From: Chloroflexota bacterium
GTDB lineage: Bacteria > Chloroflexota > Anaerolineae > Anaerolineales > UBA4823
Length of the DNA: 64,000 nucleotides
Assembly: GCA_029265355.1 (NCBI GenBank)
Contig: JAJUJL010000013.1
Coordinates: 1-64,000, forward strand
Direction: 5' to 3'
Shown here piece after piece: positions 1 through 64,000 of the stretch (its first letter is position 1; each line of letters starts with the position of its first letter). The notes beneath the pieces are model-generated. The model made no database searches. It was not told the DNA's origin and saw nothing but the letters and a program-made list of their open reading frames with translations. The position numbers and the translations under genes were made by a program.

Positions 1-126
1 GGCTTTTCTTTTAAATTCAATTGTTGGGGTTTTTTCATGCTCCTGTTGCTCAAACAAACACCCCCGCGTTTGGTCCGTTAATATTACCGCTGTGAAGATG
101 AAAAATCAACCCATTGGCTGCTGACC
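1..126. other. left-edge noncoding stretch
   Basis: No convincing gene, RNA or promoter is seen here. The stretch is AT-rich at its start and leads directly into the inverted-repeat-bounded element that follows. Confidence 0.4.
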
Positions 127-153
127 CTCATACAAATGTGCGGACGACCTCCA

Positions 154-200
154 TTTCACGCGTCATTGCGAGCCCCACAGGGGCGTGGCAATCCTCTGAA
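154..200 (+). repeat. REP-like dispersed sequence
   Basis: The segment begins tcacgcgtcattgcgagc and continues into a GTGGCAATCC motif. Short elements of this look (CGTCATTGCGAGC...GTGGCAATC) are common dispersed repeats in several bacterial phyla. A related inverted copy with one mismatch over about 19 bases lies at 27436-27455, just after an exported-protein gene. Confidence 0.5.
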
Positions 201-250
201 TGATCGCGGAGATCGCTTTGCTATCGCTCGCGATGCCTGCTTTAGCTTAT

Positions 251-345
251 AGGACTTACGCAGTTGGGGGAAGTTGGGGGTATTTTGGCGGGTGAAGCCC
301 GCCAAAATACCCCCAAACCCACCCGAAGGGCGTAACTCCAATCTT
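251..345. repeat. dispersed palindromic repeat, copy 1
   Basis: A perfect 17-bp inverted repeat (276-292 with 298-314, loop tgaag) is built on a TTTTGGC...GCCAAAA core. A left flank (ggacttacgcagttggggg) and a right flank (cccgaagggcgtaactccaat) accompany it. The same layout recurs at about 5722-5800 and 11070-11165, so this is a family of roughly 90-bp dispersed elements. This copy sits inside the MITE-like element. Confidence 0.7.
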
Positions 346-424
346 AATTGTCCGAACTTTTGTATGAGCCTCAGATTGGCGGGCATTGCTTGTTTTGAGA
401 GAACAGGCCTCATGGATCTGGTGC

Positions 425-553
425 GTGGTTAACAAAATTAAACCCGAATACGCTGACGCAGTGCGGCTGGCGCCAAAGCCGGAGCATTTTTACGACAGCA
501 GTTTCTACCACCACACCAAACTTGGATGGCTGGAGATGCCGAAGAACTTTTGA
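425..553 (+). pseudogene. possible 3' remnant of a coding gene
   Basis: One frame stays open from about 368 to a TGA at 551-553. From roughly 434 it reads like the C-terminus of a real protein, with the stretch EHFYDSSFYHHTKLGWLEMP and good amino-acid balance. No start codon with a ribosome binding site exists, and the upstream side is repeat DNA. A gene truncated by insertion of the 127-368 element is therefore plausible. I do not firmly recognise the family; a methyltransferase tail is one possibility. It could be chance. Confidence 0.3.
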
Positions 554-595
554 AACGCGACGGGCTTGATGGATTTTTGGATGTGGGTGTATTGG

Positions 596-1723
596 CTATA
601 TTAAACCGGAAACCAATGCCAGGAGTACGCCGCCTGCCATAACGCTACCGAGCTGCCCGGCGGTGTTGGCGCCCATGGCGTGCATGAGGAGAAAATTCTC
701 GAAATCTTCATCCTGAGCAACTTGCGCAGCCAGGCGGCCTGCCATGGGAAAGGCGCTGATGCCCGCTGCTCCGATCAGGGGATTGACCTTGCCGTGGGTA
801 ACGAAGGCCATCAATTTGCCAAAAAGCAACCCAGCCACTGTATCCAGGGCGAAAGCCATTAACCCCAACACCAGCACCTGGAGCGTAGCCAGGTTGATGA
901 ACGAGCCGGCGTCCATGGTGGAGCCAATAGTCACCCCCAGGAAAAGGGTGGCGACGTTGGCAATCTCGTTCTGAGCTGATTTATTCAATCGTTCGACAAC
1001 ACCAGCCTCGCGCAGCAGGTTGCCCAGCATGAGCATCGAGATCAGCGGGGTGGCTTCTGGCACGAGCAAGCCCACAGCCAGCGTGACGACAATCGGGAAG
1101 AGCACCCGGGCGCGCCTGGAAACCGGGCGCGGGGCGTATTCCATGCGGATGCGCCGCTCGGCTTTGGTGGTGAGCAAGCGCATCAGCGGAGGCTGGATGA
1201 TGGGCACGAGGCTCATGTAGGAATAGGCAGCCACTGCAATGGGCGCCAGCAACTCGGGCGCCAGTTTGCTCGCCACGAAGATCGAGGTTGGCCCATCGAT
1301 AGCACCGATCACGCCGATGCTGGCCGCCTGGTTGAGCGGGAAACCGAGCCCGGTGGCTACCATCAGCGTACCGAAGATGCCAAATTGGCCGGCTGCGCCG
1401 AGCAGGACCAGGTGCGGTTGGGAAAGAAGCGGGGAAAAGTCGATCATTGCCCCCACGCCGATAAAGATCAAAAGCGGGAACAATTCGGTGCTGATTCCCG
1501 CCCGGTAGAGCAGGGCGAACAAGCCTTCACCATCGCTCATGCCCGTCAGCGGAATATTGGCCAGCATGCAGCCAAAACCGATTGGCAGCAAAAGTACCGG
1601 CTCGTACTCTTTCAAGACCGCCAGTGCGATCAAGATCAGGCCAACGGCGATCATCAATGCGTTGCCCCATGTGAAAGCGGAGAGGCCTTTGATCAATTCG
1701 GGCAGCAGACTGTTAAGATGCAT
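596..1723 (-). CDS. mmdB: sodium-pumping decarboxylase, membrane beta subunit
   Basis: This 375-residue, highly hydrophobic protein has about nine to eleven membrane segments and matches the OadB/MmdB/GcdB family. The family decarboxylates carboxybiotin and couples this to Na+ export. Family hallmarks are the GAIDGPTSIFVASKLAP segment, with the Na+-site Asp inside the DGPT motif, and a later IGSTMDAGSFIN segment. An AGGA ribosome binding site precedes the ATG. It is the last gene of a four-gene minus-strand operon with the carboxyltransferase, OadG-like and biotin-carrier subunits. No terminator is evident after it. The substrate (methylmalonyl-CoA, glutaconyl-CoA or oxaloacetate) is set by the alpha subunit, which here is acyl-CoA type, so the mmd name is preferred over oad. 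Confidence 0.92.
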   Translation of the reverse strand: MHLNSLLPELIKGLSAFTWGNALMIAVGLILIALAVLKEYEPVLLLPIGFGCMLANIPLTGMSDGEGLFALLYRAGISTELFPLLIFIGVGAMIDFSPLLSQPHLVLLGAAGQFGIFGTLMVATGLGFPLNQAASIGVIGAIDGPTSIFVASKLAPELLAPIAVAAYSYMSLVPIIQPPLMRLLTTKAERRIRMEYAPRPVSRRARVLFPIVVTLAVGLLVPEATPLISMLMLGNLLREAGVVERLNKSAQNEIANVATLFLGVTIGSTMDAGSFINLATLQVLVLGLMAFALDTVAGLLFGKLMAFVTHGKVNPLIGAAGISAFPMAGRLAAQVAQDEDFENFLLMHAMGANTAGQLGSVMAGGVLLALVSGLI

Positions 1724-1759
1724 GGTTTGGTCTTCCTGGGAAAGCCCGGTTGCTCCCGG

Positions 1760-2278
1760 TCAGGGCTCGAATTCCAACAATAGATCTCGGTGCTGTACGG
1801 ATTGACCAGCGCTGACATGCACCTGAGCAATTACTCCCGCCCGAGGTGCGCGCAAGGTGTTCTTCATTTTCATCGCTTCCAATTGCAGCAGTTCCTGGCC
1901 AGGCTGGACGACATCGCCGGGCTTGACCGACAGTGAAAGCACCACACCCGGGATAGGGGCGCGCACTGCGGTCTCCTTGGCGTTGGTAACACCGGGCTGA
2001 GGGACAGGTCTTTGGATGACGGGTTCTCTGCGTTGGATGGGGGTCGGGGAAGGCTGGCTGGTTGGCTGGTTCACTGAGCTTTGCGCATAGTCTGCCTGGC
2101 TCGAGGCAGAGCGCGAAAAGCGGGTATCGGCGATAGCAAAATAAGGCTTGACCCCGCCTTCGCTCTCCAGGTACACTTCCACAGGCTTACCATCCACGAT
2201 CGCCACAACCGGGTTAGTGTGCAGCTCGCCCAGTTCAACCTGGTAACGTTTGCCCTCGATGACAACGATGTATTTCAT
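1760..2278 (-). CDS. mmdC: biotin carboxyl carrier subunit of the decarboxylase
   Basis: This is a 172-residue biotin carrier protein. An N-terminal region is followed by a Pro/Gln/Ser/Thr-rich linker (about residues 65-100) and a C-terminal biotinyl domain. The conserved EAMKMKN motif places the biotinylated lysine near K137. Length and flexible linker fit MmdC/GcdC-type subunits, which carry CO2 from the carboxyltransferase to the membrane beta subunit. Its ATG overlaps the stop of the upstream OadG-like gene (ATGA, 2275-2278), which indicates translational coupling. It cannot act without a biotin ligase, which is not in the window. Confidence 0.92.
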   Translation of the reverse strand: MKYIVVIEGKRYQVELGELHTNPVVAIVDGKPVEVYLESEGGVKPYFAIADTRFSRSASSQADYAQSSVNQPTSQPSPTPIQRREPVIQRPVPQPGVTNAKETAVRAPIPGVVLSLSVKPGDVVQPGQELLQLEAMKMKNTLRAPRAGVIAQVHVSAGQSVQHRDLLLEFEP

Positions 2279-2637
2279 CTTATTCGGCCTCGTTTGTTCA
2301 TAGCATTCGCCCGGCTGACAGCCTGCCAGGGACTGACCGCAGCAGAAGGAGGGGTCGGGAAAGCATGCGGGGTGTGATCCAATTCCAGGGCCAAGGCGAC
2401 GGTCACCGCGGCAATAGCGGCCTGCTGGCGGCGCTCAACTTCTGTGCTGTCTTCGGAATGGGGTTGTGTGTCTGGCAGCTTCGAGTATCCGGGCTGGGAC
2501 GCCGGTAGTCTATGCTCACTGCCTGGCAGCAAGCGGGTCAGCGCGACCATCAATCCCCACAGCAGAAGAATAGCCCCAAAAACAAGCCCCATGCCAACCA
2601 GGGTTATTTGAAAGGTCAGTAACAATTGGCTGCTCAT
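2275..2637 (-). CDS. OadG-like small membrane subunit of the decarboxylase
   Basis: This is a 120-residue protein with one N-terminal membrane helix (about residues 10-33) and a soluble tail containing AAIAAVTVALALE, as in the OadG/MmdD assembly subunits. The start at 2637 (MSSQLL) is preferred because it puts the helix at the usual place; an in-frame upstream start adds only seven residues. The family bridges the carboxyltransferase to the membrane beta subunit and stabilises the complex. It lies between the alpha and biotin-carrier genes, which is the expected operon position. Confidence 0.8.
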   Translation of the reverse strand: MSSQLLLTFQITLVGMGLVFGAILLLWGLMVALTRLLPGSEHRLPASQPGYSKLPDTQPHSEDSTEVERRQQAAIAAVTVALALELDHTPHAFPTPPSAAVSPWQAVSRANAMNKRGRIR

Positions 2638-2697
2638 CTTTTGCCTGTTCCGTAGCACCGGCGATAAAAATAACCGGAATTTCTCTCGAAGGAAATC

Positions 2698-4251
2698 TCA
2701 CATTGGAATGTTACCGTGCTTGCGCGGTGGGGCGGATGAAAACTTATCCCGCAGCGCGCCAAGGGAGGCGATGATTTTCGGGCGGGTTTCGCAGGGTTCG
2801 ATGATGTCATCCACATAACCGGCTCGCGCTGCGAAATAAGGGTTGTTGAAGCGCTGACGGTAATCATCTACCAGGCGTTGGCGCTCCGCGACCGGGTCAT
2901 CTGCGCTGCTGATTTGTTTTTTAAACAGGATGTTGACTGCGCCTTCGGCGCCCATCACCGCAATCTCTGCGCTGGGCCAGGCGTAGGTGACATCCGTACC
3001 CAGGTACTTGGAACTCATCACGACGTAAGCGCCGCCATAGGCTTTGCGGGTAATGACGGTCACCTTGGGCACTGTCGCTTCTGAGTAAGCGTACAGAACC
3101 TTGGCGCCGTGCCGGATAATGCCGCCGTGCTCCTGTCCAACGCCGGGAAGGAATCCTGGCGAGTCGACAAAGGTGACCAGAGGAATATTGAAGCAATCGC
3201 ACAGGCGCACGAAACGGGCCATCTTGTCGGAGGCGTCGATATCGATGACGCCCGCCATGACGCTGGGTTCCTGGCAGACGATACCCACGGTGTGTCCACC
3301 CATGCGCGCCAGGGCGGTGATGGCGTTGCGGGCGAATGTGGGCTGAATCTCGATCAAGCTGCCCTGATCGACAACTCTCTCGATGACATCGTGCATCGAA
3401 TAGGGTTGGCTGGCATCCAATGGGACGATGTGGTTCAACTCCAGGTCCATGCGCAGCGGGTCATCAACGGGCGGTTGGAAAGGTGGGTTCTCCACATTGT
3501 TTGATGGAAAGTAGCCGATCACCCGGCGGGTGAGCGCCAGGGCTTCTTGCTCATCTTCCGCCGCGAGATGAGCGGTGCCGGTCAAATCCATGTGCACATC
3601 TGCCCCACCGAGAGATTCCGAATCGATCACCTCACCTGTGACCGCCTTGATCACCTCCGGACCCGTCAGGAACATGAAGGAATGCTTGCGCACCATGATA
3701 ATCAGGTCGGTCAGGGCGGGCGAATAGGCAGCGCCGCCTGCGCACGGTCCCAACATGACGCTGATCTGTGGAATGACACCCGAGTAGAGCGCATTGCGGC
3801 GGAAGATTTCAGCATAGCCTCCCAGCGATTTGACGCCCTCTTGAATGCGGGCCCCGCCGGAGTCGATCAAACCGATGATGGGCACACCGTTGCGCAGCGC
3901 CAGGTCCATCACCCGGCAGATTTTGTGTGATTGCATCTCGGACAATGTACCGCCATAGACGGTAAAGTCCTGGGCGTAGACATACACCGTGCGTCCATCG
4001 ATCTGCCCGTAGCCCGTGATGACGCCATCCCCCAGGAATTTTTCCGAGGCGATACCCATCTCATCACCGGTGTGGGTGATGAATGGCTCCAGTTCATTGA
4101 AAGTGCCCGGGTCGAGAAGCACATCCAGGCGCTCGCGGGCAGTCAGCTTGCCCTTGGCGTGCTGTGTCGCGATGCGCTCAGCGCCGCCGCCCAGGCGAGC
4201 TTGCTCGCGGTACTGGCGCAGGGCGATGATGCGGGGATCTTCAGGTGTCAT
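2698..4251 (-). CDS. mmdA: acyl-CoA carboxyltransferase alpha subunit (methylmalonyl-CoA decarboxylase)
   Basis: This is a 517-residue carboxyltransferase with the two crotonase-like halves typical of PccB/MmdA/GcdA. Recognisable segments are the SGGARIQEG oxyanion-hole motif in the N-terminal half, GPCAGGAAYSPALTD, and the C-terminal DSPGFLPG...GGIIRHGAK and RKAYGGAYVVM motifs. It transfers CO2 from the acyl-CoA to biotin on the partner carrier. Co-location with the membrane beta and OadG-like subunits argues for a decarboxylating Na+ pump rather than an ATP-dependent propionyl-CoA carboxylase, and no biotin carboxylase gene is present. It heads the operon; GAGG is a possible ribosome binding site. 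Confidence 0.9.
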   Translation of the reverse strand: MTPEDPRIIALRQYREQARLGGGAERIATQHAKGKLTARERLDVLLDPGTFNELEPFITHTGDEMGIASEKFLGDGVITGYGQIDGRTVYVYAQDFTVYGGTLSEMQSHKICRVMDLALRNGVPIIGLIDSGGARIQEGVKSLGGYAEIFRRNALYSGVIPQISVMLGPCAGGAAYSPALTDLIIMVRKHSFMFLTGPEVIKAVTGEVIDSESLGGADVHMDLTGTAHLAAEDEQEALALTRRVIGYFPSNNVENPPFQPPVDDPLRMDLELNHIVPLDASQPYSMHDVIERVVDQGSLIEIQPTFARNAITALARMGGHTVGIVCQEPSVMAGVIDIDASDKMARFVRLCDCFNIPLVTFVDSPGFLPGVGQEHGGIIRHGAKVLYAYSEATVPKVTVITRKAYGGAYVVMSSKYLGTDVTYAWPSAEIAVMGAEGAVNILFKKQISSADDPVAERQRLVDDYRQRFNNPYFAARAGYVDDIIEPCETRPKIIASLGALRDKFSSAPPRKHGNIPM

Positions 4252-4445
4252 GGGATGTCCGTCCTCTTTGTGTAAACTTTCACGAATAGATCAATGATAC
4301 ACCGGGGTGAAAATTGCAGTTAGTGACGATTGTCATGCAATCTGTGGTGAGATTGGTCGCCTGTTGATGCCACATTTCCAGGTGTGAGGTTCATCCCGAT
4401 ACTTGCAAGGAAAAAGCGATGAAGCCACCTCCACAGGCGGGATCT
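4252..4445. other. intergenic, upstream of the decarboxylase operon
   Basis: This 194-base gap must hold the promoter for the minus-strand operon. A TATCAT hexamer on the minus strand is a weak -10 candidate without a good -35. Just after the radical SAM stop, a short imperfect GC stem (CCGCCT/AGGTGG, minus strand, near 4424-4440) is followed by a T-rich stretch and may be a weak terminator. Confidence 0.3.
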
Positions 4446-5699
4446 TTAAGGACACTGGATGACACCCTGCGCCCACATGCAGCCGCCACAGGAGGGGAAG
4501 CCGCTGCCGATGCAATCGTCGAGATTGGATTCCGACAAGTCGCAGCCCCCGCAGGAGGTGCAAGGCGCGAAGCCAAAGGCGTGCACCCGCTCGCGATAGG
4601 CAACATAGTCGGGATCGTTCCACAGGTCAAGCAGATTTTGTGAGTTGATATTGCCCAGGATGTGCTGCTGGTTGCGGCGCGGTTTACCGTGCAGGAAGGT
4701 GGTGTGCGTGTGCATCAGCGCCCAGCAGGGACTGACGCCGCCATCCCAACGGATCGAAATCGAACCACTCTCGATAAAATTGCACACGTCATTCGAGCCT
4801 GCCAGGTTGTTGCCAGCAAAGGTGACGTTGCAGCCTGCGCCGAGGGCGTCCAGGAAGGGGCCGCGGGTCAACTCGTTCAGATTCATCTTGGGCAAACTCA
4901 GCTTGGGTAGCCAGGGCGAATCGAGATAGGCGATCTCGCGCGTGGTGCGCAGGTAAAGCTGTTCATCTTGCATATCGGCAGTGTAGGGCAGCACATTGGT
5001 GACGATGAAGCGCTGCGCACCGACTCGGCGCCCCATGGCAATTACCTTGGGAAGATCGTGGACGTTGCGTTTCATGGCAACGAATGATACGCCGATCACC
5101 GGCCGCGGATGATGGCCACCCGGGCGCATGCGTCGCAGGGTTTGCAGATTGGTGAGCACGTTGGGCAGTTCTGCACCCAGGCGCACATCGGCGTATTGTT
5201 CGGGCGTGGCGCCATCAATGGAGACCCATAGCACATCCAATCCAGCGTTGATCAATGCCCGGGCGCGCTTCTCATTGAGCAAAGTGCCATTGGTGATCAT
5301 CTCCACTGGAGCGCCGCGTTGCCTGACTTCAGCGATCCATTCGATGGTGTGTGGGTGGAACATCGGTTCGCCCATGCCGCCGAAAAAGACAATTGGCTTT
5401 GGCTGCATCTGCTCCAATTGAGCCAGAAATGCCTGGAAAGTGGATTGCGCCATCCGGCCCAGCGGCTCTTCCCAGCCGGTGCGGATGCACATGCTGCATT
5501 GCAGGTTGCACATATCCGTGGGTTCGATATAGATCTTTGCCAGGTGCGTGACTGGGCGGTGGAGGCGAATCTGGTTATCACCCCATTCCATGCGCAGGCG
5601 CGCCCCGGGCTGTAGACCAAAGCGCTCGATCGCTCCGGGTGGCAATACCAGGCGCCCATGATCATCAACCTGCACCCAACTGTTTGAATTACTGGTCAT
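4446..5699 (-). CDS. radical SAM protein with N-terminal AbrB-like domain and Cys-rich SPASM-like tail
   Basis: This 417-residue protein has three parts. Residues 8-50 resemble a SpoVT/AbrB swapped-hairpin domain (DDHGRLVLPPGAIERFGLQ). Next comes a radical SAM barrel with the 4Fe-4S motif C64-x3-C68-x2-C71 and an FFGGMGEP strand. The C-terminal region has about nine cysteines (CTSCGGC, CGGC), as in SPASM domains that bind auxiliary clusters. The family resembles maturases of peptides or of tungsten enzymes, including a group described as tungsten-oxidoreductase maturases; I cannot confirm that from sequence alone. No substrate peptide or tungsten enzyme is adjacent. A GGAGA ribosome binding site supports the start. 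Confidence 0.75.
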   Translation of the reverse strand: MTSNSNSWVQVDDHGRLVLPPGAIERFGLQPGARLRMEWGDNQIRLHRPVTHLAKIYIEPTDMCNLQCSMCIRTGWEEPLGRMAQSTFQAFLAQLEQMQPKPIVFFGGMGEPMFHPHTIEWIAEVRQRGAPVEMITNGTLLNEKRARALINAGLDVLWVSIDGATPEQYADVRLGAELPNVLTNLQTLRRMRPGGHHPRPVIGVSFVAMKRNVHDLPKVIAMGRRVGAQRFIVTNVLPYTADMQDEQLYLRTTREIAYLDSPWLPKLSLPKMNLNELTRGPFLDALGAGCNVTFAGNNLAGSNDVCNFIESGSISIRWDGGVSPCWALMHTHTTFLHGKPRRNQQHILGNINSQNLLDLWNDPDYVAYRERVHAFGFAPCTSCGGCDLSESNLDDCIGSGFPSCGGCMWAQGVIQCP

Positions 5700-5721
5700 T
5701 GATACGGTCTCCGATGAAGGT

Positions 5722-5800
5722 CATGCACTACGAGGGGGTTTGGGTGTGTTTTGGCAGGCTTCGATCGCCAAAACACATCCCAATTCCCGGCAGCCGCGCA
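5722..5800. repeat. dispersed palindromic repeat, copy 2
   Basis: Arms 5742-5755 (gggtgtgttttggc) and 5767-5780 (gccaaaacacatcc) pair with a single G-T mismatch around an 11-base loop. They are preceded by a short G-rich flank like copy 1 and followed by a diverged C-rich flank. It lies in the 316-base gap between the radical SAM gene and the GntR gene and is the most diverged of the three copies. Confidence 0.6.
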
Positions 5801-5926
5801 GGCTCTTTCCCATATGATTGTAGCCTGTTTTAATGCCAGGAAACACTGAAGATTGTCACAAATAATGGAAGAAAATATCCTGATAGAGGTTTTGCCGTCG
5901 GTGAAGATAAAAAAATCACTGAATGG

Positions 5927-5954
5927 TTGACAAAAAAGATTTTTGGTCTAAAAT
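5927..5954 (+). promoter_or_regulatory. promoter of the GntR gene
   Basis: A perfect -35 TTGACA (5927-5932) is separated by 16 bases from a -10 TAAAAT (5949-5954). The surrounding DNA is AT-rich compared with the genes. The start codon of the regulator lies about 60 bases downstream. Confidence 0.65.
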
Positions 5955-5960
5955 TATAAA

Positions 5961-5984
5961 TAGTGCACTAATGCAATAATGCAA
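5961..5984. promoter_or_regulatory. candidate GntR operator: palindrome plus tandem octamer
   Basis: A perfect 10-bp palindrome tagtgcacta (5961-5970) overlaps the start of two perfect tandem copies of taatgcaa (5969-5976 and 5977-5984). The site sits just downstream of the -10 box, around the expected transcription start, where a repressor would block initiation. Autoregulation by the GntR protein encoded next is the simplest reading, but binding is inferred. Confidence 0.45.
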
Positions 5985-6015
5985 GGATATCTATCTTGAT
6001 CACTGGCGCAATTTC

Positions 6016-6747
6016 ATGACTGCAGCACCGAGCATCCCCTTGTACCAATGGCTTGCCAATACCCTACGCGAGCAAATCTCACGCGGAGACTACCGGCCTG
6101 GAGACCTGCTTCCAACCGAACATCAGATGATGTCGAAGTTCCGCCTCAGCAGCACGACGGTGCGCCGAGCAATGCGAGAACTGGAGCAGGGCGGTTGGAT
6201 TTTTCGCAAAGCCGGTAAAGGCACCTTTGTCCGTCGCCCTCCGCTGGAGGAGAATCTGTTGCGGTTAACATCCTTCGCAGAAGAGATGCAGCGCCTGAAC
6301 TTGCGACCCAATTACCGCCTGCTGTGTGCGAAGCCAGCCCATCCGCCTGATGAAGTTGCCAGGGGGCTGGACATCGAACCTGGCGAACAAGTTTTCTTGA
6401 TCGAACGCTTGCAGCTTGCAGATCAGGAGGTGATTGCCCTGGCGATCGGTTACTGGCGCATGCAGGTCGGCGAGTTGCTGGCTGCCTTTGACCTGAGCAG
6501 CCTGCCGCTGTATGAGATATTGGAGGACAGGCTCAATATCTATTTGCAGGAAGCAGATGAAGTCATCAGCGCGCTTGCAGCAACGCCGACCATTGCCAAA
6601 AAAATGGGTGTTCGCACCGGGCAACCGCTACTGGTGCGCGAAAGGATCAGCTACACCTCGGAGATGCAACCCGTGGAATACACCAGCACTTATTATCGCA
6701 ATGACCGTTACCAGTACAAGGTGCGCCTGTTACGCCGCATGGCCTGA
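6016..6747 (+). CDS. GntR-family transcriptional regulator, HutC/UTRA type
   Basis: This 243-residue regulator has an N-terminal winged helix (about residues 8-76, with GDYRPGDLLPTEHQMMSKF and the recognition-helix region STTVRRAMRELEQGGW). A C-terminal UTRA ligand-binding domain occupies about residues 95-240. UTRA domains commonly sense sugars, sugar phosphates or amines. The gene lies 109 bases ahead of a fructose-6-phosphate-aldolase-like gene, so a sugar-phosphate effector and control of that gene are reasonable inferences. Candidate promoter and operator sites lie directly upstream. Confidence 0.88.
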   Translation: MTAAPSIPLYQWLANTLREQISRGDYRPGDLLPTEHQMMSKFRLSSTTVRRAMRELEQGGWIFRKAGKGTFVRRPPLEENLLRLTSFAEEMQRLNLRPNYRLLCAKPAHPPDEVARGLDIEPGEQVFLIERLQLADQEVIALAIGYWRMQVGELLAAFDLSSLPLYEILEDRLNIYLQEADEVISALAATPTIAKKMGVRTGQPLLVRERISYTSEMQPVEYTSTYYRNDRYQYKVRLLRRMA

Positions 6748-6856
6748 ATAGGCGCATCGCCGGAAGAACGCGCCTATCCTTTCGCCAGTCACATCAATCC
6801 AACATGACTCACGAATTCGATCCCCACACCGCAACCCGAAATATGGAGGTATAACC

Positions 6857-7519
6857 ATGAAATTCTTTCTCGACAGCGCTAAAATGGATGAAATTACCTA
6901 TGCCATCGATATGTGGGCCATTGACGGCGTCACCACTAATCCACGCCATGTGCAGGCGGCAGGTAAACCATTCATGAAGACGGTGCAGGACCTGGCGGAG
7001 CTGGCAAAGGGCACTGAGTTGAGCATCTCGGTGGAGGTGAACCCTCACTTTAGTACTTATGAAGAGATGGTGCGCGAGGCGCACAAACTGGCCTCTCTCA
7101 GCCCCAATTTTGCGATCAAGCTGCCTGCCACGGAAGCTGGTTTCAAGGCCCTGAAGATCCTGAGCAGCGAAGGCATCAAAGTCAACCTGACGCTGGCGTT
7201 TTCCGCCACCCAGGTGCTGCAGGCCATGCGCATGGGTGCTTATTTTGTCTCCCCTTTTATTGGCTGGAAGGAATCAAATGCCGAGGCGGTTTTTGATTTT
7301 ATCCAGGAGATTGTCGCCATACGGGACAATTACGCTTTCAAAACCCAAATCCTGGTAGCGGCAGTGCGCAACGGGCGACAGATTGCCGATGCTGCCGTGA
7401 TAGGAGCAGATATCGTCACCGCGGGATTCGCGGTGTTCCAGGAAGCTTTCGAGCATCCATACACCACCATGGGCCTGGGGCGCTTCCAATCATTCTGGGA
7501 TAAGACCGCTTACGAATAA
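6857..7519 (+). CDS. fsa: fructose-6-phosphate aldolase / transaldolase-like protein
   Basis: This 220-residue class I aldolase of the small transaldolase (FSA/TalC) subfamily has the standard length. Seen features are the N-terminal FLDSAKMDEI, the GVTTNPRH strand and the Schiff-base lysine K88 in FAIKLPATEAG. The family cleaves fructose 6-phosphate to dihydroxyacetone and glyceraldehyde 3-phosphate, or acts as a transaldolase. It is a cytosolic homo-oligomer in known members. A strong ggaggt ribosome binding site lies seven bases before the ATG. A second, full transaldolase domain occurs in the Tal-Pgi fusion at 57349-60159, so this copy likely has a distinct, GntR-controlled role. Confidence 0.87.
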   Translation: MKFFLDSAKMDEITYAIDMWAIDGVTTNPRHVQAAGKPFMKTVQDLAELAKGTELSISVEVNPHFSTYEEMVREAHKLASLSPNFAIKLPATEAGFKALKILSSEGIKVNLTLAFSATQVLQAMRMGAYFVSPFIGWKESNAEAVFDFIQEIVAIRDNYAFKTQILVAAVRNGRQIADAAVIGADIVTAGFAVFQEAFEHPYTTMGLGRFQSFWDKTAYE

Positions 7520-7540
7520 ATTCGTTGGTCTGCCAGCCAG

Positions 7541-7580
7541 TGCGGTATGGCTGCACTGCAGTACAGCCATACCGCATTTT
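7541..7580. terminator. terminator between convergent genes
   Basis: A perfect 13-bp stem (7541-7553 with 7564-7576, tgcggtatggctg/cagccataccgca) has a 10-base loop and is followed by TTTTGT. It lies just after the fsa stop and faces the end of the minus-strand operon. Confidence 0.8.
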
Positions 7581-7598
7581 GTAAAAGCCGAATCGAGT

Positions 7599-7811
7599 TC
7601 AATGCTTGCGGTTACTGTTCTTGATCTCCTGGAACAAGCGCTGCAGATCGTACACCGCGGCCGACAGACCAATTAGCCCCATCACGAGCAGCAGTAAGAG
7701 GTGAGGCACAGAACTCTGCCAGCCGGGGATCAATAGATAGCTGAAGACGACCAATGCCATCAGGATGACCCCCAGCATGAACATGGGCCGAAACAGTTGG
7801 TTGCCCTTCAT
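7599..7811 (-). CDS. small two-helix membrane protein
   Basis: This is a 70-residue protein with two hydrophobic segments (about residues 10-29 and 36-54) and a basic, polar C-terminus. The start at 7811 (MKGNQL) is chosen because it forms an ATGA overlap with the stop of the upstream GNAT gene; longer in-frame reading would run through that gene. No family is recognised. As the last gene of the operon it is probably co-translated with the acetyltransferase. Confidence 0.7.
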   Translation of the reverse strand: MKGNQLFRPMFMLGVILMALVVFSYLLIPGWQSSVPHLLLLLVMGLIGLSAAVYDLQRLFQEIKNSNRKH

Positions 7812-8356
7812 AGCTCCTCGCCCGTCTCCGAGAGGATATCGAGACGCATGACGGGCAGCACACGCTCGGTTTGAAATAATTGGTAGCGGATATCGCGCAT
7901 GATCACAGCTCCCATGCGCTGGTAAAACCCAACCGCATTGGGATCGGCAACAATTTGAATGAAGGGGAAGCCTTGCGAAGCAGCCAGTTTTCTGGCGTGC
8001 AGGAACAATTTCCTTCCCAGGCCAAGGCCAATAAATTCTGGTAGCAGCCACAGGTGTTCGAGCGAGGCGTAATCAGAACGCGCAGCGAGCATATAAAACC
8101 CAGCCACTCGCTTGGATATTTCAGCGACAAAAACCCAATGCCAGGATATGAGTTGCGGTGTGACCGTCAGCTCACCCCGCCACAGTTCGAGCCACTCCTG
8201 TGGATACCCCCAGTAGGCTTTGGCTTGCATCGCAATGCTGGAAAGGAGGTTGGCCTCGCTCTGCTCTGCCGGCCGGACGAGCGCCTGGGCGGAAAAAGCA
8301 CGCCTGGCAAAGTCAGGTTCAGTTGAGGAGGTGGGAAAATTGCTTTCCTGCGGCAT
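7808..8356 (-). CDS. GNAT-family N-acetyltransferase
   Basis: This 182-residue protein has a GNAT fold. The acetyl-CoA pyrophosphate loop is visible in LGLGRKLFLHARKLA, followed by the DPNAVGFYQRMGAV segment typical of motif B. The N-terminal 30 residues look poorly conserved, and a later start is possible. The substrate is unknown. It starts two bases after the FAD oxidoreductase stop and overlaps the small membrane protein, so it belongs to the AlaX operon. Confidence 0.85.
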   Translation of the reverse strand: MPQESNFPTSSTEPDFARRAFSAQALVRPAEQSEANLLSSIAMQAKAYWGYPQEWLELWRGELTVTPQLISWHWVFVAEISKRVAGFYMLAARSDYASLEHLWLLPEFIGLGLGRKLFLHARKLAASQGFPFIQIVADPNAVGFYQRMGAVIMRDIRYQLFQTERVLPVMRLDILSETGEEL

Positions 8357-8357
8357 C

Positions 8358-9719
8358 CTAGAGCTGCCCTGTATCTCCCCAGGTGTTGAGAAGCTGCTGG
8401 TATTCCGCGCTCTGGTAGCGCTCGAGCAGGAACGCTGGGGCGTAATGGGGGAGTGGTTTACCGGTGATATGGGCAGCCAGCAGGTCGCCAGCAGCGCAGG
8501 CGGCCATCAAGCCGAAGCCAGAAAGCGCACCGATCACGTAAGCGCCTTCAACCGGCAAGGGGCCAATCAACGGGCGGTTCTCTGCTGTGCGGGTGTAATA
8601 ACCGCCATCCAGGCGCGGCCGAGGCATGCGCCCGAAATATTGACGCAGACCCGGCAACATGCGCGCCAGGCCGCGCAGGGCGATCTCCGGGTATTGCTCA
8701 TCCATCGGGGGTGGGAAGGTCGGCTCCATGATCTCGGTGTGGTATTCCCAGAGCATGAGCGCCATATCGGCGTCAATGGCGCCCTCTGGACGGGCATGCG
8801 CGCCGGCTGGCATTGGCTCTAACAGATATTGATATTCTGGGACGTCCGCCAACAGCTCGCGCTCCTCTTGAGTCCATTCCAGCACTTGAGGATCGGTCCA
8901 GATCAAGAGCGGCGCCTGGCGGGGTATCGCTCGCAGCGTGTCTTTGAATGCAGCTTTGAGATGCAACTCGGAATAGACCGGCAGCTCAACTCCGATCATC
9001 TGCCCAACGGTTTTCAAGAAAGGGCCAGCAGCATTGACGAAAGTGCGCAGGTTGATTTCTTGACCATTATCGAGCAGAACCGATTGCACTCGCCCATGCT
9101 GCACCCGCACTTCAAGCAGACGAGCTTGAATGCGCTTCACGCCAGCCAGGCGCGCCTTTTCCAGGAGATAGGCACCCAACTGCTGGGCGCTGAACCAACC
9201 TGCCCGGCGCACGTGCAGCGCGGCGATGACGGATGCGGAAAGGTAAGGGAAGTGCCTGCGGATCAGCGCCGGCTCGAGCAGCAGGTCAGCGCCATCCGGC
9301 AGGTTTTGGTAGCCTTCGGGTGGAGAGGGAAGGTAGCCATGATCATGCTTCTCATGAATGCGCAGCTCACCAGCGCCCAAGGAGGGGGGTTCCTGGGCGC
9401 TGCGCAGCAACTTAATTTTTTGAGTTGGATCGGCAGTAACGTACAGATAACCGCGCCGGTTGAGATGGAAGGTATTGTTACTCTCGACTGCCAGCGCTTC
9501 CAGCAGGTCGATGCTGCGATTCATCAGCGCCACCATGGCGTCACCCGGCCCGGGCCACCAGTTGCGATAGCATTCGGTCGATTTGTCGCTGGTTAAGCTG
9601 AGGGGATCGCGTTCGTCCACCAGCAAGATATCCCTCACTCCCTGGCGGACAGCCAGGAAATACGCCGCGCTGATGCCAGCAATGCCTGCGCCGCAGATGA
9701 CCACATTGGTTTCAGTCAT
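8358..9719 (-). CDS. FAD-dependent oxidoreductase, D-amino-acid/sarcosine oxidase (DAO) family
   Basis: This 453-residue protein has an N-terminal Rossmann dinucleotide motif (GAGIAG, residues 10-15) with a conserved acidic residue at the end of the second strand (VDE). The C-terminal RTAENRPLIGPLP and GFGLMAACAAGDLLAA segments close the FAD site in DAO enzymes. The STECYRNWWPG segment after the first FAD motif is seen in sarcosine/dimethylglycine-oxidase-like members. It probably oxidises an amino acid or N-methyl amine. Its start overlaps the AlaX gene by eight bases, suggesting linked amino-acid quality control or catabolism. The substrate is not determinable here. Confidence 0.85.
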   Translation of the reverse strand: MTETNVVICGAGIAGISAAYFLAVRQGVRDILLVDERDPLSLTSDKSTECYRNWWPGPGDAMVALMNRSIDLLEALAVESNNTFHLNRRGYLYVTADPTQKIKLLRSAQEPPSLGAGELRIHEKHDHGYLPSPPEGYQNLPDGADLLLEPALIRRHFPYLSASVIAALHVRRAGWFSAQQLGAYLLEKARLAGVKRIQARLLEVRVQHGRVQSVLLDNGQEINLRTFVNAAGPFLKTVGQMIGVELPVYSELHLKAAFKDTLRAIPRQAPLLIWTDPQVLEWTQEERELLADVPEYQYLLEPMPAGAHARPEGAIDADMALMLWEYHTEIMEPTFPPPMDEQYPEIALRGLARMLPGLRQYFGRMPRPRLDGGYYTRTAENRPLIGPLPVEGAYVIGALSGFGLMAACAAGDLLAAHITGKPLPHYAPAFLLERYQSAEYQQLLNTWGDTGQL

Positions 9720-10437
9720 GGTCCAGCTCGATGTAAATGCGCTTGTTGATCCTGCCTTTGCTCTTGTAATCGGTCACTCGAACACGACCCACTTCGCTGG
9801 TGTTGCGCACATGGGTTCCGCCATCTGCTTGCAGGTCCAGTCCAACAATCTCTACCACGCGCACCTCTTGGATGCCTTCGGGGAGAAGGTTGATTTTAGT
9901 GCGGATCAAGTCTGGTATCTGAAATGCCTCATGGCGCGGCAGAATGGCGACTTTCACGGGGCGGTTTTGGGCGACTTCGCGATTGACTGCGGCTTCGATG
10001 CTCTGCACCAGCTCTTTTTGCATGGTTTCAAATTCGAAATCCATGCGCCCCATCCACGGGTCCATATCTCCCCCGGTCACCAGTGCGCCGTAATCGCGAA
10101 ACACAACGCCGCACAGGATATGCAGGGCGGTGTGGGTGCGCATTAAGGCGTATCGGCGCTGCCAATCGATCTTGCCATCCACACTGGCGCCGATTTCCGG
10201 TAAAGGGAAGTCGCCCTCGATGAAGTGGTACACCTCTGGGCCAATCTTCTTGGCGCGGGCAATGAAAAATGATTGGTTGTCGATCGTCAGCCAACCCTGG
10301 TCACTTGGCTGCCCGCCACCGCCCGGATAAAAGGCTGTTTGATCCAGGACGATACCTCGGTTTTCACGATCCACCCATTGAACAACTGCACGGAATGATT
10401 TTTGGTAGCTATCGGTCTGGTATAGAAGTTTGGTCAT
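9712..10437 (-). CDS. alaX: alanyl-tRNA editing protein AlaX
   Basis: This is a 241-residue stand-alone homologue of the AlaRS editing domain, which hydrolyses Ser or Gly misattached to tRNA-Ala. It shows the TAFYPGGGGQPSDQG signature, the first zinc pair H102-x3-H106 (HTALH) and the late DGGTHVRNTSEVG segment. The second zinc pair, usually Cys-x3-His, reads D205-x3-H209, so an Asp stands where AlaRS has Cys; some AlaX groups may tolerate this. It is co-transcribed with an amino-acid-oxidase-like enzyme and a GNAT. Confidence 0.9.
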   Translation of the reverse strand: MTKLLYQTDSYQKSFRAVVQWVDRENRGIVLDQTAFYPGGGGQPSDQGWLTIDNQSFFIARAKKIGPEVYHFIEGDFPLPEIGASVDGKIDWQRRYALMRTHTALHILCGVVFRDYGALVTGGDMDPWMGRMDFEFETMQKELVQSIEAAVNREVAQNRPVKVAILPRHEAFQIPDLIRTKINLLPEGIQEVRVVEIVGLDLQADGGTHVRNTSEVGRVRVTDYKSKGRINKRIYIELDHD

Positions 10438-10457
10438 TGTTTCACCCTGGTGAAATC

Positions 10458-10994
10458 TTACGCTTCGGTGGGTGTCAGTTGTTCTTTGTCCGGGTTGCTG
10501 TATTGCAACATCACGAGCTGTATCAGCAATCCGATCACGAGCAGCAAGATGAAGATAACGCCGCGTGGCAAACCCCCGAAGTTGAAATTCTGCACCAGCA
10601 ACATTGAACCGCCCAGGCTGGTGAAGATAATCACGCCATAGGAGAACCAGGCCAGGATCAATAAAGCGGCGATCAATCCACCGATCACGAAAGACTGCGC
10701 GGGTGTGACTGGCATTACCCAGCCGTAGAGTGCTGGAATGGACAGAGCCAGATAGCCGCCGGTGAAAAACCCTGCCAGGGTAATCATCAACCGGCGAAGG
10801 AAATAGATTGCCAGAACGCCACCCAGGGCAGCCGCCAGGGCGTAGCTGATGCGCTCCAGTTCGCTGTGAACGAGCTGAATTTGATCGATAAATTCGGCCG
10901 CAATCAGGGCGGTGACGCCTCCCACAAACATCCAGGCCAATTGGTATCCCGCGGTCAAGAAGATGATGCCAAAGGCAATGGTGATATATTGCAT
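10458..10994 (-). CDS. polytopic membrane protein (TMEM198/DUF4203-like)
   Basis: This 178-residue protein has about six or seven hydrophobic helices with many small residues (GGVTALIAAEF, ALAAALGGVLAIYFL, FFTGGYLALSIPALYG). The pattern resembles the TMEM198/DUF4203 family of unknown function. The start at 10994 is chosen over a longer upstream frame because GGAGGA lies eight bases before it and the protein then begins directly with the first helix. It heads the five-gene minus-strand operon, 20 bases ahead of AlaX. Confidence 0.7.
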   Translation of the reverse strand: MQYITIAFGIIFLTAGYQLAWMFVGGVTALIAAEFIDQIQLVHSELERISYALAAALGGVLAIYFLRRLMITLAGFFTGGYLALSIPALYGWVMPVTPAQSFVIGGLIAALLILAWFSYGVIIFTSLGGSMLLVQNFNFGGLPRGVIFILLLVIGLLIQLVMLQYSNPDKEQLTPTEA

Positions 10995-11069
10995 CTCTCG
11001 TGCTCCTCCAGGTGGATTATAGCAAAATCTGAACACCTGCGCACACCTCACCCTGGTTAAGGCAATTAA

Positions 11070-11165
11070 ATAGCTCTTGCGCACATGGGGGCAGTCCAGG
11101 GTTTTATGGCAGGCTTCGTCTGCCAAAACACACCCAACGCCGCCCGAAGCGCCTAATGCCAATTA
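11070..11165. repeat. dispersed palindromic repeat, copy 3
   Basis: The left flank ctcttgcgcacatgggggcag, a central stem (gttttatggcag paired with ctgccaaaacac, one mismatch) and the right flank cccgaagcgcctaatgccaat closely follow copy 1 at 251-345. It fills part of the 313-base gap between the divergent membrane-protein and moxR genes. The rest of that gap is AT-rich and should hold both promoters; TTGCGC and GATAAA near 11189-11217 are a weak candidate for moxR. Confidence 0.7.
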
Positions 11166-11307
11166 ATTTGATTTTTTTGATGGAATCATTGCGCCGAAGG
11201 TGGGTTTCATGATAAAGTAAGCTTAAATCTTAACGGGTAATGTGAATTGCGGATGATTGGCAGCGGATAAAGCTGCCAGAGTGCAAAACCAAGTCAAAGA
11301 GGTATTG

Positions 11308-12282
11308 ATGCAACCTGTCCAGGATTTTGTCCAAAGGGTGACAGCGAACGTGGAGCGGGTCATCGTGGGCAAGCGCGAGGCAATAGAATTGTTGTTGATC
11401 GCGCTGCTGTGCGAAGGCCATGTCTTGCTGGAGGATGTGCCTGGGACGGGTAAGACTATGCTCGCGCGGGCGATTGCAATCAGCCTGGGGGGGAAATTCA
11501 AACGCTTGCAATGCACGCCGGATTTGCTGCCCAACGATGTGACCGGGGTTTCGATTTATAACCAGCAGACCGTCCAGTTTGAGTTCCGACCTGGCCCGTT
11601 GTTTGTTAATGTGCTACTGGCGGATGAAATCAATCGCGCCACACCTCGAACGCAAGCAGCTTTGCTGGAAGCGATGCAAGAACAACAAGTCTCTATCGAT
11701 GGTGTAACCAGGGCATTGCCCAGGCCGTTTTTGGTGCTGGCCACGCAAAATCCGATCGAATACGAAGGAACATTTCCGTTGCCGGAAGCACAGTTGGACC
11801 GTTTCTTGCTGCGCTTGCCCATCGGCTATCCGGCGCCATCAGACGAGAAGACGATCCTCAACAACTTGAGACGAGAACATCCCATCACCCAATTGCAACC
11901 GCTCGTCTTCGATGACGATAGCCTGGGGGGGCGCAGCGGTATCGAGCGATTGCCAGCGATCCAGAGCATGACCTGGGAAGTGCATGTCGATGAAACCTTG
12001 CAGGATTACATCGTTGCGCTGGTCAATGCGACGCGGGTGCACCCGGATCTGCTTCTTGGGGCGAGCCCACGCGCCAGCCTGGCTCTGTACAAATCTGCTC
12101 AAGCGCTGGCAGCCTCGCGGGGTCGTAATTACGTTTTGCCAGAGGACATCAAGCAGCTTGTGCCGTTCGTGCTACCCCACCGCCTGATCATCCGTCCAGA
12201 GGCAGAGCTGCGCGGCAGGACGATTGGGGGCGTTCTGCAAGATGTGCTGGGGAGCACGCCATTGAGCATGGGAGGCATTTAG
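11308..12282 (+). CDS. MoxR-family AAA+ ATPase
   Basis: This is a 324-residue MoxR ATPase. Walker A is seen in EDVPGTGKTMLARAIA, Walker B in LLADEINRATPRTQAALLEAMQE, and sensor 1 in LVLATQNPIEYEGTFPLPEAQLDRF, followed by the C-terminal lid. The ATG at 11308 is preferred because AAAGAGG lies just upstream; an in-frame TTG at 11257 would add 17 residues. MoxR proteins work as chaperone-like ATPases with the DUF58 and transglutaminase/DUF4129 proteins, and those follow directly. Confidence 0.9.
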   Translation: MQPVQDFVQRVTANVERVIVGKREAIELLLIALLCEGHVLLEDVPGTGKTMLARAIAISLGGKFKRLQCTPDLLPNDVTGVSIYNQQTVQFEFRPGPLFVNVLLADEINRATPRTQAALLEAMQEQQVSIDGVTRALPRPFLVLATQNPIEYEGTFPLPEAQLDRFLLRLPIGYPAPSDEKTILNNLRREHPITQLQPLVFDDDSLGGRSGIERLPAIQSMTWEVHVDETLQDYIVALVNATRVHPDLLLGASPRASLALYKSAQALAASRGRNYVLPEDIKQLVPFVLPHRLIIRPEAELRGRTIGGVLQDVLGSTPLSMGGI

Positions 12283-12297
12283 GCGAAGCGGTGGGGC

Positions 12298-13482
12298 ATG
12301 GGCAGTCACTTGTTTGTCTTTTTGATCGCGCTGGTGGGCGTTGCAGCATTATTGAGAGAAGAATTCCTCTTCACCCTGGTGTACCTGTTGCTGGGTGTCT
12401 ATTTGTTGGGGCGCTGGTGGGGTACCTACTCACTCAAGCATGTCAAAGTGAAGCGGCAATTCGATCGCCATATCTACCTGGGTGAACGATCGAGGGTGAC
12501 TGTTGATATTGTCAATCAAAGTATACTCCCGGCTGCCTGGGTGCAGATACAGGAGAGCATCCCGGTGGAAATCTCGGGAAGTGAGCCAGTGCGCCAGGTG
12601 GTGAGCTTGCCATCTCGGGGAAAATCGCAAGTTGAGTATTGGTTGGAGGGGCGCAAGCGTGGGTATTATCCGGTTGGGCCGATGCGGTTGTACAGCGGAG
12701 ATGTGCTTGGCATCATTGATCAGGAGTCTTATGAGGTGCCAGCCGAACATGTGACGGTGTATCCTCGCATCATTCCTTTGAACAAGGTCGCCATTCCTCC
12801 CAGCTCACCGATGGGATCGATTCGCCACACCCAACCGTTATTCGAAGATCCAAGCCGGGCGGGAGGCAAACGCGCGTATGGTCCCGGCGACTCGCTGCGT
12901 CGGGTTGATTGGAAAGCCACCGCGGCAACTGGAAATTTACAGGTAAAGCTATTTGAACCGGCCATTGCCTTGGAGACGGCGATATTTCTCAACATGTATG
13001 CGCCAGACTATGAAGATCGGCAACGCTATGAAGCCACGGAGCTTGGCGTGATCGTGGCTGCCTCGCTGGCAACCTGGGTCATCCGAAAACGCCAGGCTGC
13101 TGGCTTTATGACCAATGGGATAGATCTGCTGACCGGTGCTCCTCCGTCGGCTGTGCCTGTTAAGGGAGGCCAGGGGCACCTGATGCGTATCCTGGAAGTG
13201 CTTGCCCGAGTCAACGTCGGCGAAACCGATAATTTTGCAGGTTTAATTCAACACCACAAAAACAGCTTGAGCTGGGGAACAACCCTGGCGGCAGTGACTG
13301 GCGCGCTGAACGATGATGGCTTCGATGCCCTTTTCCTGGCTCAGCGAGCCGGGTTGGGCGTCATGCTGGTGTTGGTCGGACGAAACCGGGAACTTGATCG
13401 AGTTGAACAGCGCGCCCGGCGATTTGGTATTGCTTGCACCCGCCTCGAGCGTGAGCGAGACCTGGATGTCTGGCGAAAGTGA
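12298..13482 (+). CDS. DUF58 domain-containing membrane protein
   Basis: This 394-residue protein has two N-terminal membrane helices (about residues 5-22 and 26-40), a beta-rich middle region and the DUF58 signature GGKRAYGPGDSLRRVDWKAT followed by a von Willebrand A-like fold. DUF58 proteins accompany MoxR ATPases. It starts 16 bases after moxR, and its stop overlaps the start of the next gene (GTGA). The exact function of the module is not established; roles in envelope or stress functions have been suggested. Confidence 0.87.
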   Translation: MGSHLFVFLIALVGVAALLREEFLFTLVYLLLGVYLLGRWWGTYSLKHVKVKRQFDRHIYLGERSRVTVDIVNQSILPAAWVQIQESIPVEISGSEPVRQVVSLPSRGKSQVEYWLEGRKRGYYPVGPMRLYSGDVLGIIDQESYEVPAEHVTVYPRIIPLNKVAIPPSSPMGSIRHTQPLFEDPSRAGGKRAYGPGDSLRRVDWKATAATGNLQVKLFEPAIALETAIFLNMYAPDYEDRQRYEATELGVIVAASLATWVIRKRQAAGFMTNGIDLLTGAPPSAVPVKGGQGHLMRILEVLARVNVGETDNFAGLIQHHKNSLSWGTTLAAVTGALNDDGFDALFLAQRAGLGVMLVLVGRNRELDRVEQRARRFGIACTRLERERDLDVWRK

Positions 13483-15137
13483 TTGAACCGGAAATGAACT
13501 CGGATTTGCTGGAGTCCCTCACCTGGAATGAAAAAGTGTCCACCCTGGCCAGTTATTTGCTGGTTGGAGGGATGATGGCTTGCTTCCTTTCATTGATGGG
13601 ATTGTTGGGGCAAGCCATTGACCCAGATTGGCAGGGCTGGTATTTCGGCCCACTGGCTTTCATCATATCCCTGGAAAGCCTGTATGTGTACCAGCGGAGA
13701 CGGCAGCTTCGCTTCCCAGAAGCGGAATGGTTCAGTTTCTTTACCGCCGAATGGGGCATCATCATCCTCGGACTCAGAGTTCTGATTTACCTTAAGCAAG
13801 GCCTCAGCCAATTGTGGATTGACCTCTCCCGGGGTGTGGGCGGATTCTTGGAAAGTTTCTTTTCTGGCGAGTTCATTGCTGCATTGGTCGGCGTGATCCT
13901 GGTGTGGATCTTAACGAACTGGTTCGCAGATTTGATGGCGCCTCTGCGCAATGATGCCACATTGGTCATTCTGGAAGGCGGCGCTGACACTTCGGTAGAG
14001 CGCCATGCCGTGCGCCAGCAGCTTGCCAACCTGGTATTGTTGATCGGAATTTTCATGGCTTTGTTGACCGCCGGGTTGCGCAGCGAATCCTTCACAACCT
14101 GGGCTCGCTTGCCTTTGATGCGCATTGGCGTGTTCAATGTGATGTTCTACTTTGTGCTTGCGCTGCTGCTCTTGAGCCAGACACAGTTTGCCTTGTTGCG
14201 AGCGCGGTGGGGGCTTAACCGGTTCAGGGTGAGCCGCAGGATCGGCGCTTCCTGGATTCTATACACGTTGATTTTCCTGATGCTGGTGGGGTTATTTTCG
14301 CTGGCCTTGCCCACCAGCTACACCTTTGGGCTTTTATCGCTGTTGAACTATTTGCTCGGCTTGGTATTGTTAGCTGGGGGATTCGTCGTGTGGTTGCTCT
14401 CAATTCCCATTTTTTATGTTTCACTCCTGCTGTCGTCGTTATTTGGGATGACGCCGTTGGAGAGGATTCCTCCACCCCGGGTGATCACGCCGCCAGTAGA
14501 AGAAACCACCGCCCAGGCGATGCCAATCTGGTTGGAGTTGGCACGCTCGATATTTTTCTGGGGGGTGTTGGTGAGCTTGTTGGCTTTTGCGCTGGTCGTT
14601 TTCTTACGCTCGCGCCGTGAGGATATCCTTCGCCTGGGAAAAATTCCCCTCTTTCGCTGGTTGAAGGATATTATCCTCCTGTTCAGGCAGTCAGTCCATA
14701 GCGCAGGTAACCAGCTCAACCAGCTCGCCGCGCAAGGAATGGCTCTCTTTCGCCGCTCAGGGCGTGGCTCGAGAGACGCGCCATGGACATTCGTTAACGT
14801 CCGCCGCTTGACGGCGCGCGCCAAAGTGCGCTTTTATTACCAGGCGATGCTGCGCCGGGCTGGAGAGACGGGACGCGCCCGTAAGTCGAACCAGACGCCC
14901 TCAGAGTTTGCGCAGTTGATGGATGAACACATTCGGCGGGAAACACAAACGACGCCAGAGCATAAAGGATTGGTTGCGGTTGAACAGGCTGGCGAAGCGC
15001 TGCGCCAGCTCACGGCGGTGTTCATCCAGGCTCGCTACAGTCCGCAGGAAGTGAGCGATAGCGATGCAGCCTCGGCGCGAGGAGCGTGGGATGTGCTGAG
15101 GCGTTTGATGCAAAGCTGGAAACGAGGTGATCAATGA
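13479..15137 (+). CDS. multi-pass membrane protein with C-terminal DUF4129-like domain
   Basis: This 552-residue protein has about ten membrane segments over residues 20-390, then a cytosolic domain with RFYYQAMLRRAGETG and a C-terminal QLTAVFIQARYSPQEVSD segment typical of DUF4129. In related operons this domain is fused to a TgpA-type transglutaminase; the transglutaminase part is absent here. The GTG start at 13479 overlaps the DUF58 stop; an ATG at 13494 is an alternative. It is the third member of the MoxR module. Confidence 0.8.
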   Translation: MIEPEMNSDLLESLTWNEKVSTLASYLLVGGMMACFLSLMGLLGQAIDPDWQGWYFGPLAFIISLESLYVYQRRRQLRFPEAEWFSFFTAEWGIIILGLRVLIYLKQGLSQLWIDLSRGVGGFLESFFSGEFIAALVGVILVWILTNWFADLMAPLRNDATLVILEGGADTSVERHAVRQQLANLVLLIGIFMALLTAGLRSESFTTWARLPLMRIGVFNVMFYFVLALLLLSQTQFALLRARWGLNRFRVSRRIGASWILYTLIFLMLVGLFSLALPTSYTFGLLSLLNYLLGLVLLAGGFVVWLLSIPIFYVSLLLSSLFGMTPLERIPPPRVITPPVEETTAQAMPIWLELARSIFFWGVLVSLLAFALVVFLRSRREDILRLGKIPLFRWLKDIILLFRQSVHSAGNQLNQLAAQGMALFRRSGRGSRDAPWTFVNVRRLTARAKVRFYYQAMLRRAGETGRARKSNQTPSEFAQLMDEHIRRETQTTPEHKGLVAVEQAGEALRQLTAVFIQARYSPQEVSDSDAASARGAWDVLRRLMQSWKRGDQ

Positions 15138-16195
15138 TACCGAGTTCGAGTGATCGCCAGAGAACGGGCATGAACGAACTGGTTTATTACTATCCGCAGG
15201 GACATGCTGCGCATCATGAACCAGGACACCCCGAGCGCCCGGAGCGAGTGGAGGCGATTCGTCAGGCGTTGGAGAACGCGGGCTGGTGGAAGGGATATCC
15301 TCACCTGAACGCCATGCAGGTGCCTGAGGAAATCCTGCAGCGCGTACATCGCGCTGACTATCTGCGCAGTTTGCAAGCAGCGTGTGCAAGCGGAATGCAC
15401 CTGGATGCGGATACTTATACGACGCCGCAATCCTGGGAGCTGGCGCTATCCGCTGCCGGAGGAGCTATCTCTGTGGCCGCCGCCGTTTGGCAGGCAAGCG
15501 CCCGGCGAGGTTTTGCGCTCACTCGTCCACCCGGTCACCATGCCACATCACGGCGCGGCATGGGTTTTTGCTTGCTCAACAATGTCGCCATTGCAGCCGA
15601 ATACTTGATCCAAATCGAAGGCGCACGCAGCGTGGCAATCATCGATTTGGATTTGCATCACGGTAATGGCACACAGGATATTTTTTGGGAGCGCGGTGAT
15701 GTGCTCTATATCTCGACCCACCAATCACCGCTGTACCCTGGCACCGGCTGGATAGATGAGACAGGCGCCGGCGCTGGTTTGGGAATGAACATGAACATCC
15801 CTTTGCCGCCAGGTTCAGGCGACCAGGCCTTCGACTCGGCCATGCATAGCTTGATTCTACCAATACTGGAAAAAACAAAACCGCAAATGCTGCTGGTGAG
15901 CTTTGGCTTTGACCCTCACTGGCGCGATCCCCTGGGACATCTTCAGCTTTCCGCGGCCGGCTATGCCAGATTGATCGCCGACCTGGCTTCATGGGCAGAC
16001 CAGAACTGCCAGGGGAAGCTGGCGCTGGTCCTGGAAGGAGGATATGATTTGGAAGCCGCGCAAGCCTGCGCGACCTGTGTGACTGCTTCGCTTTTAGGTC
16101 AACCGGTCGGCGACCCAATTGGCCCTTCCCCCAGACCGGAGGGGCGTTCCTGGCAAAGTTTAATTCGTCAAATTCAAAATATATGGAGTCTATAA
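15134..16195 (+). CDS. histone-deacetylase-family hydrolase (acetylpolyamine/acetoin-utilisation type)
   Basis: This is a 353-residue zinc-dependent deacetylase of the arginase/HDAC fold. It contains HPERPERVEAI, the catalytic RPPGHHATSRRGMGFC segment, the zinc-site IDLDLHHGNGTQDIF and late LVSFGFDPH and LEGGYDLE motifs, so all active-site elements appear intact. Bacterial members deacetylate polyamines or other small acetyl-amides. The ATG at 15134 overlaps the previous stop and has GAGGTG upstream; MNELVYYYP at 15170 is an alternative start. It is translationally coupled to the MoxR module, but a functional link is unproven. Confidence 0.9.
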   Translation: MIPSSSDRQRTGMNELVYYYPQGHAAHHEPGHPERPERVEAIRQALENAGWWKGYPHLNAMQVPEEILQRVHRADYLRSLQAACASGMHLDADTYTTPQSWELALSAAGGAISVAAAVWQASARRGFALTRPPGHHATSRRGMGFCLLNNVAIAAEYLIQIEGARSVAIIDLDLHHGNGTQDIFWERGDVLYISTHQSPLYPGTGWIDETGAGAGLGMNMNIPLPPGSGDQAFDSAMHSLILPILEKTKPQMLLVSFGFDPHWRDPLGHLQLSAAGYARLIADLASWADQNCQGKLALVLEGGYDLEAAQACATCVTASLLGQPVGDPIGPSPRPEGRSWQSLIRQIQNIWSL

Positions 16196-16199
16196 ACAA

Positions 16200-18191
16200 A
16201 TGCAAGCCAATATTCGTGCACTCGGTGCAAGAGAAAATCAACAAGCCGTGTTCATCGATTTCGAGAACATTGCCTTGTGGGCGGATCGGGAGCTGTTCGA
16301 TTTTGAGCTGACGCCTCTGATCGAGCACTTGCAAGCGCGCGGCCCAGCCCTGGTGAAGCGCGCTTATGGAGATTGGGGACGGTTCCTTCGCTACCGTGAG
16401 GAGCTGATGAACCTGTCCATTGATTTGATCCAAATTTACGCTGTCAGGCCTGGAAAAAACCGCGCCGATATCCGTATGGCAATCGATGCAGTTGAGATCG
16501 CCATGACCCGTCCACAGATCAATACTTTTGTCATTGTCTCGGGCGACAGCGACTTCAGCCCTTTGGTGGCGCGCCTGCGTGAATATGGGCGTTACACGGT
16601 GGGCATTGGACCGCGCAGCATCTCTCATGAGCTGCTGGTGCGCTCTTGCGATGAATTTATCTACCTCGAAACCCTGTTCGGTGAGACGGGGGATGTGGGG
16701 GGGTCCTATACCAATGAACGTGAGCAGGCGCGCTCCACCTTGATCAAAGGCTTACAAGTGCATGGACAGCGCGGTGAAATCCCGGTGCTGGCCGCAAAAT
16801 TGAAACAGACCATGCTGTTGATGGATCCTGCTTTCAATGAAGTGAATTTTGGATATTCTCAGTTCAAATCCTGGCTCGAAGACAACATGGATCTGATCCG
16901 CTTGTATGTCAAAGACTTGCAGCTATACGTCGCCCCGGCTGATTACGTGTTGGCAGGCGACCTGGGACTGCTGCCGGTGGATGTTTTGCCCGAGCCAGAT
17001 GAAGGTATGGAGCGACCTCAAAGCCTGGAGATACAATACCGCCAATTGTTCACTCGTCTGCGCTTGAACACCGCTGATTACTGGACGCGCCGAGATGTGC
17101 TGCGCGATATTTATCGCGAGCTGAATGAGCGTCCCAATGAGTTGAACACTGAAGATCTGCTGGATGTGTTGAGGGAGCGTTACGAGCACCAGAATCTCAA
17201 CCGCAGCAAACCGATGCTGCGTGATATTTTCCAAATGGCATTGCGGCAAGATGCATTCCGCTTTGCCCAGGAACGCGTTTCCCCAGAAGCGTTGATGCGC
17301 CTGACGCGCGGCATAGAATCCGAGGCGGATTTCGTGCTGCGCGCTGAGTCGGACTTCGTCTATGCTGTGGTGCGCGGTGGCCTGGAGGTGGATTTAACCA
17401 CCCTGGCGCATTTGATTGTGAACGACCGGTCGCAGGTGGATTATATCCAAAGACTGCTAGAAGATCTGCGCAAGCGCTCGTTGATCACCCGGCGGGGGAA
17501 AGGCTACGCGCTCACCGGACGGGATGCGATTCCCTTCTGCAACGACCCGGCGTTGGAAGTGGTGTGCCGAGATGTGATGGCAACCAAAGTGCCCGAAGGC
17601 ATGGAAGCGGGTGTGGCTGGAGCGCGGTCTCTGGCAAAAACTGCCATGGTGCAGCGCTCGCAGGATTTCATCGCCGCCGCCAGCAATCTATTGCTGGCAT
17701 GCCGCATGCAATGGGATGCTGTCGATCGCTCGGACACAGGGGCGACGCTGCAGGATCTACGCTGGTACCTGGCATCTTATGCATCAGCAAATGCGGGAAA
17801 ACTTTCCCAGGTCAACCGGGATTATGCTGCAGCAAGACCGTACTACCTGGCATTCTTCTCATTGGTTCAGGAGAGCGATCCCCTGTGGACGCGCATGCGT
17901 GGGCTGATCAATCCCATGCTGTCTTATTATTGGGCAAATGCCGGTCGCGAGCTGGATATCAACACCAACGCCTGGAACCTGGGCGCCAGCGCGCCAGCGC
18001 AGATCGCAGTGCAGATTGCCACGCACCCGAATCTGGAGTTGCGTGAACGCTGGCAGAATCTGACGGAAGCCCTGGCCAAAGTCAATCCAGGCCTGGTGCG
18101 GCGCATTGCTGATCAAATCGATGCGGCGCGGGGCGAATCGCCTGAACACGGCATGGTGGCTGATTTGCTGATGAAAATGTTGGAAAATTAA
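16200..18191 (+). CDS. NYN (PIN-like) nuclease-domain protein with LOTUS/OST-HTH-like region
   Basis: This is a 663-residue protein. Residues 14-160 form a NYN/LabA-type PIN domain with the acidic residues expected of a metal-dependent RNase: FIDFEN, RADIRMAIDAVE and VSGDSDFSPLV. Residues about 170-245 resemble an OST-HTH/LOTUS RNA-binding winged helix. The remaining 400 residues are largely helical with a second winged-helix-like stretch (about 390-440) and no family I recognise. Bacterial NYN-LOTUS proteins are normally 250-350 residues, so the long C-terminus is unusual. It starts five bases after the deacetylase. Confidence 0.78.
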   Translation: MQANIRALGARENQQAVFIDFENIALWADRELFDFELTPLIEHLQARGPALVKRAYGDWGRFLRYREELMNLSIDLIQIYAVRPGKNRADIRMAIDAVEIAMTRPQINTFVIVSGDSDFSPLVARLREYGRYTVGIGPRSISHELLVRSCDEFIYLETLFGETGDVGGSYTNEREQARSTLIKGLQVHGQRGEIPVLAAKLKQTMLLMDPAFNEVNFGYSQFKSWLEDNMDLIRLYVKDLQLYVAPADYVLAGDLGLLPVDVLPEPDEGMERPQSLEIQYRQLFTRLRLNTADYWTRRDVLRDIYRELNERPNELNTEDLLDVLRERYEHQNLNRSKPMLRDIFQMALRQDAFRFAQERVSPEALMRLTRGIESEADFVLRAESDFVYAVVRGGLEVDLTTLAHLIVNDRSQVDYIQRLLEDLRKRSLITRRGKGYALTGRDAIPFCNDPALEVVCRDVMATKVPEGMEAGVAGARSLAKTAMVQRSQDFIAAASNLLLACRMQWDAVDRSDTGATLQDLRWYLASYASANAGKLSQVNRDYAAARPYYLAFFSLVQESDPLWTRMRGLINPMLSYYWANAGRELDINTNAWNLGASAPAQIAVQIATHPNLELRERWQNLTEALAKVNPGLVRRIADQIDAARGESPEHGMVADLLMKMLEN

Positions 18192-18247
18192 GCCGGCCTG
18201 ATAAAAACTGCTATACACTCATTAAGTTTAATGTATGTGAGGATCAG

Positions 18248-18658
18248 ATGGGAGAGATTATTTTACGTTGGATCGACGGAAAGATGATGGCTGCAACCGA
18301 CTCTCATGGGCACTCGGTGGTCATCGGACGTAATCCGGATGGTGATGGTTTTGTTGGGGTGAAGCCATCCGACTTGCTGTTGATGGCGGCCGCCGCGTGT
18401 TCGGCGTACGATGTCATTGAGATCCTGACCAAGCAGCGCGAACCTATGGAAGATCTGCGCATCGTCTGCCGGGGAGAGCAACAGGCTGAGCCGCCCTACA
18501 CGTTCACTTCCATTCATTTGCATTACGTGATCAAGGGAGCGGTAAAGCCTGAAAGAGCGGAGCGGGCTATCCACCTATCGGAAGAAAAATACTGCTCGGT
18601 GATTGCAACTCTACGACCAGGTGTACCGGTGAGCAGTGATTTCGAGATAAGTCAATGA
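18248..18658 (+). CDS. OsmC/Ohr-family protein
   Basis: This 136-residue OsmC-like protein has standard length. It carries both family cysteines, one in AAAACSAYDVIEIL and one in EEKYCSVIATLRPGVP. OsmC/Ohr proteins reduce organic hydroperoxides through this cysteine pair. A GAGG ribosome binding site is present. Its stop overlaps the next start (ATGA). Confidence 0.88.
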   Translation: MGEIILRWIDGKMMAATDSHGHSVVIGRNPDGDGFVGVKPSDLLLMAAAACSAYDVIEILTKQREPMEDLRIVCRGEQQAEPPYTFTSIHLHYVIKGAVKPERAERAIHLSEEKYCSVIATLRPGVPVSSDFEISQ

Positions 18659-19851
18659 ACCGCAACACACCCGGTATCTCAGCCCAAGAATTTCAAGACC
18701 GCCAGGCCCGGTTGGTGGAGTATCTGCAGCAGCGTGGCTTGAATGGCGCGGTGGTCTTCGATAACTACTACATTTTATACTACACGGGGTTTGCGTTCAT
18801 ACCCACTGAGCGGCCGGTCGCGTTTCTGATCAACGGGCGGGGAGATACGGCGTTGTTTGTGCCGCGCTTGGAGAGCGAGCATGCCAAAAGCCATGCACGG
18901 GTCTTGCGTGTAGATGACTATGTTGAGTATCCATACAAACCGCACCCGATGCAGATTTTGGTTCACCTGCTTCAGGAACTCAAAATCCATACGCCATTTG
19001 GCGCTGACCAGGATGGATACCCCTGGATATTGGGCTACCGCGGCGCTGCTTTGAGCGAATTGACCGGTGCTGCGCCTCACAAGATCACCGCCTTTATCGA
19101 AGATCAGATGATGATTAAATCTCCGGAAGAGCTGAATTTGATCCGAGAGAGTGTAAAGTGGAGCAATCTGGCGCACACATTGCTGCAGCGCTACACCCGG
19201 GTGGGTGTCACTGAGACCGAAGCAGCCGCGCGAGCCAGCGCGGAGGCCAATCGCGCCATGCTGGATGCGATTGGCCCGATCTACCGCTCGCAAAATCCAT
19301 TCCAGGAAGGACCGACAGCGGGGTATCGTGGGCAGATTGGTCGCAATGCTGCCATTCCCCACGCGCTGGCGAGCAACCTGGTATTTCAGCCAGGGGATGT
19401 GCTGGTCAGCGGGGCAGCCACGCCGGTGTGGGGGTACACGTCCGAGCTGGAAAGGACCATGATCATCGGCCAGCCCAACGACGCGCAAAAGTATCTGTTC
19501 GATCACATGCTGACAGTGCAGGAATTGGCGATGAATGCGATTCGTCCTGGCGTGCCCTGCAGCGATGTGGATCGAGCGGTGCGCGCCTATTTTGAGGAAC
19601 ACGATTTGCTGCGCTACTGGAAGCACCATGTTGGGCATGCGATCGGGTTGCGCTATCACGAAGCGCCTTTTCTGGATATTGGCGATGATACGGTGATCCA
19701 ACCTGGCATGGTTTTCACGGTGGAGCCGGGTTTATACGCCAGCGAGCTGGGAGGGTTTCGGCATTCGGACACCGTGGTGGTCACCGAGCAAGGCATCGAA
19801 AGGCTGACCTATTACCCGCGCGACCTGGCTTCTTTGACAATTTTGGTATAG
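18655..19851 (+). CDS. M24 (aminopeptidase P / creatinase) fold protein with incomplete metal site
   Basis: This 398-residue protein has a creatinase N-terminal domain (residues about 10-150) and a pita-bread catalytic domain. The HHVGHAIGLRYHE histidine and the FTVEPGLY glutamate are present. The first Asp ligand of the LIDxG-type motif is replaced (VLVSGAATPVWGY), the second reads Glu (SELERT instead of SDxTRT), and the last Glu is Ser (RHSDTVVV instead of RxEDxVxV). This suggests a non-metal enzyme such as a creatinase-like amidinohydrolase, rather than a prolidase. Its substrate is unknown. It overlaps the OsmC stop. Confidence 0.82.
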   Translation: MNRNTPGISAQEFQDRQARLVEYLQQRGLNGAVVFDNYYILYYTGFAFIPTERPVAFLINGRGDTALFVPRLESEHAKSHARVLRVDDYVEYPYKPHPMQILVHLLQELKIHTPFGADQDGYPWILGYRGAALSELTGAAPHKITAFIEDQMMIKSPEELNLIRESVKWSNLAHTLLQRYTRVGVTETEAAARASAEANRAMLDAIGPIYRSQNPFQEGPTAGYRGQIGRNAAIPHALASNLVFQPGDVLVSGAATPVWGYTSELERTMIIGQPNDAQKYLFDHMLTVQELAMNAIRPGVPCSDVDRAVRAYFEEHDLLRYWKHHVGHAIGLRYHEAPFLDIGDDTVIQPGMVFTVEPGLYASELGGFRHSDTVVVTEQGIERLTYYPRDLASLTILV

Positions 19852-19855
19852 ACCT

Positions 19856-20467
19856 ATGAATGACCAACCTTACCCTGGAGTTCACCTGTCAGCTCGTTTT
19901 GGAGAGGCCCTGGATTATGCTTTCAATTTGCATAACAACCAGGTCCGCAAAGGAACCGAAATACCCTATATCTCACATCTCCTGGCAGTGGCGGCCATCG
20001 TGCTTGAAAATGGCGGCGATGAAGAGCAGGCGATTGCAGCGCTGCTGCATGATGCGGTTGAAGATCAAGGTGGGTTGCCTGTGTTGGAAACGATTCGCAG
20101 CCGCTTCGGCGAGCGCGTAGCAGCGATTGTGGATGGCTGCACCGATGCGTATGATTTTCCTAAACCCCCCTGGCACGAGCGCAAGCAACGCTACCTGGAA
20201 CACCTGCAGAGAGCTGGCAGTGATGTTACACTGGTTTCACTGGCCGATAAGCTGCACAATGCACGCTCCATCCTGTTCGAGCTGCGGTACGTCGGCCAGG
20301 AAATATGGGATCGCTTCAAGGGAGGTAAACAGGGCACGCTGTGGTATTACCGCAGCCTGGTGGCAGTATTTCACCAGGTGCTGCCTGGTTTGCTGACCGA
20401 GGAATTTGCCCGGGTGGTGGCTGAGATGGAAGTCTTGGGCCAGGCACACACAGGGTCAAGCGGGTGA
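19856..20467 (+). CDS. HD-domain phosphohydrolase (RelA/SpoT HD-like)
   Basis: This 203-residue protein is made almost entirely of one HD domain with the IPYISHLLAVA histidine and the LLHDAVEDQGG His-Asp pair, followed by LADKLHNARSIL. This is the layout of stand-alone (p)ppGpp-hydrolase-like HD proteins. No synthetase, TGS or ACT domain is attached. It starts four bases after the M24 stop. ppGpp hydrolysis is a family-based inference; other nucleotides are possible. Confidence 0.82.
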   Translation: MNDQPYPGVHLSARFGEALDYAFNLHNNQVRKGTEIPYISHLLAVAAIVLENGGDEEQAIAALLHDAVEDQGGLPVLETIRSRFGERVAAIVDGCTDAYDFPKPPWHERKQRYLEHLQRAGSDVTLVSLADKLHNARSILFELRYVGQEIWDRFKGGKQGTLWYYRSLVAVFHQVLPGLLTEEFARVVAEMEVLGQAHTGSSG

Positions 20468-20471
20468 TTGC

Positions 20472-21686
20472 ATGCATTGGACAAGCTGGTTAAGGTTCAA
20501 AGACGAGACGAATCGCAACAGCCTGGCAGCTTACCTGCTGGTGGTGCTGGTGGGTTATGTGATCATATTTACCAGCAACAGCTTCAGCACGGCTGAGATT
20601 ATGCTGTTGGTCATCCTGGGGTTGGCGTACATCATCATCGGTACGCTCATCTGGGATCGCCTGGATGGCAGCGCCGGGCAATTGACGGCGTATTTCATCG
20701 TCCAGCTTGCGCTATCTGGGTTGATCGTATTTGTTGGCAAGGGCAATGGTTGGCTGGTGCCCATGCCTTTGGTGAGCCACGCCATAGCTGTGCTGCGCCG
20801 CCCCTGGTCATGGTTGGTGGTGGGTTGCGTGCTGGCGGTTGAGGTGATCCCTCTCGGGTTGATCGCGGGTTTCGAGCATCTCCCCAATTTTATTCTCTCG
20901 TTATTGGCAGCCGTGGTGTTCGTCGCCATTTTCACGCAATTGACTGTGGATGAACAGCGCGCCCGCGCCGAGGTGCAGCGCCTGGCAGACGAGCTGGCGC
21001 AGGCGAACTTGAAACTGGCAGAGTACGCTAATAAAGTCGAAGAACTCGCCATTATTCAGGAACGCAACCGCATGGCGCGCGAAATCCACGATGGTTTGGG
21101 GCACTACCTGACCGCAGCCAACATGCAAATCAAGGCGGCTTTGGCGGTTCTGGTGGAGCAACCGGAGCTGGCGCGCGACGCAATGGGCAAAGCCCAGACG
21201 CTCACCCAAGAAGCACTAAACGATGTGCGTCGCTCTGTGGCGGCGCTGCGCTCTGCACCCGAAGAACAGCGCCCATTGGTGGAAGCGATCTCTGCCCTGG
21301 CGATGTCCAGCCCAACTGAGAGCCTGCAGATTCATTTCGAACTCCTGGGGGAACCGCGCACTCTCCTGCCGCAGGCGGAACTGACGCTGTACCGAGCCGC
21401 ACAAGAAGGGTTGACCAATGTCAACAAACACGCCAAAGCGCAGAATGCCTGGGTGAGCCTGGACTTCACCGGCGATCACGTGGTGCGCTTGCGGGTGAGG
21501 GACGATGGCATCGGGATGAGATTGGATGGAACAGTCTCTGAAGGAAAGGTGCACGGAGAGCATCCGCCGCTCGAAGGTTTCGGATTGATGGGGTTGCGAG
21601 AGCGAGTGCTGCTGGTTGGAGGACAACTGCGGATCAACTCCTCTGCATCGAACGGTAGCATATTAGAGGTGGAGGTGCCAGGTTGA
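20472..21686 (+). CDS. membrane sensor histidine kinase, NarX/DesK type
   Basis: This 404-residue kinase has five or six N-terminal membrane helices (to about residue 155) and a coiled-coil linker (about 158-195). A HisKA_3 box carries the phospho-accepting H206 in [13 protein letters not shown], and a HATPase_c domain with the DDGIGM and [11 protein letters not shown] boxes ends the protein. No extracellular sensor domain is visible, so the signal is probably sensed in the membrane. The start at 20472 is the first after the HD stop. It overlaps the response regulator gene by four bases. Confidence 0.9.
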
Positions 21687-22351
21687 GCCAGCCAAACCGA
21701 CGCATCCGGATTCTGTTGGTGGATGACCAAACAATGTTTCGAGAGGGGCTGCGCACCTTGCTGTCTGTGCAGCCGGATTTCCAGGTTGTGGGCGAAGCGG
21801 AGAACGGTGAGCAGGCGCTGGAGAAGGCGGCGAGCCTGAAACCGGAGGTGGTGCTGATGGATCTGCGCATGCCGATTATGGATGGGGTTACCGCCACACG
21901 CCGCCTGAATACTATGTACCCAAGTTGCCGTGTAATTGTGTTGACGACCTTCGATGATGACGAGAATGTTTTCGAGGGGCTGCGCGCCGGAGCGTTGGGT
22001 TACCTGCTCAAGGATGCGCCTTCCGAAAAGCTGTTCGAAGCCATTCGCGCTGCGGCGCGCGGCGAGTCTTTTTTACAACCCTCGGTAGCGGCTAAGGTGG
22101 TGGCGGAGTTCACCCGACTGGCGCGCCAGGCGCCATCGCGCCAGGAACAGGAGCCGGTGGAGGCGCTCTCGGAACGAGAGCTGGATGTGCTGAGGCTCCT
22201 GGCAAGCGGCGCCAGCAATCGCGAGATTGCCGCACACCTGGTGCTGGCGGAGGGCACGGTGAAGAATCACGTGACAAATATTCTAGCAAAATTGGGTGTC
22301 AATGATCGAACGCAGGCCGCGCTGAAAGCGCGCGACTTGGGGCTGGTTTAG
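21683..22351 (+). CDS. NarL/LuxR-family response regulator
   Basis: This 222-residue regulator has a receiver domain with acidic pocket VDD, phospho-acceptor D60 (VLMDLRMP), Thr in VLTTFDD and Lys in LLKDAP. A C-terminal LuxR helix-turn-helix follows ([22 protein letters not shown]...[14 protein letters not shown], about 160-220). The TTG start overlaps the kinase stop (TTGA), so kinase and regulator form a cognate pair. Target genes are unknown; the exported-protein genes that follow are candidates. Confidence 0.92.
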
Positions 22352-22415
22352 AGAGATAAAACCTGGACGGATGACCTGGCGCAGGCTCCGGCGGTTCTTC
22401 CTGGGAGAAATTTAT

Positions 22416-23615
22416 ATGATCCGACATGCTCTAAAAATCACACTGCTGCTGTTTGGCCTGGTGATCTCGAGCTCACTGAGTTGCCGATTCATGAATCGCG
22501 CTTTCCAGAGTCTCCAAGATCAGCCTACGCCACCCCTGGGGAATGTCACTTCGATCCCCCAAATCCCGCCCATCGCCAGCCACCAGCCAGCCGACATCTC
22601 TCAGCCAACCGCACCAGTGACACAGCTCACCCCCGCCCCAGAGCTCACCCAGGTAGACCTGTACAACGCCGAATACTGTTTCCCGAGCCTGGCAGCAAAC
22701 TCGCAAACATTCGAGGAAGTCTCACCTCAGGGCTGCGTTCGACTCAACGATGGTCAATTTGGCGTCCAAGATCAGGCTGACCCTTTGATCACGCTGATCG
22801 TTTTCGTTGCTGACCACTACATTTTTACCGATTTGGATGGCGACCTTGATCAAGATGCTGTGGTAGTCATTGGGTTAAGCGGCGGAGGGAGCGGCACTTT
22901 CTTCAGCCTGGCGGCGGTGATCAACGAAGGAGGCGTTGCGAAACACAAGGCAACGTTCGGGCTGGGCGATCGAGTGATCGTGGAGCAGATTTTGGCCGAG
23001 GATGGCAAGGTGACACTCAATTACATCGTACATGGCCCTCAGGACCCCATGTGCTGCCCGACGCAACCGATGAGCGTCACTTTGATCTACCGCAACGGCG
23101 CGCTGGTGGATGCAATCTCCGAGCAAGTTGGCCCGTATGCAGACCAGGCGATCACGGCCATGAGAAACCAAGATATGCAGCGCCTCGCTCAACTGGTCCA
23201 CCCACAATGGGGAGTACGTTTCTCTCCTTACTCTTATGTGCTGGAAGAGCATCTCGTCTTTACCCCCGAGCAGCTTGCTGGCTTGTTACAGGATCCCACG
23301 ATTTACCAGTGGGGGAGTTACGATGGCAGCGGTGAGCCAATCTTGCTGACCTTCAGCGAATACTTCGACCGCTTCGTGTACCGTATGGATTTTGCCAATG
23401 CGCCGCAAATCAGTTTTAACCAACGCCTGGGCTTTGGAAACACGATCGATAACAGCCGCGAATTCTATCCCGGAGCGGTGGTGGTGGAATACTATTTTCC
23501 GGGACAAGATCCACAGTATGGGGGGATGGACTGGCACAGCTTGAGACTGGTTTTCCGATCTGAGGGTGAGTTTTGGTACCTGGTGGGTGTGATCAACGAT
23601 GAGTGGACTACCTAG
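22416..23615 (+). CDS. predicted lipoprotein of unknown function
   Basis: This 399-residue protein has a signal peptide and a lipobox-like SSLSC, placing the lipidated cysteine near residue 23. A Pro/Thr/Gln-rich spacer follows, and then two folded regions, one containing TDLDGDLDQDAVVVIGLSGGGSGTFF. The start at 22416 is chosen because GGGAGAA lies just before it and a proper signal peptide follows; a longer frame from 22371 lacks these. It lies 64 bases after the response regulator and could be its target or accessory. No known family is recognised. Confidence 0.72.
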   Translation: MIRHALKITLLLFGLVISSSLSCRFMNRAFQSLQDQPTPPLGNVTSIPQIPPIASHQPADISQPTAPVTQLTPAPELTQVDLYNAEYCFPSLAANSQTFEEVSPQGCVRLNDGQFGVQDQADPLITLIVFVADHYIFTDLDGDLDQDAVVVIGLSGGGSGTFFSLAAVINEGGVAKHKATFGLGDRVIVEQILAEDGKVTLNYIVHGPQDPMCCPTQPMSVTLIYRNGALVDAISEQVGPYADQAITAMRNQDMQRLAQLVHPQWGVRFSPYSYVLEEHLVFTPEQLAGLLQDPTIYQWGSYDGSGEPILLTFSEYFDRFVYRMDFANAPQISFNQRLGFGNTIDNSREFYPGAVVVEYYFPGQDPQYGGMDWHSLRLVFRSEGEFWYLVGVINDEWTT

Positions 23616-23627
23616 GTGTGACTGCTC

Positions 23628-24341
23628 ATGACGAGCCCCGCTGGGCCTGTTTTTGCTGTGGTGATCATCTCCGCGGATATCGAGTGGGCGGTTGCCTGCG
23701 CATTGCTGCCGGCAGCCTCGCGCCAGGAAAGTCCGTTTGGAACCTGGTTCCCGGCAGGCGAGTTGTTTGATGTTGGTGGAGAAGTGATCTTCTTACAGGG
23801 CGGTTGGGGGAAGATCGCCGCGGCCGCTTCGGCGCAGTACGCTATCGACCGCTGGCAGCCGCGCCTGCTGATAAACCTGGGCACCTGCGGGGGAATCCGG
23901 GGGCGGATAGAGCGCGGCGAGGTGTTGCTGGTCGAGCAGTGCGTGGTGTATGACATCTACGAGCAGATGGGGGATGCCGAGGCGCATATCGACCATTACC
24001 GCACGGCGGTCGACCTCTCCTGGTTGCCGCCGGTTGACGCGCTGCCACAGGCCGTGCACCGTGGATTGATCGTCTCTGCGGATCGCGATCTCCACCCAGA
24101 TGATATTCCATCATTGGTAAAGCGCTTCGACGCCAGCGCTGCGGATTGGGAGTCCGGCGCTATCGCCTGGGTAGCTGCGCGCAACCAAACCCGTTTGCTT
24201 ATTTTGCGAGGGGTGAGTGACCTGGTAGATGAAACGGGCGGCGAAGCCTATGGCGGATTGGATTTCTTTCGCCAGTCAGCTACGAAAATCATCAGCAACT
24301 TGCTCCATCACTTGCCAGCATGGTTGGCGCTGGCGAGATAA
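23628..24341 (+). CDS. 5'-methylthioadenosine/S-adenosylhomocysteine nucleosidase-like phosphorylase
   Basis: This is a 237-residue protein of the PNP/UDP family. It shows an N-terminal strand VVIISADIEWAVA, the ribose/base region INLGTCGGIRGRIERGEV and the catalytic-acid region LRGVSDLVDETGGEAYGG. These match MTA/SAH nucleosidase-like proteins, although overall similarity appears distant and the substrate is uncertain. It starts 12 bases after the lipoprotein stop. Confidence 0.78.
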   Translation: MTSPAGPVFAVVIISADIEWAVACALLPAASRQESPFGTWFPAGELFDVGGEVIFLQGGWGKIAAAASAQYAIDRWQPRLLINLGTCGGIRGRIERGEVLLVEQCVVYDIYEQMGDAEAHIDHYRTAVDLSWLPPVDALPQAVHRGLIVSADRDLHPDDIPSLVKRFDASAADWESGAIAWVAARNQTRLLILRGVSDLVDETGGEAYGGLDFFRQSATKIISNLLHHLPAWLALAR

Positions 24342-24356
24342 TATCAAGAGGTAAAC

Positions 24357-27300
24357 ATGCATTCAAGATTAGGTCTGGGAGCGTGGGGAATCGGGCATTT
24401 TTTTCTGGTGGTTACACTGCTGCTTACACCGCTGAGCTGGAATTCTGAGTGGTCCGGGATGCATGAAGGGGAGCCTGTTTCAACCTCTGGCATACGCGGT
24501 CCTATTTTCAAGGTCGGTTATGGTCCCGAGATATTCGATGGCGATGTGCGGGACTTGCCGCAGAGCGATTCGCTGGAATCAACCGCGCCCAGCCCGCTGC
24601 GCTACTTGCCAGGCCAGGAGCCCAAGGGCAGCGCGCCCCAATTGGTAGATTGGGTTGACAGCGTCGCGCAAGAGAATTTCTTATCGGGTGAGATGCCTTC
24701 GCCTCTGGCGAACTTTGCCGGGTTGGATTTTATAAGCTGGGGATCGGGTTATCCACCAGATACCAACGGAGATGTGAGCGAATCGCATTACATCCAGAGC
24801 GTCAACACGTCGATTGGAATTTTCGACAAGGTGAGCGGGGCGCGCCTGGCTGCCTTCACGTTCAATGATTTCTTCACAGGACCAGCCAGTACGCCATGCG
24901 ACAGCAATAACCGCGGCGACCCGGTAGTGCTGTATGACCCCTACGTGCAACGCTGGGTGATCACCGATTTCGCCTGGACGGATTTCGACAATGGACCATT
25001 TTATGAGTGTATCGCTGTCTCACAAAGCAGCGACCCCGTTAGCGGCGGCTGGTATTTTTATGCCCTGGAGGCAGATATCGGCCTCTCAGCGGCCTACCTG
25101 AATGATTACCCGAAACTGGGCGTTTGGCCAGATGGCTGGTACATGTCTGCTAACATGTTTCGCCGCCCTGACTATGGAGATTTCTTCGTGCGGGTGTGGG
25201 CGCTGGATAAAACCTCGATGGTGGCAGGCGGTCCGATCAACCAGGTGGTGTTCGATTGCGTCGATCTGAGGTGCGCTTCGCTGCTGCCTTCCAACCTGCG
25301 CGGCAATCTGCCTCCACCAGGCACGCCAAACTATTTCGCGGCGGTCGGCGCACCGGACCAGTTCTACCTTTGGAAGTTCGATGTGGACTGGGGCAACCCT
25401 CTGAACTCGACATTCACCGGTCCGGTTGCGCTCACGGTGGCAGAATTTGCCCTGGCCTCTTCGATCCCCCAGCCCGGCACCTCGCTTTTACTGGATAGCC
25501 TCAGTTTTCGTTTGATGATGCAGCTCCAGTACCGTTACGCAGGTGGTGTTGAAGCGCTTTGGGCGACACACAGTGTCGCCTCGGGCGGGGTGACCGGTGT
25601 GCGCTGGTACGAGGTGCGTGATCCAAACGGCGCACCGCTGGTGTTCCAACAAGGCACTTACCAGCCGGATGCTCAGCATCGCTGGATGGGCTCGTTGGCG
25701 GTGGATCAGGATGGCAACATGGCGGTCGGTTATTCCGTCAGCAGCGCTGCGCTTTATCCGTCGATCCGTTACGCCGGCAGGTTGGCGGGCGAGATGCCTG
25801 GGTTGCTCCCGCAGAATGAAGCCTCCCTGATGGTTGGGGCGGGGTCTCAGCTCACTTCCCAGCGCTGGGGCGACTACAGCACGATGTCTGTCGATCCATT
25901 GGATGGCTGCACTTTCTGGTACACCAGTGAATACTACAGCGCCAGCGGTGGCAACTGGCAAACGCGCATTGGCTCTTTTAAATTTCCGTCTTGCGGCGCG
26001 GCGAAAGCCTATCTTGCAGGGACAGTGCGCAACTCGGTTACCGGCGCAGCAGTGCCTGGGGCGCCGGTGATTGCCAGCAGCCCGCTGATGACCATGACGG
26101 TCGAGACGGACGCCAGCGGCGCCTACAGCATGACATTGACCGCTGGGGTGTACACTTTGACTGCCGGACCGCTGCCGCCAGGCTTTTTGCTCCCTGCAGA
26201 AATCAGCGGGGTCACCGTGCTGGTCGGCCAAACGACCATGCAGGATGTTGATCTCACCCCGGTTCCCAGCCTGGTGACCTCCGCGGCGGTGGTGGATGAC
26301 AGTGGCGCTTTCGGCAACAATAATGGCTACCTGGAGCCGGGAGAGAGCGCAGTGCCATTGTATCAAAGCCTGCTCAACCAGGGCGCAGTGACCAGCACCC
26401 TGGTGAGCGCCAGCCTGCAAAGCCTGACCGCCGGGCTGGTAGTCGATACAGCGGCTGCGGCTTATCCAGATATCCCTGTGGGGCAAGCCAGGGCGAATCT
26501 TACACCTTTCTCTTTGTCTTTGAGTAACCAGGTCGCCTGCGGCACAAAACTGACGTTGCAGGAGGTGATCAGCGACAGCGTGCGCGTGTACGAGCTGCCG
26601 CTCACCTTGAATGCTTCCGTTCCGCTGGCGCGCAACAACGCCTTCTACAATGATGTCGAGGCTGGCGCAGCCGGCTGGAGCAGCGCAGGGATCAACAACA
26701 CCTGGGCAATCACCACGCTGGCAGCCCACAGCCCAAGCCATTCCTGGACCGACAGCCCTGCTGGTGAGTATCTCGATAATACCAACGCATATCTGCGCAC
26801 CCCCGCTTACGACCTGAGTGGAAAGCGCAAGGTGCAGCTCGATGGCTGGTTCAAGTACGGGCTGGAACCTGGGTACGATTATGTTTACCTGGAATACTCT
26901 TTGAATGGCGGACTGACCTGGGAAGCGCAGCCGCTTTACGCTTTCAATGGTTACCAACCCGACTGGAAGCTGCTCACCTTCGACGCCAGCGTATTGGATG
27001 ATCAGCCCAATGTCGCCCTGCGCTTCCACCTGGTAAGCGATGCTGGCGTAACCGACGAAGGGATTTACATCGATGACGTAGCACTCAGCTATGAGCCGTA
27101 CGAGTGCACCTATGCCGAGCAATCTCTGCCGGCAGCGCCCACGTTGATCTCCCCGTTGGATGGCGAGCTGCTTGCAAACCCAGTGGCTTTTTCCTGGCAG
27201 CCGTCAATCTATGGCGGTTTGCCGCTGGGTTATGTGTTGACCATCGACTCCACCGATGTGGTGACGACTGCAGTGGGGACGACAAGTGTCTTGCTGGATG

Positions 27301-27425
27301 TGCCAGCGGGTGCGCATGCCTGGACGGTGCGCGCATATAACGGCGCTGGTCAAGGACCGATGGCTGAGCCGCGCACCCTGAATGGTTATTTCACCATGCG
27401 CTTTCCGCTGATCTTCAAGAAATGA
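24357..27425 (+). CDS. large modular secreted protein with C-terminal Phi-P-Phi-Phi-x-K tail
   Basis: This 1022-residue exported protein has a signal peptide in the first 30 residues. A large N-terminal region (about 120-550, with PPDTNGDVSESHYIQSVN) of a type often seen in Chloroflexota and actinobacterial secreted proteins follows. Next come a carboxypeptidase-regulatory-like beta domain (about 555-635, AYLAGTVRNSVTGAAVPGA), a beta-sandwich with the immune-inhibitor-A/MAM-like layout (about 765-915, ending YIDDVALSYE), a final FN3/Ig-like domain, and the tail MRFPLIFKK. No catalytic motif is seen, so a structural or binding role at the surface is likely. AAGAGG serves as ribosome binding site. 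Confidence 0.8.
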   Translation: MHSRLGLGAWGIGHFFLVVTLLLTPLSWNSEWSGMHEGEPVSTSGIRGPIFKVGYGPEIFDGDVRDLPQSDSLESTAPSPLRYLPGQEPKGSAPQLVDWVDSVAQENFLSGEMPSPLANFAGLDFISWGSGYPPDTNGDVSESHYIQSVNTSIGIFDKVSGARLAAFTFNDFFTGPASTPCDSNNRGDPVVLYDPYVQRWVITDFAWTDFDNGPFYECIAVSQSSDPVSGGWYFYALEADIGLSAAYLNDYPKLGVWPDGWYMSANMFRRPDYGDFFVRVWALDKTSMVAGGPINQVVFDCVDLRCASLLPSNLRGNLPPPGTPNYFAAVGAPDQFYLWKFDVDWGNPLNSTFTGPVALTVAEFALASSIPQPGTSLLLDSLSFRLMMQLQYRYAGGVEALWATHSVASGGVTGVRWYEVRDPNGAPLVFQQGTYQPDAQHRWMGSLAVDQDGNMAVGYSVSSAALYPSIRYAGRLAGEMPGLLPQNEASLMVGAGSQLTSQRWGDYSTMSVDPLDGCTFWYTSEYYSASGGNWQTRIGSFKFPSCGAAKAYLAGTVRNSVTGAAVPGAPVIASSPLMTMTVETDASGAYSMTLTAGVYTLTAGPLPPGFLLPAEISGVTVLVGQTTMQDVDLTPVPSLVTSAAVVDDSGAFGNNNGYLEPGESAVPLYQSLLNQGAVTSTLVSASLQSLTAGLVVDTAAAAYPDIPVGQARANLTPFSLSLSNQVACGTKLTLQEVISDSVRVYELPLTLNASVPLARNNAFYNDVEAGAAGWSSAGINNTWAITTLAAHSPSHSWTDSPAGEYLDNTNAYLRTPAYDLSGKRKVQLDGWFKYGLEPGYDYVYLEYSLNGGLTWEAQPLYAFNGYQPDWKLLTFDASVLDDQPNVALRFHLVSDAGVTDEGIYIDDVALSYEPYECTYAEQSLPAAPTLISPLDGELLANPVAFSWQPSIYGGLPLGYVLTIDSTDVVTTAVGTTSVLLDVPAGAHAWTVRAYNGAGQGPMAEPRTLNGYFTMRFPLIFKK

Positions 27426-27435
27426 GCGAGTGATT

Positions 27436-27455
27436 GCGCTCACAATGACGCGTGA
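27436..27455 (-). repeat. REP-like sequence, second copy
   Basis: Read on the minus strand it gives tcacgcgtcattgtgagcgc, one mismatch from the segment at 156-174. It lies directly after the 1022-residue protein gene, a typical position for such elements. Confidence 0.45.
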
Positions 27456-27479
27456 CGGATAGTCCTTTCGTTTCTTGAG

Positions 27480-27485
27480 TATAAT
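27480..27485 (+). promoter_or_regulatory. -10 box placing the start site at the ATG (leaderless candidate)
   Basis: A perfect TATAAT ends seven bases before the ATG at 27493. Transcription would begin at or next to the start codon. No Shine-Dalgarno sequence is possible in this spacing, and no good -35 is seen. Confidence 0.5.
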
Positions 27486-27492
27486 TACGGCG

Positions 27493-28860
27493 ATGACCGA
27501 AAACAGTGAGCTGAGCGAACGGGAAATCGAAATTCTGCGATTGGTGGCGACGGGTGCGAGCAATAAAGAGATCGCCCAACAGCTTTACATCAGCGCTAAT
27601 ACGGTCAAAGTGCATTTGAGGAATATCTTCTCAAAAATCGGGGCGACCACCCGCACCGAGGCTGCCATGTATGCGGTGCAGTCTGGCCTGGTGCCGACTG
27701 GCGTCAGCGACCTGGAACGCGTGGAGGAAAATGGCGACCAGGCTGCTGAGCCTCTTTCTGCCGATTTATCGGATAACAGCGCCGGAGCATCGTCGCTGCA
27801 CAGCCAGGCAGCGCCTCCAACGCCAGTGGGGTGGCGGAACTGGTTGCCGTGGGGCAGTGCAGCCGTTCTCGTGATATTTGTGCTGGTGTTGTGGTGGTTC
27901 TCCGGTCGGGGTAATACGGCGACGCCAGCGCTTCCCGCAGTGGCCCCAACCGTCGCACCGCGTTGGCAGGCGCGGGCATCGCTGACGCTGCCACGCGCCG
28001 GCCTGGCGCTGGCAGTCTATGAAAACCGCCTCTACGCCCTGGGTGGAGAAGCCGCCAGCGGCGTCACCGGAATGGTAGAGCGCTATGACCCGCAAGCAGA
28101 TGCCTGGGAGGCGCGCCAGTCCAAGCCGCTGCCAGTTGCCGATATCACGGCGGGGGTGATCGGCGGTAAGATCTATATCCCTGGCGGAAGGCTGGCGGAT
28201 GGCAGCAGCAGCGATACACTTGAGATTTATGATCCCGCCAGGGATAGCTGGTCGCGCGGCGCCAGGCTGCCAGGGCCGCGCTGCGCTTACGCCCTGGCAG
28301 TTTTCGAAGGCAAGTTGTACCTTTTTGGCGGGTGGGATGGCAAGGGAGATACCGCGTCCACATTTCGCTATGACCCTGAGTTGGACGAGTGGGAAATATT
28401 AGAGCCGATGCCCACCGCTCGCAGCTTCGCCGGGGCGGCAGTGGCGGATGGCAAGTTGTATGTGCTCGGCGGGCGTCGAGGTGATATGTCGCTGGCTGTG
28501 AATGAAGTCTATTGGCCGGCGCGGGAAGGGACGGATGAGCCGCGCTGGACCTCCGCGGCAGCGTTGCCAGCCGGGAGGTATGCTATGGGCATTGCCAGCA
28601 TTGTGGACGTTCTCTACCTGGTGGGAGGCGAGACGCAGCAAGAGGGCGGCGGAATCACCCTGGCATTTGCACCCGCGCAGAACGTGTGGCAGGAATTTCC
28701 GCAGCCGCAGGTGCTCACCTGGTCACACATGGCCGTGGCGCTGCTGGGATCTGAGCTGTACGTGCTGGGCGGGCTGATCGACCAGCAGCCCAGCGCTCAA
28801 AACCTGGCTTACAAAGCGATCTACACTGTTTCGATCCCGACCATCATCAAAGATCAGTAA
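27493..28860 (+). CDS. LuxR-HTH / transmembrane / Kelch-propeller fusion protein
   Basis: This 455-residue protein has three parts. A LuxR/GerE helix-turn-helix (about residues 6-66; LSEREIEILRLVATGASNKEIA, then NTVKVHLRNIFSKI) is followed by a low-complexity linker. A single membrane helix (about 120-137, VLVIFVLVLWWF) then leads to about six Kelch repeats (GGRLADGSSSDTLEIYDPAR, LYVLGG). Orientation would put the DNA-binding domain in the cytoplasm and the beta-propeller outside. It ends YTVSIPTIIKDQ, similar to the tails of other exported proteins here. The ATG at 27493 is preferred over an upstream in-frame TTG. Confidence 0.85.
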   Translation: MTENSELSEREIEILRLVATGASNKEIAQQLYISANTVKVHLRNIFSKIGATTRTEAAMYAVQSGLVPTGVSDLERVEENGDQAAEPLSADLSDNSAGASSLHSQAAPPTPVGWRNWLPWGSAAVLVIFVLVLWWFSGRGNTATPALPAVAPTVAPRWQARASLTLPRAGLALAVYENRLYALGGEAASGVTGMVERYDPQADAWEARQSKPLPVADITAGVIGGKIYIPGGRLADGSSSDTLEIYDPARDSWSRGARLPGPRCAYALAVFEGKLYLFGGWDGKGDTASTFRYDPELDEWEILEPMPTARSFAGAAVADGKLYVLGGRRGDMSLAVNEVYWPAREGTDEPRWTSAAALPAGRYAMGIASIVDVLYLVGGETQQEGGGITLAFAPAQNVWQEFPQPQVLTWSHMAVALLGSELYVLGGLIDQQPSAQNLAYKAIYTVSIPTIIKDQ

Positions 28861-29040
28861 GTATCATGATTGAAAATTGTTGGAGTGAGGGGGTTTTTCA
28901 GCGCATTACGGCGCAAATTCCCCATCTAATCCATTTGGGTTAACGACCCATTTGCATCAGCGTCTGGTGGGCGCCTGCAAAAGATGACCCGCTCTGAGCG
29001 AAAGCCGGCAAAAGTTCGTCAAGATACTCCAAAGGGGGTA

Positions 29041-29069
29041 TTGATGCAGCTGGCTGAGTACCGTATGAT
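29041..29069 (+). promoter_or_regulatory. promoter of the repeat surface-protein gene
   Basis: TTGATG (29041-29046) and TATGAT (29064-29069) are spaced by 17 bases, 43 bases ahead of the ATG at 29112. The rest of the 251-base gap (28861-29111) shows only a small TGGGT/ACCCA hairpin near 28936 and no supported gene. Confidence 0.6.
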
Positions 29070-29111
29070 AAGCGCAGTGATCAACCTCAATCTTTTCAAA
29101 GGAGTGACTCT

Positions 29112-30443
29112 ATGAAAAAAACATTCTCAATTTTGATGGTTCTGGCGATGACCCTGGCGATGGCCTCGGCTGCCCTGGCAGCCGTGCCAGCGCCGGGCGG
29201 CCCATTCAATAGCGAGTTCACTGTCCAGAACCTGGAAACCACCCAGGCACAGTGCTCGTACAGCTTCTACCGTGGGGACGGCACTACAGCATATACCAGC
29301 GCCACTGTTGCAATCAACCCTGGCGATAAATTAAGTGTCTATGTGCCAAGCATCACAACCCTGGCAAGCGGCTCGTATTCCGCTGTGGTGAGCTGCGATC
29401 GCAAGGTGGCGGCGATCACGAACTTCGATGATGGCAGCTCCGGCGCTTCCCATTCAGGTGTTGCCGAACCAGCGACAGTCTGGTATGCGCCAGCCATCTA
29501 CGACAACTACTACACTTACTTCTCTAACATCGTAGTGCAAAACGCCAGCTCATCTCCGGTCGACATCACCGTTGAGATCTACCAGCCCGGTGTTGCCGCC
29601 CCCGTCCTCACGCAGTCCAAAACGGGTGTGGCAGCCAATGCATCCTGGGCATTCGAGCAGGAGGGCACTACCCTGGCGAACAACATTTCTTACTCTGCCA
29701 AGATCTCGGCCACCGGCCCGATCGCTCCGATCGTGAACATCTATGGCAGCGGCGCAACCGCAGACCAGTTGTATTCCTACAATCCCTTCAAGTCTGGTTC
29801 GCTGACCGCTTACGCCCCGGCGATCTACAACAACTACTACTCCTACAACACGCAGTTGATCGTCCAGAACCTGGGCGCCAGCAACGCGAATGTGACCGTG
29901 ACCTACACCAATGGGTTCTCTACCAACCACACCATCCTGCCGAACGCTTCGGTAGCCCTCTATACACCCGGCCAGACGGGCAGCGGTTTGCTCCCCAATA
30001 AGGTCTATGGTGCGACGGTGACCAGCAACCAGCCGGTGGTAACCCTGGTGAACATGTCCAACCCCAAGTCCCGAGCTGCCAGCTACTCCGGCTTCGCCAC
30101 GGGCACGTTGGAAGTGCGCGCTCCAGCAGTGTTCAAGAATTACTACACCTTCGACTCCAGCATGACCTGCCAGAATGTGGGCACCGCCTCCACGAATTTG
30201 ACGGTCAGCTATGCAGCGGTTGCCGGCACGCGCACCATTAGCAATATTGCGGCAAAGGGCACGGTCGAGATTTACCTGCCTTCTGATCCCCTACTCTCGA
30301 CCTGGACAGGCTCCACGGCCGCTAAGGTTGTCTCAAGCAGCCAGCCGATCGTGTGCATCGTGAACTCCGACCGCATCCCGGCCTACGCCACCGTCATCCA
30401 GGATCAGTTGAAATCCTACGAGGGTTTGGGTGTAACGCCTTAA
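29112..30443 (+). CDS. secreted repeat-containing surface protein, probably abundant
   Basis: This 443-residue protein has a clear signal peptide (MKKTFSILMVLAMTLAMASA, cleavage after ALA). About four tandem beta-type repeats of 85-110 residues follow, each opening with a variant of YAPAIYNNYY then a TQLIVQNLG-like strand. The last repeats carry two Cys pairs. Asn, Ser, Thr and Tyr content is high, and there is no catalytic motif or membrane anchor. It has its own promoter, a strong AAAGGAG ribosome binding site and a 13-bp hairpin downstream, which fits high expression as an S-layer, sheath or fibre component. That role is inferred. Confidence 0.75.
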   Translation: MKKTFSILMVLAMTLAMASAALAAVPAPGGPFNSEFTVQNLETTQAQCSYSFYRGDGTTAYTSATVAINPGDKLSVYVPSITTLASGSYSAVVSCDRKVAAITNFDDGSSGASHSGVAEPATVWYAPAIYDNYYTYFSNIVVQNASSSPVDITVEIYQPGVAAPVLTQSKTGVAANASWAFEQEGTTLANNISYSAKISATGPIAPIVNIYGSGATADQLYSYNPFKSGSLTAYAPAIYNNYYSYNTQLIVQNLGASNANVTVTYTNGFSTNHTILPNASVALYTPGQTGSGLLPNKVYGATVTSNQPVVTLVNMSNPKSRAASYSGFATGTLEVRAPAVFKNYYTFDSSMTCQNVGTASTNLTVSYAAVAGTRTISNIAAKGTVEIYLPSDPLLSTWTGSTAAKVVSSSQPIVCIVNSDRIPAYATVIQDQLKSYEGLGVTP

Positions 30444-30478
30444 CGTCGCACGGTTACCAGACGAGATTTGCCTTAGTA

Positions 30479-30511
30479 GTTGGGCCAGCGGCACGCGCCC
30501 GCTGGCCCAAC
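30479..30511 (+). terminator. hairpin after the surface-protein gene
   Basis: A perfect 13-bp GC-rich stem (gttgggccagcgg/ccgctggcccaac) has a seven-base loop. There is no T-tract, so it may protect the mRNA 3' end or act as an attenuator before the downstream lipoprotein rather than as a full intrinsic terminator. Confidence 0.6.
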
Positions 30512-30529
30512 CATTTGTGAGTTCAATCT

Positions 30530-31099
30530 ATGAAGAAGCAATTTTTTATTAGCATGGCTTTGCTCATGGCTGCAATGTTCCTGGCAGCCTGTTCAAGCTC
30601 CAGCTCAGAAACACCATACCCGTCGCCTGAGTCTAACGCTTATCCGTATCCCTATCCGATGCCGATGACCGAGTTGATTCTACCCACCAAGGATGCCTCG
30701 TATCCCGCGCCTCCACCGACGCCCACTTTTGGGGTGCCGTACGAAGTCCCTGAGGTGACTGCCGATAAGGGTGCGGTGATTGGAAAGCTGGTGGACATCA
30801 ATACCGGTGAACCGCTCGCCTACCAGAAAGTTTATCTTGGATTCAAGATTCCGTTGACCCCTGGGCCTGGGGTCAACTATGGTCTGCAGGAATTGTCATC
30901 CCCTCAGACCATCACCGATGAACAAGGACGATTCGCAATTGGTGATATCGAACCCGGCAGTTACATCGTGATTGCCTTTCACCCTGCGGCGATATCGGTT
31001 GTGATGCAGCCAAATAGCGACCTTGAACTGGATGTTGTGGTCAGCGCAGGGGAATTACAGGATTTGGGCACCCTGGAAGTGCAGCCGCCCTATAAGTAG
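30530..31099 (+). CDS. lipoprotein with carboxypeptidase-regulatory-like domain
   Basis: This 189-residue lipoprotein has signal peptide MKKQFFISMALLMAAMFLAA followed by the lipidated Cys (LAAC). A Ser/Pro/Tyr-rich linker with repeated YP pairs comes next, and then a CarboxypepD_reg-like beta-sandwich (about 80-185; GAVIGKLVDINTGEPLAYQKVYL, DEQGRFAIGDIEPGSYIV). Such domains bind or anchor other surface proteins. It sits 87 bases after the repeat surface protein, and the two could share a transcript. Confidence 0.8.
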   Translation: MKKQFFISMALLMAAMFLAACSSSSSETPYPSPESNAYPYPYPMPMTELILPTKDASYPAPPPTPTFGVPYEVPEVTADKGAVIGKLVDINTGEPLAYQKVYLGFKIPLTPGPGVNYGLQELSSPQTITDEQGRFAIGDIEPGSYIVIAFHPAAISVVMQPNSDLELDVVVSAGELQDLGTLEVQPPYK

Positions 31100-31143
31100 G
31101 TCTTTGGGTGAACAGGAGAGCGTCCGAATAGGCCGGTAACGAG

Positions 31144-31185
31144 AACCCACGCAGCCTTTGTAATATGTGCGTGGGTTTATTATTT
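31144..31185 (+). terminator. intrinsic terminator between convergent operons
   Basis: A 10-bp stem (aacccacgca/tgcgtgggtt, arms 31144-31153 and 31168-31177) is followed by TATTATTTCTTT. It ends the plus-strand lipoprotein transcript just before the end of the minus-strand glycan cluster. Confidence 0.8.
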
Positions 31186-32124
31186 CTTTGACTCTGAAAC
31201 CGCTGGCTCGGCGACCCCAGAGCTTCGATCAACCCAACGGGTCGCAACGGCAGCCAGGGAGCCCCACAGCAGATCGGCAGCTAAAAACGAGAGGCGGATC
31301 AATAAAGCTACCAGAAGGGCTGGCTCGACGCCAATCTTTTCGCCAAGCACCCATGTCAGGGTGAGCTCGCGAATACCGAGCCCTGACGGAACGACTATCA
31401 ATGCCATGGAGCTGCCACCTGTCAAAGCCCAGATCCAGGTGGCGTGCGAGAGGGACATATCGAGGGTTGGTACACCTTGTTGAACAGCGGATGAAAATAT
31501 TAGGATGATGATTCCGCCCATCAGCCATGAAAGCGCATAAAAAAACAGCCACACGATGATCTCCAGAAAGCGGCTGGATCGGCTGCGCTGTGCGGGCAAC
31601 CAACTGTAGATCAAACCCGCAGCGATCGCGAGGCAGGCAAGGACAAGAATGAATCGCAGCCAGGCAAACAGGTCTCCCAAACCGGCGATGATGATCGCCG
31701 CAGCCACCAACAGAAGTAAAATCCACTCCATGAAATTTGCCAGCAGCGCGACTCTTCCTGGCACCTGGGTACTGTCAGAATACATGATCGTGCGACCCAC
31801 CCAATGCCAGACGCCTCCCGGAAGGCGGCGCAGCAAGAGGGCGCGTCCAAAGATGATCAGGTCTATCCAACCTGCCCGGCGATAGGGGGATATCATGCGC
31901 ATCCACACAAAGAACTGCAACAAGATTGAAGCCAGGTAGATCACCAGGGTCGTTGTGATGGGAAGCCAGAACTGCTTTGCACTGAACTTATCCCACTCAA
32001 CCTGTCCAAAGAACAGCAGGCCGGCGATATAAAGCAATGATGCGCCTGTCAGGAAATACCCCAGCCAGCGCCAGCGATGGCGGAGTTCTTGGATTTTGAG
32101 GAGGATTGATTCCAAACTGTGCAT
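31180..32124 (-). CDS. flippase-like / lysylphosphatidylglycerol-synthase-TM-family membrane protein
   Basis: This 314-residue protein has about eight membrane helices. The pattern fits the UPF0104/LPG-synthase transmembrane family, with GVWHWVGR and the late VVPSGLGIRELTLTW motif (PxGxGxRE) that is characteristic. Members move or transfer lipid-linked groups. The start at 32124 is chosen because the longer frame would overlap the upstream gene by 65 bases; from 32124 the gap is 10 bases. It is the last gene of the glycan cluster. Confidence 0.82.
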   Translation of the reverse strand: MHSLESILLKIQELRHRWRWLGYFLTGASLLYIAGLLFFGQVEWDKFSAKQFWLPITTTLVIYLASILLQFFVWMRMISPYRRAGWIDLIIFGRALLLRRLPGGVWHWVGRTIMYSDSTQVPGRVALLANFMEWILLLLVAAAIIIAGLGDLFAWLRFILVLACLAIAAGLIYSWLPAQRSRSSRFLEIIVWLFFYALSWLMGGIIILIFSSAVQQGVPTLDMSLSHATWIWALTGGSSMALIVVPSGLGIRELTLTWVLGEKIGVEPALLVALLIRLSFLAADLLWGSLAAVATRWVDRSSGVAEPAVSESKK

Positions 32125-32134
32125 ACAAGCGGTG

Positions 32135-33091
32135 CTAGCCAGGATGGGGTTTTTGCGCGAACACTGCCAGGATGGTCGATTTACCCAGTTTATCTGCAAT
32201 CCACAATCCCGGTAGAGCGATCAGCTTGCCCAGGTATGAGCGATACACGCCCAGTAAGATAGTGGAAAAGCGATTCGCTTTGCGCGCCTGGCTCCAGATC
32301 TGTATACTCAATCCCAGTGTTGCGTGGCTGGAGGAGATGCATCCAGCCCAATCCCAACGGAAACCGATGGATTCCAGGATAGCCTGCAGTGTTTTTCTTG
32401 GAAACAGGTGCAGGTGCCTCGGCAGCTCCCATCCAATCCAGTCTCTATCGAAGAGACGCCTGTCCCAAGATTCTAGGTTCGGAAGACCGATCACCAACCA
32501 GCCACCGTTTTTCAGCAGTCGATAGGTCAACCTGAGATCATCGATTGGCTCATAGAGATGTTCCAGGACGTTCCAATAGACGATCGCATCGAAGTGGTTT
32601 TCGGGCAAATTCGCCTCAGTTAACGGCGCTTCAATCACCGGAATATGCAATGCCTGGCGGACTTTGTTGGCAGCCCAGGGATTGGTTTCCAAACCAGTGA
32701 CCTGCCACTTCCCTGAGCGCAGCGCTTCTTCCAGGAGCAGGCCTGTGCCGCAGCCCACTTCCAATAAGCGCCCTCCGGGTTGGCGGCGTTCGATTGCCCT
32801 GAGGCGTTTCCAGGGACCATAACGATGTTCGATACGGCGGATGGGGTTTCTAAGTTCTCGAACCAGAGGGTAGTATGAGTTGTAATCCTCAGGGTAGTAG
32901 TTTTTGAGAGATTCCCAGGTCAGGCGGGGATTTTGCCGGATGGTTCCACAGCCAAGGCATTGCACCAGGGTGAACATACCCGGCAGGGCATGAGTCCGAT
33001 CAGGGCCTGAGAGCACCGTTTGGGAGTCATTCGAGCCGCACCAGGCGCAGGCGCATGATTCCCAAGTGAGTTGATTCTCATCCATTGGCAT
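32135..33091 (-). CDS. class I SAM-dependent methyltransferase with zinc-ribbon N-terminus
   Basis: This 318-residue protein has an N-terminal four-cysteine zinc-binding motif (CAWCGS near residue 16 and CLGCGT near 46). A Rossmann methyltransferase domain with motif I LLEVGCGTGLLLEEA and post-I GLETN follows, with motif IV-like YWNVLEHL. This layout is common in sugar or surface-polymer methyltransferases within glycosyltransferase clusters. The acceptor is unknown. Confidence 0.85.
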   Translation of the reverse strand: MPMDENQLTWESCACAWCGSNDSQTVLSGPDRTHALPGMFTLVQCLGCGTIRQNPRLTWESLKNYYPEDYNSYYPLVRELRNPIRRIEHRYGPWKRLRAIERRQPGGRLLEVGCGTGLLLEEALRSGKWQVTGLETNPWAANKVRQALHIPVIEAPLTEANLPENHFDAIVYWNVLEHLYEPIDDLRLTYRLLKNGGWLVIGLPNLESWDRRLFDRDWIGWELPRHLHLFPRKTLQAILESIGFRWDWAGCISSSHATLGLSIQIWSQARKANRFSTILLGVYRSYLGKLIALPGLWIADKLGKSTILAVFAQKPHPG

Positions 33092-33159
33092 CTGGAGGTT
33101 TGCTCAACCAATCGTTATTGACCCGTGCGATTTGAGGGGCAAAGCAAAGGCGACTAATT

Positions 33160-34461
33160 TTACCACCGGCGGCGATCTCTACTGATATCGATCAAAGCAA
33201 TGCTCGCGGTAGTGAGAAGGCCGAGCAAAAGCCATGTGATCAATGCATTGTGCATCTGGAGCCAGGCGCCTGGTGTGATCGAGCCGAGGGTGCCCAGCAG
33301 GTTGTGGAGGCCAGACGCGGGGAGGATCAATACGCCCGTGGAAATAAGTACGCCGGCGATCCCCAACCTACGCCATACAACTGCATGCTCGTTTTGCGCG
33401 GGCGGGCGAAGGCAGCGCCACGCGTTGACCAAAACGCTCAGGACAATAAAACTATCATACGCACGATGGTACGCGACCAGCAAGGTCCAGAGGAGCAAGA
33501 TATCAAAGACCAGGCGGTTATTCTGGGTGTAAAAATCAGCATTGATGGAGAAGCCTGAAGGTGTTTTGCGCAACCCCGCCGCCAGGAGGGCAGAGAACAC
33601 ACCCACCGAGAGCAATATTGGCGCGGTTGAGCCAGTCAAGCTGCCTGGTGCAAAAAGGTTGGCAAGATGAATGCCCGGCATCGATGTGTGAATGAGCATA
33701 ATCTCTTTGTAGGCGCTCAGGATGGCCATGGGTGATTGACCGGAGATGGCGGAAACGGCAAGCAGGCCGGCGATTTGCACGGTTGCAGAGGTGGCTATCG
33801 ATTTCCAGCGTCGCTCGATGATAAATAGCAGCATAACTGGAAGCGAAAGCGAGTATTTGGACAATGCAAAACCAAGCGCGATTCCAGACGCCCAGGGAGA
33901 TTTATCAGCGATGACCAGGCTCGCCAGCATGAGCAAATAGACAAAAATGCTGGTTTGACCATTCACCGCGCTATTCCTTGTGCCGAACAGGGAGAAAACC
34001 AATAACCCAATCAGCAAAAGCTCGCTCGGTTTGAACCGTTTCTCCGGACTCAACCAACCTTCCAGTAATCTGGGTAGAAGCAATAGAAACAAGAGATTGC
34101 AAAGCAACCAAAGCAGCTTTGCTGTTGGCCAGGAGAAGAAAGCGAAAAACCCCAGGAGAAGCACCATGGGCGCAGTATTGGCGGGCACATTGGCTAAGCC
34201 GGGTTGGGCGACATCTCCAGCAAAGGGATCGGGTAAATCGATATAACGAAGGGGGGTGCGAGGGATTTGTTGATTCAGATATGCCTGGTAGGGATCATCG
34301 CCTTGCCTTAAGAAGTGTCCGGAATACCAGTAAGAGTGAAAATCGATACCCCCGAGCGGCGACAAGGATGTGCGCACGATGTAGATGAGTGAGTAAATCG
34401 CCAATCCAGCAAGGATGGCGATCAATCCTGTTCGCTTCCACCGCTTCAGGGCGCCAGTCAC
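33160..34461 (-). CDS. GT87-family (DUF2029) membrane glycosyltransferase
   Basis: This 433-residue GT-C fold protein has about ten helices. The N-terminal SPLGGIDFHSYWYSGHFLRQGDDPYQAYL segment carries the conserved acidic residue after the first helix, and the NTAPMVLLLGFFAFF segment is typical of GT87/DUF2029 mannosyltransferase-like proteins. These use polyprenyl-phosphate sugars on the outer membrane face. It overlaps the upstream GT2 gene by four bases. Confidence 0.83.
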   Translation of the reverse strand: MTGALKRWKRTGLIAILAGLAIYSLIYIVRTSLSPLGGIDFHSYWYSGHFLRQGDDPYQAYLNQQIPRTPLRYIDLPDPFAGDVAQPGLANVPANTAPMVLLLGFFAFFSWPTAKLLWLLCNLLFLLLLPRLLEGWLSPEKRFKPSELLLIGLLVFSLFGTRNSAVNGQTSIFVYLLMLASLVIADKSPWASGIALGFALSKYSLSLPVMLLFIIERRWKSIATSATVQIAGLLAVSAISGQSPMAILSAYKEIMLIHTSMPGIHLANLFAPGSLTGSTAPILLSVGVFSALLAAGLRKTPSGFSINADFYTQNNRLVFDILLLWTLLVAYHRAYDSFIVLSVLVNAWRCLRPPAQNEHAVVWRRLGIAGVLISTGVLILPASGLHNLLGTLGSITPGAWLQMHNALITWLLLGLLTTASIALIDISRDRRRW

Positions 34462-35360
34462 GCGGCATCCTCTTCTCTGTCGGGTCGCCGACGATGTTTA
34501 AGTTCGCCAAATCCTTGCCGGGCTCCGGAGATAAAGGCGGGCACAATGCCCCAGTTGCCTTTGAGCGACTCACGCAAGCAAACCCATGCCAGGAAAAACA
34601 GCAATTTCCAGGCGGGAAAACGGTTCTGGAGACGATAGAAAAAGACGGCATTGCGGCCCATCAGCTTCCAACGCGCCGGTGAAAACTCACCCAACGATTG
34701 AGACACCTTGTGCATCACCACCGCTTCTGGCACATAGCCCATGCTGAAACCATGCTGTCTCAAGCGAAATGAAAAGTCGTAGTCTTCCATATAACTTGTA
34801 AACGCTTCGTCGAAGCCCTTGACAAGCTGAAGCGCTTCCCGGCTCACCATCATAGCGCAACCGGTAGCGTACTCCAAAGGATAGGATCGGTTATAGCGGA
34901 TGTCATTGGCCTGCTTGCCAAAGCCGATCATGACCACCGAGGGCGGGAATGGTCTCCAGGCGCAGCCTGCGCACCAGATACGATCTGGCTGTTGGTGATA
35001 GACGATCTTGGGGATGGCTACATCCCAGCCGGACTGTGCAAGCGCTGCTATTGCTCGTTGGTCAACGATCGTATCATTGTTCAGGAGGAAAATCTTCGAC
35101 GCGCCGGTTTCTAAAGCTCTGCGGATGCCGGCGTTGTAACCGCCCGCAAACCCCCGGTTTTCGGGCAAAAGCAGCCATTCGACCTGGGGAAATGCCTGCT
35201 TGATGCGCTGGACAGAATCATCTGTGGATCCATTATCGACCACCAGGCAGGCCAGCTCATCAATCGATGACTGGTAGATTGACTCCAGGCAGGCGATCGT
35301 GTCGTCTGGTCGCATCCAGTTGACAATGACAACCACGATTTTGGGAGTCTCAGGGTTCAT
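34458..35360 (-). CDS. GT2-family glycosyltransferase (rhamnosyltransferase-like)
   Basis: This 300-residue GT-A protein begins IVVVIVNWMRPDDTIACLES and has the nucleotide-sugar motifs VDNGSTDDS, NRGFAGGYNAGI and LLNNDT (DxD-like position). GCAMMVSREAL and the EDYDFSFRLRQHG acceptor-site motif follow. It resembles rhamnosyl/galactosyl transferases of surface polysaccharides. It is cytoplasmic or membrane-associated. It overlaps both neighbouring genes, so it is tightly coupled in the operon. Confidence 0.9.
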   Translation of the reverse strand: MNPETPKIVVVIVNWMRPDDTIACLESIYQSSIDELACLVVDNGSTDDSVQRIKQAFPQVEWLLLPENRGFAGGYNAGIRRALETGASKIFLLNNDTIVDQRAIAALAQSGWDVAIPKIVYHQQPDRIWCAGCAWRPFPPSVVMIGFGKQANDIRYNRSYPLEYATGCAMMVSREALQLVKGFDEAFTSYMEDYDFSFRLRQHGFSMGYVPEAVVMHKVSQSLGEFSPARWKLMGRNAVFFYRLQNRFPAWKLLFFLAWVCLRESLKGNWGIVPAFISGARQGFGELKHRRRPDREEDAA

Positions 35361-36555
35361 TGCGATACAGCAGATCCAATTGTTGTCCGATGGTATCCCA
35401 ATAATATTGTTCCACTCGATGGAAACCGCGCTGGATGAGTTGGGCTGATATCGTTGGATTTAGAATCACTTCCAACAGCGCAGCCGCTAAAGCGTCCGCG
35501 TTTCCCGGCTGAGCCAGTCTGCCTGCCGGGGGATCTCCCAGGAGCAGTGCCCGGTCACCGACATCCGCTGAGACAAAGGGAACGCCGCAAGCCCAACTCT
35601 CGAACAACTTAAGGGGCGACCGGCCACGGGCGGCAGCGTCATCCAGAACCGGATCCACCTGGACATCTGCCAGGCGGTAATAGAGCGAAACCTGGTCCGG
35701 AGAGATGCGCCCGGTAAAGATGACTGCATCGCCAATCCCCATCTGTTGCGCAAGCGCCTGGAGATGCAGCAAATCATCGCCGCCGCCCACGATCAGCAAC
35801 CGGGCCTGGGGCAGGGACTCCCTCAGGCGAACGAAGGCCTGCAAGAGCAGTTCGAGAGGATGACCAGGGCGACTCAAACTACCGACAAAGCCAATCACCG
35901 GACGATTCTGCAATCCCAATTCCTCACGCAGCGCGGCGAGCCGTGCTGGATCGGGGGGGAAGAAGCGATCGCGTTCAACGCCATTCGAGAGATAACTGAT
36001 TTTGGCTTCAGATAAGCCGCTGGCTATCAGGCGTTGGCGGGTGAAGTGAGTGTTGGTCGTGACGCGCTCGACGAGAAATGGCACGCGGTTTTCGAACCAG
36101 GCGACGACCTCCCGCTGCCAATTGGCGTTGAAATGACCAACGCCAGCTTCCCAATCGTCGCAATCCAGGAAGATGCGGCGACCGCGCAAGGTGTGCGCAA
36201 GCAATCCAGCCAGGCTGTTCATCGGGTGCGGTTTGGCAATGTGAATGATATCAACAGCGGCACGTAAAGCGGACCATGCCAGTGCCAGTGTTGCGCGGGC
36301 AGTCACTGCGAGCAGTTGGGGAGACGTGTAATAGGTCTTCAAGCTGTCTTGCTTGCGCACGTGCATCGGGGCGACGTAGTGCACCAACACGCCATCCTTT
36401 GTAAATCGCCGTGGGTTGAGCTGTGCGTAATTGGAGTGCAGCGCAGAGATCTGCACCGTGTGCCCCCGCTGCGCCAACTGGCGCGCCATGGGCCAGTAGC
36501 GTCCCAAACCGCTGGGACTGTCCAGATCTTGGGTGAGCAAGAATAAGATGCGCAT
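35350..36555 (-). CDS. GT4-family glycosyltransferase
   Basis: This 401-residue GT-B protein has N-terminal MRILFLLTQDLDSPSGLGRYWPMARQLAQRGH, the interdomain NRPVIGFVGSLSRPGHPLELL and a C-terminal ARGRSPLKLFESWACGVP motif. The last contains the conserved Glu of the EX7E-type site in reduced form. The start at 36555 is chosen because it lies one base after the preceding gene and begins the first strand; the longer frame would overlap the upstream gene by about 40 bases. Confidence 0.88.
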   Translation of the reverse strand: MRILFLLTQDLDSPSGLGRYWPMARQLAQRGHTVQISALHSNYAQLNPRRFTKDGVLVHYVAPMHVRKQDSLKTYYTSPQLLAVTARATLALAWSALRAAVDIIHIAKPHPMNSLAGLLAHTLRGRRIFLDCDDWEAGVGHFNANWQREVVAWFENRVPFLVERVTTNTHFTRQRLIASGLSEAKISYLSNGVERDRFFPPDPARLAALREELGLQNRPVIGFVGSLSRPGHPLELLLQAFVRLRESLPQARLLIVGGGDDLLHLQALAQQMGIGDAVIFTGRISPDQVSLYYRLADVQVDPVLDDAAARGRSPLKLFESWACGVPFVSADVGDRALLLGDPPAGRLAQPGNADALAAALLEVILNPTISAQLIQRGFHRVEQYYWDTIGQQLDLLYRNEP

Positions 36556-36556
36556 C

Positions 36557-37702
36557 TCAAGCCATTTTGAGCAGCTCGCGCAGATGGCCAGCAAAGCTCT
36601 CTCCGATCACGGTCGGGTTGAAATGTTCCTCGAATAGCTTGCGCCCGTTTTCGCCTAACCGGCGGCGCAGGCCTGGGTTGTTCTTCAGCTCCAGGATCGC
36701 CTGAGCCAGTTGTTGCGGGCTGCCGCGCTCCACCAGCAACAGGCTTTCTCCGTGTTTGAGCTGAGCTGGCAAAGCAGGTGTGCGGGCGGTAACCACCGCT
36801 TTGCGCATAGCAAAGGCTTCATAGATCTTGTTGTTGTTGGTCAGGCTCAATTGCTGAGAATGACTGAATGCGCCCAGCACAACGCTGGAAGCGGCGATAT
36901 GTTTGACCAGGTCTTCCCGCTCCAGCCACGGGATAAAGGTGATGTTTTCCAGGCGATGCTCGTGAACCAGGCGCTCGGCTTCGGGGCGGGTTGGTCCCTC
37001 GCCGATCATCTCGAAGCGCAAATTATCTTCATCCTTCAGAAGATTGGCCGCTTCAATGATCACTTCAACCCCGTGATTGGGGATGTAGCCACCGTAATAG
37101 ATCACGGTAAGTGGCTCGGTTTCGGGGATCTCGAGGATGGGTTTGAAATAGCGGTCGTCAGCGCCGATGATCACCACGCGAAAGCGGTCTGGGCTAATTT
37201 TGTACTGGCGAGTAAACCAATCGATAAATTGGCTTGTGTCCAGGAGCAATATTTCTGGCAGGCGCAGCGCCAGGCTCTCCAACCAGCGCAAGAAGGAAAT
37301 GGTAAAGGCGCTGCGGCTCTGCAAACCTCGCTCGGTGCTCATCAGATAGACAGAATTGAGCACGTCCCAAACCAGGGGTTTGCGGCGAAGCCGGGTGAGT
37401 AGCCAGGCCAGGAAGACGTCGAAATTGCCTGGAAAACCCACTACCACCACATCAAAGTCTGGCAGTCGCAGGTAATCGGCAAGCAGCCCGAGGTAGGCGC
37501 GCGCGACCCGCAACCAGAAGGCCGGGTTGCGCCAGGCACCGCTCGCCAGGCGCAGGCGATCATTGCTGTCCAGCCACAGGCGGCGGTGGCACACGATCAC
37601 TTCGACGCCAGCGCGGCGCAGGCCTTCGATCAGCAGTTGATTGCGGGCATATTCCTCGCGGAAGGTGCCGAAATACACGGCGCGCAAACCAGAACGGCTC
37701 AC
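36557..37702 (-). CDS. GT4-family glycosyltransferase
   Basis: This is a 381-residue GT-B protein. Its N-terminal domain begins RAVYFGTFREEYARNQLLIEGLRRAGVEV. The second domain has LTVIYYGGYIPNHGVEVIIEAA, IGEGPTRPEAERL and a sugar-nucleotide site around SLTNNNKIYEAFAMRKAVV, where the final Glu of the GT4 motif lies. It overlaps the large upstream membrane protein by four bases (ATGA). Confidence 0.88.
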   Translation of the reverse strand: MSRSGLRAVYFGTFREEYARNQLLIEGLRRAGVEVIVCHRRLWLDSNDRLRLASGAWRNPAFWLRVARAYLGLLADYLRLPDFDVVVVGFPGNFDVFLAWLLTRLRRKPLVWDVLNSVYLMSTERGLQSRSAFTISFLRWLESLALRLPEILLLDTSQFIDWFTRQYKISPDRFRVVIIGADDRYFKPILEIPETEPLTVIYYGGYIPNHGVEVIIEAANLLKDEDNLRFEMIGEGPTRPEAERLVHEHRLENITFIPWLEREDLVKHIAASSVVLGAFSHSQQLSLTNNNKIYEAFAMRKAVVTARTPALPAQLKHGESLLLVERGSPQQLAQAILELKNNPGLRRRLGENGRKLFEEHFNPTVIGESFAGHLRELLKMA

Positions 37703-40200
37703 TTGAGCACCTCGAAGATGTACACACGATCCTGGTGATAGACCAGGCGGTAAATGGGGTTGGCGGTGAGCGATTTGGGATCGAGCAAAGGCGGGTAGGG
37801 ATTATTCAGGCTTCCCTGGCGTTGCCCCAGGAAAATGTGCGTCACACCGCGGCGGAACAGCTCGCTCTGGATGCGAGGATCATCCATTCCAAGTTGCTGG
37901 ATGCTGGCGACCAATTGGTTGACGGCTTCACGGTATCCCGGATAGGGTTCGTCTTCGAGGGCGTAGTTCAAAGGGGGCAGCGTGGTTGGACGATGGGCAA
38001 GCAACGGCAGCCACCAACCGGCATCTGCCCCGACCACCGAGGTGCCGTGAAAGGCAGGGAAGGCATTCACCAACAGGCGCGCTTGCTCTGGGAGGTTTTC
38101 TTTCACCCAAGCCGCGGCGCGCAGGTCTGGGTAGGTGACCAAGGCAAACTGGTCTGGTCGCACGTCCCTGGCGCGCAGAAGCATCCCCCATGCCGCTGCG
38201 CTGAGGGTTGCCAGCCCGAGCAGTGTTTGGGTGATGATCAAACCGCGATTTGGCCGCCAGATTCTCGACGACTTTTCCAGGAGCCATTCTCCCAGGCTGC
38301 CCAGCCAGGCGCCGGCAAAAAAGCCCAGAGGAATGTAGGCAGCAATATAGGCAGTGAAAGCGCCGACAATGGCAGCTCCGGGCAATCCCAGCCACTGCGG
38401 GTTAGCCACGATGACCGCCGCTGCCAGCCAGGCAAGCAGTGGCAGCGCAGCGTCTCGCCGGCGCCAAGCGGCCCAAGCAAGCGAGACGACCAGCAACAGC
38501 CAAAGCCAGGCGGGCAAGAACTGCTCCAGGTTTCCAGAGGGATTGACCTCGTTAATCGACTGGCGCACCTCGCTGAGCGGAGTGGAAATTTGCAGGATGA
38601 ATAAGGAAATCAGGCGGCTGCCAAAAGAATGGATCAACCAGGGTAGATACAGCAATGCACCGGTTGCGCCTGCAGCGATCATCCAACCATAGCGGCGTAG
38701 TCTCTGCGGCTGCGCAATGCTGAGCAGCGCATGGGTGAGCGGATAAAGCACCGCCAGGATCAGTATGCGCACATGGGTCAGCGCCAGAGCGGCAGATGTG
38801 AGCGCCACCAGCAAAGATACTCGCCAGCCTGCAGGCGTGTGTTTGTCATGGGTGAGGATGTCTCCAAGCGTTGCCGCACTCAGCCAGATGAAGACGGGCA
38901 AAACAATCTGCCCCGACAGTTGTGTGTAGCGCCCCCAATTGGTGTAGTAAGCGGGCATTGGTGAGAGCAAGCCCACCAGCAACAGTACGGCAGGCGCCGC
39001 CCAGGGTGTGCGAGCGAGCTTCGTTGCCAGAGGCAGCAGGGCGAGCGTGGCGAGAAGGCTGGCGGCCTGCCCACTCCAAAGAACCGCTTGCGGTGCGGGC
39101 AATCCCGAGATGAAGCTCAGCGCAGCGGCAAAGGTGTGAAAACCGAAATGATAGGTAAACTTATTCAACTCGGTGTATGGCGCCCAGGAATGGAACAACC
39201 CGCCATGATCCAGAATGAGCTGTGTCACCAGGCTGTGCTGGTACGAGTCGCCCCACAGTGGGGTGGGTAGACCAAGCACGGCTGCGGAGCGAGAAGCGGC
39301 GATCAAGAGAACTAGGATGATGGAGAGAAGGCCGGGTAGATCAAGTCGGATTGCGGCCCACCGGAGGCGGAAGACGAAGTAGCCGGAAGCAGCGATCAGC
39401 GGGATCCAGGCGACCAGGGCGCCGGGCTGCCATCCAAGCACCCAGCTCCAAAGCAGGAGCAATGGATAAAGAGAGAACCCGATCCCGGCTGCCAAGCCTA
39501 AGCGAGAAGCGAGATCGAGTGTTTTCAGCTTGCCAGGCAGCAAATCCACGAGAGCCCAGCCTGGGAGCAGTGTGAGCAGCAGGGCGAGGAGAATGAAGCT
39601 CAGCCCTGCAAGGATGCCATGCAGGTAACCGAGCCCAGCCAGAACGCCCTCATAATCCAGGTTGAAAGCCAGTTGCGCATCTTCGGGCTGCCCATTGTTG
39701 TACAGCGCGCCATCCAGGTAAGACTCGCCAGGGCCGGCGTAGATTTCTAATGCGCTGCCGGGAGGAGCTTGCAGCTCGAATTCCAGGTACAAGCTGCGCT
39801 GTGATGTGTCTGGGATGGCTGGGAAAGAGAAGTCTATCGCACCTGGCGCGGCAATTGCAGCAAGATCGATTTTTGTTTCTGCAAGCGGCGGGCTCCCGGG
39901 AATAGACTCGACAGATGCCGGCGAGCCTGGGTGATCATACACTCGCAGGTGAAGTTGACCCTCCTGTCCGCTGCGATTGCCCGAATAAATTGAAACGCCC
40001 TGCAATCCATCCAGGCTGGCAGTGAAGGTTTGACCGATGCGTTCGCCGGCAGAGAGCAGGAAGGTTTTTGTTTGCTTCACCTGCACAGGCCGGCTCAGGT
40101 GAACGCTCTCACGACCGCTTGAACAGCCTGCTAAACCAAAAACGACCGCCAGAAATAGCCAGCAGCTCCAGGTAGGTAAGGTTAATCTGACGCGCGGCAT
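37699..40200 (-). CDS. large GT-C-like membrane protein with N-terminal lipobox-like segment
   Basis: This 833-residue protein opens with a signal-like helix ending LAGCSS, then an extracytoplasmic beta-rich domain (about 30-180). About 12-14 membrane helices (about 195-690) follow, with the GLPTPLWGDSYQHS loop that in GT-C enzymes carries the catalytic acidic residue. A C-terminal soluble domain (about 700-833) contains ARLLVNAFPAFHGTSVVGADAGWW. The layout matches uncharacterised GT39/DUF6541-like glycosyltransferases. A lipobox on a polytopic enzyme is unusual. It lies two bases after the GT2 gene at 40203. Confidence 0.72.
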   Translation of the reverse strand: MPRVRLTLPTWSCWLFLAVVFGLAGCSSGRESVHLSRPVQVKQTKTFLLSAGERIGQTFTASLDGLQGVSIYSGNRSGQEGQLHLRVYDHPGSPASVESIPGSPPLAETKIDLAAIAAPGAIDFSFPAIPDTSQRSLYLEFELQAPPGSALEIYAGPGESYLDGALYNNGQPEDAQLAFNLDYEGVLAGLGYLHGILAGLSFILLALLLTLLPGWALVDLLPGKLKTLDLASRLGLAAGIGFSLYPLLLLWSWVLGWQPGALVAWIPLIAASGYFVFRLRWAAIRLDLPGLLSIILVLLIAASRSAAVLGLPTPLWGDSYQHSLVTQLILDHGGLFHSWAPYTELNKFTYHFGFHTFAAALSFISGLPAPQAVLWSGQAASLLATLALLPLATKLARTPWAAPAVLLLVGLLSPMPAYYTNWGRYTQLSGQIVLPVFIWLSAATLGDILTHDKHTPAGWRVSLLVALTSAALALTHVRILILAVLYPLTHALLSIAQPQRLRRYGWMIAAGATGALLYLPWLIHSFGSRLISLFILQISTPLSEVRQSINEVNPSGNLEQFLPAWLWLLLVVSLAWAAWRRRDAALPLLAWLAAAVIVANPQWLGLPGAAIVGAFTAYIAAYIPLGFFAGAWLGSLGEWLLEKSSRIWRPNRGLIITQTLLGLATLSAAAWGMLLRARDVRPDQFALVTYPDLRAAAWVKENLPEQARLLVNAFPAFHGTSVVGADAGWWLPLLAHRPTTLPPLNYALEDEPYPGYREAVNQLVASIQQLGMDDPRIQSELFRRGVTHIFLGQRQGSLNNPYPPLLDPKSLTANPIYRLVYHQDRVYIFEVLK

Positions 40201-40202
40201 GC

Positions 40203-41201
40203 TTAATGGCTGATATCCGTGGGTGGTCGGTGAGCATCCGAAGTTGGCGCGGCTTCTTTTTGGTCAAGCTCTAAACGGCGCAACCTGAAGAGCAGCTCCT
40301 CCAGGATTTTGCGATTGAAGCCGACCAGGTCCGCCAGCAGCCCGATGAGCAGGACTTGAAAGCCGACAATCAACAAAGCCGCCGAAAAGATGACAGATTG
40401 CACCAGCCCGCTACCCTGGCGGACAATGTAGTTGAGATACACAAAGCGCACACCAAGCGCCAATCCAAGCAAGATGATCAGTGAGCCGAGCACGGTGAAC
40501 ACGCGCAGGGGGCGATACATGGTGTAGGCGCGCACAATGGTGGCCGTGGAGGAGGCGAGGTAGTGCGGCAGGCTTTTCATCAGGCGTGAGGGGCGGGTTT
40601 GAGGGTTGGTGCGCACGGAAACATACTCGATCGCCATGCGCCGAGCCCCGGCCTGGATGAGCGTTTCCAACGTGTATGAATATTCACTCAGCACGAGGGT
40701 TCGCATCGCGGCCTGCCGGCTTAGGGCGCGAAATCCGCTGGTGGCATCGGGGGTCGAAATGCCAGAGGCCTGGGAGATCACCCAGCTCCCCAGGCGCTGG
40801 AGCAGTCGCTTGAGAGGTGAAAACGCCTCCAGTGTTGCGACACCGCGATCGCCGATCACCAGGTCAGCCCGACCTGCCAGGATGGGCTCTACTAACAATC
40901 GGATATCCTCTGCCTGGTACTGGTTATCGGCATCAGTGTTAACGATGATGTCTGCGCCGTGATTCAAGCAAGCTTCCAGCCCGGCGGTGAACCCGGCTGC
41001 CAGGCCCACATGACGCGGCAATCGCACGATGTGATGCGCGCCGTGGTGGAGCGCAACTTCAGCCGTACCATCCTGGCTGCCATCATCGATGATCAGATAT
41101 TCGACCTGATCCACACCGGGTAAACTGCGTGGCAGCGCCTGCAGTGTTTGCGGCAGGGTCTTGGCTTCGTTATAACAAGGGATTTGAATGATTAACTTCA
41201 C
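40203..41201 (-). CDS. GT2 polyprenyl-phosphate glycosyltransferase (DPM1/GtrB-like)
   Basis: This is a 332-residue protein. The GT-A domain has [16 protein letters not shown], the [12 protein letters not shown] motif and [13 protein letters not shown] with its DxD. It is followed by two C-terminal membrane helices (about 235-260 and 270-300) and a short basic tail, the standard architecture of polyprenyl-phosphate mannose/glucose synthases. The product would feed the GT87 and GT-C enzymes downstream. It uses a GTG start. It is the first gene of the compact glycan operon; a minus-strand TATACT near 41228 is a weak -10. Confidence 0.88.
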
Positions 41202-41244
41202 GCGGGATAGTCCGGCATAGAATGATCAGGGAAAGTATACCATT

Positions 41245-41895
41245 CTATTCCGTGGTGAAGCCGTTCGTGCGGTGCGTATCATCGCAGAAAGGTTTGCGAG
41301 CAGAACCGCCGCAGCGGCAAAGCCTTGAACGTTGGCCGTGAAAACCGGGCCTTCCATTCGAATCAAGAATGGTGAAGGCGCCCGACAGGTGAAGCGGACC
41401 GTTGGTTTCTGCCAGGATTTCCAGGTGGGTGCTCTCTCCGGTAATTTCTTGCGTCATTTCTTCTCGCAGCGCTCCCGAATCTTGGAAATCGATCCTGAAA
41501 TGTGAATTATCACAGAAAGGTTTATTGGTTGAATGCCCGCAACGACAGAGCGCCATGCGCACATCTCGGATGTCGAGCTGTCCATCAGCGGTTCTTAACC
41601 GAATACTTCCGCGCAAGTAGAGAGGTCCGTCACGTTGCACCTGGATGGTGTTGTGTGAATCAGGCGTCTCGTCTTCAGCGCCATCTTTCCGCCGGTAGTG
41701 CAATGCCCCAGACGGGCAGCGCTGAATGACCGCCGCGATTTCATCAGCGGACGCCTGGTTTGGATCGATCCAAGGCCGACGTTGAGAATTGAAAACTGCT
41801 GGCTGGCCTCGCAAGCAAAAGGCCGCGTGGATGCACCTGCGACCGTCGAAGGTGACATCGATATCAGGGCTGGTGTAAATTTTTTCGTTTGCCAT
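41245..41895 (-). CDS. CDGSH iron-sulfur protein with N-terminal 4Fe-4S-like domain
   Basis: This 216-residue protein has three metal modules. The N-terminal divergent mono-cluster domain is of the Fer4_19 type (CIHAAFC at about 21-27, CPSGALHY near 60-67). Two CDGSH-type 2Fe-2S motifs follow, CRCGHSTNKPFCDNSH and CRCGGSARKPFCDDTH, each with the three-Cys/one-His ligand set. Redox or electron-transfer roles are known for the family; the partner is unknown. AGAGG serves as ribosome binding site. Confidence 0.9.
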   Translation of the reverse strand: MANEKIYTSPDIDVTFDGRRCIHAAFCLRGQPAVFNSQRRPWIDPNQASADEIAAVIQRCPSGALHYRRKDGAEDETPDSHNTIQVQRDGPLYLRGSIRLRTADGQLDIRDVRMALCRCGHSTNKPFCDNSHFRIDFQDSGALREEMTQEITGESTHLEILAETNGPLHLSGAFTILDSNGRPGFHGQRSRLCRCGGSARKPFCDDTHRTNGFTTE

Positions 41896-41927
41896 CGATC
41901 ACGCCTCTCGATCAGGAAAGTCATTGA

Positions 41928-44900
41928 TTATCTGCCCACTACCGGCAGGTAAATGGGGCGCGTTCCGAGATAGAGCTGGTAGCCCAGGCTGCTGCCGTAG
42001 GCGCCGGGCACGGGGTGGGTCACTTGCAAAAAGAGGCTGCCAGTGGTGGTTGGCGTCCAGCGCAGCACAGCGGCCTGGCTGAAGCCGGAGGGGTTCACTT
42101 CCGTCAGCAAGGTAGCGCCATCGGCGGCGTACAGACGCAGGCGGGTAGAAGTTGCCCCAGACAATGGATGCGCTGAGACAACCAGGGGTTTACCAGCCTG
42201 CACATCCAGGCGCAACCAATCCTGGTCAACGCCGCTGCTGCCCGAACAGAGAGTGCGAACCTGGGTGGAGGGCATCGGACCGGTTTTTGCCTGGGCGATG
42301 GTATCATCCGCTTCGTAAGCATCCAGCGCATTGCAGGGTGTGGCGGTGATCAGCGTCACAGTTTCGGCGCTGGCTGGATACAGCTCGGCATTACCGCTCA
42401 AGTCTGTAGCGCGCAGGCGAAAAGCATACAGCCCGCCTGGTTGCCCGACAATAAACGCCTGGCGCTGTTCTCCTGGGATGCCGAGGATAGCATCTTGCCA
42501 GGTGCCATTATCAATTTGAACTTGTAGATCGAAGTAGTGCAGGCCTGTCAGGTTGTCCGAGGCGCTCCAGGTGGGGTTTAGGACAGTCGATCCATTGACG
42601 GGGGGCAAGGCCTGGAGCGCTGATACAGGAGGGGTGCGGTCCAGGCTAAGTCGCCAGGCAACTGCTGGAGCGACATTTCCGGCGCGGTCATACGCCAACA
42701 GCGCCAGGGCGAGGCCAGATTGTTCTGGAACAGCGCTCAAATCCAGGCTGGCGCTCCAGCCATCGCTGCCGTCCTGGTCTGAGCCAAAGAGCTTCCAGGT
42801 ACCTGCTAACCAATCGTTGGAGTGCCAATAAAATTCTAAGCGGTCCAGGCCGCTGGCGCTGTCGCTGGCTTGAGCCTGGACCAAGAGAGGCATAGCGGCA
42901 GGAAGCGCAGAACCAGAAGCAAGGTTAAGAAAGTTGACCTGGGGATCATCAGCGTCTCGGTATAAGTTCAATGAATAGGTGTAGGACGCGCCGCCAGCGG
43001 AGGGGTGGTCCCAGGCGCGCAGCTTGAGATAATAATCCCCGCTTTGCGCCAACTGGTGTTGTAGGGCAGAGTCGGTCTGCTCGCCTGTCACCAGATCGTC
43101 GTTCTGGGCGATTGGAGAAGTTCCATCTGCGCCAAGCAAGAATAGATAGGTATCCAGCGGTGAGCCATTGACCTGGGCATGCGCTGCGGCGGCGACCACA
43201 TCGCCAGCCTGACCGGAGAAGCGGAAATAATCCACATCGCCACCTGGGCATATCACGCCTGAGATGGTCTCGCCATAAGCCAGCGCCAGCGCCTGGATTG
43301 GGGTGTTATTGGGTTCGCCCCCGCCTGGGCAGGCGGGCGGCGCACTGGCGCTGATGGAAATATCATCGATAAACCAGCCGGCGTATCCGTTGAGATACGC
43401 ATCCAGCGTCTCGAAGAGGAAGCGGAGGCGGATTGTTTGACCGGCGTAAGCGCTCAGATCGATAGCTGGGCTCTGAAGCCATACGTTGGGCGCGTCGTCG
43501 CTCAATTGTAGCAGGTTGGCATAGGTGCTGTTGTCGGTTGTGATCTGCAGCCAACGCCGGTCCCAGTGAAGGCCAGGGCCTTCTGTCTCGTAGCGATACC
43601 AAAAGCGCAGGTAATAGCCGGTGGAGGAGATTGTGATGAAGGGTGAGGTCAGGTAACCCGTATTTGGCGCGCCGGTGTCGTACCCGACCGCGCTGCCTGT
43701 ATCGTAGCTCCAGGCAACGCTGCCCCCGGTGGTGTGATTTTGCAGGTCGGTGAGGTCCCAGGTGTTGCTGTTGATCCAGGGAATGTCACGCACTTCGAAG
43801 TTTTCACTGTAAGGAGCGCTGACGGTGAGCGGGTTGGGTCCTGGCGGGCCGACGGTGAAGGAGCGCGTCTCGCTCCAGGCACTGACGCCAGCCGAATTGC
43901 GCGCTTGAACCTGCCAGGTATGCACCCCTTGAGGGTAGGCCGCTGGCAGCAAAGAGGTGTCCTTCTGCCAGGGCAGGTCTACACCATCGAGGCGCACACG
44001 AAATTCCGCCCCGCCGCCAGCATCTTGCCAGGTTGGGCTGAGGCTGGGGTAGGCGGTTGAGAAAGAAGCGCCATTAGCAGGCCAAACCAGCCGGGGCACA
44101 GCGGGGGTGGAGATGGGGGCGATTTTTAGCGAGCGGACAACACTTGCCGCGATACGGTTGTCGGCGAGCGAAGGATCCGAAGCAAAGAAAGTCTCGCCCC
44201 GACCGGTGTAGTTATCCTGGCTGAACAGGGTTGCCATCATACCATTCCCCACTTGAATGGAAGCAGCAGAGGAGGCGCCCAGCGAGCTCAGGGTGGTTGG
44301 GCCATACGAGCCGGTGGAGAGGGTGGTGCATGCGCCGGAAAAATCGGCGCCGCTGAAGAGCGCCACCTGGTTTGTACCCACCTGGCAGGCGGGTGGGGCG
44401 GGAGCGCAGGTGTAATTCTTCACCAGGTGAATGAGACCTGGTAAGCCTGGGGCGTAATTTCCAGCGCTATCGCGCAGCTCCAAAGCGATTGCCAGCGGGC
44501 CGTCCGGCAGGCCCGCGGCGCATATATCCCAGGTGTAGCTGAATGTGGGTGTGGTGAATTCCGGGCTGATCGTTTTCCAGGTATTGTTATAGAAGGCTCT
44601 AAAGCGGGCATAGACCGGCAGGGTATCGTCTGCGGACCATCCCTGTAAAAAAATGGTTGACGAGGCAACAGCGCTTTCATTAGCTGGCGAGGTGATGCTG
44701 CCTTGGGGTGGATTGGGATCGGAGGGCGGATAGTTGAGCGAAAGATAGGTGTTGCGTGTAGCTGTGCAGACATCCCCAGGCCAGTCGCAGTACGGCAGGT
44801 CATCTGTGATGCGCGGCCGGCCATCGTTGATATCCACATCTTCGAATTTGATATCAACGGACTGTCCCCAATAAGAGTCTGGATTCAGATGAACGTGAAA

Positions 44901-45755
44901 ATGGACATGATTGCCCGAAGAAATGCCGGTATCATCTGCCATGCCAAGATATTGGCCGCGGGTGACGGGTGTGCCCGGGACGCGCAAGGCTTCTGGGATG
45001 GTATCTTGTGCAAAATGCAGGTAAAGCTGGTAACTGACCGGGCTGGTGGTGTCATCACGCAAGATCAGGTAGTTGCCCGGTGTGCTTGGGTCGCCGTTTT
45101 GCTGCGTCCAGCGCGCCATGTGCACGACGCCAGATTTTGCTGCGTGAACCGGGAACAGGCCGCTCGGATAGGGGCCAGCGAAGTCGAAGGCGTAGTGCGC
45201 CTTACCGGAGGCGTCGTAGGCATCGTGATGGGTGCTCTGGGTCATGTATAGGGTAGTTCCAGCGGCAAAAGGCAAGCGGTAACCCGTGAAGGCAGCTTCT
45301 GGGAGCACAGGCGTTTCGGCGGCAGCGCGCATCAGCCAGTCAGCTTTATCTGTCGGCGACATCAGCTCATCGGGTAAGGAGGCGAGCGCCTCCAGCCACC
45401 CACTATCGCCGGGTAGCAGGACCCGCCAGCGGTTCTCGATGAACTTTACGATGGCTAAACCAGGTTCCAATGGCACCGGTTGGCCTGTTTCTGGATCGAT
45501 GGGCGTCAACTCTACCGAGGCGCTTTTCTGATCATTCGCGATGCGTACGGGATCCAACCGGGTTTCATACATGAGATAAGGCAGCACCATCTCCTGCTGT
45601 GCGCGGATCGCAGATTGAATGGCAGCCCGGATTTGCCCCTCGATGCCAGGCTCAGGCGGCGGCGTCGGCTGCGCAGCCATGCCGGGGGAGAGCGCCAGGC
45701 CAACCATGCCCAACAGGATCAAGCTAGTGATCAATAAAGATATGAATTTCAACAT
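41928..45755 (-). CDS. giant secreted M23-type peptidase-domain protein with beta-gamma-crystallin, MAM-like and PPC domains
   Basis: This 1275-residue exported protein has a signal peptide in residues 1-28. An M23/LytM-like domain at about 160-310 carries the zinc ligands in HYAFDFAGP and NHVHFHVH. Ig-like repeats follow. A beta/gamma-crystallin-like pair lies at about 460-545 (VALFSGADFSGACTTL, ATLFSQDNYTGRGETF). A MAM/immune-inhibitor-A-like sandwich occupies about 640-810 (GWFIDDISIS). Two bacterial pre-peptidase C-terminal (PPC) domains enclose FN3-like domains, and the tail reads IYLPVVGR. It may cut peptidoglycan or be a non-peptidoglycan metalloprotease; Chloroflexota often lack typical murein. 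AAGGA lies before the ATG. Confidence 0.82.
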   Translation of the reverse strand: MLKFISLLITSLILLGMVGLALSPGMAAQPTPPPEPGIEGQIRAAIQSAIRAQQEMVLPYLMYETRLDPVRIANDQKSASVELTPIDPETGQPVPLEPGLAIVKFIENRWRVLLPGDSGWLEALASLPDELMSPTDKADWLMRAAAETPVLPEAAFTGYRLPFAAGTTLYMTQSTHHDAYDASGKAHYAFDFAGPYPSGLFPVHAAKSGVVHMARWTQQNGDPSTPGNYLILRDDTTSPVSYQLYLHFAQDTIPEALRVPGTPVTRGQYLGMADDTGISSGNHVHFHVHLNPDSYWGQSVDIKFEDVDINDGRPRITDDLPYCDWPGDVCTATRNTYLSLNYPPSDPNPPQGSITSPANESAVASSTIFLQGWSADDTLPVYARFRAFYNNTWKTISPEFTTPTFSYTWDICAAGLPDGPLAIALELRDSAGNYAPGLPGLIHLVKNYTCAPAPPACQVGTNQVALFSGADFSGACTTLSTGSYGPTTLSSLGASSAASIQVGNGMMATLFSQDNYTGRGETFFASDPSLADNRIAASVVRSLKIAPISTPAVPRLVWPANGASFSTAYPSLSPTWQDAGGGAEFRVRLDGVDLPWQKDTSLLPAAYPQGVHTWQVQARNSAGVSAWSETRSFTVGPPGPNPLTVSAPYSENFEVRDIPWINSNTWDLTDLQNHTTGGSVAWSYDTGSAVGYDTGAPNTGYLTSPFITISSTGYYLRFWYRYETEGPGLHWDRRWLQITTDNSTYANLLQLSDDAPNVWLQSPAIDLSAYAGQTIRLRFLFETLDAYLNGYAGWFIDDISISASAPPACPGGGEPNNTPIQALALAYGETISGVICPGGDVDYFRFSGQAGDVVAAAAHAQVNGSPLDTYLFLLGADGTSPIAQNDDLVTGEQTDSALQHQLAQSGDYYLKLRAWDHPSAGGASYTYSLNLYRDADDPQVNFLNLASGSALPAAMPLLVQAQASDSASGLDRLEFYWHSNDWLAGTWKLFGSDQDGSDGWSASLDLSAVPEQSGLALALLAYDRAGNVAPAVAWRLSLDRTPPVSALQALPPVNGSTVLNPTWSASDNLTGLHYFDLQVQIDNGTWQDAILGIPGEQRQAFIVGQPGGLYAFRLRATDLSGNAELYPASAETVTLITATPCNALDAYEADDTIAQAKTGPMPSTQVRTLCSGSSGVDQDWLRLDVQAGKPLVVSAHPLSGATSTRLRLYAADGATLLTEVNPSGFSQAAVLRWTPTTTGSLFLQVTHPVPGAYGSSLGYQLYLGTRPIYLPVVGR

Positions 45756-45949
45756 TCATTTCATCCTTGGCAGAGGAGATCGTCTCAAACGGTTTCCTGA
45801 ACAGCACATCCATGCGCTGCGCCCCTGAGAAGGGTTGGCTTGAGACGCGTCACCCAGTTATTTTAACCTTGAACTTTTCCCCCTGCAAAACCAGTTTCCT
45901 ATCCTAAATGCAATGAATGGCTGGCGGTCTGCTGGTATAATTTTGGCGT
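45756..45949. promoter_or_regulatory. divergent promoter region with extended -10 for the FN3-like gene
   Basis: On the plus strand, TGGTATAAT at 45933-45941 is a perfect extended -10 (TGnTATAAT) ending eight bases before the ATG at 45950. Transcription would start at about the start codon, so the mRNA is likely leaderless or nearly so. No clear -10/-35 pair is seen for the divergent minus-strand gene. Confidence 0.5.
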
Positions 45950-46543
45950 ATGAAAAACCCCCCGCGTTTCTTGATGATTTTTTCTGCATTGATGATCATC
46001 GTCGGGTTCACCCTTGGGGTCTACGCCTGGCGAGACTTTCAAAAAGTGGCGATCGTGGTGGAATGGTCGACGGCCTCAGAGCTGAGCACGGTGGGCTTTA
46101 ATATTTACCGCAGCGAAAGCAAGGATGGCCCATATCAGAAAATCAACCAGGAGCTGATCCCTGCTTCCACGGATCCACTTGGCGGGGGGGATTACAGCTA
46201 CCGAGACACCACGGTGACGGCAGGAACGACCTACTTTTACCAGCTCGAAGATGTTGATTCCAGCGGAAGCAACGAAAGATACGGACCAATTCAAGTTGTC
46301 GCTCAGCGCAGCGGTGTGTTGGAGCTGGTTTTGGCAGGTGGGTTAATCCTGGTTTCCACTTTCAGCTTTTACACCAGCCTGCCGCGCAAGCGCAAGGTAG
46401 ATGTGACCGAGTTAATCCCCGCACCGATGATCGCAGACGCTGCGGTTGAGGGAGAGATCGGTGAACCAGGCGAAACGGATAAAGAGCGCAGCGAAGGCGC
46501 TTCTGGCGCGCCGGGGAGCATGGCGAAGCAAGACCTGGGATAA
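45950..46543 (+). CDS. membrane-anchored FN3-like protein (first of two paralogues)
   Basis: This 197-residue protein has an N-terminal membrane helix (about 7-26). An FN3-like beta domain (about 33-125) follows, with VVEWSTASELSTVGFNIYRS and YFYQLEDVDSSGSNERYGP. A second helix (about 128-148), a basic stop and an acidic cytosolic tail end it. The beta domain would lie outside the membrane. The protein at 52582-53499 has the same arrangement and the same motifs, so the two flank the peptide/protease cluster as paralogues. No catalytic motif is seen. Confidence 0.78.
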   Translation: MKNPPRFLMIFSALMIIVGFTLGVYAWRDFQKVAIVVEWSTASELSTVGFNIYRSESKDGPYQKINQELIPASTDPLGGGDYSYRDTTVTAGTTYFYQLEDVDSSGSNERYGPIQVVAQRSGVLELVLAGGLILVSTFSFYTSLPRKRKVDVTELIPAPMIADAAVEGEIGEPGETDKERSEGASGAPGSMAKQDLG

Positions 46544-46574
46544 TTATTTCGCAAATTCCTCCGCTTCCAACGTT

Positions 46575-47387
46575 ATGAACAATCTTTCTCCTGCTGCTGG
46601 AATGGCAATTCAGATTGCGAATCTCAAAGTGCATCTGGATTGTGATAACCAGAGCGTTATGGCATCCCTGGGATGGCGTTACCAGCGGTTCATATCAAGC
46701 AGCCAGGAACCAGCCCTGCTCAACATACAACTGATAGTAGATGATAACAGTGCAAGCTGCGACCTGGCAAGCGCCGTGCTCGAATACAACGCTGGGCTGA
46801 TCAGTATTCGAGGGCAGAGGTGCACAGGCTGGATCGACCTGGAAAATCGGCGCAGCGCGCTGGATTTGCGCAGTAAACATGCAGTGGAAGAGATCGATTA
46901 CTTCTTGCGCATCGTCTTTGCCTGGTTGAGTTTCAGAAAGGGGGGCATATTGTTCCATGCCGCGGGCGTTCGCTGTCATGGGTTGGCCTACGTGTTCTTT
47001 GGCCCCTCCGGCGCGGGAAAAACCACAGCAGCGCGTTTTTCTTCACCCTACGAAGTGCTGAACGATGATTTGCTGTTGCTGGCGCCTGACGGGGATCACT
47101 GGTGGGTTGCCTCTACACCCTTCACGAATCCGACCCAGGTCGCGCCAGCGCCTGGAGGCGCTCCGCTGGCGGGGCTTTACCGACTGGTGAAGGACGAGCG
47201 AGTGTTTCTCGAAGATCTCGGCGCGGCGGAGGCTGTCGCTGAGATATTGGCCTGTGTGCCAATCCTGACAAGCGTGCCGGATTTCGCCGTAGCTCTGCTG
47301 GACCGCTGCCGGAGCCTGGCTGGTGCTGCGCCTGTTTTCCAGTTACATTTCCGGAGGGATCACACTTTTTGGGAGTTGCTGCAGTGA
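46575..47387 (+). CDS. HPr-kinase-like (HprK-related) ATPase
   Basis: This 270-residue protein has a Walker A loop GPSGAGKTT at about residues 143-151. A conserved LLFHAAGV-like strand precedes it (ILFHAAGVRCHG), and NDDLLLL at about 163-169 matches the acidic region of HprK. There is no N-terminal regulatory domain as in true HPr kinase. Such proteins are known in peptide clusters, for example the kinase that phosphorylates the lasso peptide paeninodin. The ATG at 46575 is chosen; an in-frame TTG at 46446 would overlap the previous gene. It lies 141 bases before the 47-residue peptide gene. Confidence 0.8.
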   Translation: MNNLSPAAGMAIQIANLKVHLDCDNQSVMASLGWRYQRFISSSQEPALLNIQLIVDDNSASCDLASAVLEYNAGLISIRGQRCTGWIDLENRRSALDLRSKHAVEEIDYFLRIVFAWLSFRKGGILFHAAGVRCHGLAYVFFGPSGAGKTTAARFSSPYEVLNDDLLLLAPDGDHWWVASTPFTNPTQVAPAPGGAPLAGLYRLVKDERVFLEDLGAAEAVAEILACVPILTSVPDFAVALLDRCRSLAGAAPVFQLHFRRDHTFWELLQ

Positions 47388-47446
47388 CCGGTGGGTGATA
47401 TTACTCGACATTACATAATTATTAAGATTACATGACAAATTGATGC

Positions 47447-47475
47447 TTGCATTACAAACAAAGTTCGGTTAAAAT
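47447..47475 (+). promoter_or_regulatory. promoter of the peptide gene
   Basis: TTGCAT (47447-47452) and TAAAAT (47470-47475) are spaced by 17 bases in strongly AT-rich DNA. The peptide start codon lies 53 bases downstream. The upstream stretch 47411-47460 repeats attacat/ttaca several times, a possible regulator site. Confidence 0.55.
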
Positions 47476-47528
47476 GGGATAAGCGTGGGCCGGAATTATT
47501 CGACGGATGTTTCATTATGGAGGCGACA

Positions 47529-47672
47529 ATGGAAAATGACGAACGGAAACCCTATAGCAAACCTGGAATTATTCAAGAACTCGATTTGGAAACTCGCGCA
47601 GGATCTCCCCTCAGCATTCCGAATCCGTTCGACCTGACCGATCCGGCGGCGCCGGGAACCGACGGCGACTGA
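47529..47672 (+). CDS. 47-residue peptide, candidate RiPP precursor
   Basis: This short gene encodes 47 residues and has an excellent GGAGG ribosome binding site five bases before its ATG. The N-terminal part contains KPYSKPGIIQELDLETRAG, where YxxPxI followed by a Glu/Leu-rich stretch resembles the YxxPxL leader motif that PqqD-like recognition elements bind in lasso-type precursors. After RAGSPL the C-terminal part is Pro-, Asp- and Ala-rich (SIPNPFDLTDPAAPGTDGD) with no cysteine. It has its own promoter and terminator and sits between an HprK-like kinase and a C25 peptidase, four genes from a PqqD protein. The precursor role is inferred; the cleavage site is unknown. Confidence 0.72.
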   Translation: MENDERKPYSKPGIIQELDLETRAGSPLSIPNPFDLTDPAAPGTDGD

Positions 47673-47678
47673 TCGCGT

Positions 47679-47788
47679 CGGCTGAGGCAACTCAAAGCAG
47701 GTCGGCGAGGCCGCACGCAGCCTGAGCTTTGATGGTGGTAGAAGCCATCCCATAGATACTAATCGCGGCACGCTTGGTGGTGAAACAT
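47679..47788 (+). other. structured 3' untranslated region or small RNA downstream of the peptide gene
   Basis: Between the peptide stop and the terminator lie two further stem-loops. The first is tcaaagc/gctttga (47692-47698 with 47726-47732), enclosing AGG/CCT and CGGC/GCCG inner stems. The second is atggt/gccat (47732-47736 with 47744-47748). I do not recognise a riboswitch class. It could stabilise the peptide mRNA, be a small RNA, or control the C25 gene 160 bases downstream. Confidence 0.4.
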
Positions 47789-47790
47789 TT

Positions 47791-47831
47791 GGCGAGCTTC
47801 GTCGTTTTCCGCGAAGCTCGCCTTATTTATA
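47791..47831 (+). terminator. intrinsic terminator after the peptide gene
   Basis: A perfect 11-bp stem (ggcgagcttcg/cgaagctcgcc, arms 47791-47801 and 47812-47822) is followed by TTATTTATAAAT. It makes the peptide transcript monocistronic, or a partial terminator ahead of the protease gene. Confidence 0.85.
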
Positions 47832-47947
47832 AATTAGGTGGTGCGCGCTTCAGCCGGGTTTGATGCTTCCGGCCAAAGGCATCAGTCCATTTTGTTTGAA
47901 CTGGCGAACGTGATCATGTGGTGGATGAAGCGTAATCAGGATGAGCG

Positions 47948-50900
47948 ATGCTGAATAAACTCTTGTCGGTTGTATTGATATTGGGCTTACTGATCATACC
48001 CCATTCCGGCACCCATGCGGTGAGCGAAGAGGCTGGTTTTACGATGCGCGTCCACCAAGGCAATCCAGTCGAAATCGCACTCGATTTTATTGTGCGGAAT
48101 TATGACCTGCAAACGATCTATCTGGATGGCGAGAGCTATACCAGCCTCATGTTCGAGGGTCAAAGCGAGCTGGTGACTGTATCTGGTTATGAAATGCCAG
48201 TGATGACCAAGGTACTGGTTGCGCCTCCATCCGGCGATTTTTCAATCGATTATCAAGCGAATAACACCACACGGATAAAGACCAGACACCCGCTGGCGCC
48301 AGCTTTGCAACCCGTGGAGCTCGATGATGATCTGACTGCGGGGAAAAGCGCGCGCCTCCCCCAAGCATTGGAACAAGTCGATGGCCTTCTGCCGGCTGAG
48401 GCTGTGCAGGTGGAAGAGGCCTGGGTGCGTGAGTACAGGCTGCTTGCCATCAAGGTATTTCCATTACAATACGACGCCTCTCAACATGAGCTCGTTTTTA
48501 GCTCGCACGTGCAGGTCAAAATCGCCTTCGCCAGTAACGTGGCGTCATCTATCGACGCGGCTTTAGAAATATCAGACCCACGCAGCGATCCCTTCCTGGC
48601 AAGTTTGCTACCAGTGGTCGAAAATCCTGAGATGTTGGAGAGCTGGCGAGCCGCGGCAGGCGCCAGCGCTGTTTCAACATCTGCGGTGCAAAGTATCTCG
48701 GCTGCGCCACGCTACCGCATTGCGATTGATCAGGATGGGCTTTACCGCATGACTTACGCTGAGCTCTTAGCTGCGGATGTGCCCGTCGCCAGCATTGACC
48801 CACAGACGTTTCAGCTAGACAGCCAGGGGCGCCAGGTGGCGCTGTATGTCTCGAACAATGACGGCAATCCGGCGGTCTTCTCTCCGGGCGAATACCTGGC
48901 ATTTTATGGGCAAAGATTTCGAGGGGACCGCCTGGCGCAGCAGTTTGCCGCAGAGAATGCACATTTTTATACCTATTGGAAACAACTGAGCGATGGCAGC
49001 CAGGTTCTGTGGAAACCTGAGATGAATGCCGAAATGTTCGAAAAATACACGCGCACGAACGTGTACTGGTTGAGCTACAACCAGGAGAATCCGCTGCGCA
49101 TGCCTGCACTCGACGGCGCGCCGGGAAGCGCGCCGGTTGCGAGCCACTACACGGCAGTGGCGCGCGCCGAGCAGGATCGCTTCTGGCGAACAACGCATTT
49201 CACCTCCGAGGACACATTCTTTTGGGAAGACAGCGGCTTTCCAGCGCGCACCGCTCTGAGTTTTGGCGCGCAGCTCAGCGCAGTGGCCTCCGGAACGTTC
49301 ACCGCTACGCTCAAAGGCGAAGTTGTGGCGATGACCTCGAACCTGTCTGCAGGCCCGGATCACCACACGCAGTTTTTTATCAACGATTCGACCTTCAGCG
49401 GTGCACCCGTGTTGGATAAATTCTGGGAAGGGCGCAGTGCGCTGGCATTCGAAGCGCTTTTCCCACAGAGTAAATTGATAGAAGGCGCCAATCAGCTCAA
49501 TATGAAAATCATCCCCACGGCGGCGGTGCCTAACGAGCGGCTGCTGTTCAACTGGTTCGAGATTCACTATGCCAGGCTCTTCCAGGCGGAAGGGGACGCT
49601 CTGGAGTTCAGCATGAGTCAGGCCGGGCCGTGGAAATTCGAGATCTCCGGATACAGCAGTGGGGACCTTGGGGTGATGGAGATCAGCTCCGTCTACACCC
49701 CCACCTGGATCACCGGCGGCCAATATTCATCTGGCGTGTTGAGTTTCGAGAGCAACCAGCCGGCTGGCGCCAGGTACTATGCCGGGCGCTTCATCGATTT
49801 GAGCGCGGAGCAAATTGTGCTGACGATGCTGCCGGACCTCTCCAGTGCGGCAGATTATGCGATCATCACCCACAAGGATTTCCTGGCAGCCGTGCAGCCG
49901 TTAGCCGATTACCGCGCCAGCAAGGGCCTGGATGTCAAGGTGATTGACCAGCAAGAGCTGTACAACGCCTTCACTTACGGCATCTTTCACCCTCTGGCGG
50001 TGAAAGAGTTTCTGCGCTATGCCTTTGCCAATTGGAGCAAACCTCCGCGATACGTGCTCTTGGTCGGCGATGGGCATTGGAATTTCCACGGTTCGCCGAT
50101 TTACGCCTCGACCTCCAACTACTTCCCACCCAACCTTTCCTGGGTGGATCCCTGGCAGGGCGAGGTGGACAGCGCTAACCTGCTGGCGAATGTGGTTGGC
50201 AGCGATATCTTGCCGGATGTGATGATCGCTCGCCTGCCGGTCAATAACGCCCAAGAAATCGCTGACTACACAAGCAAACTGATCAATTACGAAGCCCAAG
50301 GAGTTCAAACCTGGCAGCGCAACCTGTTGTTCGTGGCTGACAATGTGCCAGATGCAACCGGCGATTTTGTCTACTTTTCGGATGCGATCGCTGCAGATTA
50401 CCAACGCCCTGGCTTTGTGACGTCCAAGATTTATGAGAACGATTATGGTTGTCCGACAGTGAACGGGAATTTATGCCCGGAGGTGAACTATGCGATCACC
50501 TCGACACTCTCCTCTGGCGGGGCGCTGCTGGTTTCCTTTATCGGGCACGCTTCCCTGGATCGTTGGACACATGAGCATATCTTTCTCAATCGCAACCGGA
50601 CCTTCCCGGCAATGACGCTGGCGAGCAGCATATCCACGCTGAACAATGGCGATCGCTTGCCGGTGATTCTTTCCATGACCTGCCTGGATGGCTATTGGAT
50701 CTATCCGGATAATCTCTCTGACCCATCGCGAACGATTGGTCCACAAAGTTCGATCATCGAAGATCTGCAACGGGTGGGAGGAAAAGGCAGCGTGGGCGCC
50801 TTTTCACCCACCGGATTGGGCGTGGCTACCGGTCATGATGCGCTGGAGCGCGGATTTCTTGATGCACTGTTCGTGGCGGGCAACTGGGAACTCGGCGCGG

Positions 50901-51676
50901 CAACCCAATCTGCAAAGATGCGCCTGTACCAGTCCGGCTCGAATTTCGATTTACTGAATACCTTCACGATATTTGGGGATCCTGCCCTGCAAATGCGCAG
51001 CCCACACAATGTAGCGGTGACGCCGAGCAATTCTGAACTGGCCACATTGCCGGGCGGCAGCGTTGTATTTAGCCTGCAAGTCAACAATACCGGATTAGTG
51101 GAAGATACCTTCGATATTGCGCTAGGTCCATCCGCCTGGCAGGTGAGTGCGCCAGCCCAAATAGGACCGCTCTCTCCCGGAGAAAGCACGACCCTCCAGG
51201 TGATGGTCATGATACCTTCTGGGACGCCGATCGGGAGCAGCGACAGCGTGGATGTCGCCTTGATCTCGCAGGGCAACCGGGCGCGACGCAGCAGCTCTAC
51301 CTTGACGACCCGCGCGAACGAATATTTCGCGACCTGGCAACCAGCTTCTGCGAGTAAGCTGGCTGTTTCGGCAAGCCCAGTGATTTATGAATTGACATTA
51401 ACGAATGCTGGATTTGAGGCAGATAGTTATCACCTGACGCTCAGCGGTAACTCCTGGCCGAGTGTCATCGTCACCGGCGCTCTGGTGGAGAATGTTTTTC
51501 CGGGATACAGCCGCACGGTACGGGTGGAGGTCACGGCGCCAGCGGGCAGCGCAAGCCTGCAACAAGACCAGGTGGTGATCACTGCAAACTCGATAAATGA
51601 ACCATCATTTGCCATTGAGGCAACCCTGACTACCGTGGTTGCTTATAAAACCTTTCTGCCGGTAATTGTCAGGTAA
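47948..51676 (+). CDS. C25 (gingipain-like) cysteine peptidase, large secreted form
   Basis: This 1242-residue exported protein has a signal peptide (about 1-25) and a long propeptide-like N-terminal region (to about 600). A C25 catalytic domain follows with the His/Cys dyad H867 in SFIGHASLDRW and C912 in LSMTCLDGYW, preceded by YVLLVGDGHWN. Two Ig-like/BACON-type C-terminal domains (about 1010-1230) and the tail TFLPVIVR complete it. Gingipains are surface or secreted proteases matured by propeptide removal. It lies downstream of the peptide gene and just upstream of the S26 and PqqD genes, so it may process the peptide or surface proteins. That role is inferred. Confidence 0.85.
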   Translation: MLNKLLSVVLILGLLIIPHSGTHAVSEEAGFTMRVHQGNPVEIALDFIVRNYDLQTIYLDGESYTSLMFEGQSELVTVSGYEMPVMTKVLVAPPSGDFSIDYQANNTTRIKTRHPLAPALQPVELDDDLTAGKSARLPQALEQVDGLLPAEAVQVEEAWVREYRLLAIKVFPLQYDASQHELVFSSHVQVKIAFASNVASSIDAALEISDPRSDPFLASLLPVVENPEMLESWRAAAGASAVSTSAVQSISAAPRYRIAIDQDGLYRMTYAELLAADVPVASIDPQTFQLDSQGRQVALYVSNNDGNPAVFSPGEYLAFYGQRFRGDRLAQQFAAENAHFYTYWKQLSDGSQVLWKPEMNAEMFEKYTRTNVYWLSYNQENPLRMPALDGAPGSAPVASHYTAVARAEQDRFWRTTHFTSEDTFFWEDSGFPARTALSFGAQLSAVASGTFTATLKGEVVAMTSNLSAGPDHHTQFFINDSTFSGAPVLDKFWEGRSALAFEALFPQSKLIEGANQLNMKIIPTAAVPNERLLFNWFEIHYARLFQAEGDALEFSMSQAGPWKFEISGYSSGDLGVMEISSVYTPTWITGGQYSSGVLSFESNQPAGARYYAGRFIDLSAEQIVLTMLPDLSSAADYAIITHKDFLAAVQPLADYRASKGLDVKVIDQQELYNAFTYGIFHPLAVKEFLRYAFANWSKPPRYVLLVGDGHWNFHGSPIYASTSNYFPPNLSWVDPWQGEVDSANLLANVVGSDILPDVMIARLPVNNAQEIADYTSKLINYEAQGVQTWQRNLLFVADNVPDATGDFVYFSDAIAADYQRPGFVTSKIYENDYGCPTVNGNLCPEVNYAITSTLSSGGALLVSFIGHASLDRWTHEHIFLNRNRTFPAMTLASSISTLNNGDRLPVILSMTCLDGYWIYPDNLSDPSRTIGPQSSIIEDLQRVGGKGSVGAFSPTGLGVATGHDALERGFLDALFVAGNWELGAATQSAKMRLYQSGSNFDLLNTFTIFGDPALQMRSPHNVAVTPSNSELATLPGGSVVFSLQVNNTGLVEDTFDIALGPSAWQVSAPAQIGPLSPGESTTLQVMVMIPSGTPIGSSDSVDVALISQGNRARRSSSTLTTRANEYFATWQPASASKLAVSASPVIYELTLTNAGFEADSYHLTLSGNSWPSVIVTGALVENVFPGYSRTVRVEVTAPAGSASLQQDQVVITANSINEPSFAIEATLTTVVAYKTFLPVIVR

Positions 51677-51679
51677 AGC

Positions 51680-52228
51680 ATGGAGAGGTACAATCATCTG
51701 GCTCAAGAAATGGGGCAGGTTTACCTGGAAAAGGGAGGCTTGTTGCGCCTGACCGTCAGCGGCAGGAGTATGGCGCCGTTGCTGCTGCCCGGCGATATCT
51801 TGTGGTTCGAGGGGATTTCAACCGCCGATTTGCAGCCGGGCGACCTGGTTTTGGCGCGCCGCGCGGGCGAGATGGTCACACACCGCTTTCTGTACGCAGA
51901 TGGCTCGGGGTGGCATCTCAAAGGGGATGCCTGCAGCTTTCCAGATGCCGCATTCACTGAAGATGCGCTCATCGGACGAGCGGTGATACTGGAGCGCAAT
52001 GGTCGGAAGATCGATTTGAAAATCCCTGAGATGCAGGCCGCTGCAAGAAAAGTCCTGTGGTTTTCGAATTTGGAAGCGAACTTGTTTTCCACGGTCAAAG
52101 ATTTTTTGAGTAAAATATTGCCTTCGCAGCTAATACCCCGGACAAGGTTTTTGCAACGATTGATCGGTTCTCCATTCCGTTGGATAAACTACATGCTCTT
52201 GTCCCGGATTGTCTCTAAGGAGTCTTAA
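51680..52228 (+). CDS. S26-family (signal peptidase-like) serine protease
   Basis: This 182-residue protein has the catalytic Ser30 in VSGRSMAPLLLPGD. It has a His (H68 in VTHRFLY) at the general-base position, as in the ER/archaeal-type Ser-His signal peptidases, rather than the bacterial Lys. A KGDACSFPD segment matches the family KGDxxxxxD box. There is no clear N-terminal membrane anchor; a weakly hydrophobic C-terminal stretch is the only candidate. S26/S24-like proteins of this size are common in RiPP clusters. It starts three bases after the C25 stop and six bases before the PqqD gene. Confidence 0.82.
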   Translation: MERYNHLAQEMGQVYLEKGGLLRLTVSGRSMAPLLLPGDILWFEGISTADLQPGDLVLARRAGEMVTHRFLYADGSGWHLKGDACSFPDAAFTEDALIGRAVILERNGRKIDLKIPEMQAAARKVLWFSNLEANLFSTVKDFLSKILPSQLIPRTRFLQRLIGSPFRWINYMLLSRIVSKES

Positions 52229-52234
52229 GCAAAA

Positions 52235-52528
52235 ATGAAGCCAGGCCTGGATCAATACTATCAACCCTCTCCCGGCACCGTAGGCCAGCTATTGGACAAT
52301 GAGGCTGTCTTGCTAAGACCCGGAGCTGGCAAGGTCAGCGTGCTGAACGATGTTGGGGCTCGCATCTGGCAGTTAGCGGATGGGACGCGCTCGATCCGCG
52401 AGATTGCGATGGCGATCACCCAGGAATTCCGGGTTGATCAACGCCAGGCTCAGGCCGATACCATCGAGTTCATTGAGCTCCTGGTGCAAAAAGGAATCCT
52501 GGTGGCTGTCGATCCCCCCAGGGCGTAA
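52235..52528 (+). CDS. PqqD-like protein (RiPP recognition element)
   Basis: This 97-residue protein of the PqqD fold has the beta-strand LLRPGAGKVSVLNDVGARIWQL. The helical segment IREIAMAITQEFRVD and the C-terminal ELLVQKGILVAV follow. PqqD-like domains bind leader peptides and present them to modifying enzymes. The candidate precursor lies 4.5 kb upstream in the same orientation. No radical SAM, asparagine-synthetase-like or cyclodehydratase partner is near. The overlong spacing between the AAGGAG at 52217 and the ATG suggests modest translation. Confidence 0.87.
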   Translation: MKPGLDQYYQPSPGTVGQLLDNEAVLLRPGAGKVSVLNDVGARIWQLADGTRSIREIAMAITQEFRVDQRQAQADTIEFIELLVQKGILVAVDPPRA

Positions 52529-52581
52529 GCTATCCGCCCGGCATGGGTCACCCATCGTGTCATCAGATGTCGCAATTATTT

Positions 52582-53499
52582 ATGAAGAAGCCGTTCTCCA
52601 TTGCAGTTCTGACCAGTCTTGTCCTCCTGGCAGCAGTGAGCAGCGTATTCATCGTGAAGGCGGCGGTCACATTGACCTATTTTATCGCCCAGGGACAGGC
52701 AGACTCCATCCGCTTGACCTGGGAAACCGCCTCCGAGCTGGATAATTCGGGCTATTATGTCCGCCGTTCGCTCACTGAGACCGGGACGTATAACCGCATC
52801 AGCGCATTTATACCCAGCCTCGGTGACAGCCTGGTTGGCGCAACATATTACTATACAGATACGAATGTGACCATCGGTACCGTTTACTGGTACCAGCTCG
52901 AGTCGGTGGACTTCTCGCAAAATTCGCAGTTCTATGATCCGGTATCGGCTGTGGCAGGATCGGATTTTGCCACTCAAACCGCAATCGCCAGGACACCCAC
53001 TGCCACAGCGTCTACGCCGACTGCGACCGCGACAGTCAATACGGCAACCCCCACCTCCACACGCACCGCGACGCAGATATCTGCAGCGACTGCCACCAGC
53101 GCCTATCCTGGTCCAGCGACCAGCACATTGCCTGTCTTTCAGCCATCGCCGACCGCGGTTAACCCTGGTGCAACCATCCCGGCAACCAGCAGCCTGCCAC
53201 CACCCATTGCTGGAACCAGCACGGCACCACCGGCGCCAGGAGAGGCAAACACTGGCGCAGCAACGCTGATTCCCCTACCCGAGATCACATTGATTTTTGA
53301 GACGCCTGAACCGGTCACTGCCACACCTGCAGCGATTGCCATGAGCTCCGCTGAGCGGGCAAGCCCAGCGCTGGCGGAGTCCGGTTCATCCTCCTCCGGA
53401 TGGTTGACCCCCGGACGCCTGATCTTCTTGGGATTGATCCTGCTGGTGTGGGTGATACTGGGCGTTTGGTTTATTGTCTCGATGAAACGGGTGCAGTAA
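52582..53499 (+). CDS. membrane-anchored FN3-like protein with mucin-like linker (second paralogue)
   Basis: This is a 305-residue protein. An N-terminal membrane helix is followed by an FN3-like beta domain with RLTWETASELDNSGYYVRRS and VYWYQLESVDFSQNSQFYDP, closely matching the protein at 45950. A roughly 130-residue Thr/Pro/Ala-rich linker (TATAS, TPTAT, SLPPP), likely glycosylated or extended, comes next. A C-terminal helix (about 278-298) and short basic end complete it. The start at 52582 gives a regular signal-anchor; MSQLF at 52567 is an alternative. It may tether or display other products of the cluster. Confidence 0.75.
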   Translation: MKKPFSIAVLTSLVLLAAVSSVFIVKAAVTLTYFIAQGQADSIRLTWETASELDNSGYYVRRSLTETGTYNRISAFIPSLGDSLVGATYYYTDTNVTIGTVYWYQLESVDFSQNSQFYDPVSAVAGSDFATQTAIARTPTATASTPTATATVNTATPTSTRTATQISAATATSAYPGPATSTLPVFQPSPTAVNPGATIPATSSLPPPIAGTSTAPPAPGEANTGAATLIPLPEITLIFETPEPVTATPAAIAMSSAERASPALAESGSSSSGWLTPGRLIFLGLILLVWVILGVWFIVSMKRVQ

Positions 53500-53503
53500 T
53501 TTT

Positions 53504-55738
53504 ATGACGCTAACCCAGCCAGGCAACAGGTCTCATCGTCGATGGCACTGGGCGGCGGCGGCGTTTTTGATACTGATCTCTGCATTGCTCGTCCAGCGAG
53601 CGGTAAACAGCGCCCACTTACAAAAGGATGCCGCGGTTGTCCCCTTGATGACTGGACCGCAGGACAGCGGCGTTGCAAAGCTGCGGGTTGAGCGAGAGGG
53701 ACTTTACGAAATTGGCGAGGCGGAATTCCGCCGCCTTGGCATTCTCCTGGAGCAGGTGGAAAGCAGCAACCTGCGCTTAAGCTGGCGAGGGGGCCCTATT
53801 CCCGCCTGGATCGAAGAAGACGCGGCCGGCAAGCGCTTGCGTTTTTTCGCATCCAGACCATCCAGCCTGTATAGCCAGGAAGATTATTACTGGCTCCAAT
53901 GGGGCGCGCAGGCGTCTGAATGGCCGGAGCAAGCGGCCGGCGATATTGAACAAAACGCTCCATTCTCACAGGATTTGAGCACTGTTCCATCGGTCATCTC
54001 GAAAGTGGAGAATACCGTTCTCTCAGAGCTACGGCTTGAGCAGCAAAGCATCTATTCTCCCCAGGTGGAGTCGGGCGACCGGTTCATGTGGAAGATCCTG
54101 GCCGCCCCAGCAACAGAGGATTTTTCACTCGATTTGGCAGACCTTGCAGGGGACAGCTCAGATCTGGCGGAATTGGTCATCGATGTATGGGCCAGCACCG
54201 AAGCGCGGGTTGAACCCGACCACGCCATGGAAGTTTACGTGAATGACGAAAAGATTGCCAGCATTACCTGGGATGGCCGCGGTCGGCAATCTTTTACCGT
54301 GCAGTTTCCAGCAAAATATCTCAAGGCGGAAGAAAATACTATCCGCATTGCGCTGCCCGGAATTCCCGATGTCGCGGCTGACATTGTGCACCTGGATCGG
54401 TTATTGATGTATTACCCGAGCAGGCTTGCTCGTCAACAGGGCCAGGCCATATTTTGGGGCGCGGGAAGCCGGTTAGCGCTGGGAGAATTGGGCGGCGAGG
54501 TGTTGCTGTTGGATATCAGCAACCCGCTGAATCCCACCCTTCATTCCGGGCAAACGAGCGTTGATTCCTATGCTCTGGAGGCTGGTAAACGCTACCTGGC
54601 AGTGTGGGAGGGCGGCGCATACACTCCAGCCGGTATCGAGCAGCCCCAGCTAGCCCCGAATTTGCGCGATCGATCGTTGGCAGCAGAATATGTGGCGATT
54701 GGTCCCGCGGATCTCTTGCCGCCGCTCGAGCCTTTGATGGCGCTGCGCCAGGAGCAGGGGTTGAGCACTGCGATGGTCGATGTCCAGCTCATTTATGATC
54801 AGTTCGGTTTTGGCTACCCTGAGCCACAGGCCATCCAGCATTTTCTGCGGTATGCAAACGAGCAGTGGGCCAAGCCAGAGATTGGCGAACCCCTGCGTTT
54901 TGTGCTGCTGGTTGGTGACAGCACCTATGACCCGCGCGGCTATCTCTCAACCGAGCAGGCCAACCGCATGCCAACGTTCCTGGTGGATACGGTATTTGGG
55001 GGCCAGACGGCGACCGATGTCGATTTTGTGCAGTTCAACGACGACCCATGGCCGGACGCAGCGGTGGGGAGGTTGCCAGCGCAGAGCGCGCTCCAGCTCC
55101 AAAATTATGTGGACAAAGTCTTGCGTTACGAGCGGAATCTGTCACCTTCAAAGGGCCAGCTATCCATTCAAGCGGTAGCTGATGGCCAGGAAGCCAGTTT
55201 CGCGCTGGATGCTGGCGAATTCCTGAAGCTTTTCCCCGAGGAAATCCCCACCGAACTTTTCTCGCCATCCGCTGGCGCCCAGGCGGCGAACCAAGAGGTG
55301 CGAAAGATTTTTACAAGCGGCAGCTCGATCATCGCTTATTTTGGGCACGGCAGCGTCAATATGTGGGGCAAAGATCGCTTGTTTACAGTGGAGGATGTTG
55401 CCGCGCTGGAAACACAGGAGCAGTTCCCTATCGTGCTCAACCTGACGTGTCTGACGGGGTTGTTTACGCACCCTAAAGTGGAATCCCTGGCGGAAGCCCT
55501 CCTGTGGAAAGCAGAGGCAGGCGCGGTGGCTGTGCTGGCGCCCTCCAGCTTGACCTTGCCTTTCGACCAGAACTTTCTGAGCGGGCCGTTGGCGCAAGCG
55601 CTGGCGTCCGAGACGGGAAGCACACTCGGAGAGATCCATCTCTCAGCACGACGTCAAATACCGCCTGAAAACCGAGGTTCGCGCGATGTTATGTTGACTT
55701 TCATGCTGTTTGGCGACCCAGCCCTGCGACTAAAATAG
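53504..55738 (+). CDS. C25 (gingipain-like) cysteine peptidase, membrane-anchored form
   Basis: This 744-residue protein has an N-terminal membrane helix (about 17-37), a beta-rich prodomain and a C25 catalytic domain. Its dyad is H615 in IAYFGHGSVNMW and C649 in LNLTCLTGLF. The 34-residue His-Cys spacing is close to that recalled for gingipain R. LRFVLLVGDSTYDPRG precedes the dyad, as in the first C25 protein. It lacks the C-terminal Ig-like domains and Phi-P tail of the first copy and ends right after the catalytic domain. It starts four bases after the FN3-like gene. Confidence 0.84.
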   Translation: MTLTQPGNRSHRRWHWAAAAFLILISALLVQRAVNSAHLQKDAAVVPLMTGPQDSGVAKLRVEREGLYEIGEAEFRRLGILLEQVESSNLRLSWRGGPIPAWIEEDAAGKRLRFFASRPSSLYSQEDYYWLQWGAQASEWPEQAAGDIEQNAPFSQDLSTVPSVISKVENTVLSELRLEQQSIYSPQVESGDRFMWKILAAPATEDFSLDLADLAGDSSDLAELVIDVWASTEARVEPDHAMEVYVNDEKIASITWDGRGRQSFTVQFPAKYLKAEENTIRIALPGIPDVAADIVHLDRLLMYYPSRLARQQGQAIFWGAGSRLALGELGGEVLLLDISNPLNPTLHSGQTSVDSYALEAGKRYLAVWEGGAYTPAGIEQPQLAPNLRDRSLAAEYVAIGPADLLPPLEPLMALRQEQGLSTAMVDVQLIYDQFGFGYPEPQAIQHFLRYANEQWAKPEIGEPLRFVLLVGDSTYDPRGYLSTEQANRMPTFLVDTVFGGQTATDVDFVQFNDDPWPDAAVGRLPAQSALQLQNYVDKVLRYERNLSPSKGQLSIQAVADGQEASFALDAGEFLKLFPEEIPTELFSPSAGAQAANQEVRKIFTSGSSIIAYFGHGSVNMWGKDRLFTVEDVAALETQEQFPIVLNLTCLTGLFTHPKVESLAEALLWKAEAGAVAVLAPSSLTLPFDQNFLSGPLAQALASETGSTLGEIHLSARRQIPPENRGSRDVMLTFMLFGDPALRLK

Positions 55739-55871
55739 GAGAGAGGCAAAAATTGGAGGGGAAATATCTGGATTCCATTGAAAAACTATGATAGAATATG
55801 ACCGGTTGATATTAAAATAAACTTAATTAGTCCAACTTATCCGAATTGCCACGTAACATGGGAGGCGCGTT

Positions 55872-57236
55872 ATGTCAAAGCAGATGGTCAACCTCGCTAC
55901 TGGACGCAGACAATCTGGCATCCATGCCAGACTGACAATCGGTGTCATCTTACTGCTGTCTCTCATGTTGGCTGGCGCCGCCCTGGCAGCCGCTGTTCAG
56001 GTGGACGATTTCAACGAGGGCAGCCTGGGCAGCATCCGAGCGAGCGCAAGCGATCCTTCGGTGGGGGCGACTGAAAACACAACCAGCAGCGCGCTGGGAG
56101 GCGAACGGGACATTGTTGCCATTCACACGTCTGGCGCTGGCAGTGTGAGCATGGAGGTTAACTTCGAGGGCAGCGCCAGGCTTTCCTTTACAGCCGGCTC
56201 GGGTGTGCGCGGCAGAGGCGTGGTGACTTGGGATGGTGATGATAACGACGCCTTCAACAACGCCCAGGGCTTAGGTGGTGTCGATATCTCGGACAACAAC
56301 AATAATGATGGCTTCCACATCGAGGTGCTCGACAACGATTTCCCGGCGCGGGTGATCATTCGCGTTTACAGCAGCGCTACCGAATGGTCAGAAGGCAGCT
56401 TTATCACCCCGGGTGGTATTGTCTTTCCAGACCACGTGGATTTCTTCATGCCTTTCTCTAATTTTACCCAGGGCACTGGTGCATCGGCAGAAGCAGACTT
56501 TTTCTATGTCACTGCGATCGAGTTCGAGATCGATGGGACGTTGAATTCTTCTACGGATCTGTCATTGGATTTCCTGGATGTCGATAACTTCCGCGATTAT
56601 GGCGATCTTCCGGTTGCCTTTGGCGGTCAAACGGATGCAAGCCATTTTGCCAATGGTTTACGACTGGGTGCGCAGGTCGATATCGAAGCTGCCAAGCCTT
56701 CGACCCCAGGCGCTGGGGCGGATACCGATGACGCCACCGAGGCGGATGACGAAGATGGCGTCAGCCGCACACCGGGAGTGAACTGGACTACCGGGGCGGG
56801 TGGCGGCAGAGTGAACTTCACCGTGAATGGGTGTCAATCCGCTCCGTGTTACTTGAATGGTTGGATGGACTGGGATAAAAACAATTCATTCGATACCGGT
56901 GAGGAGATCTTCACAAATTTCCCGGTGTCAAATGGAAGCTACACGAATGTTCCCATCATGGTGCCCGGAACGGTCAGTTTCAACACCTCCTATTACGCCC
57001 GCTTCCGCATCTGCAACAATATCTTCGATTGTGATGACGCGGCGATTAGCGATGTCACCGGCGGCGAGGTAGAAGATTATTCCTGGTCTTTCGGACCAAC
57101 CTCGGTGAGCCTATCCAGCTTTGGGGCGCGAGTTGCATCCCCAGCTCCTGTCAATCTGCTGGTGTATGGGCTGGTTGGTGTTTTATTGGCTGGCTTGCTG
57201 GTGCTGAGGTATTCCGGTCGCCCTGTGCGGGAATAA
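55872..57236 (+). CDS. secreted GEVED-domain surface protein with C-terminal membrane anchor
   Basis: This 454-residue protein has a signal peptide (about 1-45). A beta-rich domain (about 45-230) with acidic, calcium-site-like stretches such as DGDDNDAFNN follows. A GEVED-type domain has GDLPVAFGG..., WMDWDKNNSFDTGEEIF and the naming motif GGEVEDYSW. A linker, a C-terminal helix (about 430-447, preceded by PAPVNLL) and a basic end (RYSGRPVRE) complete it. This tripartite end resembles sorting-signal anchors but lacks LPxTG. It has its own GGGAGG ribosome binding site after a 133-base AT-rich gap, and a strong terminator follows. Confidence 0.8.
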   Translation: MSKQMVNLATGRRQSGIHARLTIGVILLLSLMLAGAALAAAVQVDDFNEGSLGSIRASASDPSVGATENTTSSALGGERDIVAIHTSGAGSVSMEVNFEGSARLSFTAGSGVRGRGVVTWDGDDNDAFNNAQGLGGVDISDNNNNDGFHIEVLDNDFPARVIIRVYSSATEWSEGSFITPGGIVFPDHVDFFMPFSNFTQGTGASAEADFFYVTAIEFEIDGTLNSSTDLSLDFLDVDNFRDYGDLPVAFGGQTDASHFANGLRLGAQVDIEAAKPSTPGAGADTDDATEADDEDGVSRTPGVNWTTGAGGGRVNFTVNGCQSAPCYLNGWMDWDKNNSFDTGEEIFTNFPVSNGSYTNVPIMVPGTVSFNTSYYARFRICNNIFDCDDAAISDVTGGEVEDYSWSFGPTSVSLSSFGARVASPAPVNLLVYGLVGVLLAGLLVLRYSGRPVRE

Positions 57237-57250
57237 AACCAGTTCATAGA

Positions 57251-57290
57251 ACAGCGCGGGTTCGGTTTCCGAGCCCGCGCTGTTTTTTTT
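57251..57290 (+). terminator. strong intrinsic terminator ending the peptide/protease cluster
   Basis: A 15-bp stem with one G-T pair (57251-57265 with 57269-57283) and a three-base loop is followed by eight T residues. It also separates the convergent Tal-Pgi gene. Confidence 0.92.
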
Positions 57291-57348
57291 ATGCGGCAGA
57301 CCTGGTCAATATCCTGGGATCAATGCTCCGAATCCGATAAGCGCAGCG

Positions 57349-60159
57349 CTAGACGATCAACTGGAGCAAATTTGCCAGCCCCTGGGCTGGATGGGTGTGA
57401 AAATGGAGATGCAGGGTGCGCCGCTGGTTCTCTTGCAGCGCTTGCAGGTCGCCCATGGCCTGGGCATGCAAGAGCACCCCGAAGCTGATCGATGACTTTG
57501 CCATGTCAACATCCTCCGGTATCGGTGCATCTTCGACGATGTCTGAAGTGAATTGAAGGAACAGGCCCTGCCCAGAATCGCCTTTGTGAAGCTGCCCGGT
57601 GGAGTGCAGGAAACGCGGGCCATATCCAATCGTGGTTGCCAGGTGTGTGCGTTCTCGCAGCTTCAAACGCAACGCTTGCAGGGCCGCGGTGGTGTCAGGG
57701 CTTGGGGTGAGAAAAGCCTGCAGCGCAAGGTAATCGCCCGGTTTTGCCAACGCCAGGAAGGAGAGCAGCGCGTCTTTGACGGTCTGGTAAGGCTGAGAGG
57801 CAAAAACGGTCACCCAGGGGGTCTCCAGGGCTGTTGCCTGCCCGGGTAAGGAGCCTTGTTTTTTATAAGCTGCGGTCATCTGGCGGGCTATCACCTTGGC
57901 TTGCTCAACATTGGGTTGGTCGAAGGGGTGGATGTCCATGCGCCAGCCGGCAACAGCCGTGGCAAATTCCCACAAGAAGAATTGCGCGCCCAGTTGATAG
58001 AGATCCTGGATGGTCATGCGTATGAGCGGCTTACCTTGCTCAGCTATTGCCGAAAAACAGCGCTGCGTGGCGGCATCATGCGCCAATGCCATGGTCACGT
58101 ACAAGCGATCTTCTCCGTAGAGGTGTGGCTCGCCTTCAGGCTCATTAACCACTGGCACGATGCCTTTGCCGTCTTTACCGGTAGACTCGGCAATCAATTG
58201 CTCGACCCAATCGGCGAAGCCAGCGATTTCAGGGGAGACAGCCAGGGTCAGCTTATTGATCCCCTGGTTAGCCAGCGCGCCCATAGCTGCCCCAAGCGCT
58301 GCGCCAGGGTTTTCCCGAGTCGGATGCAATGGGCTACAAGCATGCATCATGCTCCTGGCGCTGGCCAGCAACCTGTGCAAGTCGACTCCCATCAGCGCGG
58401 CGGGCACCAAACCAAAATACGAGAGGGCGGAGTATCGCCCACCAATCTCCGGGTCGTTCAGGAAAGTGGCCCGGAAATGGCGCTCCGCGGCGATGCCAAC
58501 CAGCTTGCTGCCGGGATCAGTGATGGCAATAAAATGTTCGCCCGCCATTTCCTCGCCAAATTTTTCAAGGCACCGGGAATAGAAATATTTGTAGAAGGAA
58601 AGCGTTTCCTCTGTCGAGCCCGACTTGGTCGAGACGATAAACAGCGTGTGCGATAAATCCAGGTTGCGTTCCAGATTGCGCACTGCGCCTGGGTCAGTGC
58701 TATCCAATACTGCCAGCTTTAGATAGCCTTCTTTTTGGGGGAAAGTCCTGGCAAAGAATTCTGGAGCGAGCGATGAGCCTCCCATTCCCAACAGGACTGC
58801 CTGGGTATAACCGGCAGATTGCACGGCAAAAGTCAAAGCCTCGATGTGCGGGAGATGCATGGCCATGTTGTCAGCCACTTGCAGCCATCCCAAGCGGTTG
58901 CTGATCTCAACTGGATCGGAGCGCCAAACCGTATAATCTTGTTGCCAGATGCGGGCCACGATATCCTGGTCGGATAGGTCGCGCAGGGCTGCGTCAAAGG
59001 CGCTTTGTGCATGACCCAACGAGAAGCGCAAGCCGGTTTGTTCCAGGCGTCGATCGGCGATTTTCTTTTCGATGCTGTTGAGCAGCGAGTGGTAGGCATC
59101 CGAAAAAGCCTGAACCCCTTCCTCTTCCAGCTCCCGAGTGACCCGTTGCATGGAAATGCCTAAACCTTCCAACTTTTCGAGAACACTACGCGCTTCATCG
59201 AGCCCCTCTTCGATGGTCACTCGCGCCTGACCATGGTCGATGAAGGCATCCAGCGTATTCTGCGGCAAGGTATTCACCGTGTGCTTGCCGATGAGCTCTT
59301 GCACATAGAGAATATCCGAATAGGCGGGATTCTTGGTGCTGGTTGATGCCCACAGTGGGCGCTGAAGGTTGGCGCCGCTGGCGCGAAGCTGCTCGAAACG
59401 CGGGCTTGAAAAAACTTGAAGGAATAACTGGTAGGCTAACTTAGCGTTGGCGTTGGCTGCCTTTCCCAACAGCCCGGCTGCCTGAGCCGCTGACGCACCT
59501 TCGTCGCGCAGGATGATCTGTAAGAGCTGGTCTGCTTTGCTATCCACGCGGGAGACAAAGAAAGACGCCACCGAAGCAACGTGATCCAATGGCAACCCAG
59601 CGGCCAGGCGCTGTTCTAAACCCTGCAGATACGCCTCTATCACCGCCTGGTAGCGCTCCAGGGCAAAGATCAGGGTGACATTCACGTTGATCCCGTGTGC
59701 AATCGCCTGGGTGATGGCGGGCAGCCCGGCTTGCGTGGCGGGTATTTTGATCATTAAGTTCGGACGATCTACCGCATTCCACAGTCGCTTCGCATCTTCG
59801 AGCGTCGCGTGGCTGTCGTACGCCAGCTCAGGGCTGACCTCCAGGCTGACGTATCCATCTGCGCCGGAGGTTTTATCGTACACAGGGCGCAGCAGATCGG
59901 CAGCTTCTTGAATATCCTGAATAGCGAGGGCTTCGTAGATTTCTTGGGCGCTCTTTCCTTCTTGGGCAAGCTGCAGGATCTGCGCATCATAATCCTGGCT
60001 GCCGGCGATGGCTTTTTCGAAAATGCTGGGATTGGAGGTGACACCCCTTAGACCCAGGTCAATTAATTTGCTCAACTCTCCAGATCTTGTAAATGAACGG
60101 CGAATATAGTCCAACCAAATCGCTTGTCCGATATTGGCTAGTTCTTCAAGGATCATCAT
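57349..60159 (-). CDS. tal-pgi: bifunctional transaldolase / glucose-6-phosphate isomerase
   Basis: This is a 936-residue fusion. Residues about 1-370 are a full transaldolase ([13 protein letters not shown], Schiff-base lysine in [11 protein letters not shown]). The rest is phosphoglucose isomerase with the sugar-phosphate loop [20 protein letters not shown], a [11 protein letters not shown] segment and later [11 protein letters not shown]. The fusion links the non-oxidative pentose phosphate pathway and glycolysis at fructose 6-phosphate; such fusions occur in several bacterial groups. The start at 60159 (MMILEEL) has AGGAG upstream; the longer frame adds a non-conserved 22-residue stretch. 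The fsa gene at 6857 gives a second transaldolase-like enzyme. Confidence 0.92.
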
Positions 60160-60340
60160 GGGCCTTTCTCCTCGATTTGCTGTAATATGGGTATCATACA
60201 CCAATTTGTAGCTTGTTGGCAGCATCTTTAACTGCGATCCTGTTCAGGGAGCCCAGGTCGTTGCGCGCTGCGGATATTTCCGGAGTGTAAAACAACCAGG
60301 TCGAGGAAGGCCAAATGAGATACAATTAGTCCACTACTCG
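60160..60340. other. divergent intergenic region
   Basis: This 181-base gap separates divergent Tal-Pgi and nSTAND genes. On the plus strand, TACAAT at 60321-60326 is a possible -10 box ahead of the nSTAND ATG, with no good -35. The tal-pgi ribosome binding site lies at its left end. Nothing else is recognised. Confidence 0.3.
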
Positions 60341-63300
60341 ATGATACGTCCAATGCCAGTAATTACCTGTCCAAAGTGCCAATATTCACCCATTGAAGGA
60401 GGGTTGAAGGCGTGTCCGAATTGCGGCGAGGCGCTGCCCCGCCAGAGCAAGGGTGGTTCGCGCAGAAAGAAGACACCAACCACGAAGATACAGGTCGAGC
60501 AATCGGTTGGCGAAGTAGCTCCAGGCGGGCAGGTGACCGGCGTCCAGATTGGGCAGGTGAGTGGGGAGGTTGTCGTCGGCTACACGGCTGCAGAGGTCGG
60601 CGAGCTTTTGGAGCAGATATCGAAGACTCTGCAACCGAAAGCATTCGATGGAAGTTGCCCTTACATTGGACTGGAAGCATTTGGCGAGGAAGATGCGAGG
60701 CGCTTTTTTGGACGTGAGCGGTTGGTGAATGAGCTGGTATCTCGCGTGCGCAGCCTGTCGTTTTTGGCTGTGGCTGGACCGAGCGGCTCGGGAAAATCGT
60801 CGCTGGTCCGCGCCGGCTTGATCCCGGCGCTGAAAAATGGTGCAGTCGATGGTAGTCGAACCTGGCTTTACACCTCCTTGACGCCCGGGCGGTCGCCGCT
60901 CGAAGCATTGGGAAAAGCCCTATCAAAATTATCCGGCAATCTGCAGCCGCTGAATGACTATCGCCAAAATCCTGAAACGCTCCCTGCGGGGCTGTTGCAT
61001 GATTGGATGGAAATATTGTTAGGCGATCGAGCGAAGCGGCGTCTGGTGCTGGTGATCGACCAGTTCGAGGAGATCTTCACCCAGCTCGGTGAAGCGGACG
61101 CTGGATTGCGGACCGCCTTTCTGCAGCAAATTCTCCAAACCTCAGCCTCGGCCCAGAGCCGGTTGCTGGTTATCCTGACCCTGCGCTCCGATTTTGTGGC
61201 GAATTGCGCTTCCTATCCCGAATTGAACAGCCTGCTCAACCAGGGTTTCTTTCAGGTTGGCCCGATGGCGCCGGATGAGCTTGTCTCAGCGATTGCACGG
61301 CCTGCGCTCAATGTGGGGCTGCCCATCGAGCCTGAACTGGTTTCCCAGATTGTGGCTGATATGCGCCAGGAGCCGGGCTCGCTGCCATTGATGCAGTTTG
61401 CGCTCAAAGATCTGTTCGAGTTCGAGCAGTCCAAAGGGGGAGTGATGGCGCTGACGTTGGATGGGTACCTGGAGCGCGGCGGGTTGCATCGCGCTCTGGC
61501 GCGCTATGCAGACGATGCATTTTCACATCTGAGCCAGGAAGAACAGAAGCTGGCGGAATCGATTTTCCGCGGCCTGGTCATGCCGGGTCGGGGCACGCAA
61601 GATGCCCGCCGCACGGCCCTGTTCGATGAGTTAACCCCTGCAGGTGTAGATCGATCCATGGTTGAGAAGGTGATCCATCGCCTGGCGGATGCGCGCTTGA
61701 TCACCACCGATGACCGGCCGGAGACGCCCGAAGACGATCGCACGGTCACCCTGGCGCATGAGCGCCTGCTGGAAGCCTGGCCTTGGTTGCGCCGCCTGGT
61801 GGATGAAAACCGGGAAGCGATCGCCTTGCAGGTAGAAATCGAGCAAGATGCCTTGCGCTGGGAGAGCAACCAGCGCGATGAAAGTTACCTCTACACCGGG
61901 GCGAGGCTGGCGACATCCCAGGAGAGGATGGAAGAAAAGAAGCTTGTGCTCAGCAACACTGGGGCGGCATTCATCACCGCAGCGGTCGAACACAAGCTGG
62001 CAAAAGAACGCGCTGAGCAGGAAGCGAGAGAAGCGGATCAGCGTCGCGAGCTGGAGGCTGCTCGGCGAATTGCTGAGGAGCAAAGACTGGCGGCTGAGGC
62101 GGAATACAGGCGCGCTGCCATTCAGCGCCGCATGTTGCAGGTTGTGGGTGGGCTGTTGGCCGTGGCTGTGATTTTGGCGGTGTGGGCGCTGATGGCGCAG
62201 GTTCGGGCGAACGAAAATTTTAAAGAAGCTGCCAACCAGGCTGGCACGGCAACGAATGCGCTGGGGGTGTCGTACCTGCGCGGCACAGAGGCGGCTCAGC
62301 AGCGGGAGCTGGCTGCTGCGAATGCATTGGAGGCGAATCGCCAGGCTGAGCTGGCTCTTTCTCGGCAACTTGCCGCCCAGGCGCTGACCGAATTGCTCCA
62401 GGGAAACCAATCATCGGCGCTCAAGCTCGCAGCGCATGCCTATCGCATCTCCGATACACCCGCGGCGAGATCTGCCTTGCTCACCGCACTTCAAGAAAAT
62501 CCACGCCTGGTTCACCTTTTTACAGGTCATCATGACTTTGTTTTGGATGTGGCTGCCCAACCTGGAGGCGCACTGTTGGCCTCGGCGGGCTGCGGTGGTC
62601 GGGATCTCTCGCGTGAAAAGTGTTTGTTTGGCGAGATACGCCTTTGGGATCTGAGCCTCGGCAAACCAACCAGCGAGGTGTTAGGTGAGCATGGAAATGC
62701 GGTGCGAATCGTGCAATTCAGCCCGGATGGGCGATGGTTGGCCTCGGTTGATGAGGATGGCGTGATTAACCTGTGGGATGTTGCCACTCGCAGCTTGCAA
62801 GCTGGCCCGTTGGCCAGCCTGGAAGAAACGCCTTCATTCCTCAGGTTTTCATCCGATTCAGAGCAGCTATTTGCCCGCTTGCAAGATGGCGCACTGCTTG
62901 CCTGGGATCTCTCGACGAAGGCACCCGAAACGGGCGCAATATTTCCGGGATTGCCTGGAGATTTTCGGATCAGCACGATCCATCCAGGCGGCAATCACCT
63001 GGCTGGCCAGGACGAGCGCAACGTGATCCAGGTTTGGAACCGCGACCTGGTTTCGGGAACCTTCCAATTGCAGGCAGAGATCGATGCTTTCACTCTGAAG
63101 GAATCTGTTGGCTTGCTGCTCGGCGGGGCGAATTCAGCGCCGATGCTGGCAATCTCAACCGGCAATGAACTGGTGGTTTATGACGCAAGAACTGGCCAGG
63201 TTTTGACCGATGCGCTGGTCGGGCATCGGGATCGGGTGCGCGCCATGGCATTTTCAGACGATCATCAACACCTGGCGTCTGCCAGCCTGGATGGCACGAT

Positions 63301-64000
63301 ACGCATCTGGCACCTGCCAAGCTGGTTTGCCCGCCGCGACCGAGACGCAAGCGCGCAGCAGCCGCCGCAGCGCGAAGTGACCTTCGAACCACTGCTCGGT
63401 CACCAGGATACCATCACCAGCCTGGCATTTGCGATGGGCGGACAATACCTGGTTTCTGGATCGCGAGACATGAGTGTACGGGTGTGGAACTGGGCGGGCG
63501 AGGAGCTTATCGGGCAGCCGATCCTGCAAATTGATGAGGATACCTTAGGCATGAAGTTGAGTCCCGATGGAGACCGGCTGGCTTTTGCGGGCTGCGCCGC
63601 TAGCGTTGGTGAGGATTGCCGCCAAGGCAAAGTGAGCTTCGTTGATCTTTCGGATGGTAATCTGCTCGCTGATGCGCTGGAGGGGCACACCAACCGGGTG
63701 AATTCAATCGCCTATTCACCAGATGGAGCGCGCCTGGCTAGCGGAAGCTGGGATGGCACGATCATTATTTGGGATCTTGCCGCTTCCGCTCCATTGGTTG
63801 GGCCGTTTGCTGCACATGAGGATTTTGTGACTGATCTTGCTTTCAGCCCGACTGGCGACCGGCTTGTTTCCAGCAGCCGGGATGGAAGTATCAAGATTTG
63901 GAAGGCCAGCGACGGCTCACAGATCGGCGAAGCTCTCACAGACCATGCCGAGCGAGTCACCACGGTTGCCTGGAACCCGGTGAGAGACATAATCGCTTCC
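60341..64000 (+). CDS. zinc-ribbon / nSTAND ATPase / WD40 protein, C-terminally cut by the window edge
   Basis: An open frame of 1220 codons runs to the edge with no stop. Residues 10-28 form a zinc ribbon (C10-x2-C13, C25-x2-C28). A Gly/Val-rich linker (about 55-80, GGQVTGVQIGQVSGEVVV) of the kind that precedes many STAND/NACHT ATPases follows. The nSTAND1 NTPase has Walker A GPSGSGKSSLVRAG (about 146-159) and Walker B RLVLVIDQFEEIFTQL. A winged-helix region, a basic coiled coil (about 550-597) and one membrane helix (about 597-617) follow. At least eight WD40 repeats lie from about 725 on (LASGSWDGTIIIWDL, VSSSRDGSIKIWKA). Such proteins act as signal-sensing switches; defence, death or regulatory roles are all possible. 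Confidence 0.88.
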   Translation, partial: MIRPMPVITCPKCQYSPIEGGLKACPNCGEALPRQSKGGSRRKKTPTTKIQVEQSVGEVAPGGQVTGVQIGQVSGEVVVGYTAAEVGELLEQISKTLQPKAFDGSCPYIGLEAFGEEDARRFFGRERLVNELVSRVRSLSFLAVAGPSGSGKSSLVRAGLIPALKNGAVDGSRTWLYTSLTPGRSPLEALGKALSKLSGNLQPLNDYRQNPETLPAGLLHDWMEILLGDRAKRRLVLVIDQFEEIFTQLGEADAGLRTAFLQQILQTSASAQSRLLVILTLRSDFVANCASYPELNSLLNQGFFQVGPMAPDELVSAIARPALNVGLPIEPELVSQIVADMRQEPGSLPLMQFALKDLFEFEQSKGGVMALTLDGYLERGGLHRALARYADDAFSHLSQEEQKLAESIFRGLVMPGRGTQDARRTALFDELTPAGVDRSMVEKVIHRLADARLITTDDRPETPEDDRTVTLAHERLLEAWPWLRRLVDENREAIALQVEIEQDALRWESNQRDESYLYTGARLATSQERMEEKKLVLSNTGAAFITAAVEHKLAKERAEQEAREADQRRELEAARRIAEEQRLAAEAEYRRAAIQRRMLQVVGGLLAVAVILAVWALMAQVRANENFKEAANQAGTATNALGVSYLRGTEAAQQRELAAANALEANRQAELALSRQLAAQALTELLQGNQSSALKLAAHAYRISDTPAARSALLTALQENPRLVHLFTGHHDFVLDVAAQPGGALLASAGCGGRDLSREKCLFGEIRLWDLSLGKPTSEVLGEHGNAVRIVQFSPDGRWLASVDEDGVINLWDVATRSLQAGPLASLEETPSFLRFSSDSEQLFARLQDGALLAWDLSTKAPETGAIFPGLPGDFRISTIHPGGNHLAGQDERNVIQVWNRDLVSGTFQLQAEIDAFTLKESVGLLLGGANSAPMLAISTGNELVVYDARTGQVLTDALVGHRDRVRAMAFSDDHQHLASASLDGTIRIWHLPSWFARRDRDASAQQPPQREVTFEPLLGHQDTITSLAFAMGGQYLVSGSRDMSVRVWNWAGEELIGQPILQIDEDTLGMKLSPDGDRLAFAGCAASVGEDCRQGKVSFVDLSDGNLLADALEGHTNRVNSIAYSPDGARLASGSWDGTIIIWDLAASAPLVGPFAAHEDFVTDLAFSPTGDRLVSSSRDGSIKIWKASDGSQIGEALTDHAERVTTVAWNPVRDIIAS

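What the first reader, a model, noticed from the sequence alone, without database searches (positions are those of the whole stretch)
45950..57236. RiPP-like peptide system with gingipain-type proteases and no classical modifying enzyme
Seen: HprK-like kinase, 47-residue peptide, C25 peptidase, S26 Ser-His peptidase, PqqD-like protein, FN3-like anchor, second C25 peptidase and GEVED surface protein, all on the plus strand between two strong boundaries. Known: PqqD domains bind RiPP leaders, HprK-like kinases modify some lasso peptides, and S26-like proteins recur in such loci. Inference: the peptide is phosphorylated or otherwise processed and exported or displayed with help of the surface proteases. 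The absence of a lasso cyclase, radical SAM maturase, LanM/YcaO or ABC transporter in the cluster makes it unlike described classes.
Basis: partly seen in the sequence, partly recalled or inferred. Interest (0 to 1): 0.87.

Follow-up and report, generated by a model that had tools for sequence, protein, structure and literature searches.

The report
Phosphopeptide pathway paired with surface proteins
A bacterium carries a small machine that probably phosphorylates and trims short peptides, and in relatives these peptides are often encoded right behind cell-surface proteins that share one C-terminal anchoring signal, which suggests, without proving it, a new way of finishing or anchoring surface proteins.

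Summary
They form a conserved cassette: FN3A, HprK-like kinase, peptide, C25a, S26, PqqD, FN3B, C25b. The peptide is a real gene family: 31 of 400 order genomes hit, a leader of fixed spacing (Y-xx-P-x-I..L-E-T-R/K, then A-G-S) and purifying selection. It is not confined to the cassette. Some genomes hold several copies; all 27 copies with a gene ending within 50 nt upstream follow a protein with a C-terminal hydrophobic stretch and basic tail, 25 of them (by eye) secreted proteins with one signal, [G]PTA(V/I)xLxxhxA-TM-RRR, or a relaxed form. The window's GEVED protein carries it too. The cytosolic half (kinase, RRE, S26, YxxP leader, Ser at core position 3) matches the linear polyphosphorylated peptides (LPPs) described in Bacillota in 2026, whose role is unknown. 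The surface half is two PorU/gingipain-like C25 enzymes. Best model: an LPP-like phosphopeptide pathway serving C-terminally anchored surface proteins; the C25 enzymes probably cut the signal and may join protein to peptide (inferred). New variant of a known kind, high interest.

The parts
45950..46543 (+). FN3A: TM helix, FN3-like domain ('WSTASEL..GFNIYRS'), second TM helix, basic tail
   Evidence: AlphaFold2 model with helices 6-30 and 123-142 around a beta-sandwich (mean pLDDT 68, tail after about residue 146 disordered); Foldseek to FNIII domains; first gene of the cassette in other loci too
46575..47387 (+). HprK-like kinase (P-loop GPSGAGKTT), predicted peptide Ser kinase
   Evidence: ScmC/HprK_rel below cut-off; PEPCK/HprK superfamily; 16 of 20 handed genomes have it at E<=1e-6
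47529..47672 (+). Precursor peptide, 47 aa, MENDERKPYSKPGIIQELDLETRAGSPLSIPNPFDLTDPAAPGTDGD; leader up to ETR, predicted core from AGSP
47791..47822 (+). Perfect hairpin between peptide and C25a, terminator/attenuator-like
47948..51676 (+). C25a: secreted C25 peptidase with Propeptide_C25, PorU-like; His in IGHAS and Cys in MTCLDG present (catalytic role recalled)
51680..52228 (+). S26/archaeal-type signal-peptidase-like protein without TM-like window; Ser (GRSM), His (THR), Asp (KGD) present; predicted leader peptidase
52235..52528 (+). PqqD, discrete RiPP recognition element
   Evidence: best PDB match TbiB1, 5v1u
52543..53499 (+). FN3B: FN3-like domain with Thr/Pro-rich spacer and C-terminal TM
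   Evidence: conserved in other cassettes
53504..55738 (+). C25b: membrane-anchored C25 peptidase, PorU-like
   Evidence: (PorU 6za2 E 1e-11)
55872..57236 (+). GEVED surface protein, predicted substrate
57087..57233 (+). C-terminal sorting signal of the GEVED protein: FGPTSVSLSSFGAR - TM - RYSGRPVRE
57248..57286 (+). Terminator-like hairpin closing the cassette
41928..45755 (-). Divergent M23-type metallopeptidase with Big/PPC domains; homologues in 6 of the 33 other loci searched
40203..41201 (-). GT2 glycosyltransferase; homologues in 4 of those 6 loci; edge of a polysaccharide gene block at 32-41 kb

Best explanation
This is the central locus of a two-compartment surface-protein system. Cytosol: the PqqD protein (RRE) binds the YxxP leader of the short peptide, the HprK-like kinase phosphorylates the core Ser (A1-G2-S3), and the S26 peptidase removes the leader just before A-G-S, as in linear polyphosphorylated peptides. 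Outside: surface proteins with a C-terminal [G]PTA(V/I)xLxxhxA signal, a TM helix and a basic tail are exported by Sec and held in the membrane. The PorU-like C25 enzymes, placed there with FN3A and FN3B, cut the signal and process or anchor the protein, most likely with the mature (phospho)peptide as partner, for example as the acceptor that links the protein to wall or polysaccharide. Shown: gene content, conservation, peptide family and selection, adjacency, shared signal, co-occurrence. Inferred: every enzymatic step, export of the peptide, and the join between peptide and protein. My separate odds: cytosolic half works like LPP 0.75; peptide functionally tied to signal-bearing surface proteins 0.85; C25 acts on the signal 0.6; C25 joins protein and peptide 0.3.
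For: Cassette FN3A-HprK-[peptide]-C25a-S26-PqqD-FN3B-C25b recurs across genera and families. Peptide family: 31 of 400 order genomes; 50 peptides at E<0.01 in the regions fetched, with constant spacing from Tyr to Ala-Gly-Ser (41 of the 50 were first picked by a pattern that fixes Tyr/Phe, Pro, Leu-Glu/Gln and Ala-Gly but not the spacing); pooled pS 0.59, pN 0.17 over 10 pairs. Dispersal: up to 7 hits per genome. Adjacency: 27 of the 50 have a same-strand ORF of 140 aa or more ending within 50 nt upstream; 27 of 27 of these end in a hydrophobic stretch and basic tail, against 57 of 314 other ORFs (Fisher 1e-18). Of 19 strong hits of signal profile A3 in 61 genomes, 13 are its own rows; the other 6 each stand directly before a peptide. 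Profile A7: 17 of 61 genomes at E<=1e-4, 16 of them among the 18 with peptide or C25b orthologue; without the 10 genomes that gave rows, 6 of 8 against 1 of 43. Peptide with C25b orthologue (E<=1e-90): 15 of 18, against 16 of 382. LPP parallel read in PMC13381572 sections 6, 7, 11, 12. C25b is nearest to PorU in PDB.
Against: No reaction is tested. No exporter for the peptide in the window's cassette. 23 of the 50 peptides have no such gene within 50 nt upstream, the window's among them. 4 of 31 peptide genomes have no C25 at E<=1e-20 (G024, G067, G068, G302), though G067 has a C25a match and the G068 and G302 hits are doubtful. G024 has 4 peptides and 8 signal matches but no HprK, PqqD, C25a or C25b hit (87% complete). 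G058 has peptide and cassette but no HprK hit. G005 has signal proteins without a peptide hit. The window's genome has one peptide hit against at least three signal proteins. Core Ser is missing in 9 of 50 peptides (4 have Thr). One S26 has Cys for Ser and one Arg for His, of 17.
Confidence: 0.5

Rival explanations
1. The peptide is a free secreted RiPP (signal, antimicrobial or biofilm peptide) made by an LPP-like pathway; C25 enzymes and surface proteins only help to release or display it.
For: LPP gene set; sister cassettes with radical SAM/SPASM and Cys-bearing cores look like ordinary RiPP loci; two ABC exporters directly before the peptide in L199.
Against: Does not explain why 27 of 50 copies sit within 50 nt behind proteins with a C-terminal anchor, mostly with one shared signal, nor why peptide and signal similarity go together (Mantel r 0.68 core, 0.77 leader, 0 of 5000 permutations; shared descent of the pair can cause this too).
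Confidence: 0.2
2. The peptide is a dedicated regulator: a (phospho)peptide that inhibits or activates C25 or signals surface status to the ECF sigma/anti-sigma pair found in some cassettes.
For: ECF sigma gene before the peptide in L039, where the next protein resembles an anti-sigma factor with an FN3-like domain (by eye); similar-looking proteins in L107, L108 and L110 (by eye).
Against: I saw no sigma gene beside the peptide in the window or in the dispersed pairs (read by eye, not searched); the peptide has no signal or TM segment; one-to-one pairing with substrates is unusual for a regulator.
Confidence: 0.15
3. A C25/FN3 surface-protein processing system and a phosphopeptide RiPP system are merely neighbours without a common pathway.
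For: C25 with FN3 without peptide or PqqD in the stretch read exists in G005 and G023; 50 of 77 genomes with C25 at E<=1e-20 have no peptide hit.
Against: Conserved gene order over several families, peptide with C25b orthologue 15 of 18, and signal profile tracking peptide genomes.
Confidence: 0.1
4. Lasso peptide pathway with the cyclase encoded elsewhere in the genome.
For: YxxP leader; Thr at the penultimate leader position if the cut is before Ala (rule from the abstract of PMC10368454, seen in the listing); PqqD closest to lasso RREs; asparagine-synthase homologues exist on other contigs.
Against: No asparagine synthase, transglutaminase-like or ABC family among the cassette's Pfam matches; the acidic residue that would close the ring lies at no constant distance from the core start (alignments, by eye).
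Confidence: 0.05

Closest known systems
Linear polyphosphorylated peptides (LPP; lppA-K-B-S-D-N), Bacillota, PMC13381572 (2026; sections 6, 7, 11, 12 and passages read)
   Same: HprK-like kinase, discrete RRE, archaeal-type SpI/S26 peptidase with Ser/His/Asp, YxxP leader ending in or near E-T, core beginning A-x-S with Ser at position 3 if cut before Ala, nearness to polysaccharide genes, variable C terminus
   Different: Leader motif lacks the H-Q pair and is one residue shorter before the Ala; no NTP transferase or MsbA-like exporter in the window's cassette; C25 and FN3 genes added; precursors dispersed next to surface proteins. The paper calls LPPs restricted to Bacillota and their role unknown; a text search of its main text found no Chloroflex*, sortase, surface protein or C25
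Type IX secretion sortase PorU and gingipains (C25), Bacteroidota
   Same: C25 domain with His and Cys, PorU-like N-terminal region in the NCBIfam alignment, nearest PDB sequence PorU 6za2
   Different: Below the T9SS_sortase cut-off (200 against 420 bits); substrates end in a short motif plus TM plus basic tail, not in a folded CTD. Cutting of the CTD by PorU and tethering of cargo through a linking sugar are from the starts of the abstracts of PMC4804311 and PMC7468200, seen in the listing
PEP-CTERM/exosortase and LPXTG/sortase systems (recalled)
   Same: One central enzyme set and dispersed substrates with a tripartite C-terminal signal
   Different: Other enzyme class, other motif, no companion peptide; no NCBIfam sorting-signal model reached its cut-off on five partner proteins
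SynChlorMet cassette (ScmC HprK-like, ScmD PqqD-like; NCBIfam names)
   Same: HprK-like kinase with PqqD
   Different: Both below cut-off here; no radical SAM gene in the window's cassette; no paper found under that name

Membership tests
LPP (linear polyphosphorylated peptides) | HprK-like kinase | tested here: met
   model and fold match to the PEPCK/HprK superfamily; P-loop
LPP (linear polyphosphorylated peptides) | Discrete RRE (PqqD-like) | tested here: met
   Pfam PqqD E 3e-18
LPP (linear polyphosphorylated peptides) | Archaeal-type SpI peptidase with Ser, His, Asp | tested here: met
   (TIGR02228 E 1.5e-8, below cut-off); Ser 16/17, His 16/17, Asp 17/17, window has all three
LPP (linear polyphosphorylated peptides) | Precursor motif YxxPxVLxHQxIxFETxxS | tested here: not met
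   YxxPx(I/V) and ET and Ser are kept; H-Q absent, spacing shorter
LPP (linear polyphosphorylated peptides) | MsbA-like exporter in the cluster | tested here: not met
   none in the window's cassette; two ABC exporters directly upstream of the peptide in L199
LPP (linear polyphosphorylated peptides) | NTP transferase in the cluster | tested here: not met
   none among cassette genes
LPP (linear polyphosphorylated peptides) | RRE inside the LPP clade | not tested
   no reference set of LppB sequences at hand
LPP (linear polyphosphorylated peptides) | Phosphorylation of core Ser3 | not testable with these tools
   needs expression and mass spectrometry
T9SS / PorU sortase | C25 catalytic domain with His and Cys | tested here: met
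T9SS / PorU sortase | NCBIfam T9SS sortase cut-off | tested here: not met
   200 bits against 420
T9SS / PorU sortase | T9SS translocon genes and CTD substrates | not tested
   no search for PorK/L/M/N/V or SprA made; the GEVED protein has no NCBIfam match
Lasso peptide | Asn-synthase-like cyclase in the cluster | tested here: not met
   only on other contigs
Lasso peptide | Acidic ring residue at constant position 7-9 | tested here: not met
   alignments, read by eye; the rule itself is recalled
SynChlorMet cassette | Radical SAM enzymes in the cassette (recalled) | tested here: not met

The most novel reading that the evidence does not exclude
A sortase-like system that uses a ribosomal phosphopeptide as the partner of protein anchoring: each surface protein with the PTAV-type signal is cut by a C25 transpeptidase and joined to the N terminus (Ala-Gly-pSer) of a mature LPP-like peptide, often its own, encoded by the next gene, which links it to the wall or to a polysaccharide. 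This would be a RiPP whose job is protein sorting and would give LPP-type peptides a function.
Probability: 0.28. Interest if true: 0.95.

Novelty: new variant of a known kind. Interest (0 to 1): 0.8.

Why it matters
LPP-type RiPPs were described only in 2026, in Bacillota, with no known product or role. Here the same cytosolic machinery, in what appear to be Chloroflexota, is tied by gene order, co-occurrence and frequent one-to-one pairing to surface proteins with a shared C-terminal signal and to PorU-like enzymes. That turns 'what are phosphopeptide RiPPs for?' into a direct test on a peptide and its neighbour, and it points to a sorting signal for which no NCBIfam sorting model reached its cut-off on the proteins tested.

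Tried and rejected
Lasso peptide: rejected, no cyclase in the cassette and no constant ring acid. Ordinary radical SAM RiPP: sister cassettes have the enzyme (L041, L044, L007 and L054 by Pfam; L047 by eye), the window's does not. Chance small ORF: rejected. Peptide always beside its machine: rejected; L046, L048, L049, L050 and L052 show no peptide between HprK and C25a (by eye), but their genomes have peptides elsewhere; the genome of L004, which also lacks one there, was not searched. Signal profiles: A3 was built from peptide partners, and 13 of its 19 strong hits are its own rows; A7 adds rows found without a peptide, but 10 of its 16 positive genomes gave rows, hence the control without them. 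Phylum sample: only 3 of 400 genomes hit (own, G479, G597), so the family is narrow in that sample. Hits dropped: the A1 hits in G068 and G302 gave no family ORF in the regions fetched; G029:C7:41427 was not fetched; G013 has the Cys-type peptide and was left out of the 18-genome set (with it, 16 of 19); L176 was dropped as a copy of L093. Background ORFs had a 200-aa minimum against 140 aa for upstream genes and may include unreal ORFs. Literature: searches showed no paper on this combination; only part of the hits was listed (20 of 60; 8 of 15), I saw listings except for PMC13381572, and subscription papers and preprints are mostly not held.
Full report
Observation. One gene was missed: FN3A at 45950-46543. 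The kinase is below curated cut-offs but folds as a PEPCK/HprK-superfamily kinase. By hydropathy C25a, C25b, FN3A, FN3B and the GEVED protein have an N-terminal membrane or signal segment, and FN3A, FN3B and the GEVED protein a further one towards the C terminus; peptide, S26 and PqqD have none, and the kinase has one window I take for a buried helix. This gives a cytosolic half and a surface half (inference). That the organism is a chloroflexotan is also inference: the closest named PqqD hit is a Caldilineaceae contig.

Conservation. A PqqD search hit 28 of 61 relatives, not all of them this cassette. In the regions then read, the block FN3A-HprK-[peptide]-C25a-S26-PqqD-FN3B-C25b recurs in many genera and several families. 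Four cassette peptides align through the leader. Their profile hit 31 of 400 genomes of the order at E<=0.01. Over the same 400 genomes, peptide and C25b orthologue (E<=1e-90) coincide in 15 of 18 C25b genomes, and the peptide is found in 16 of the other 382 (Fisher 3e-16). Genomes share ancestry, so this p-value overstates independence.

The peptide family. In the regions fetched I found 50 peptides at E<0.01. Counting the core Ala as 0: Tyr -15 in 50, Pro -12 in 49, Glu -7 in 47, Leu -4 in 46, Glu -3 in 47, Thr -2 in 39, Arg/Lys -1 in 34, Ala 0 in 49, Gly in 50, Ser in 41 of 50. Of the 50, 41 were first picked by a pattern that demands Tyr/Phe, Pro, Ile/Val, Leu-Glu/Gln and Ala-Gly, so those letters are partly imposed; the pattern left the spacing free, and the other 9 came by profile. 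Ten homologous pairs give pooled pS 0.59 and pN 0.17: a real, constrained protein.

Dispersal and pairing. One search lists 7 peptide hits in G029, 5 each in G032 and G034, 4 in G024 and 3 in G007, most on different contigs, some about 2-6 kb apart. Of the 50 peptides, 27 have a same-strand ORF of at least 140 aa ending within 50 nt upstream; all 27 upstream proteins end in a hydrophobic stretch with at least two K/R in the last 12 residues, against 57 of 314 other ORFs in the same regions. By eye, 25 of the 27 are secreted proteins with the signal or a relaxed form of it (L174 is the weakest), and two (L107, L163) are small membrane proteins. The secreted proteins are not one family: GEVED proteins, a choice-of-anchor K protein and others. 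What they share is the end: [G]PTA(V/I)xLxxhxA, TM, basic tail. Similarity of peptide cores follows similarity of signals over the 27 pairs (Mantel r 0.68, 0 of 5000 permutations; leader r 0.77); duplication of the pair as a unit would also do this.

The signal. Profile A3 found 19 matches at E<1e-14 in 61 genomes; 13 are rows of the profile, and the 6 others (G034 three, G036, G032, G018) each stand directly before a peptide found independently. Profile A7 gave 17 of 61 genomes at E<=1e-4, 16 of them among the 18 with peptide or C25b orthologue; G005 is the one outsider. Leaving out the 10 genomes that gave rows, it is 6 of 8 against 1 of 43 (Fisher 1e-5). The window's GEVED protein carries the signal, and its genome has at least two more such proteins (L142, L143). 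No NCBIfam sorting model reached its cut-off on five partner proteins.

Closest known system. PMC13381572 (sections 6, 7, 11, 12 and passages read) describes linear polyphosphorylated peptides in Bacillota: HprK-like LppK puts phosphates on core Ser3, the RRE LppB presents the YxxP leader, the SpI peptidase LppS cuts after Thr to leave A-Q-S, and an MsbA-like pump and an NTP transferase complete the set; product and role are unknown. Here the leader again has E-T before the core and the core, if cut before the conserved Ala, starts A-G-S with Ser third. The Ala is one residue nearer the Tyr, and a cut directly after Thr would make Ser fourth. Pump and NTP transferase are absent from the window's cassette, but in L199 two ABC exporters stand directly before the peptide. 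So it works like an LPP pathway in the cytosol, but I do not file it as an LPP.

Surface half. C25b matches PorU best in PDB, both C25 proteins match the T9SS sortase model below cut-off, and the His and Cys regions are kept. The window's cassette lies beside a divergent M23 gene (homologues in 6 of 33 other loci searched) and a GT2 gene (4 of those 6), at the edge of a polysaccharide gene block. LPP loci in Bacilli also often lie in polysaccharide loci.

Counter-evidence. G024 has peptides and signal proteins but no detected machine; G058 has no HprK hit; 9 of 50 peptides lack the core Ser, 4 of these having Thr; G005 has the signal without a peptide hit; 23 of 50 peptides, the window's own included, have no gene within 50 nt upstream by the rule used, several of them lying in the cassette or at a contig end. 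HprK orthologues were nevertheless found in 16 of 20 handed genomes, including cases where the gene is far from the peptide (G479, G597).

Verdict. Observation confirmed; interpretation partly supported. The finding is larger than reported: an LPP-like phosphopeptide pathway wired to a dispersed set of C-terminally anchored surface proteins and PorU-like enzymes.

Noticed in passing
L041, L044, L007, L054, L047: Sister cassettes pair HprK, S26 and PqqD (C25 in all but L054) with a radical SAM/SPASM-type enzyme (L047 by eye) and a Cys-bearing peptide whose Ala lies at the same distance from the leader Tyr (by eye); L007 is an Acidobacteria contig.
   Followed up: partly
L199:8415-12058: Two ABC exporters on the same strand directly before peptide-C25a-PqqD-FN3B-C25b, possible export route for the peptide.
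   Followed up: partly
L200:7626-7988: In a genome outside the window's class the peptide has a long Pro/Gly-rich tail and is followed by C25a, an FN3 protein and C25b; HprK lies on another contig.
   Followed up: partly
L039:2818-4153; L107, L108, L110: An ECF sigma factor and an anti-sigma-like protein with an FN3-like domain stand before the peptide in L039; similar-looking proteins (by eye) in L107, L108 and L110.
   Followed up: no
window 47791-47822: Perfect hairpin between peptide and C25a, possibly an attenuator that raises peptide over enzyme expression.
   Followed up: no
window 41928-45755 and 47948-51676; L181, L194, L199: Several secreted proteins end in a short motif such as YLPVVGR, FLPVIVR or YLPLLGK, perhaps a second C-terminal signal.
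   Followed up: no
L049:15042-19501, L052:13152-18875: Alpha-2-macroglobulin-type giant proteins with Big_5 domains follow C25b in two genomes of genus g19; a possible protease inhibitor beside proteases.
   Followed up: no
L142:2471-3388, L143:887-1789: Two further signal-bearing secreted proteins in the window's genome without a peptide hit beside them.
   Followed up: partly
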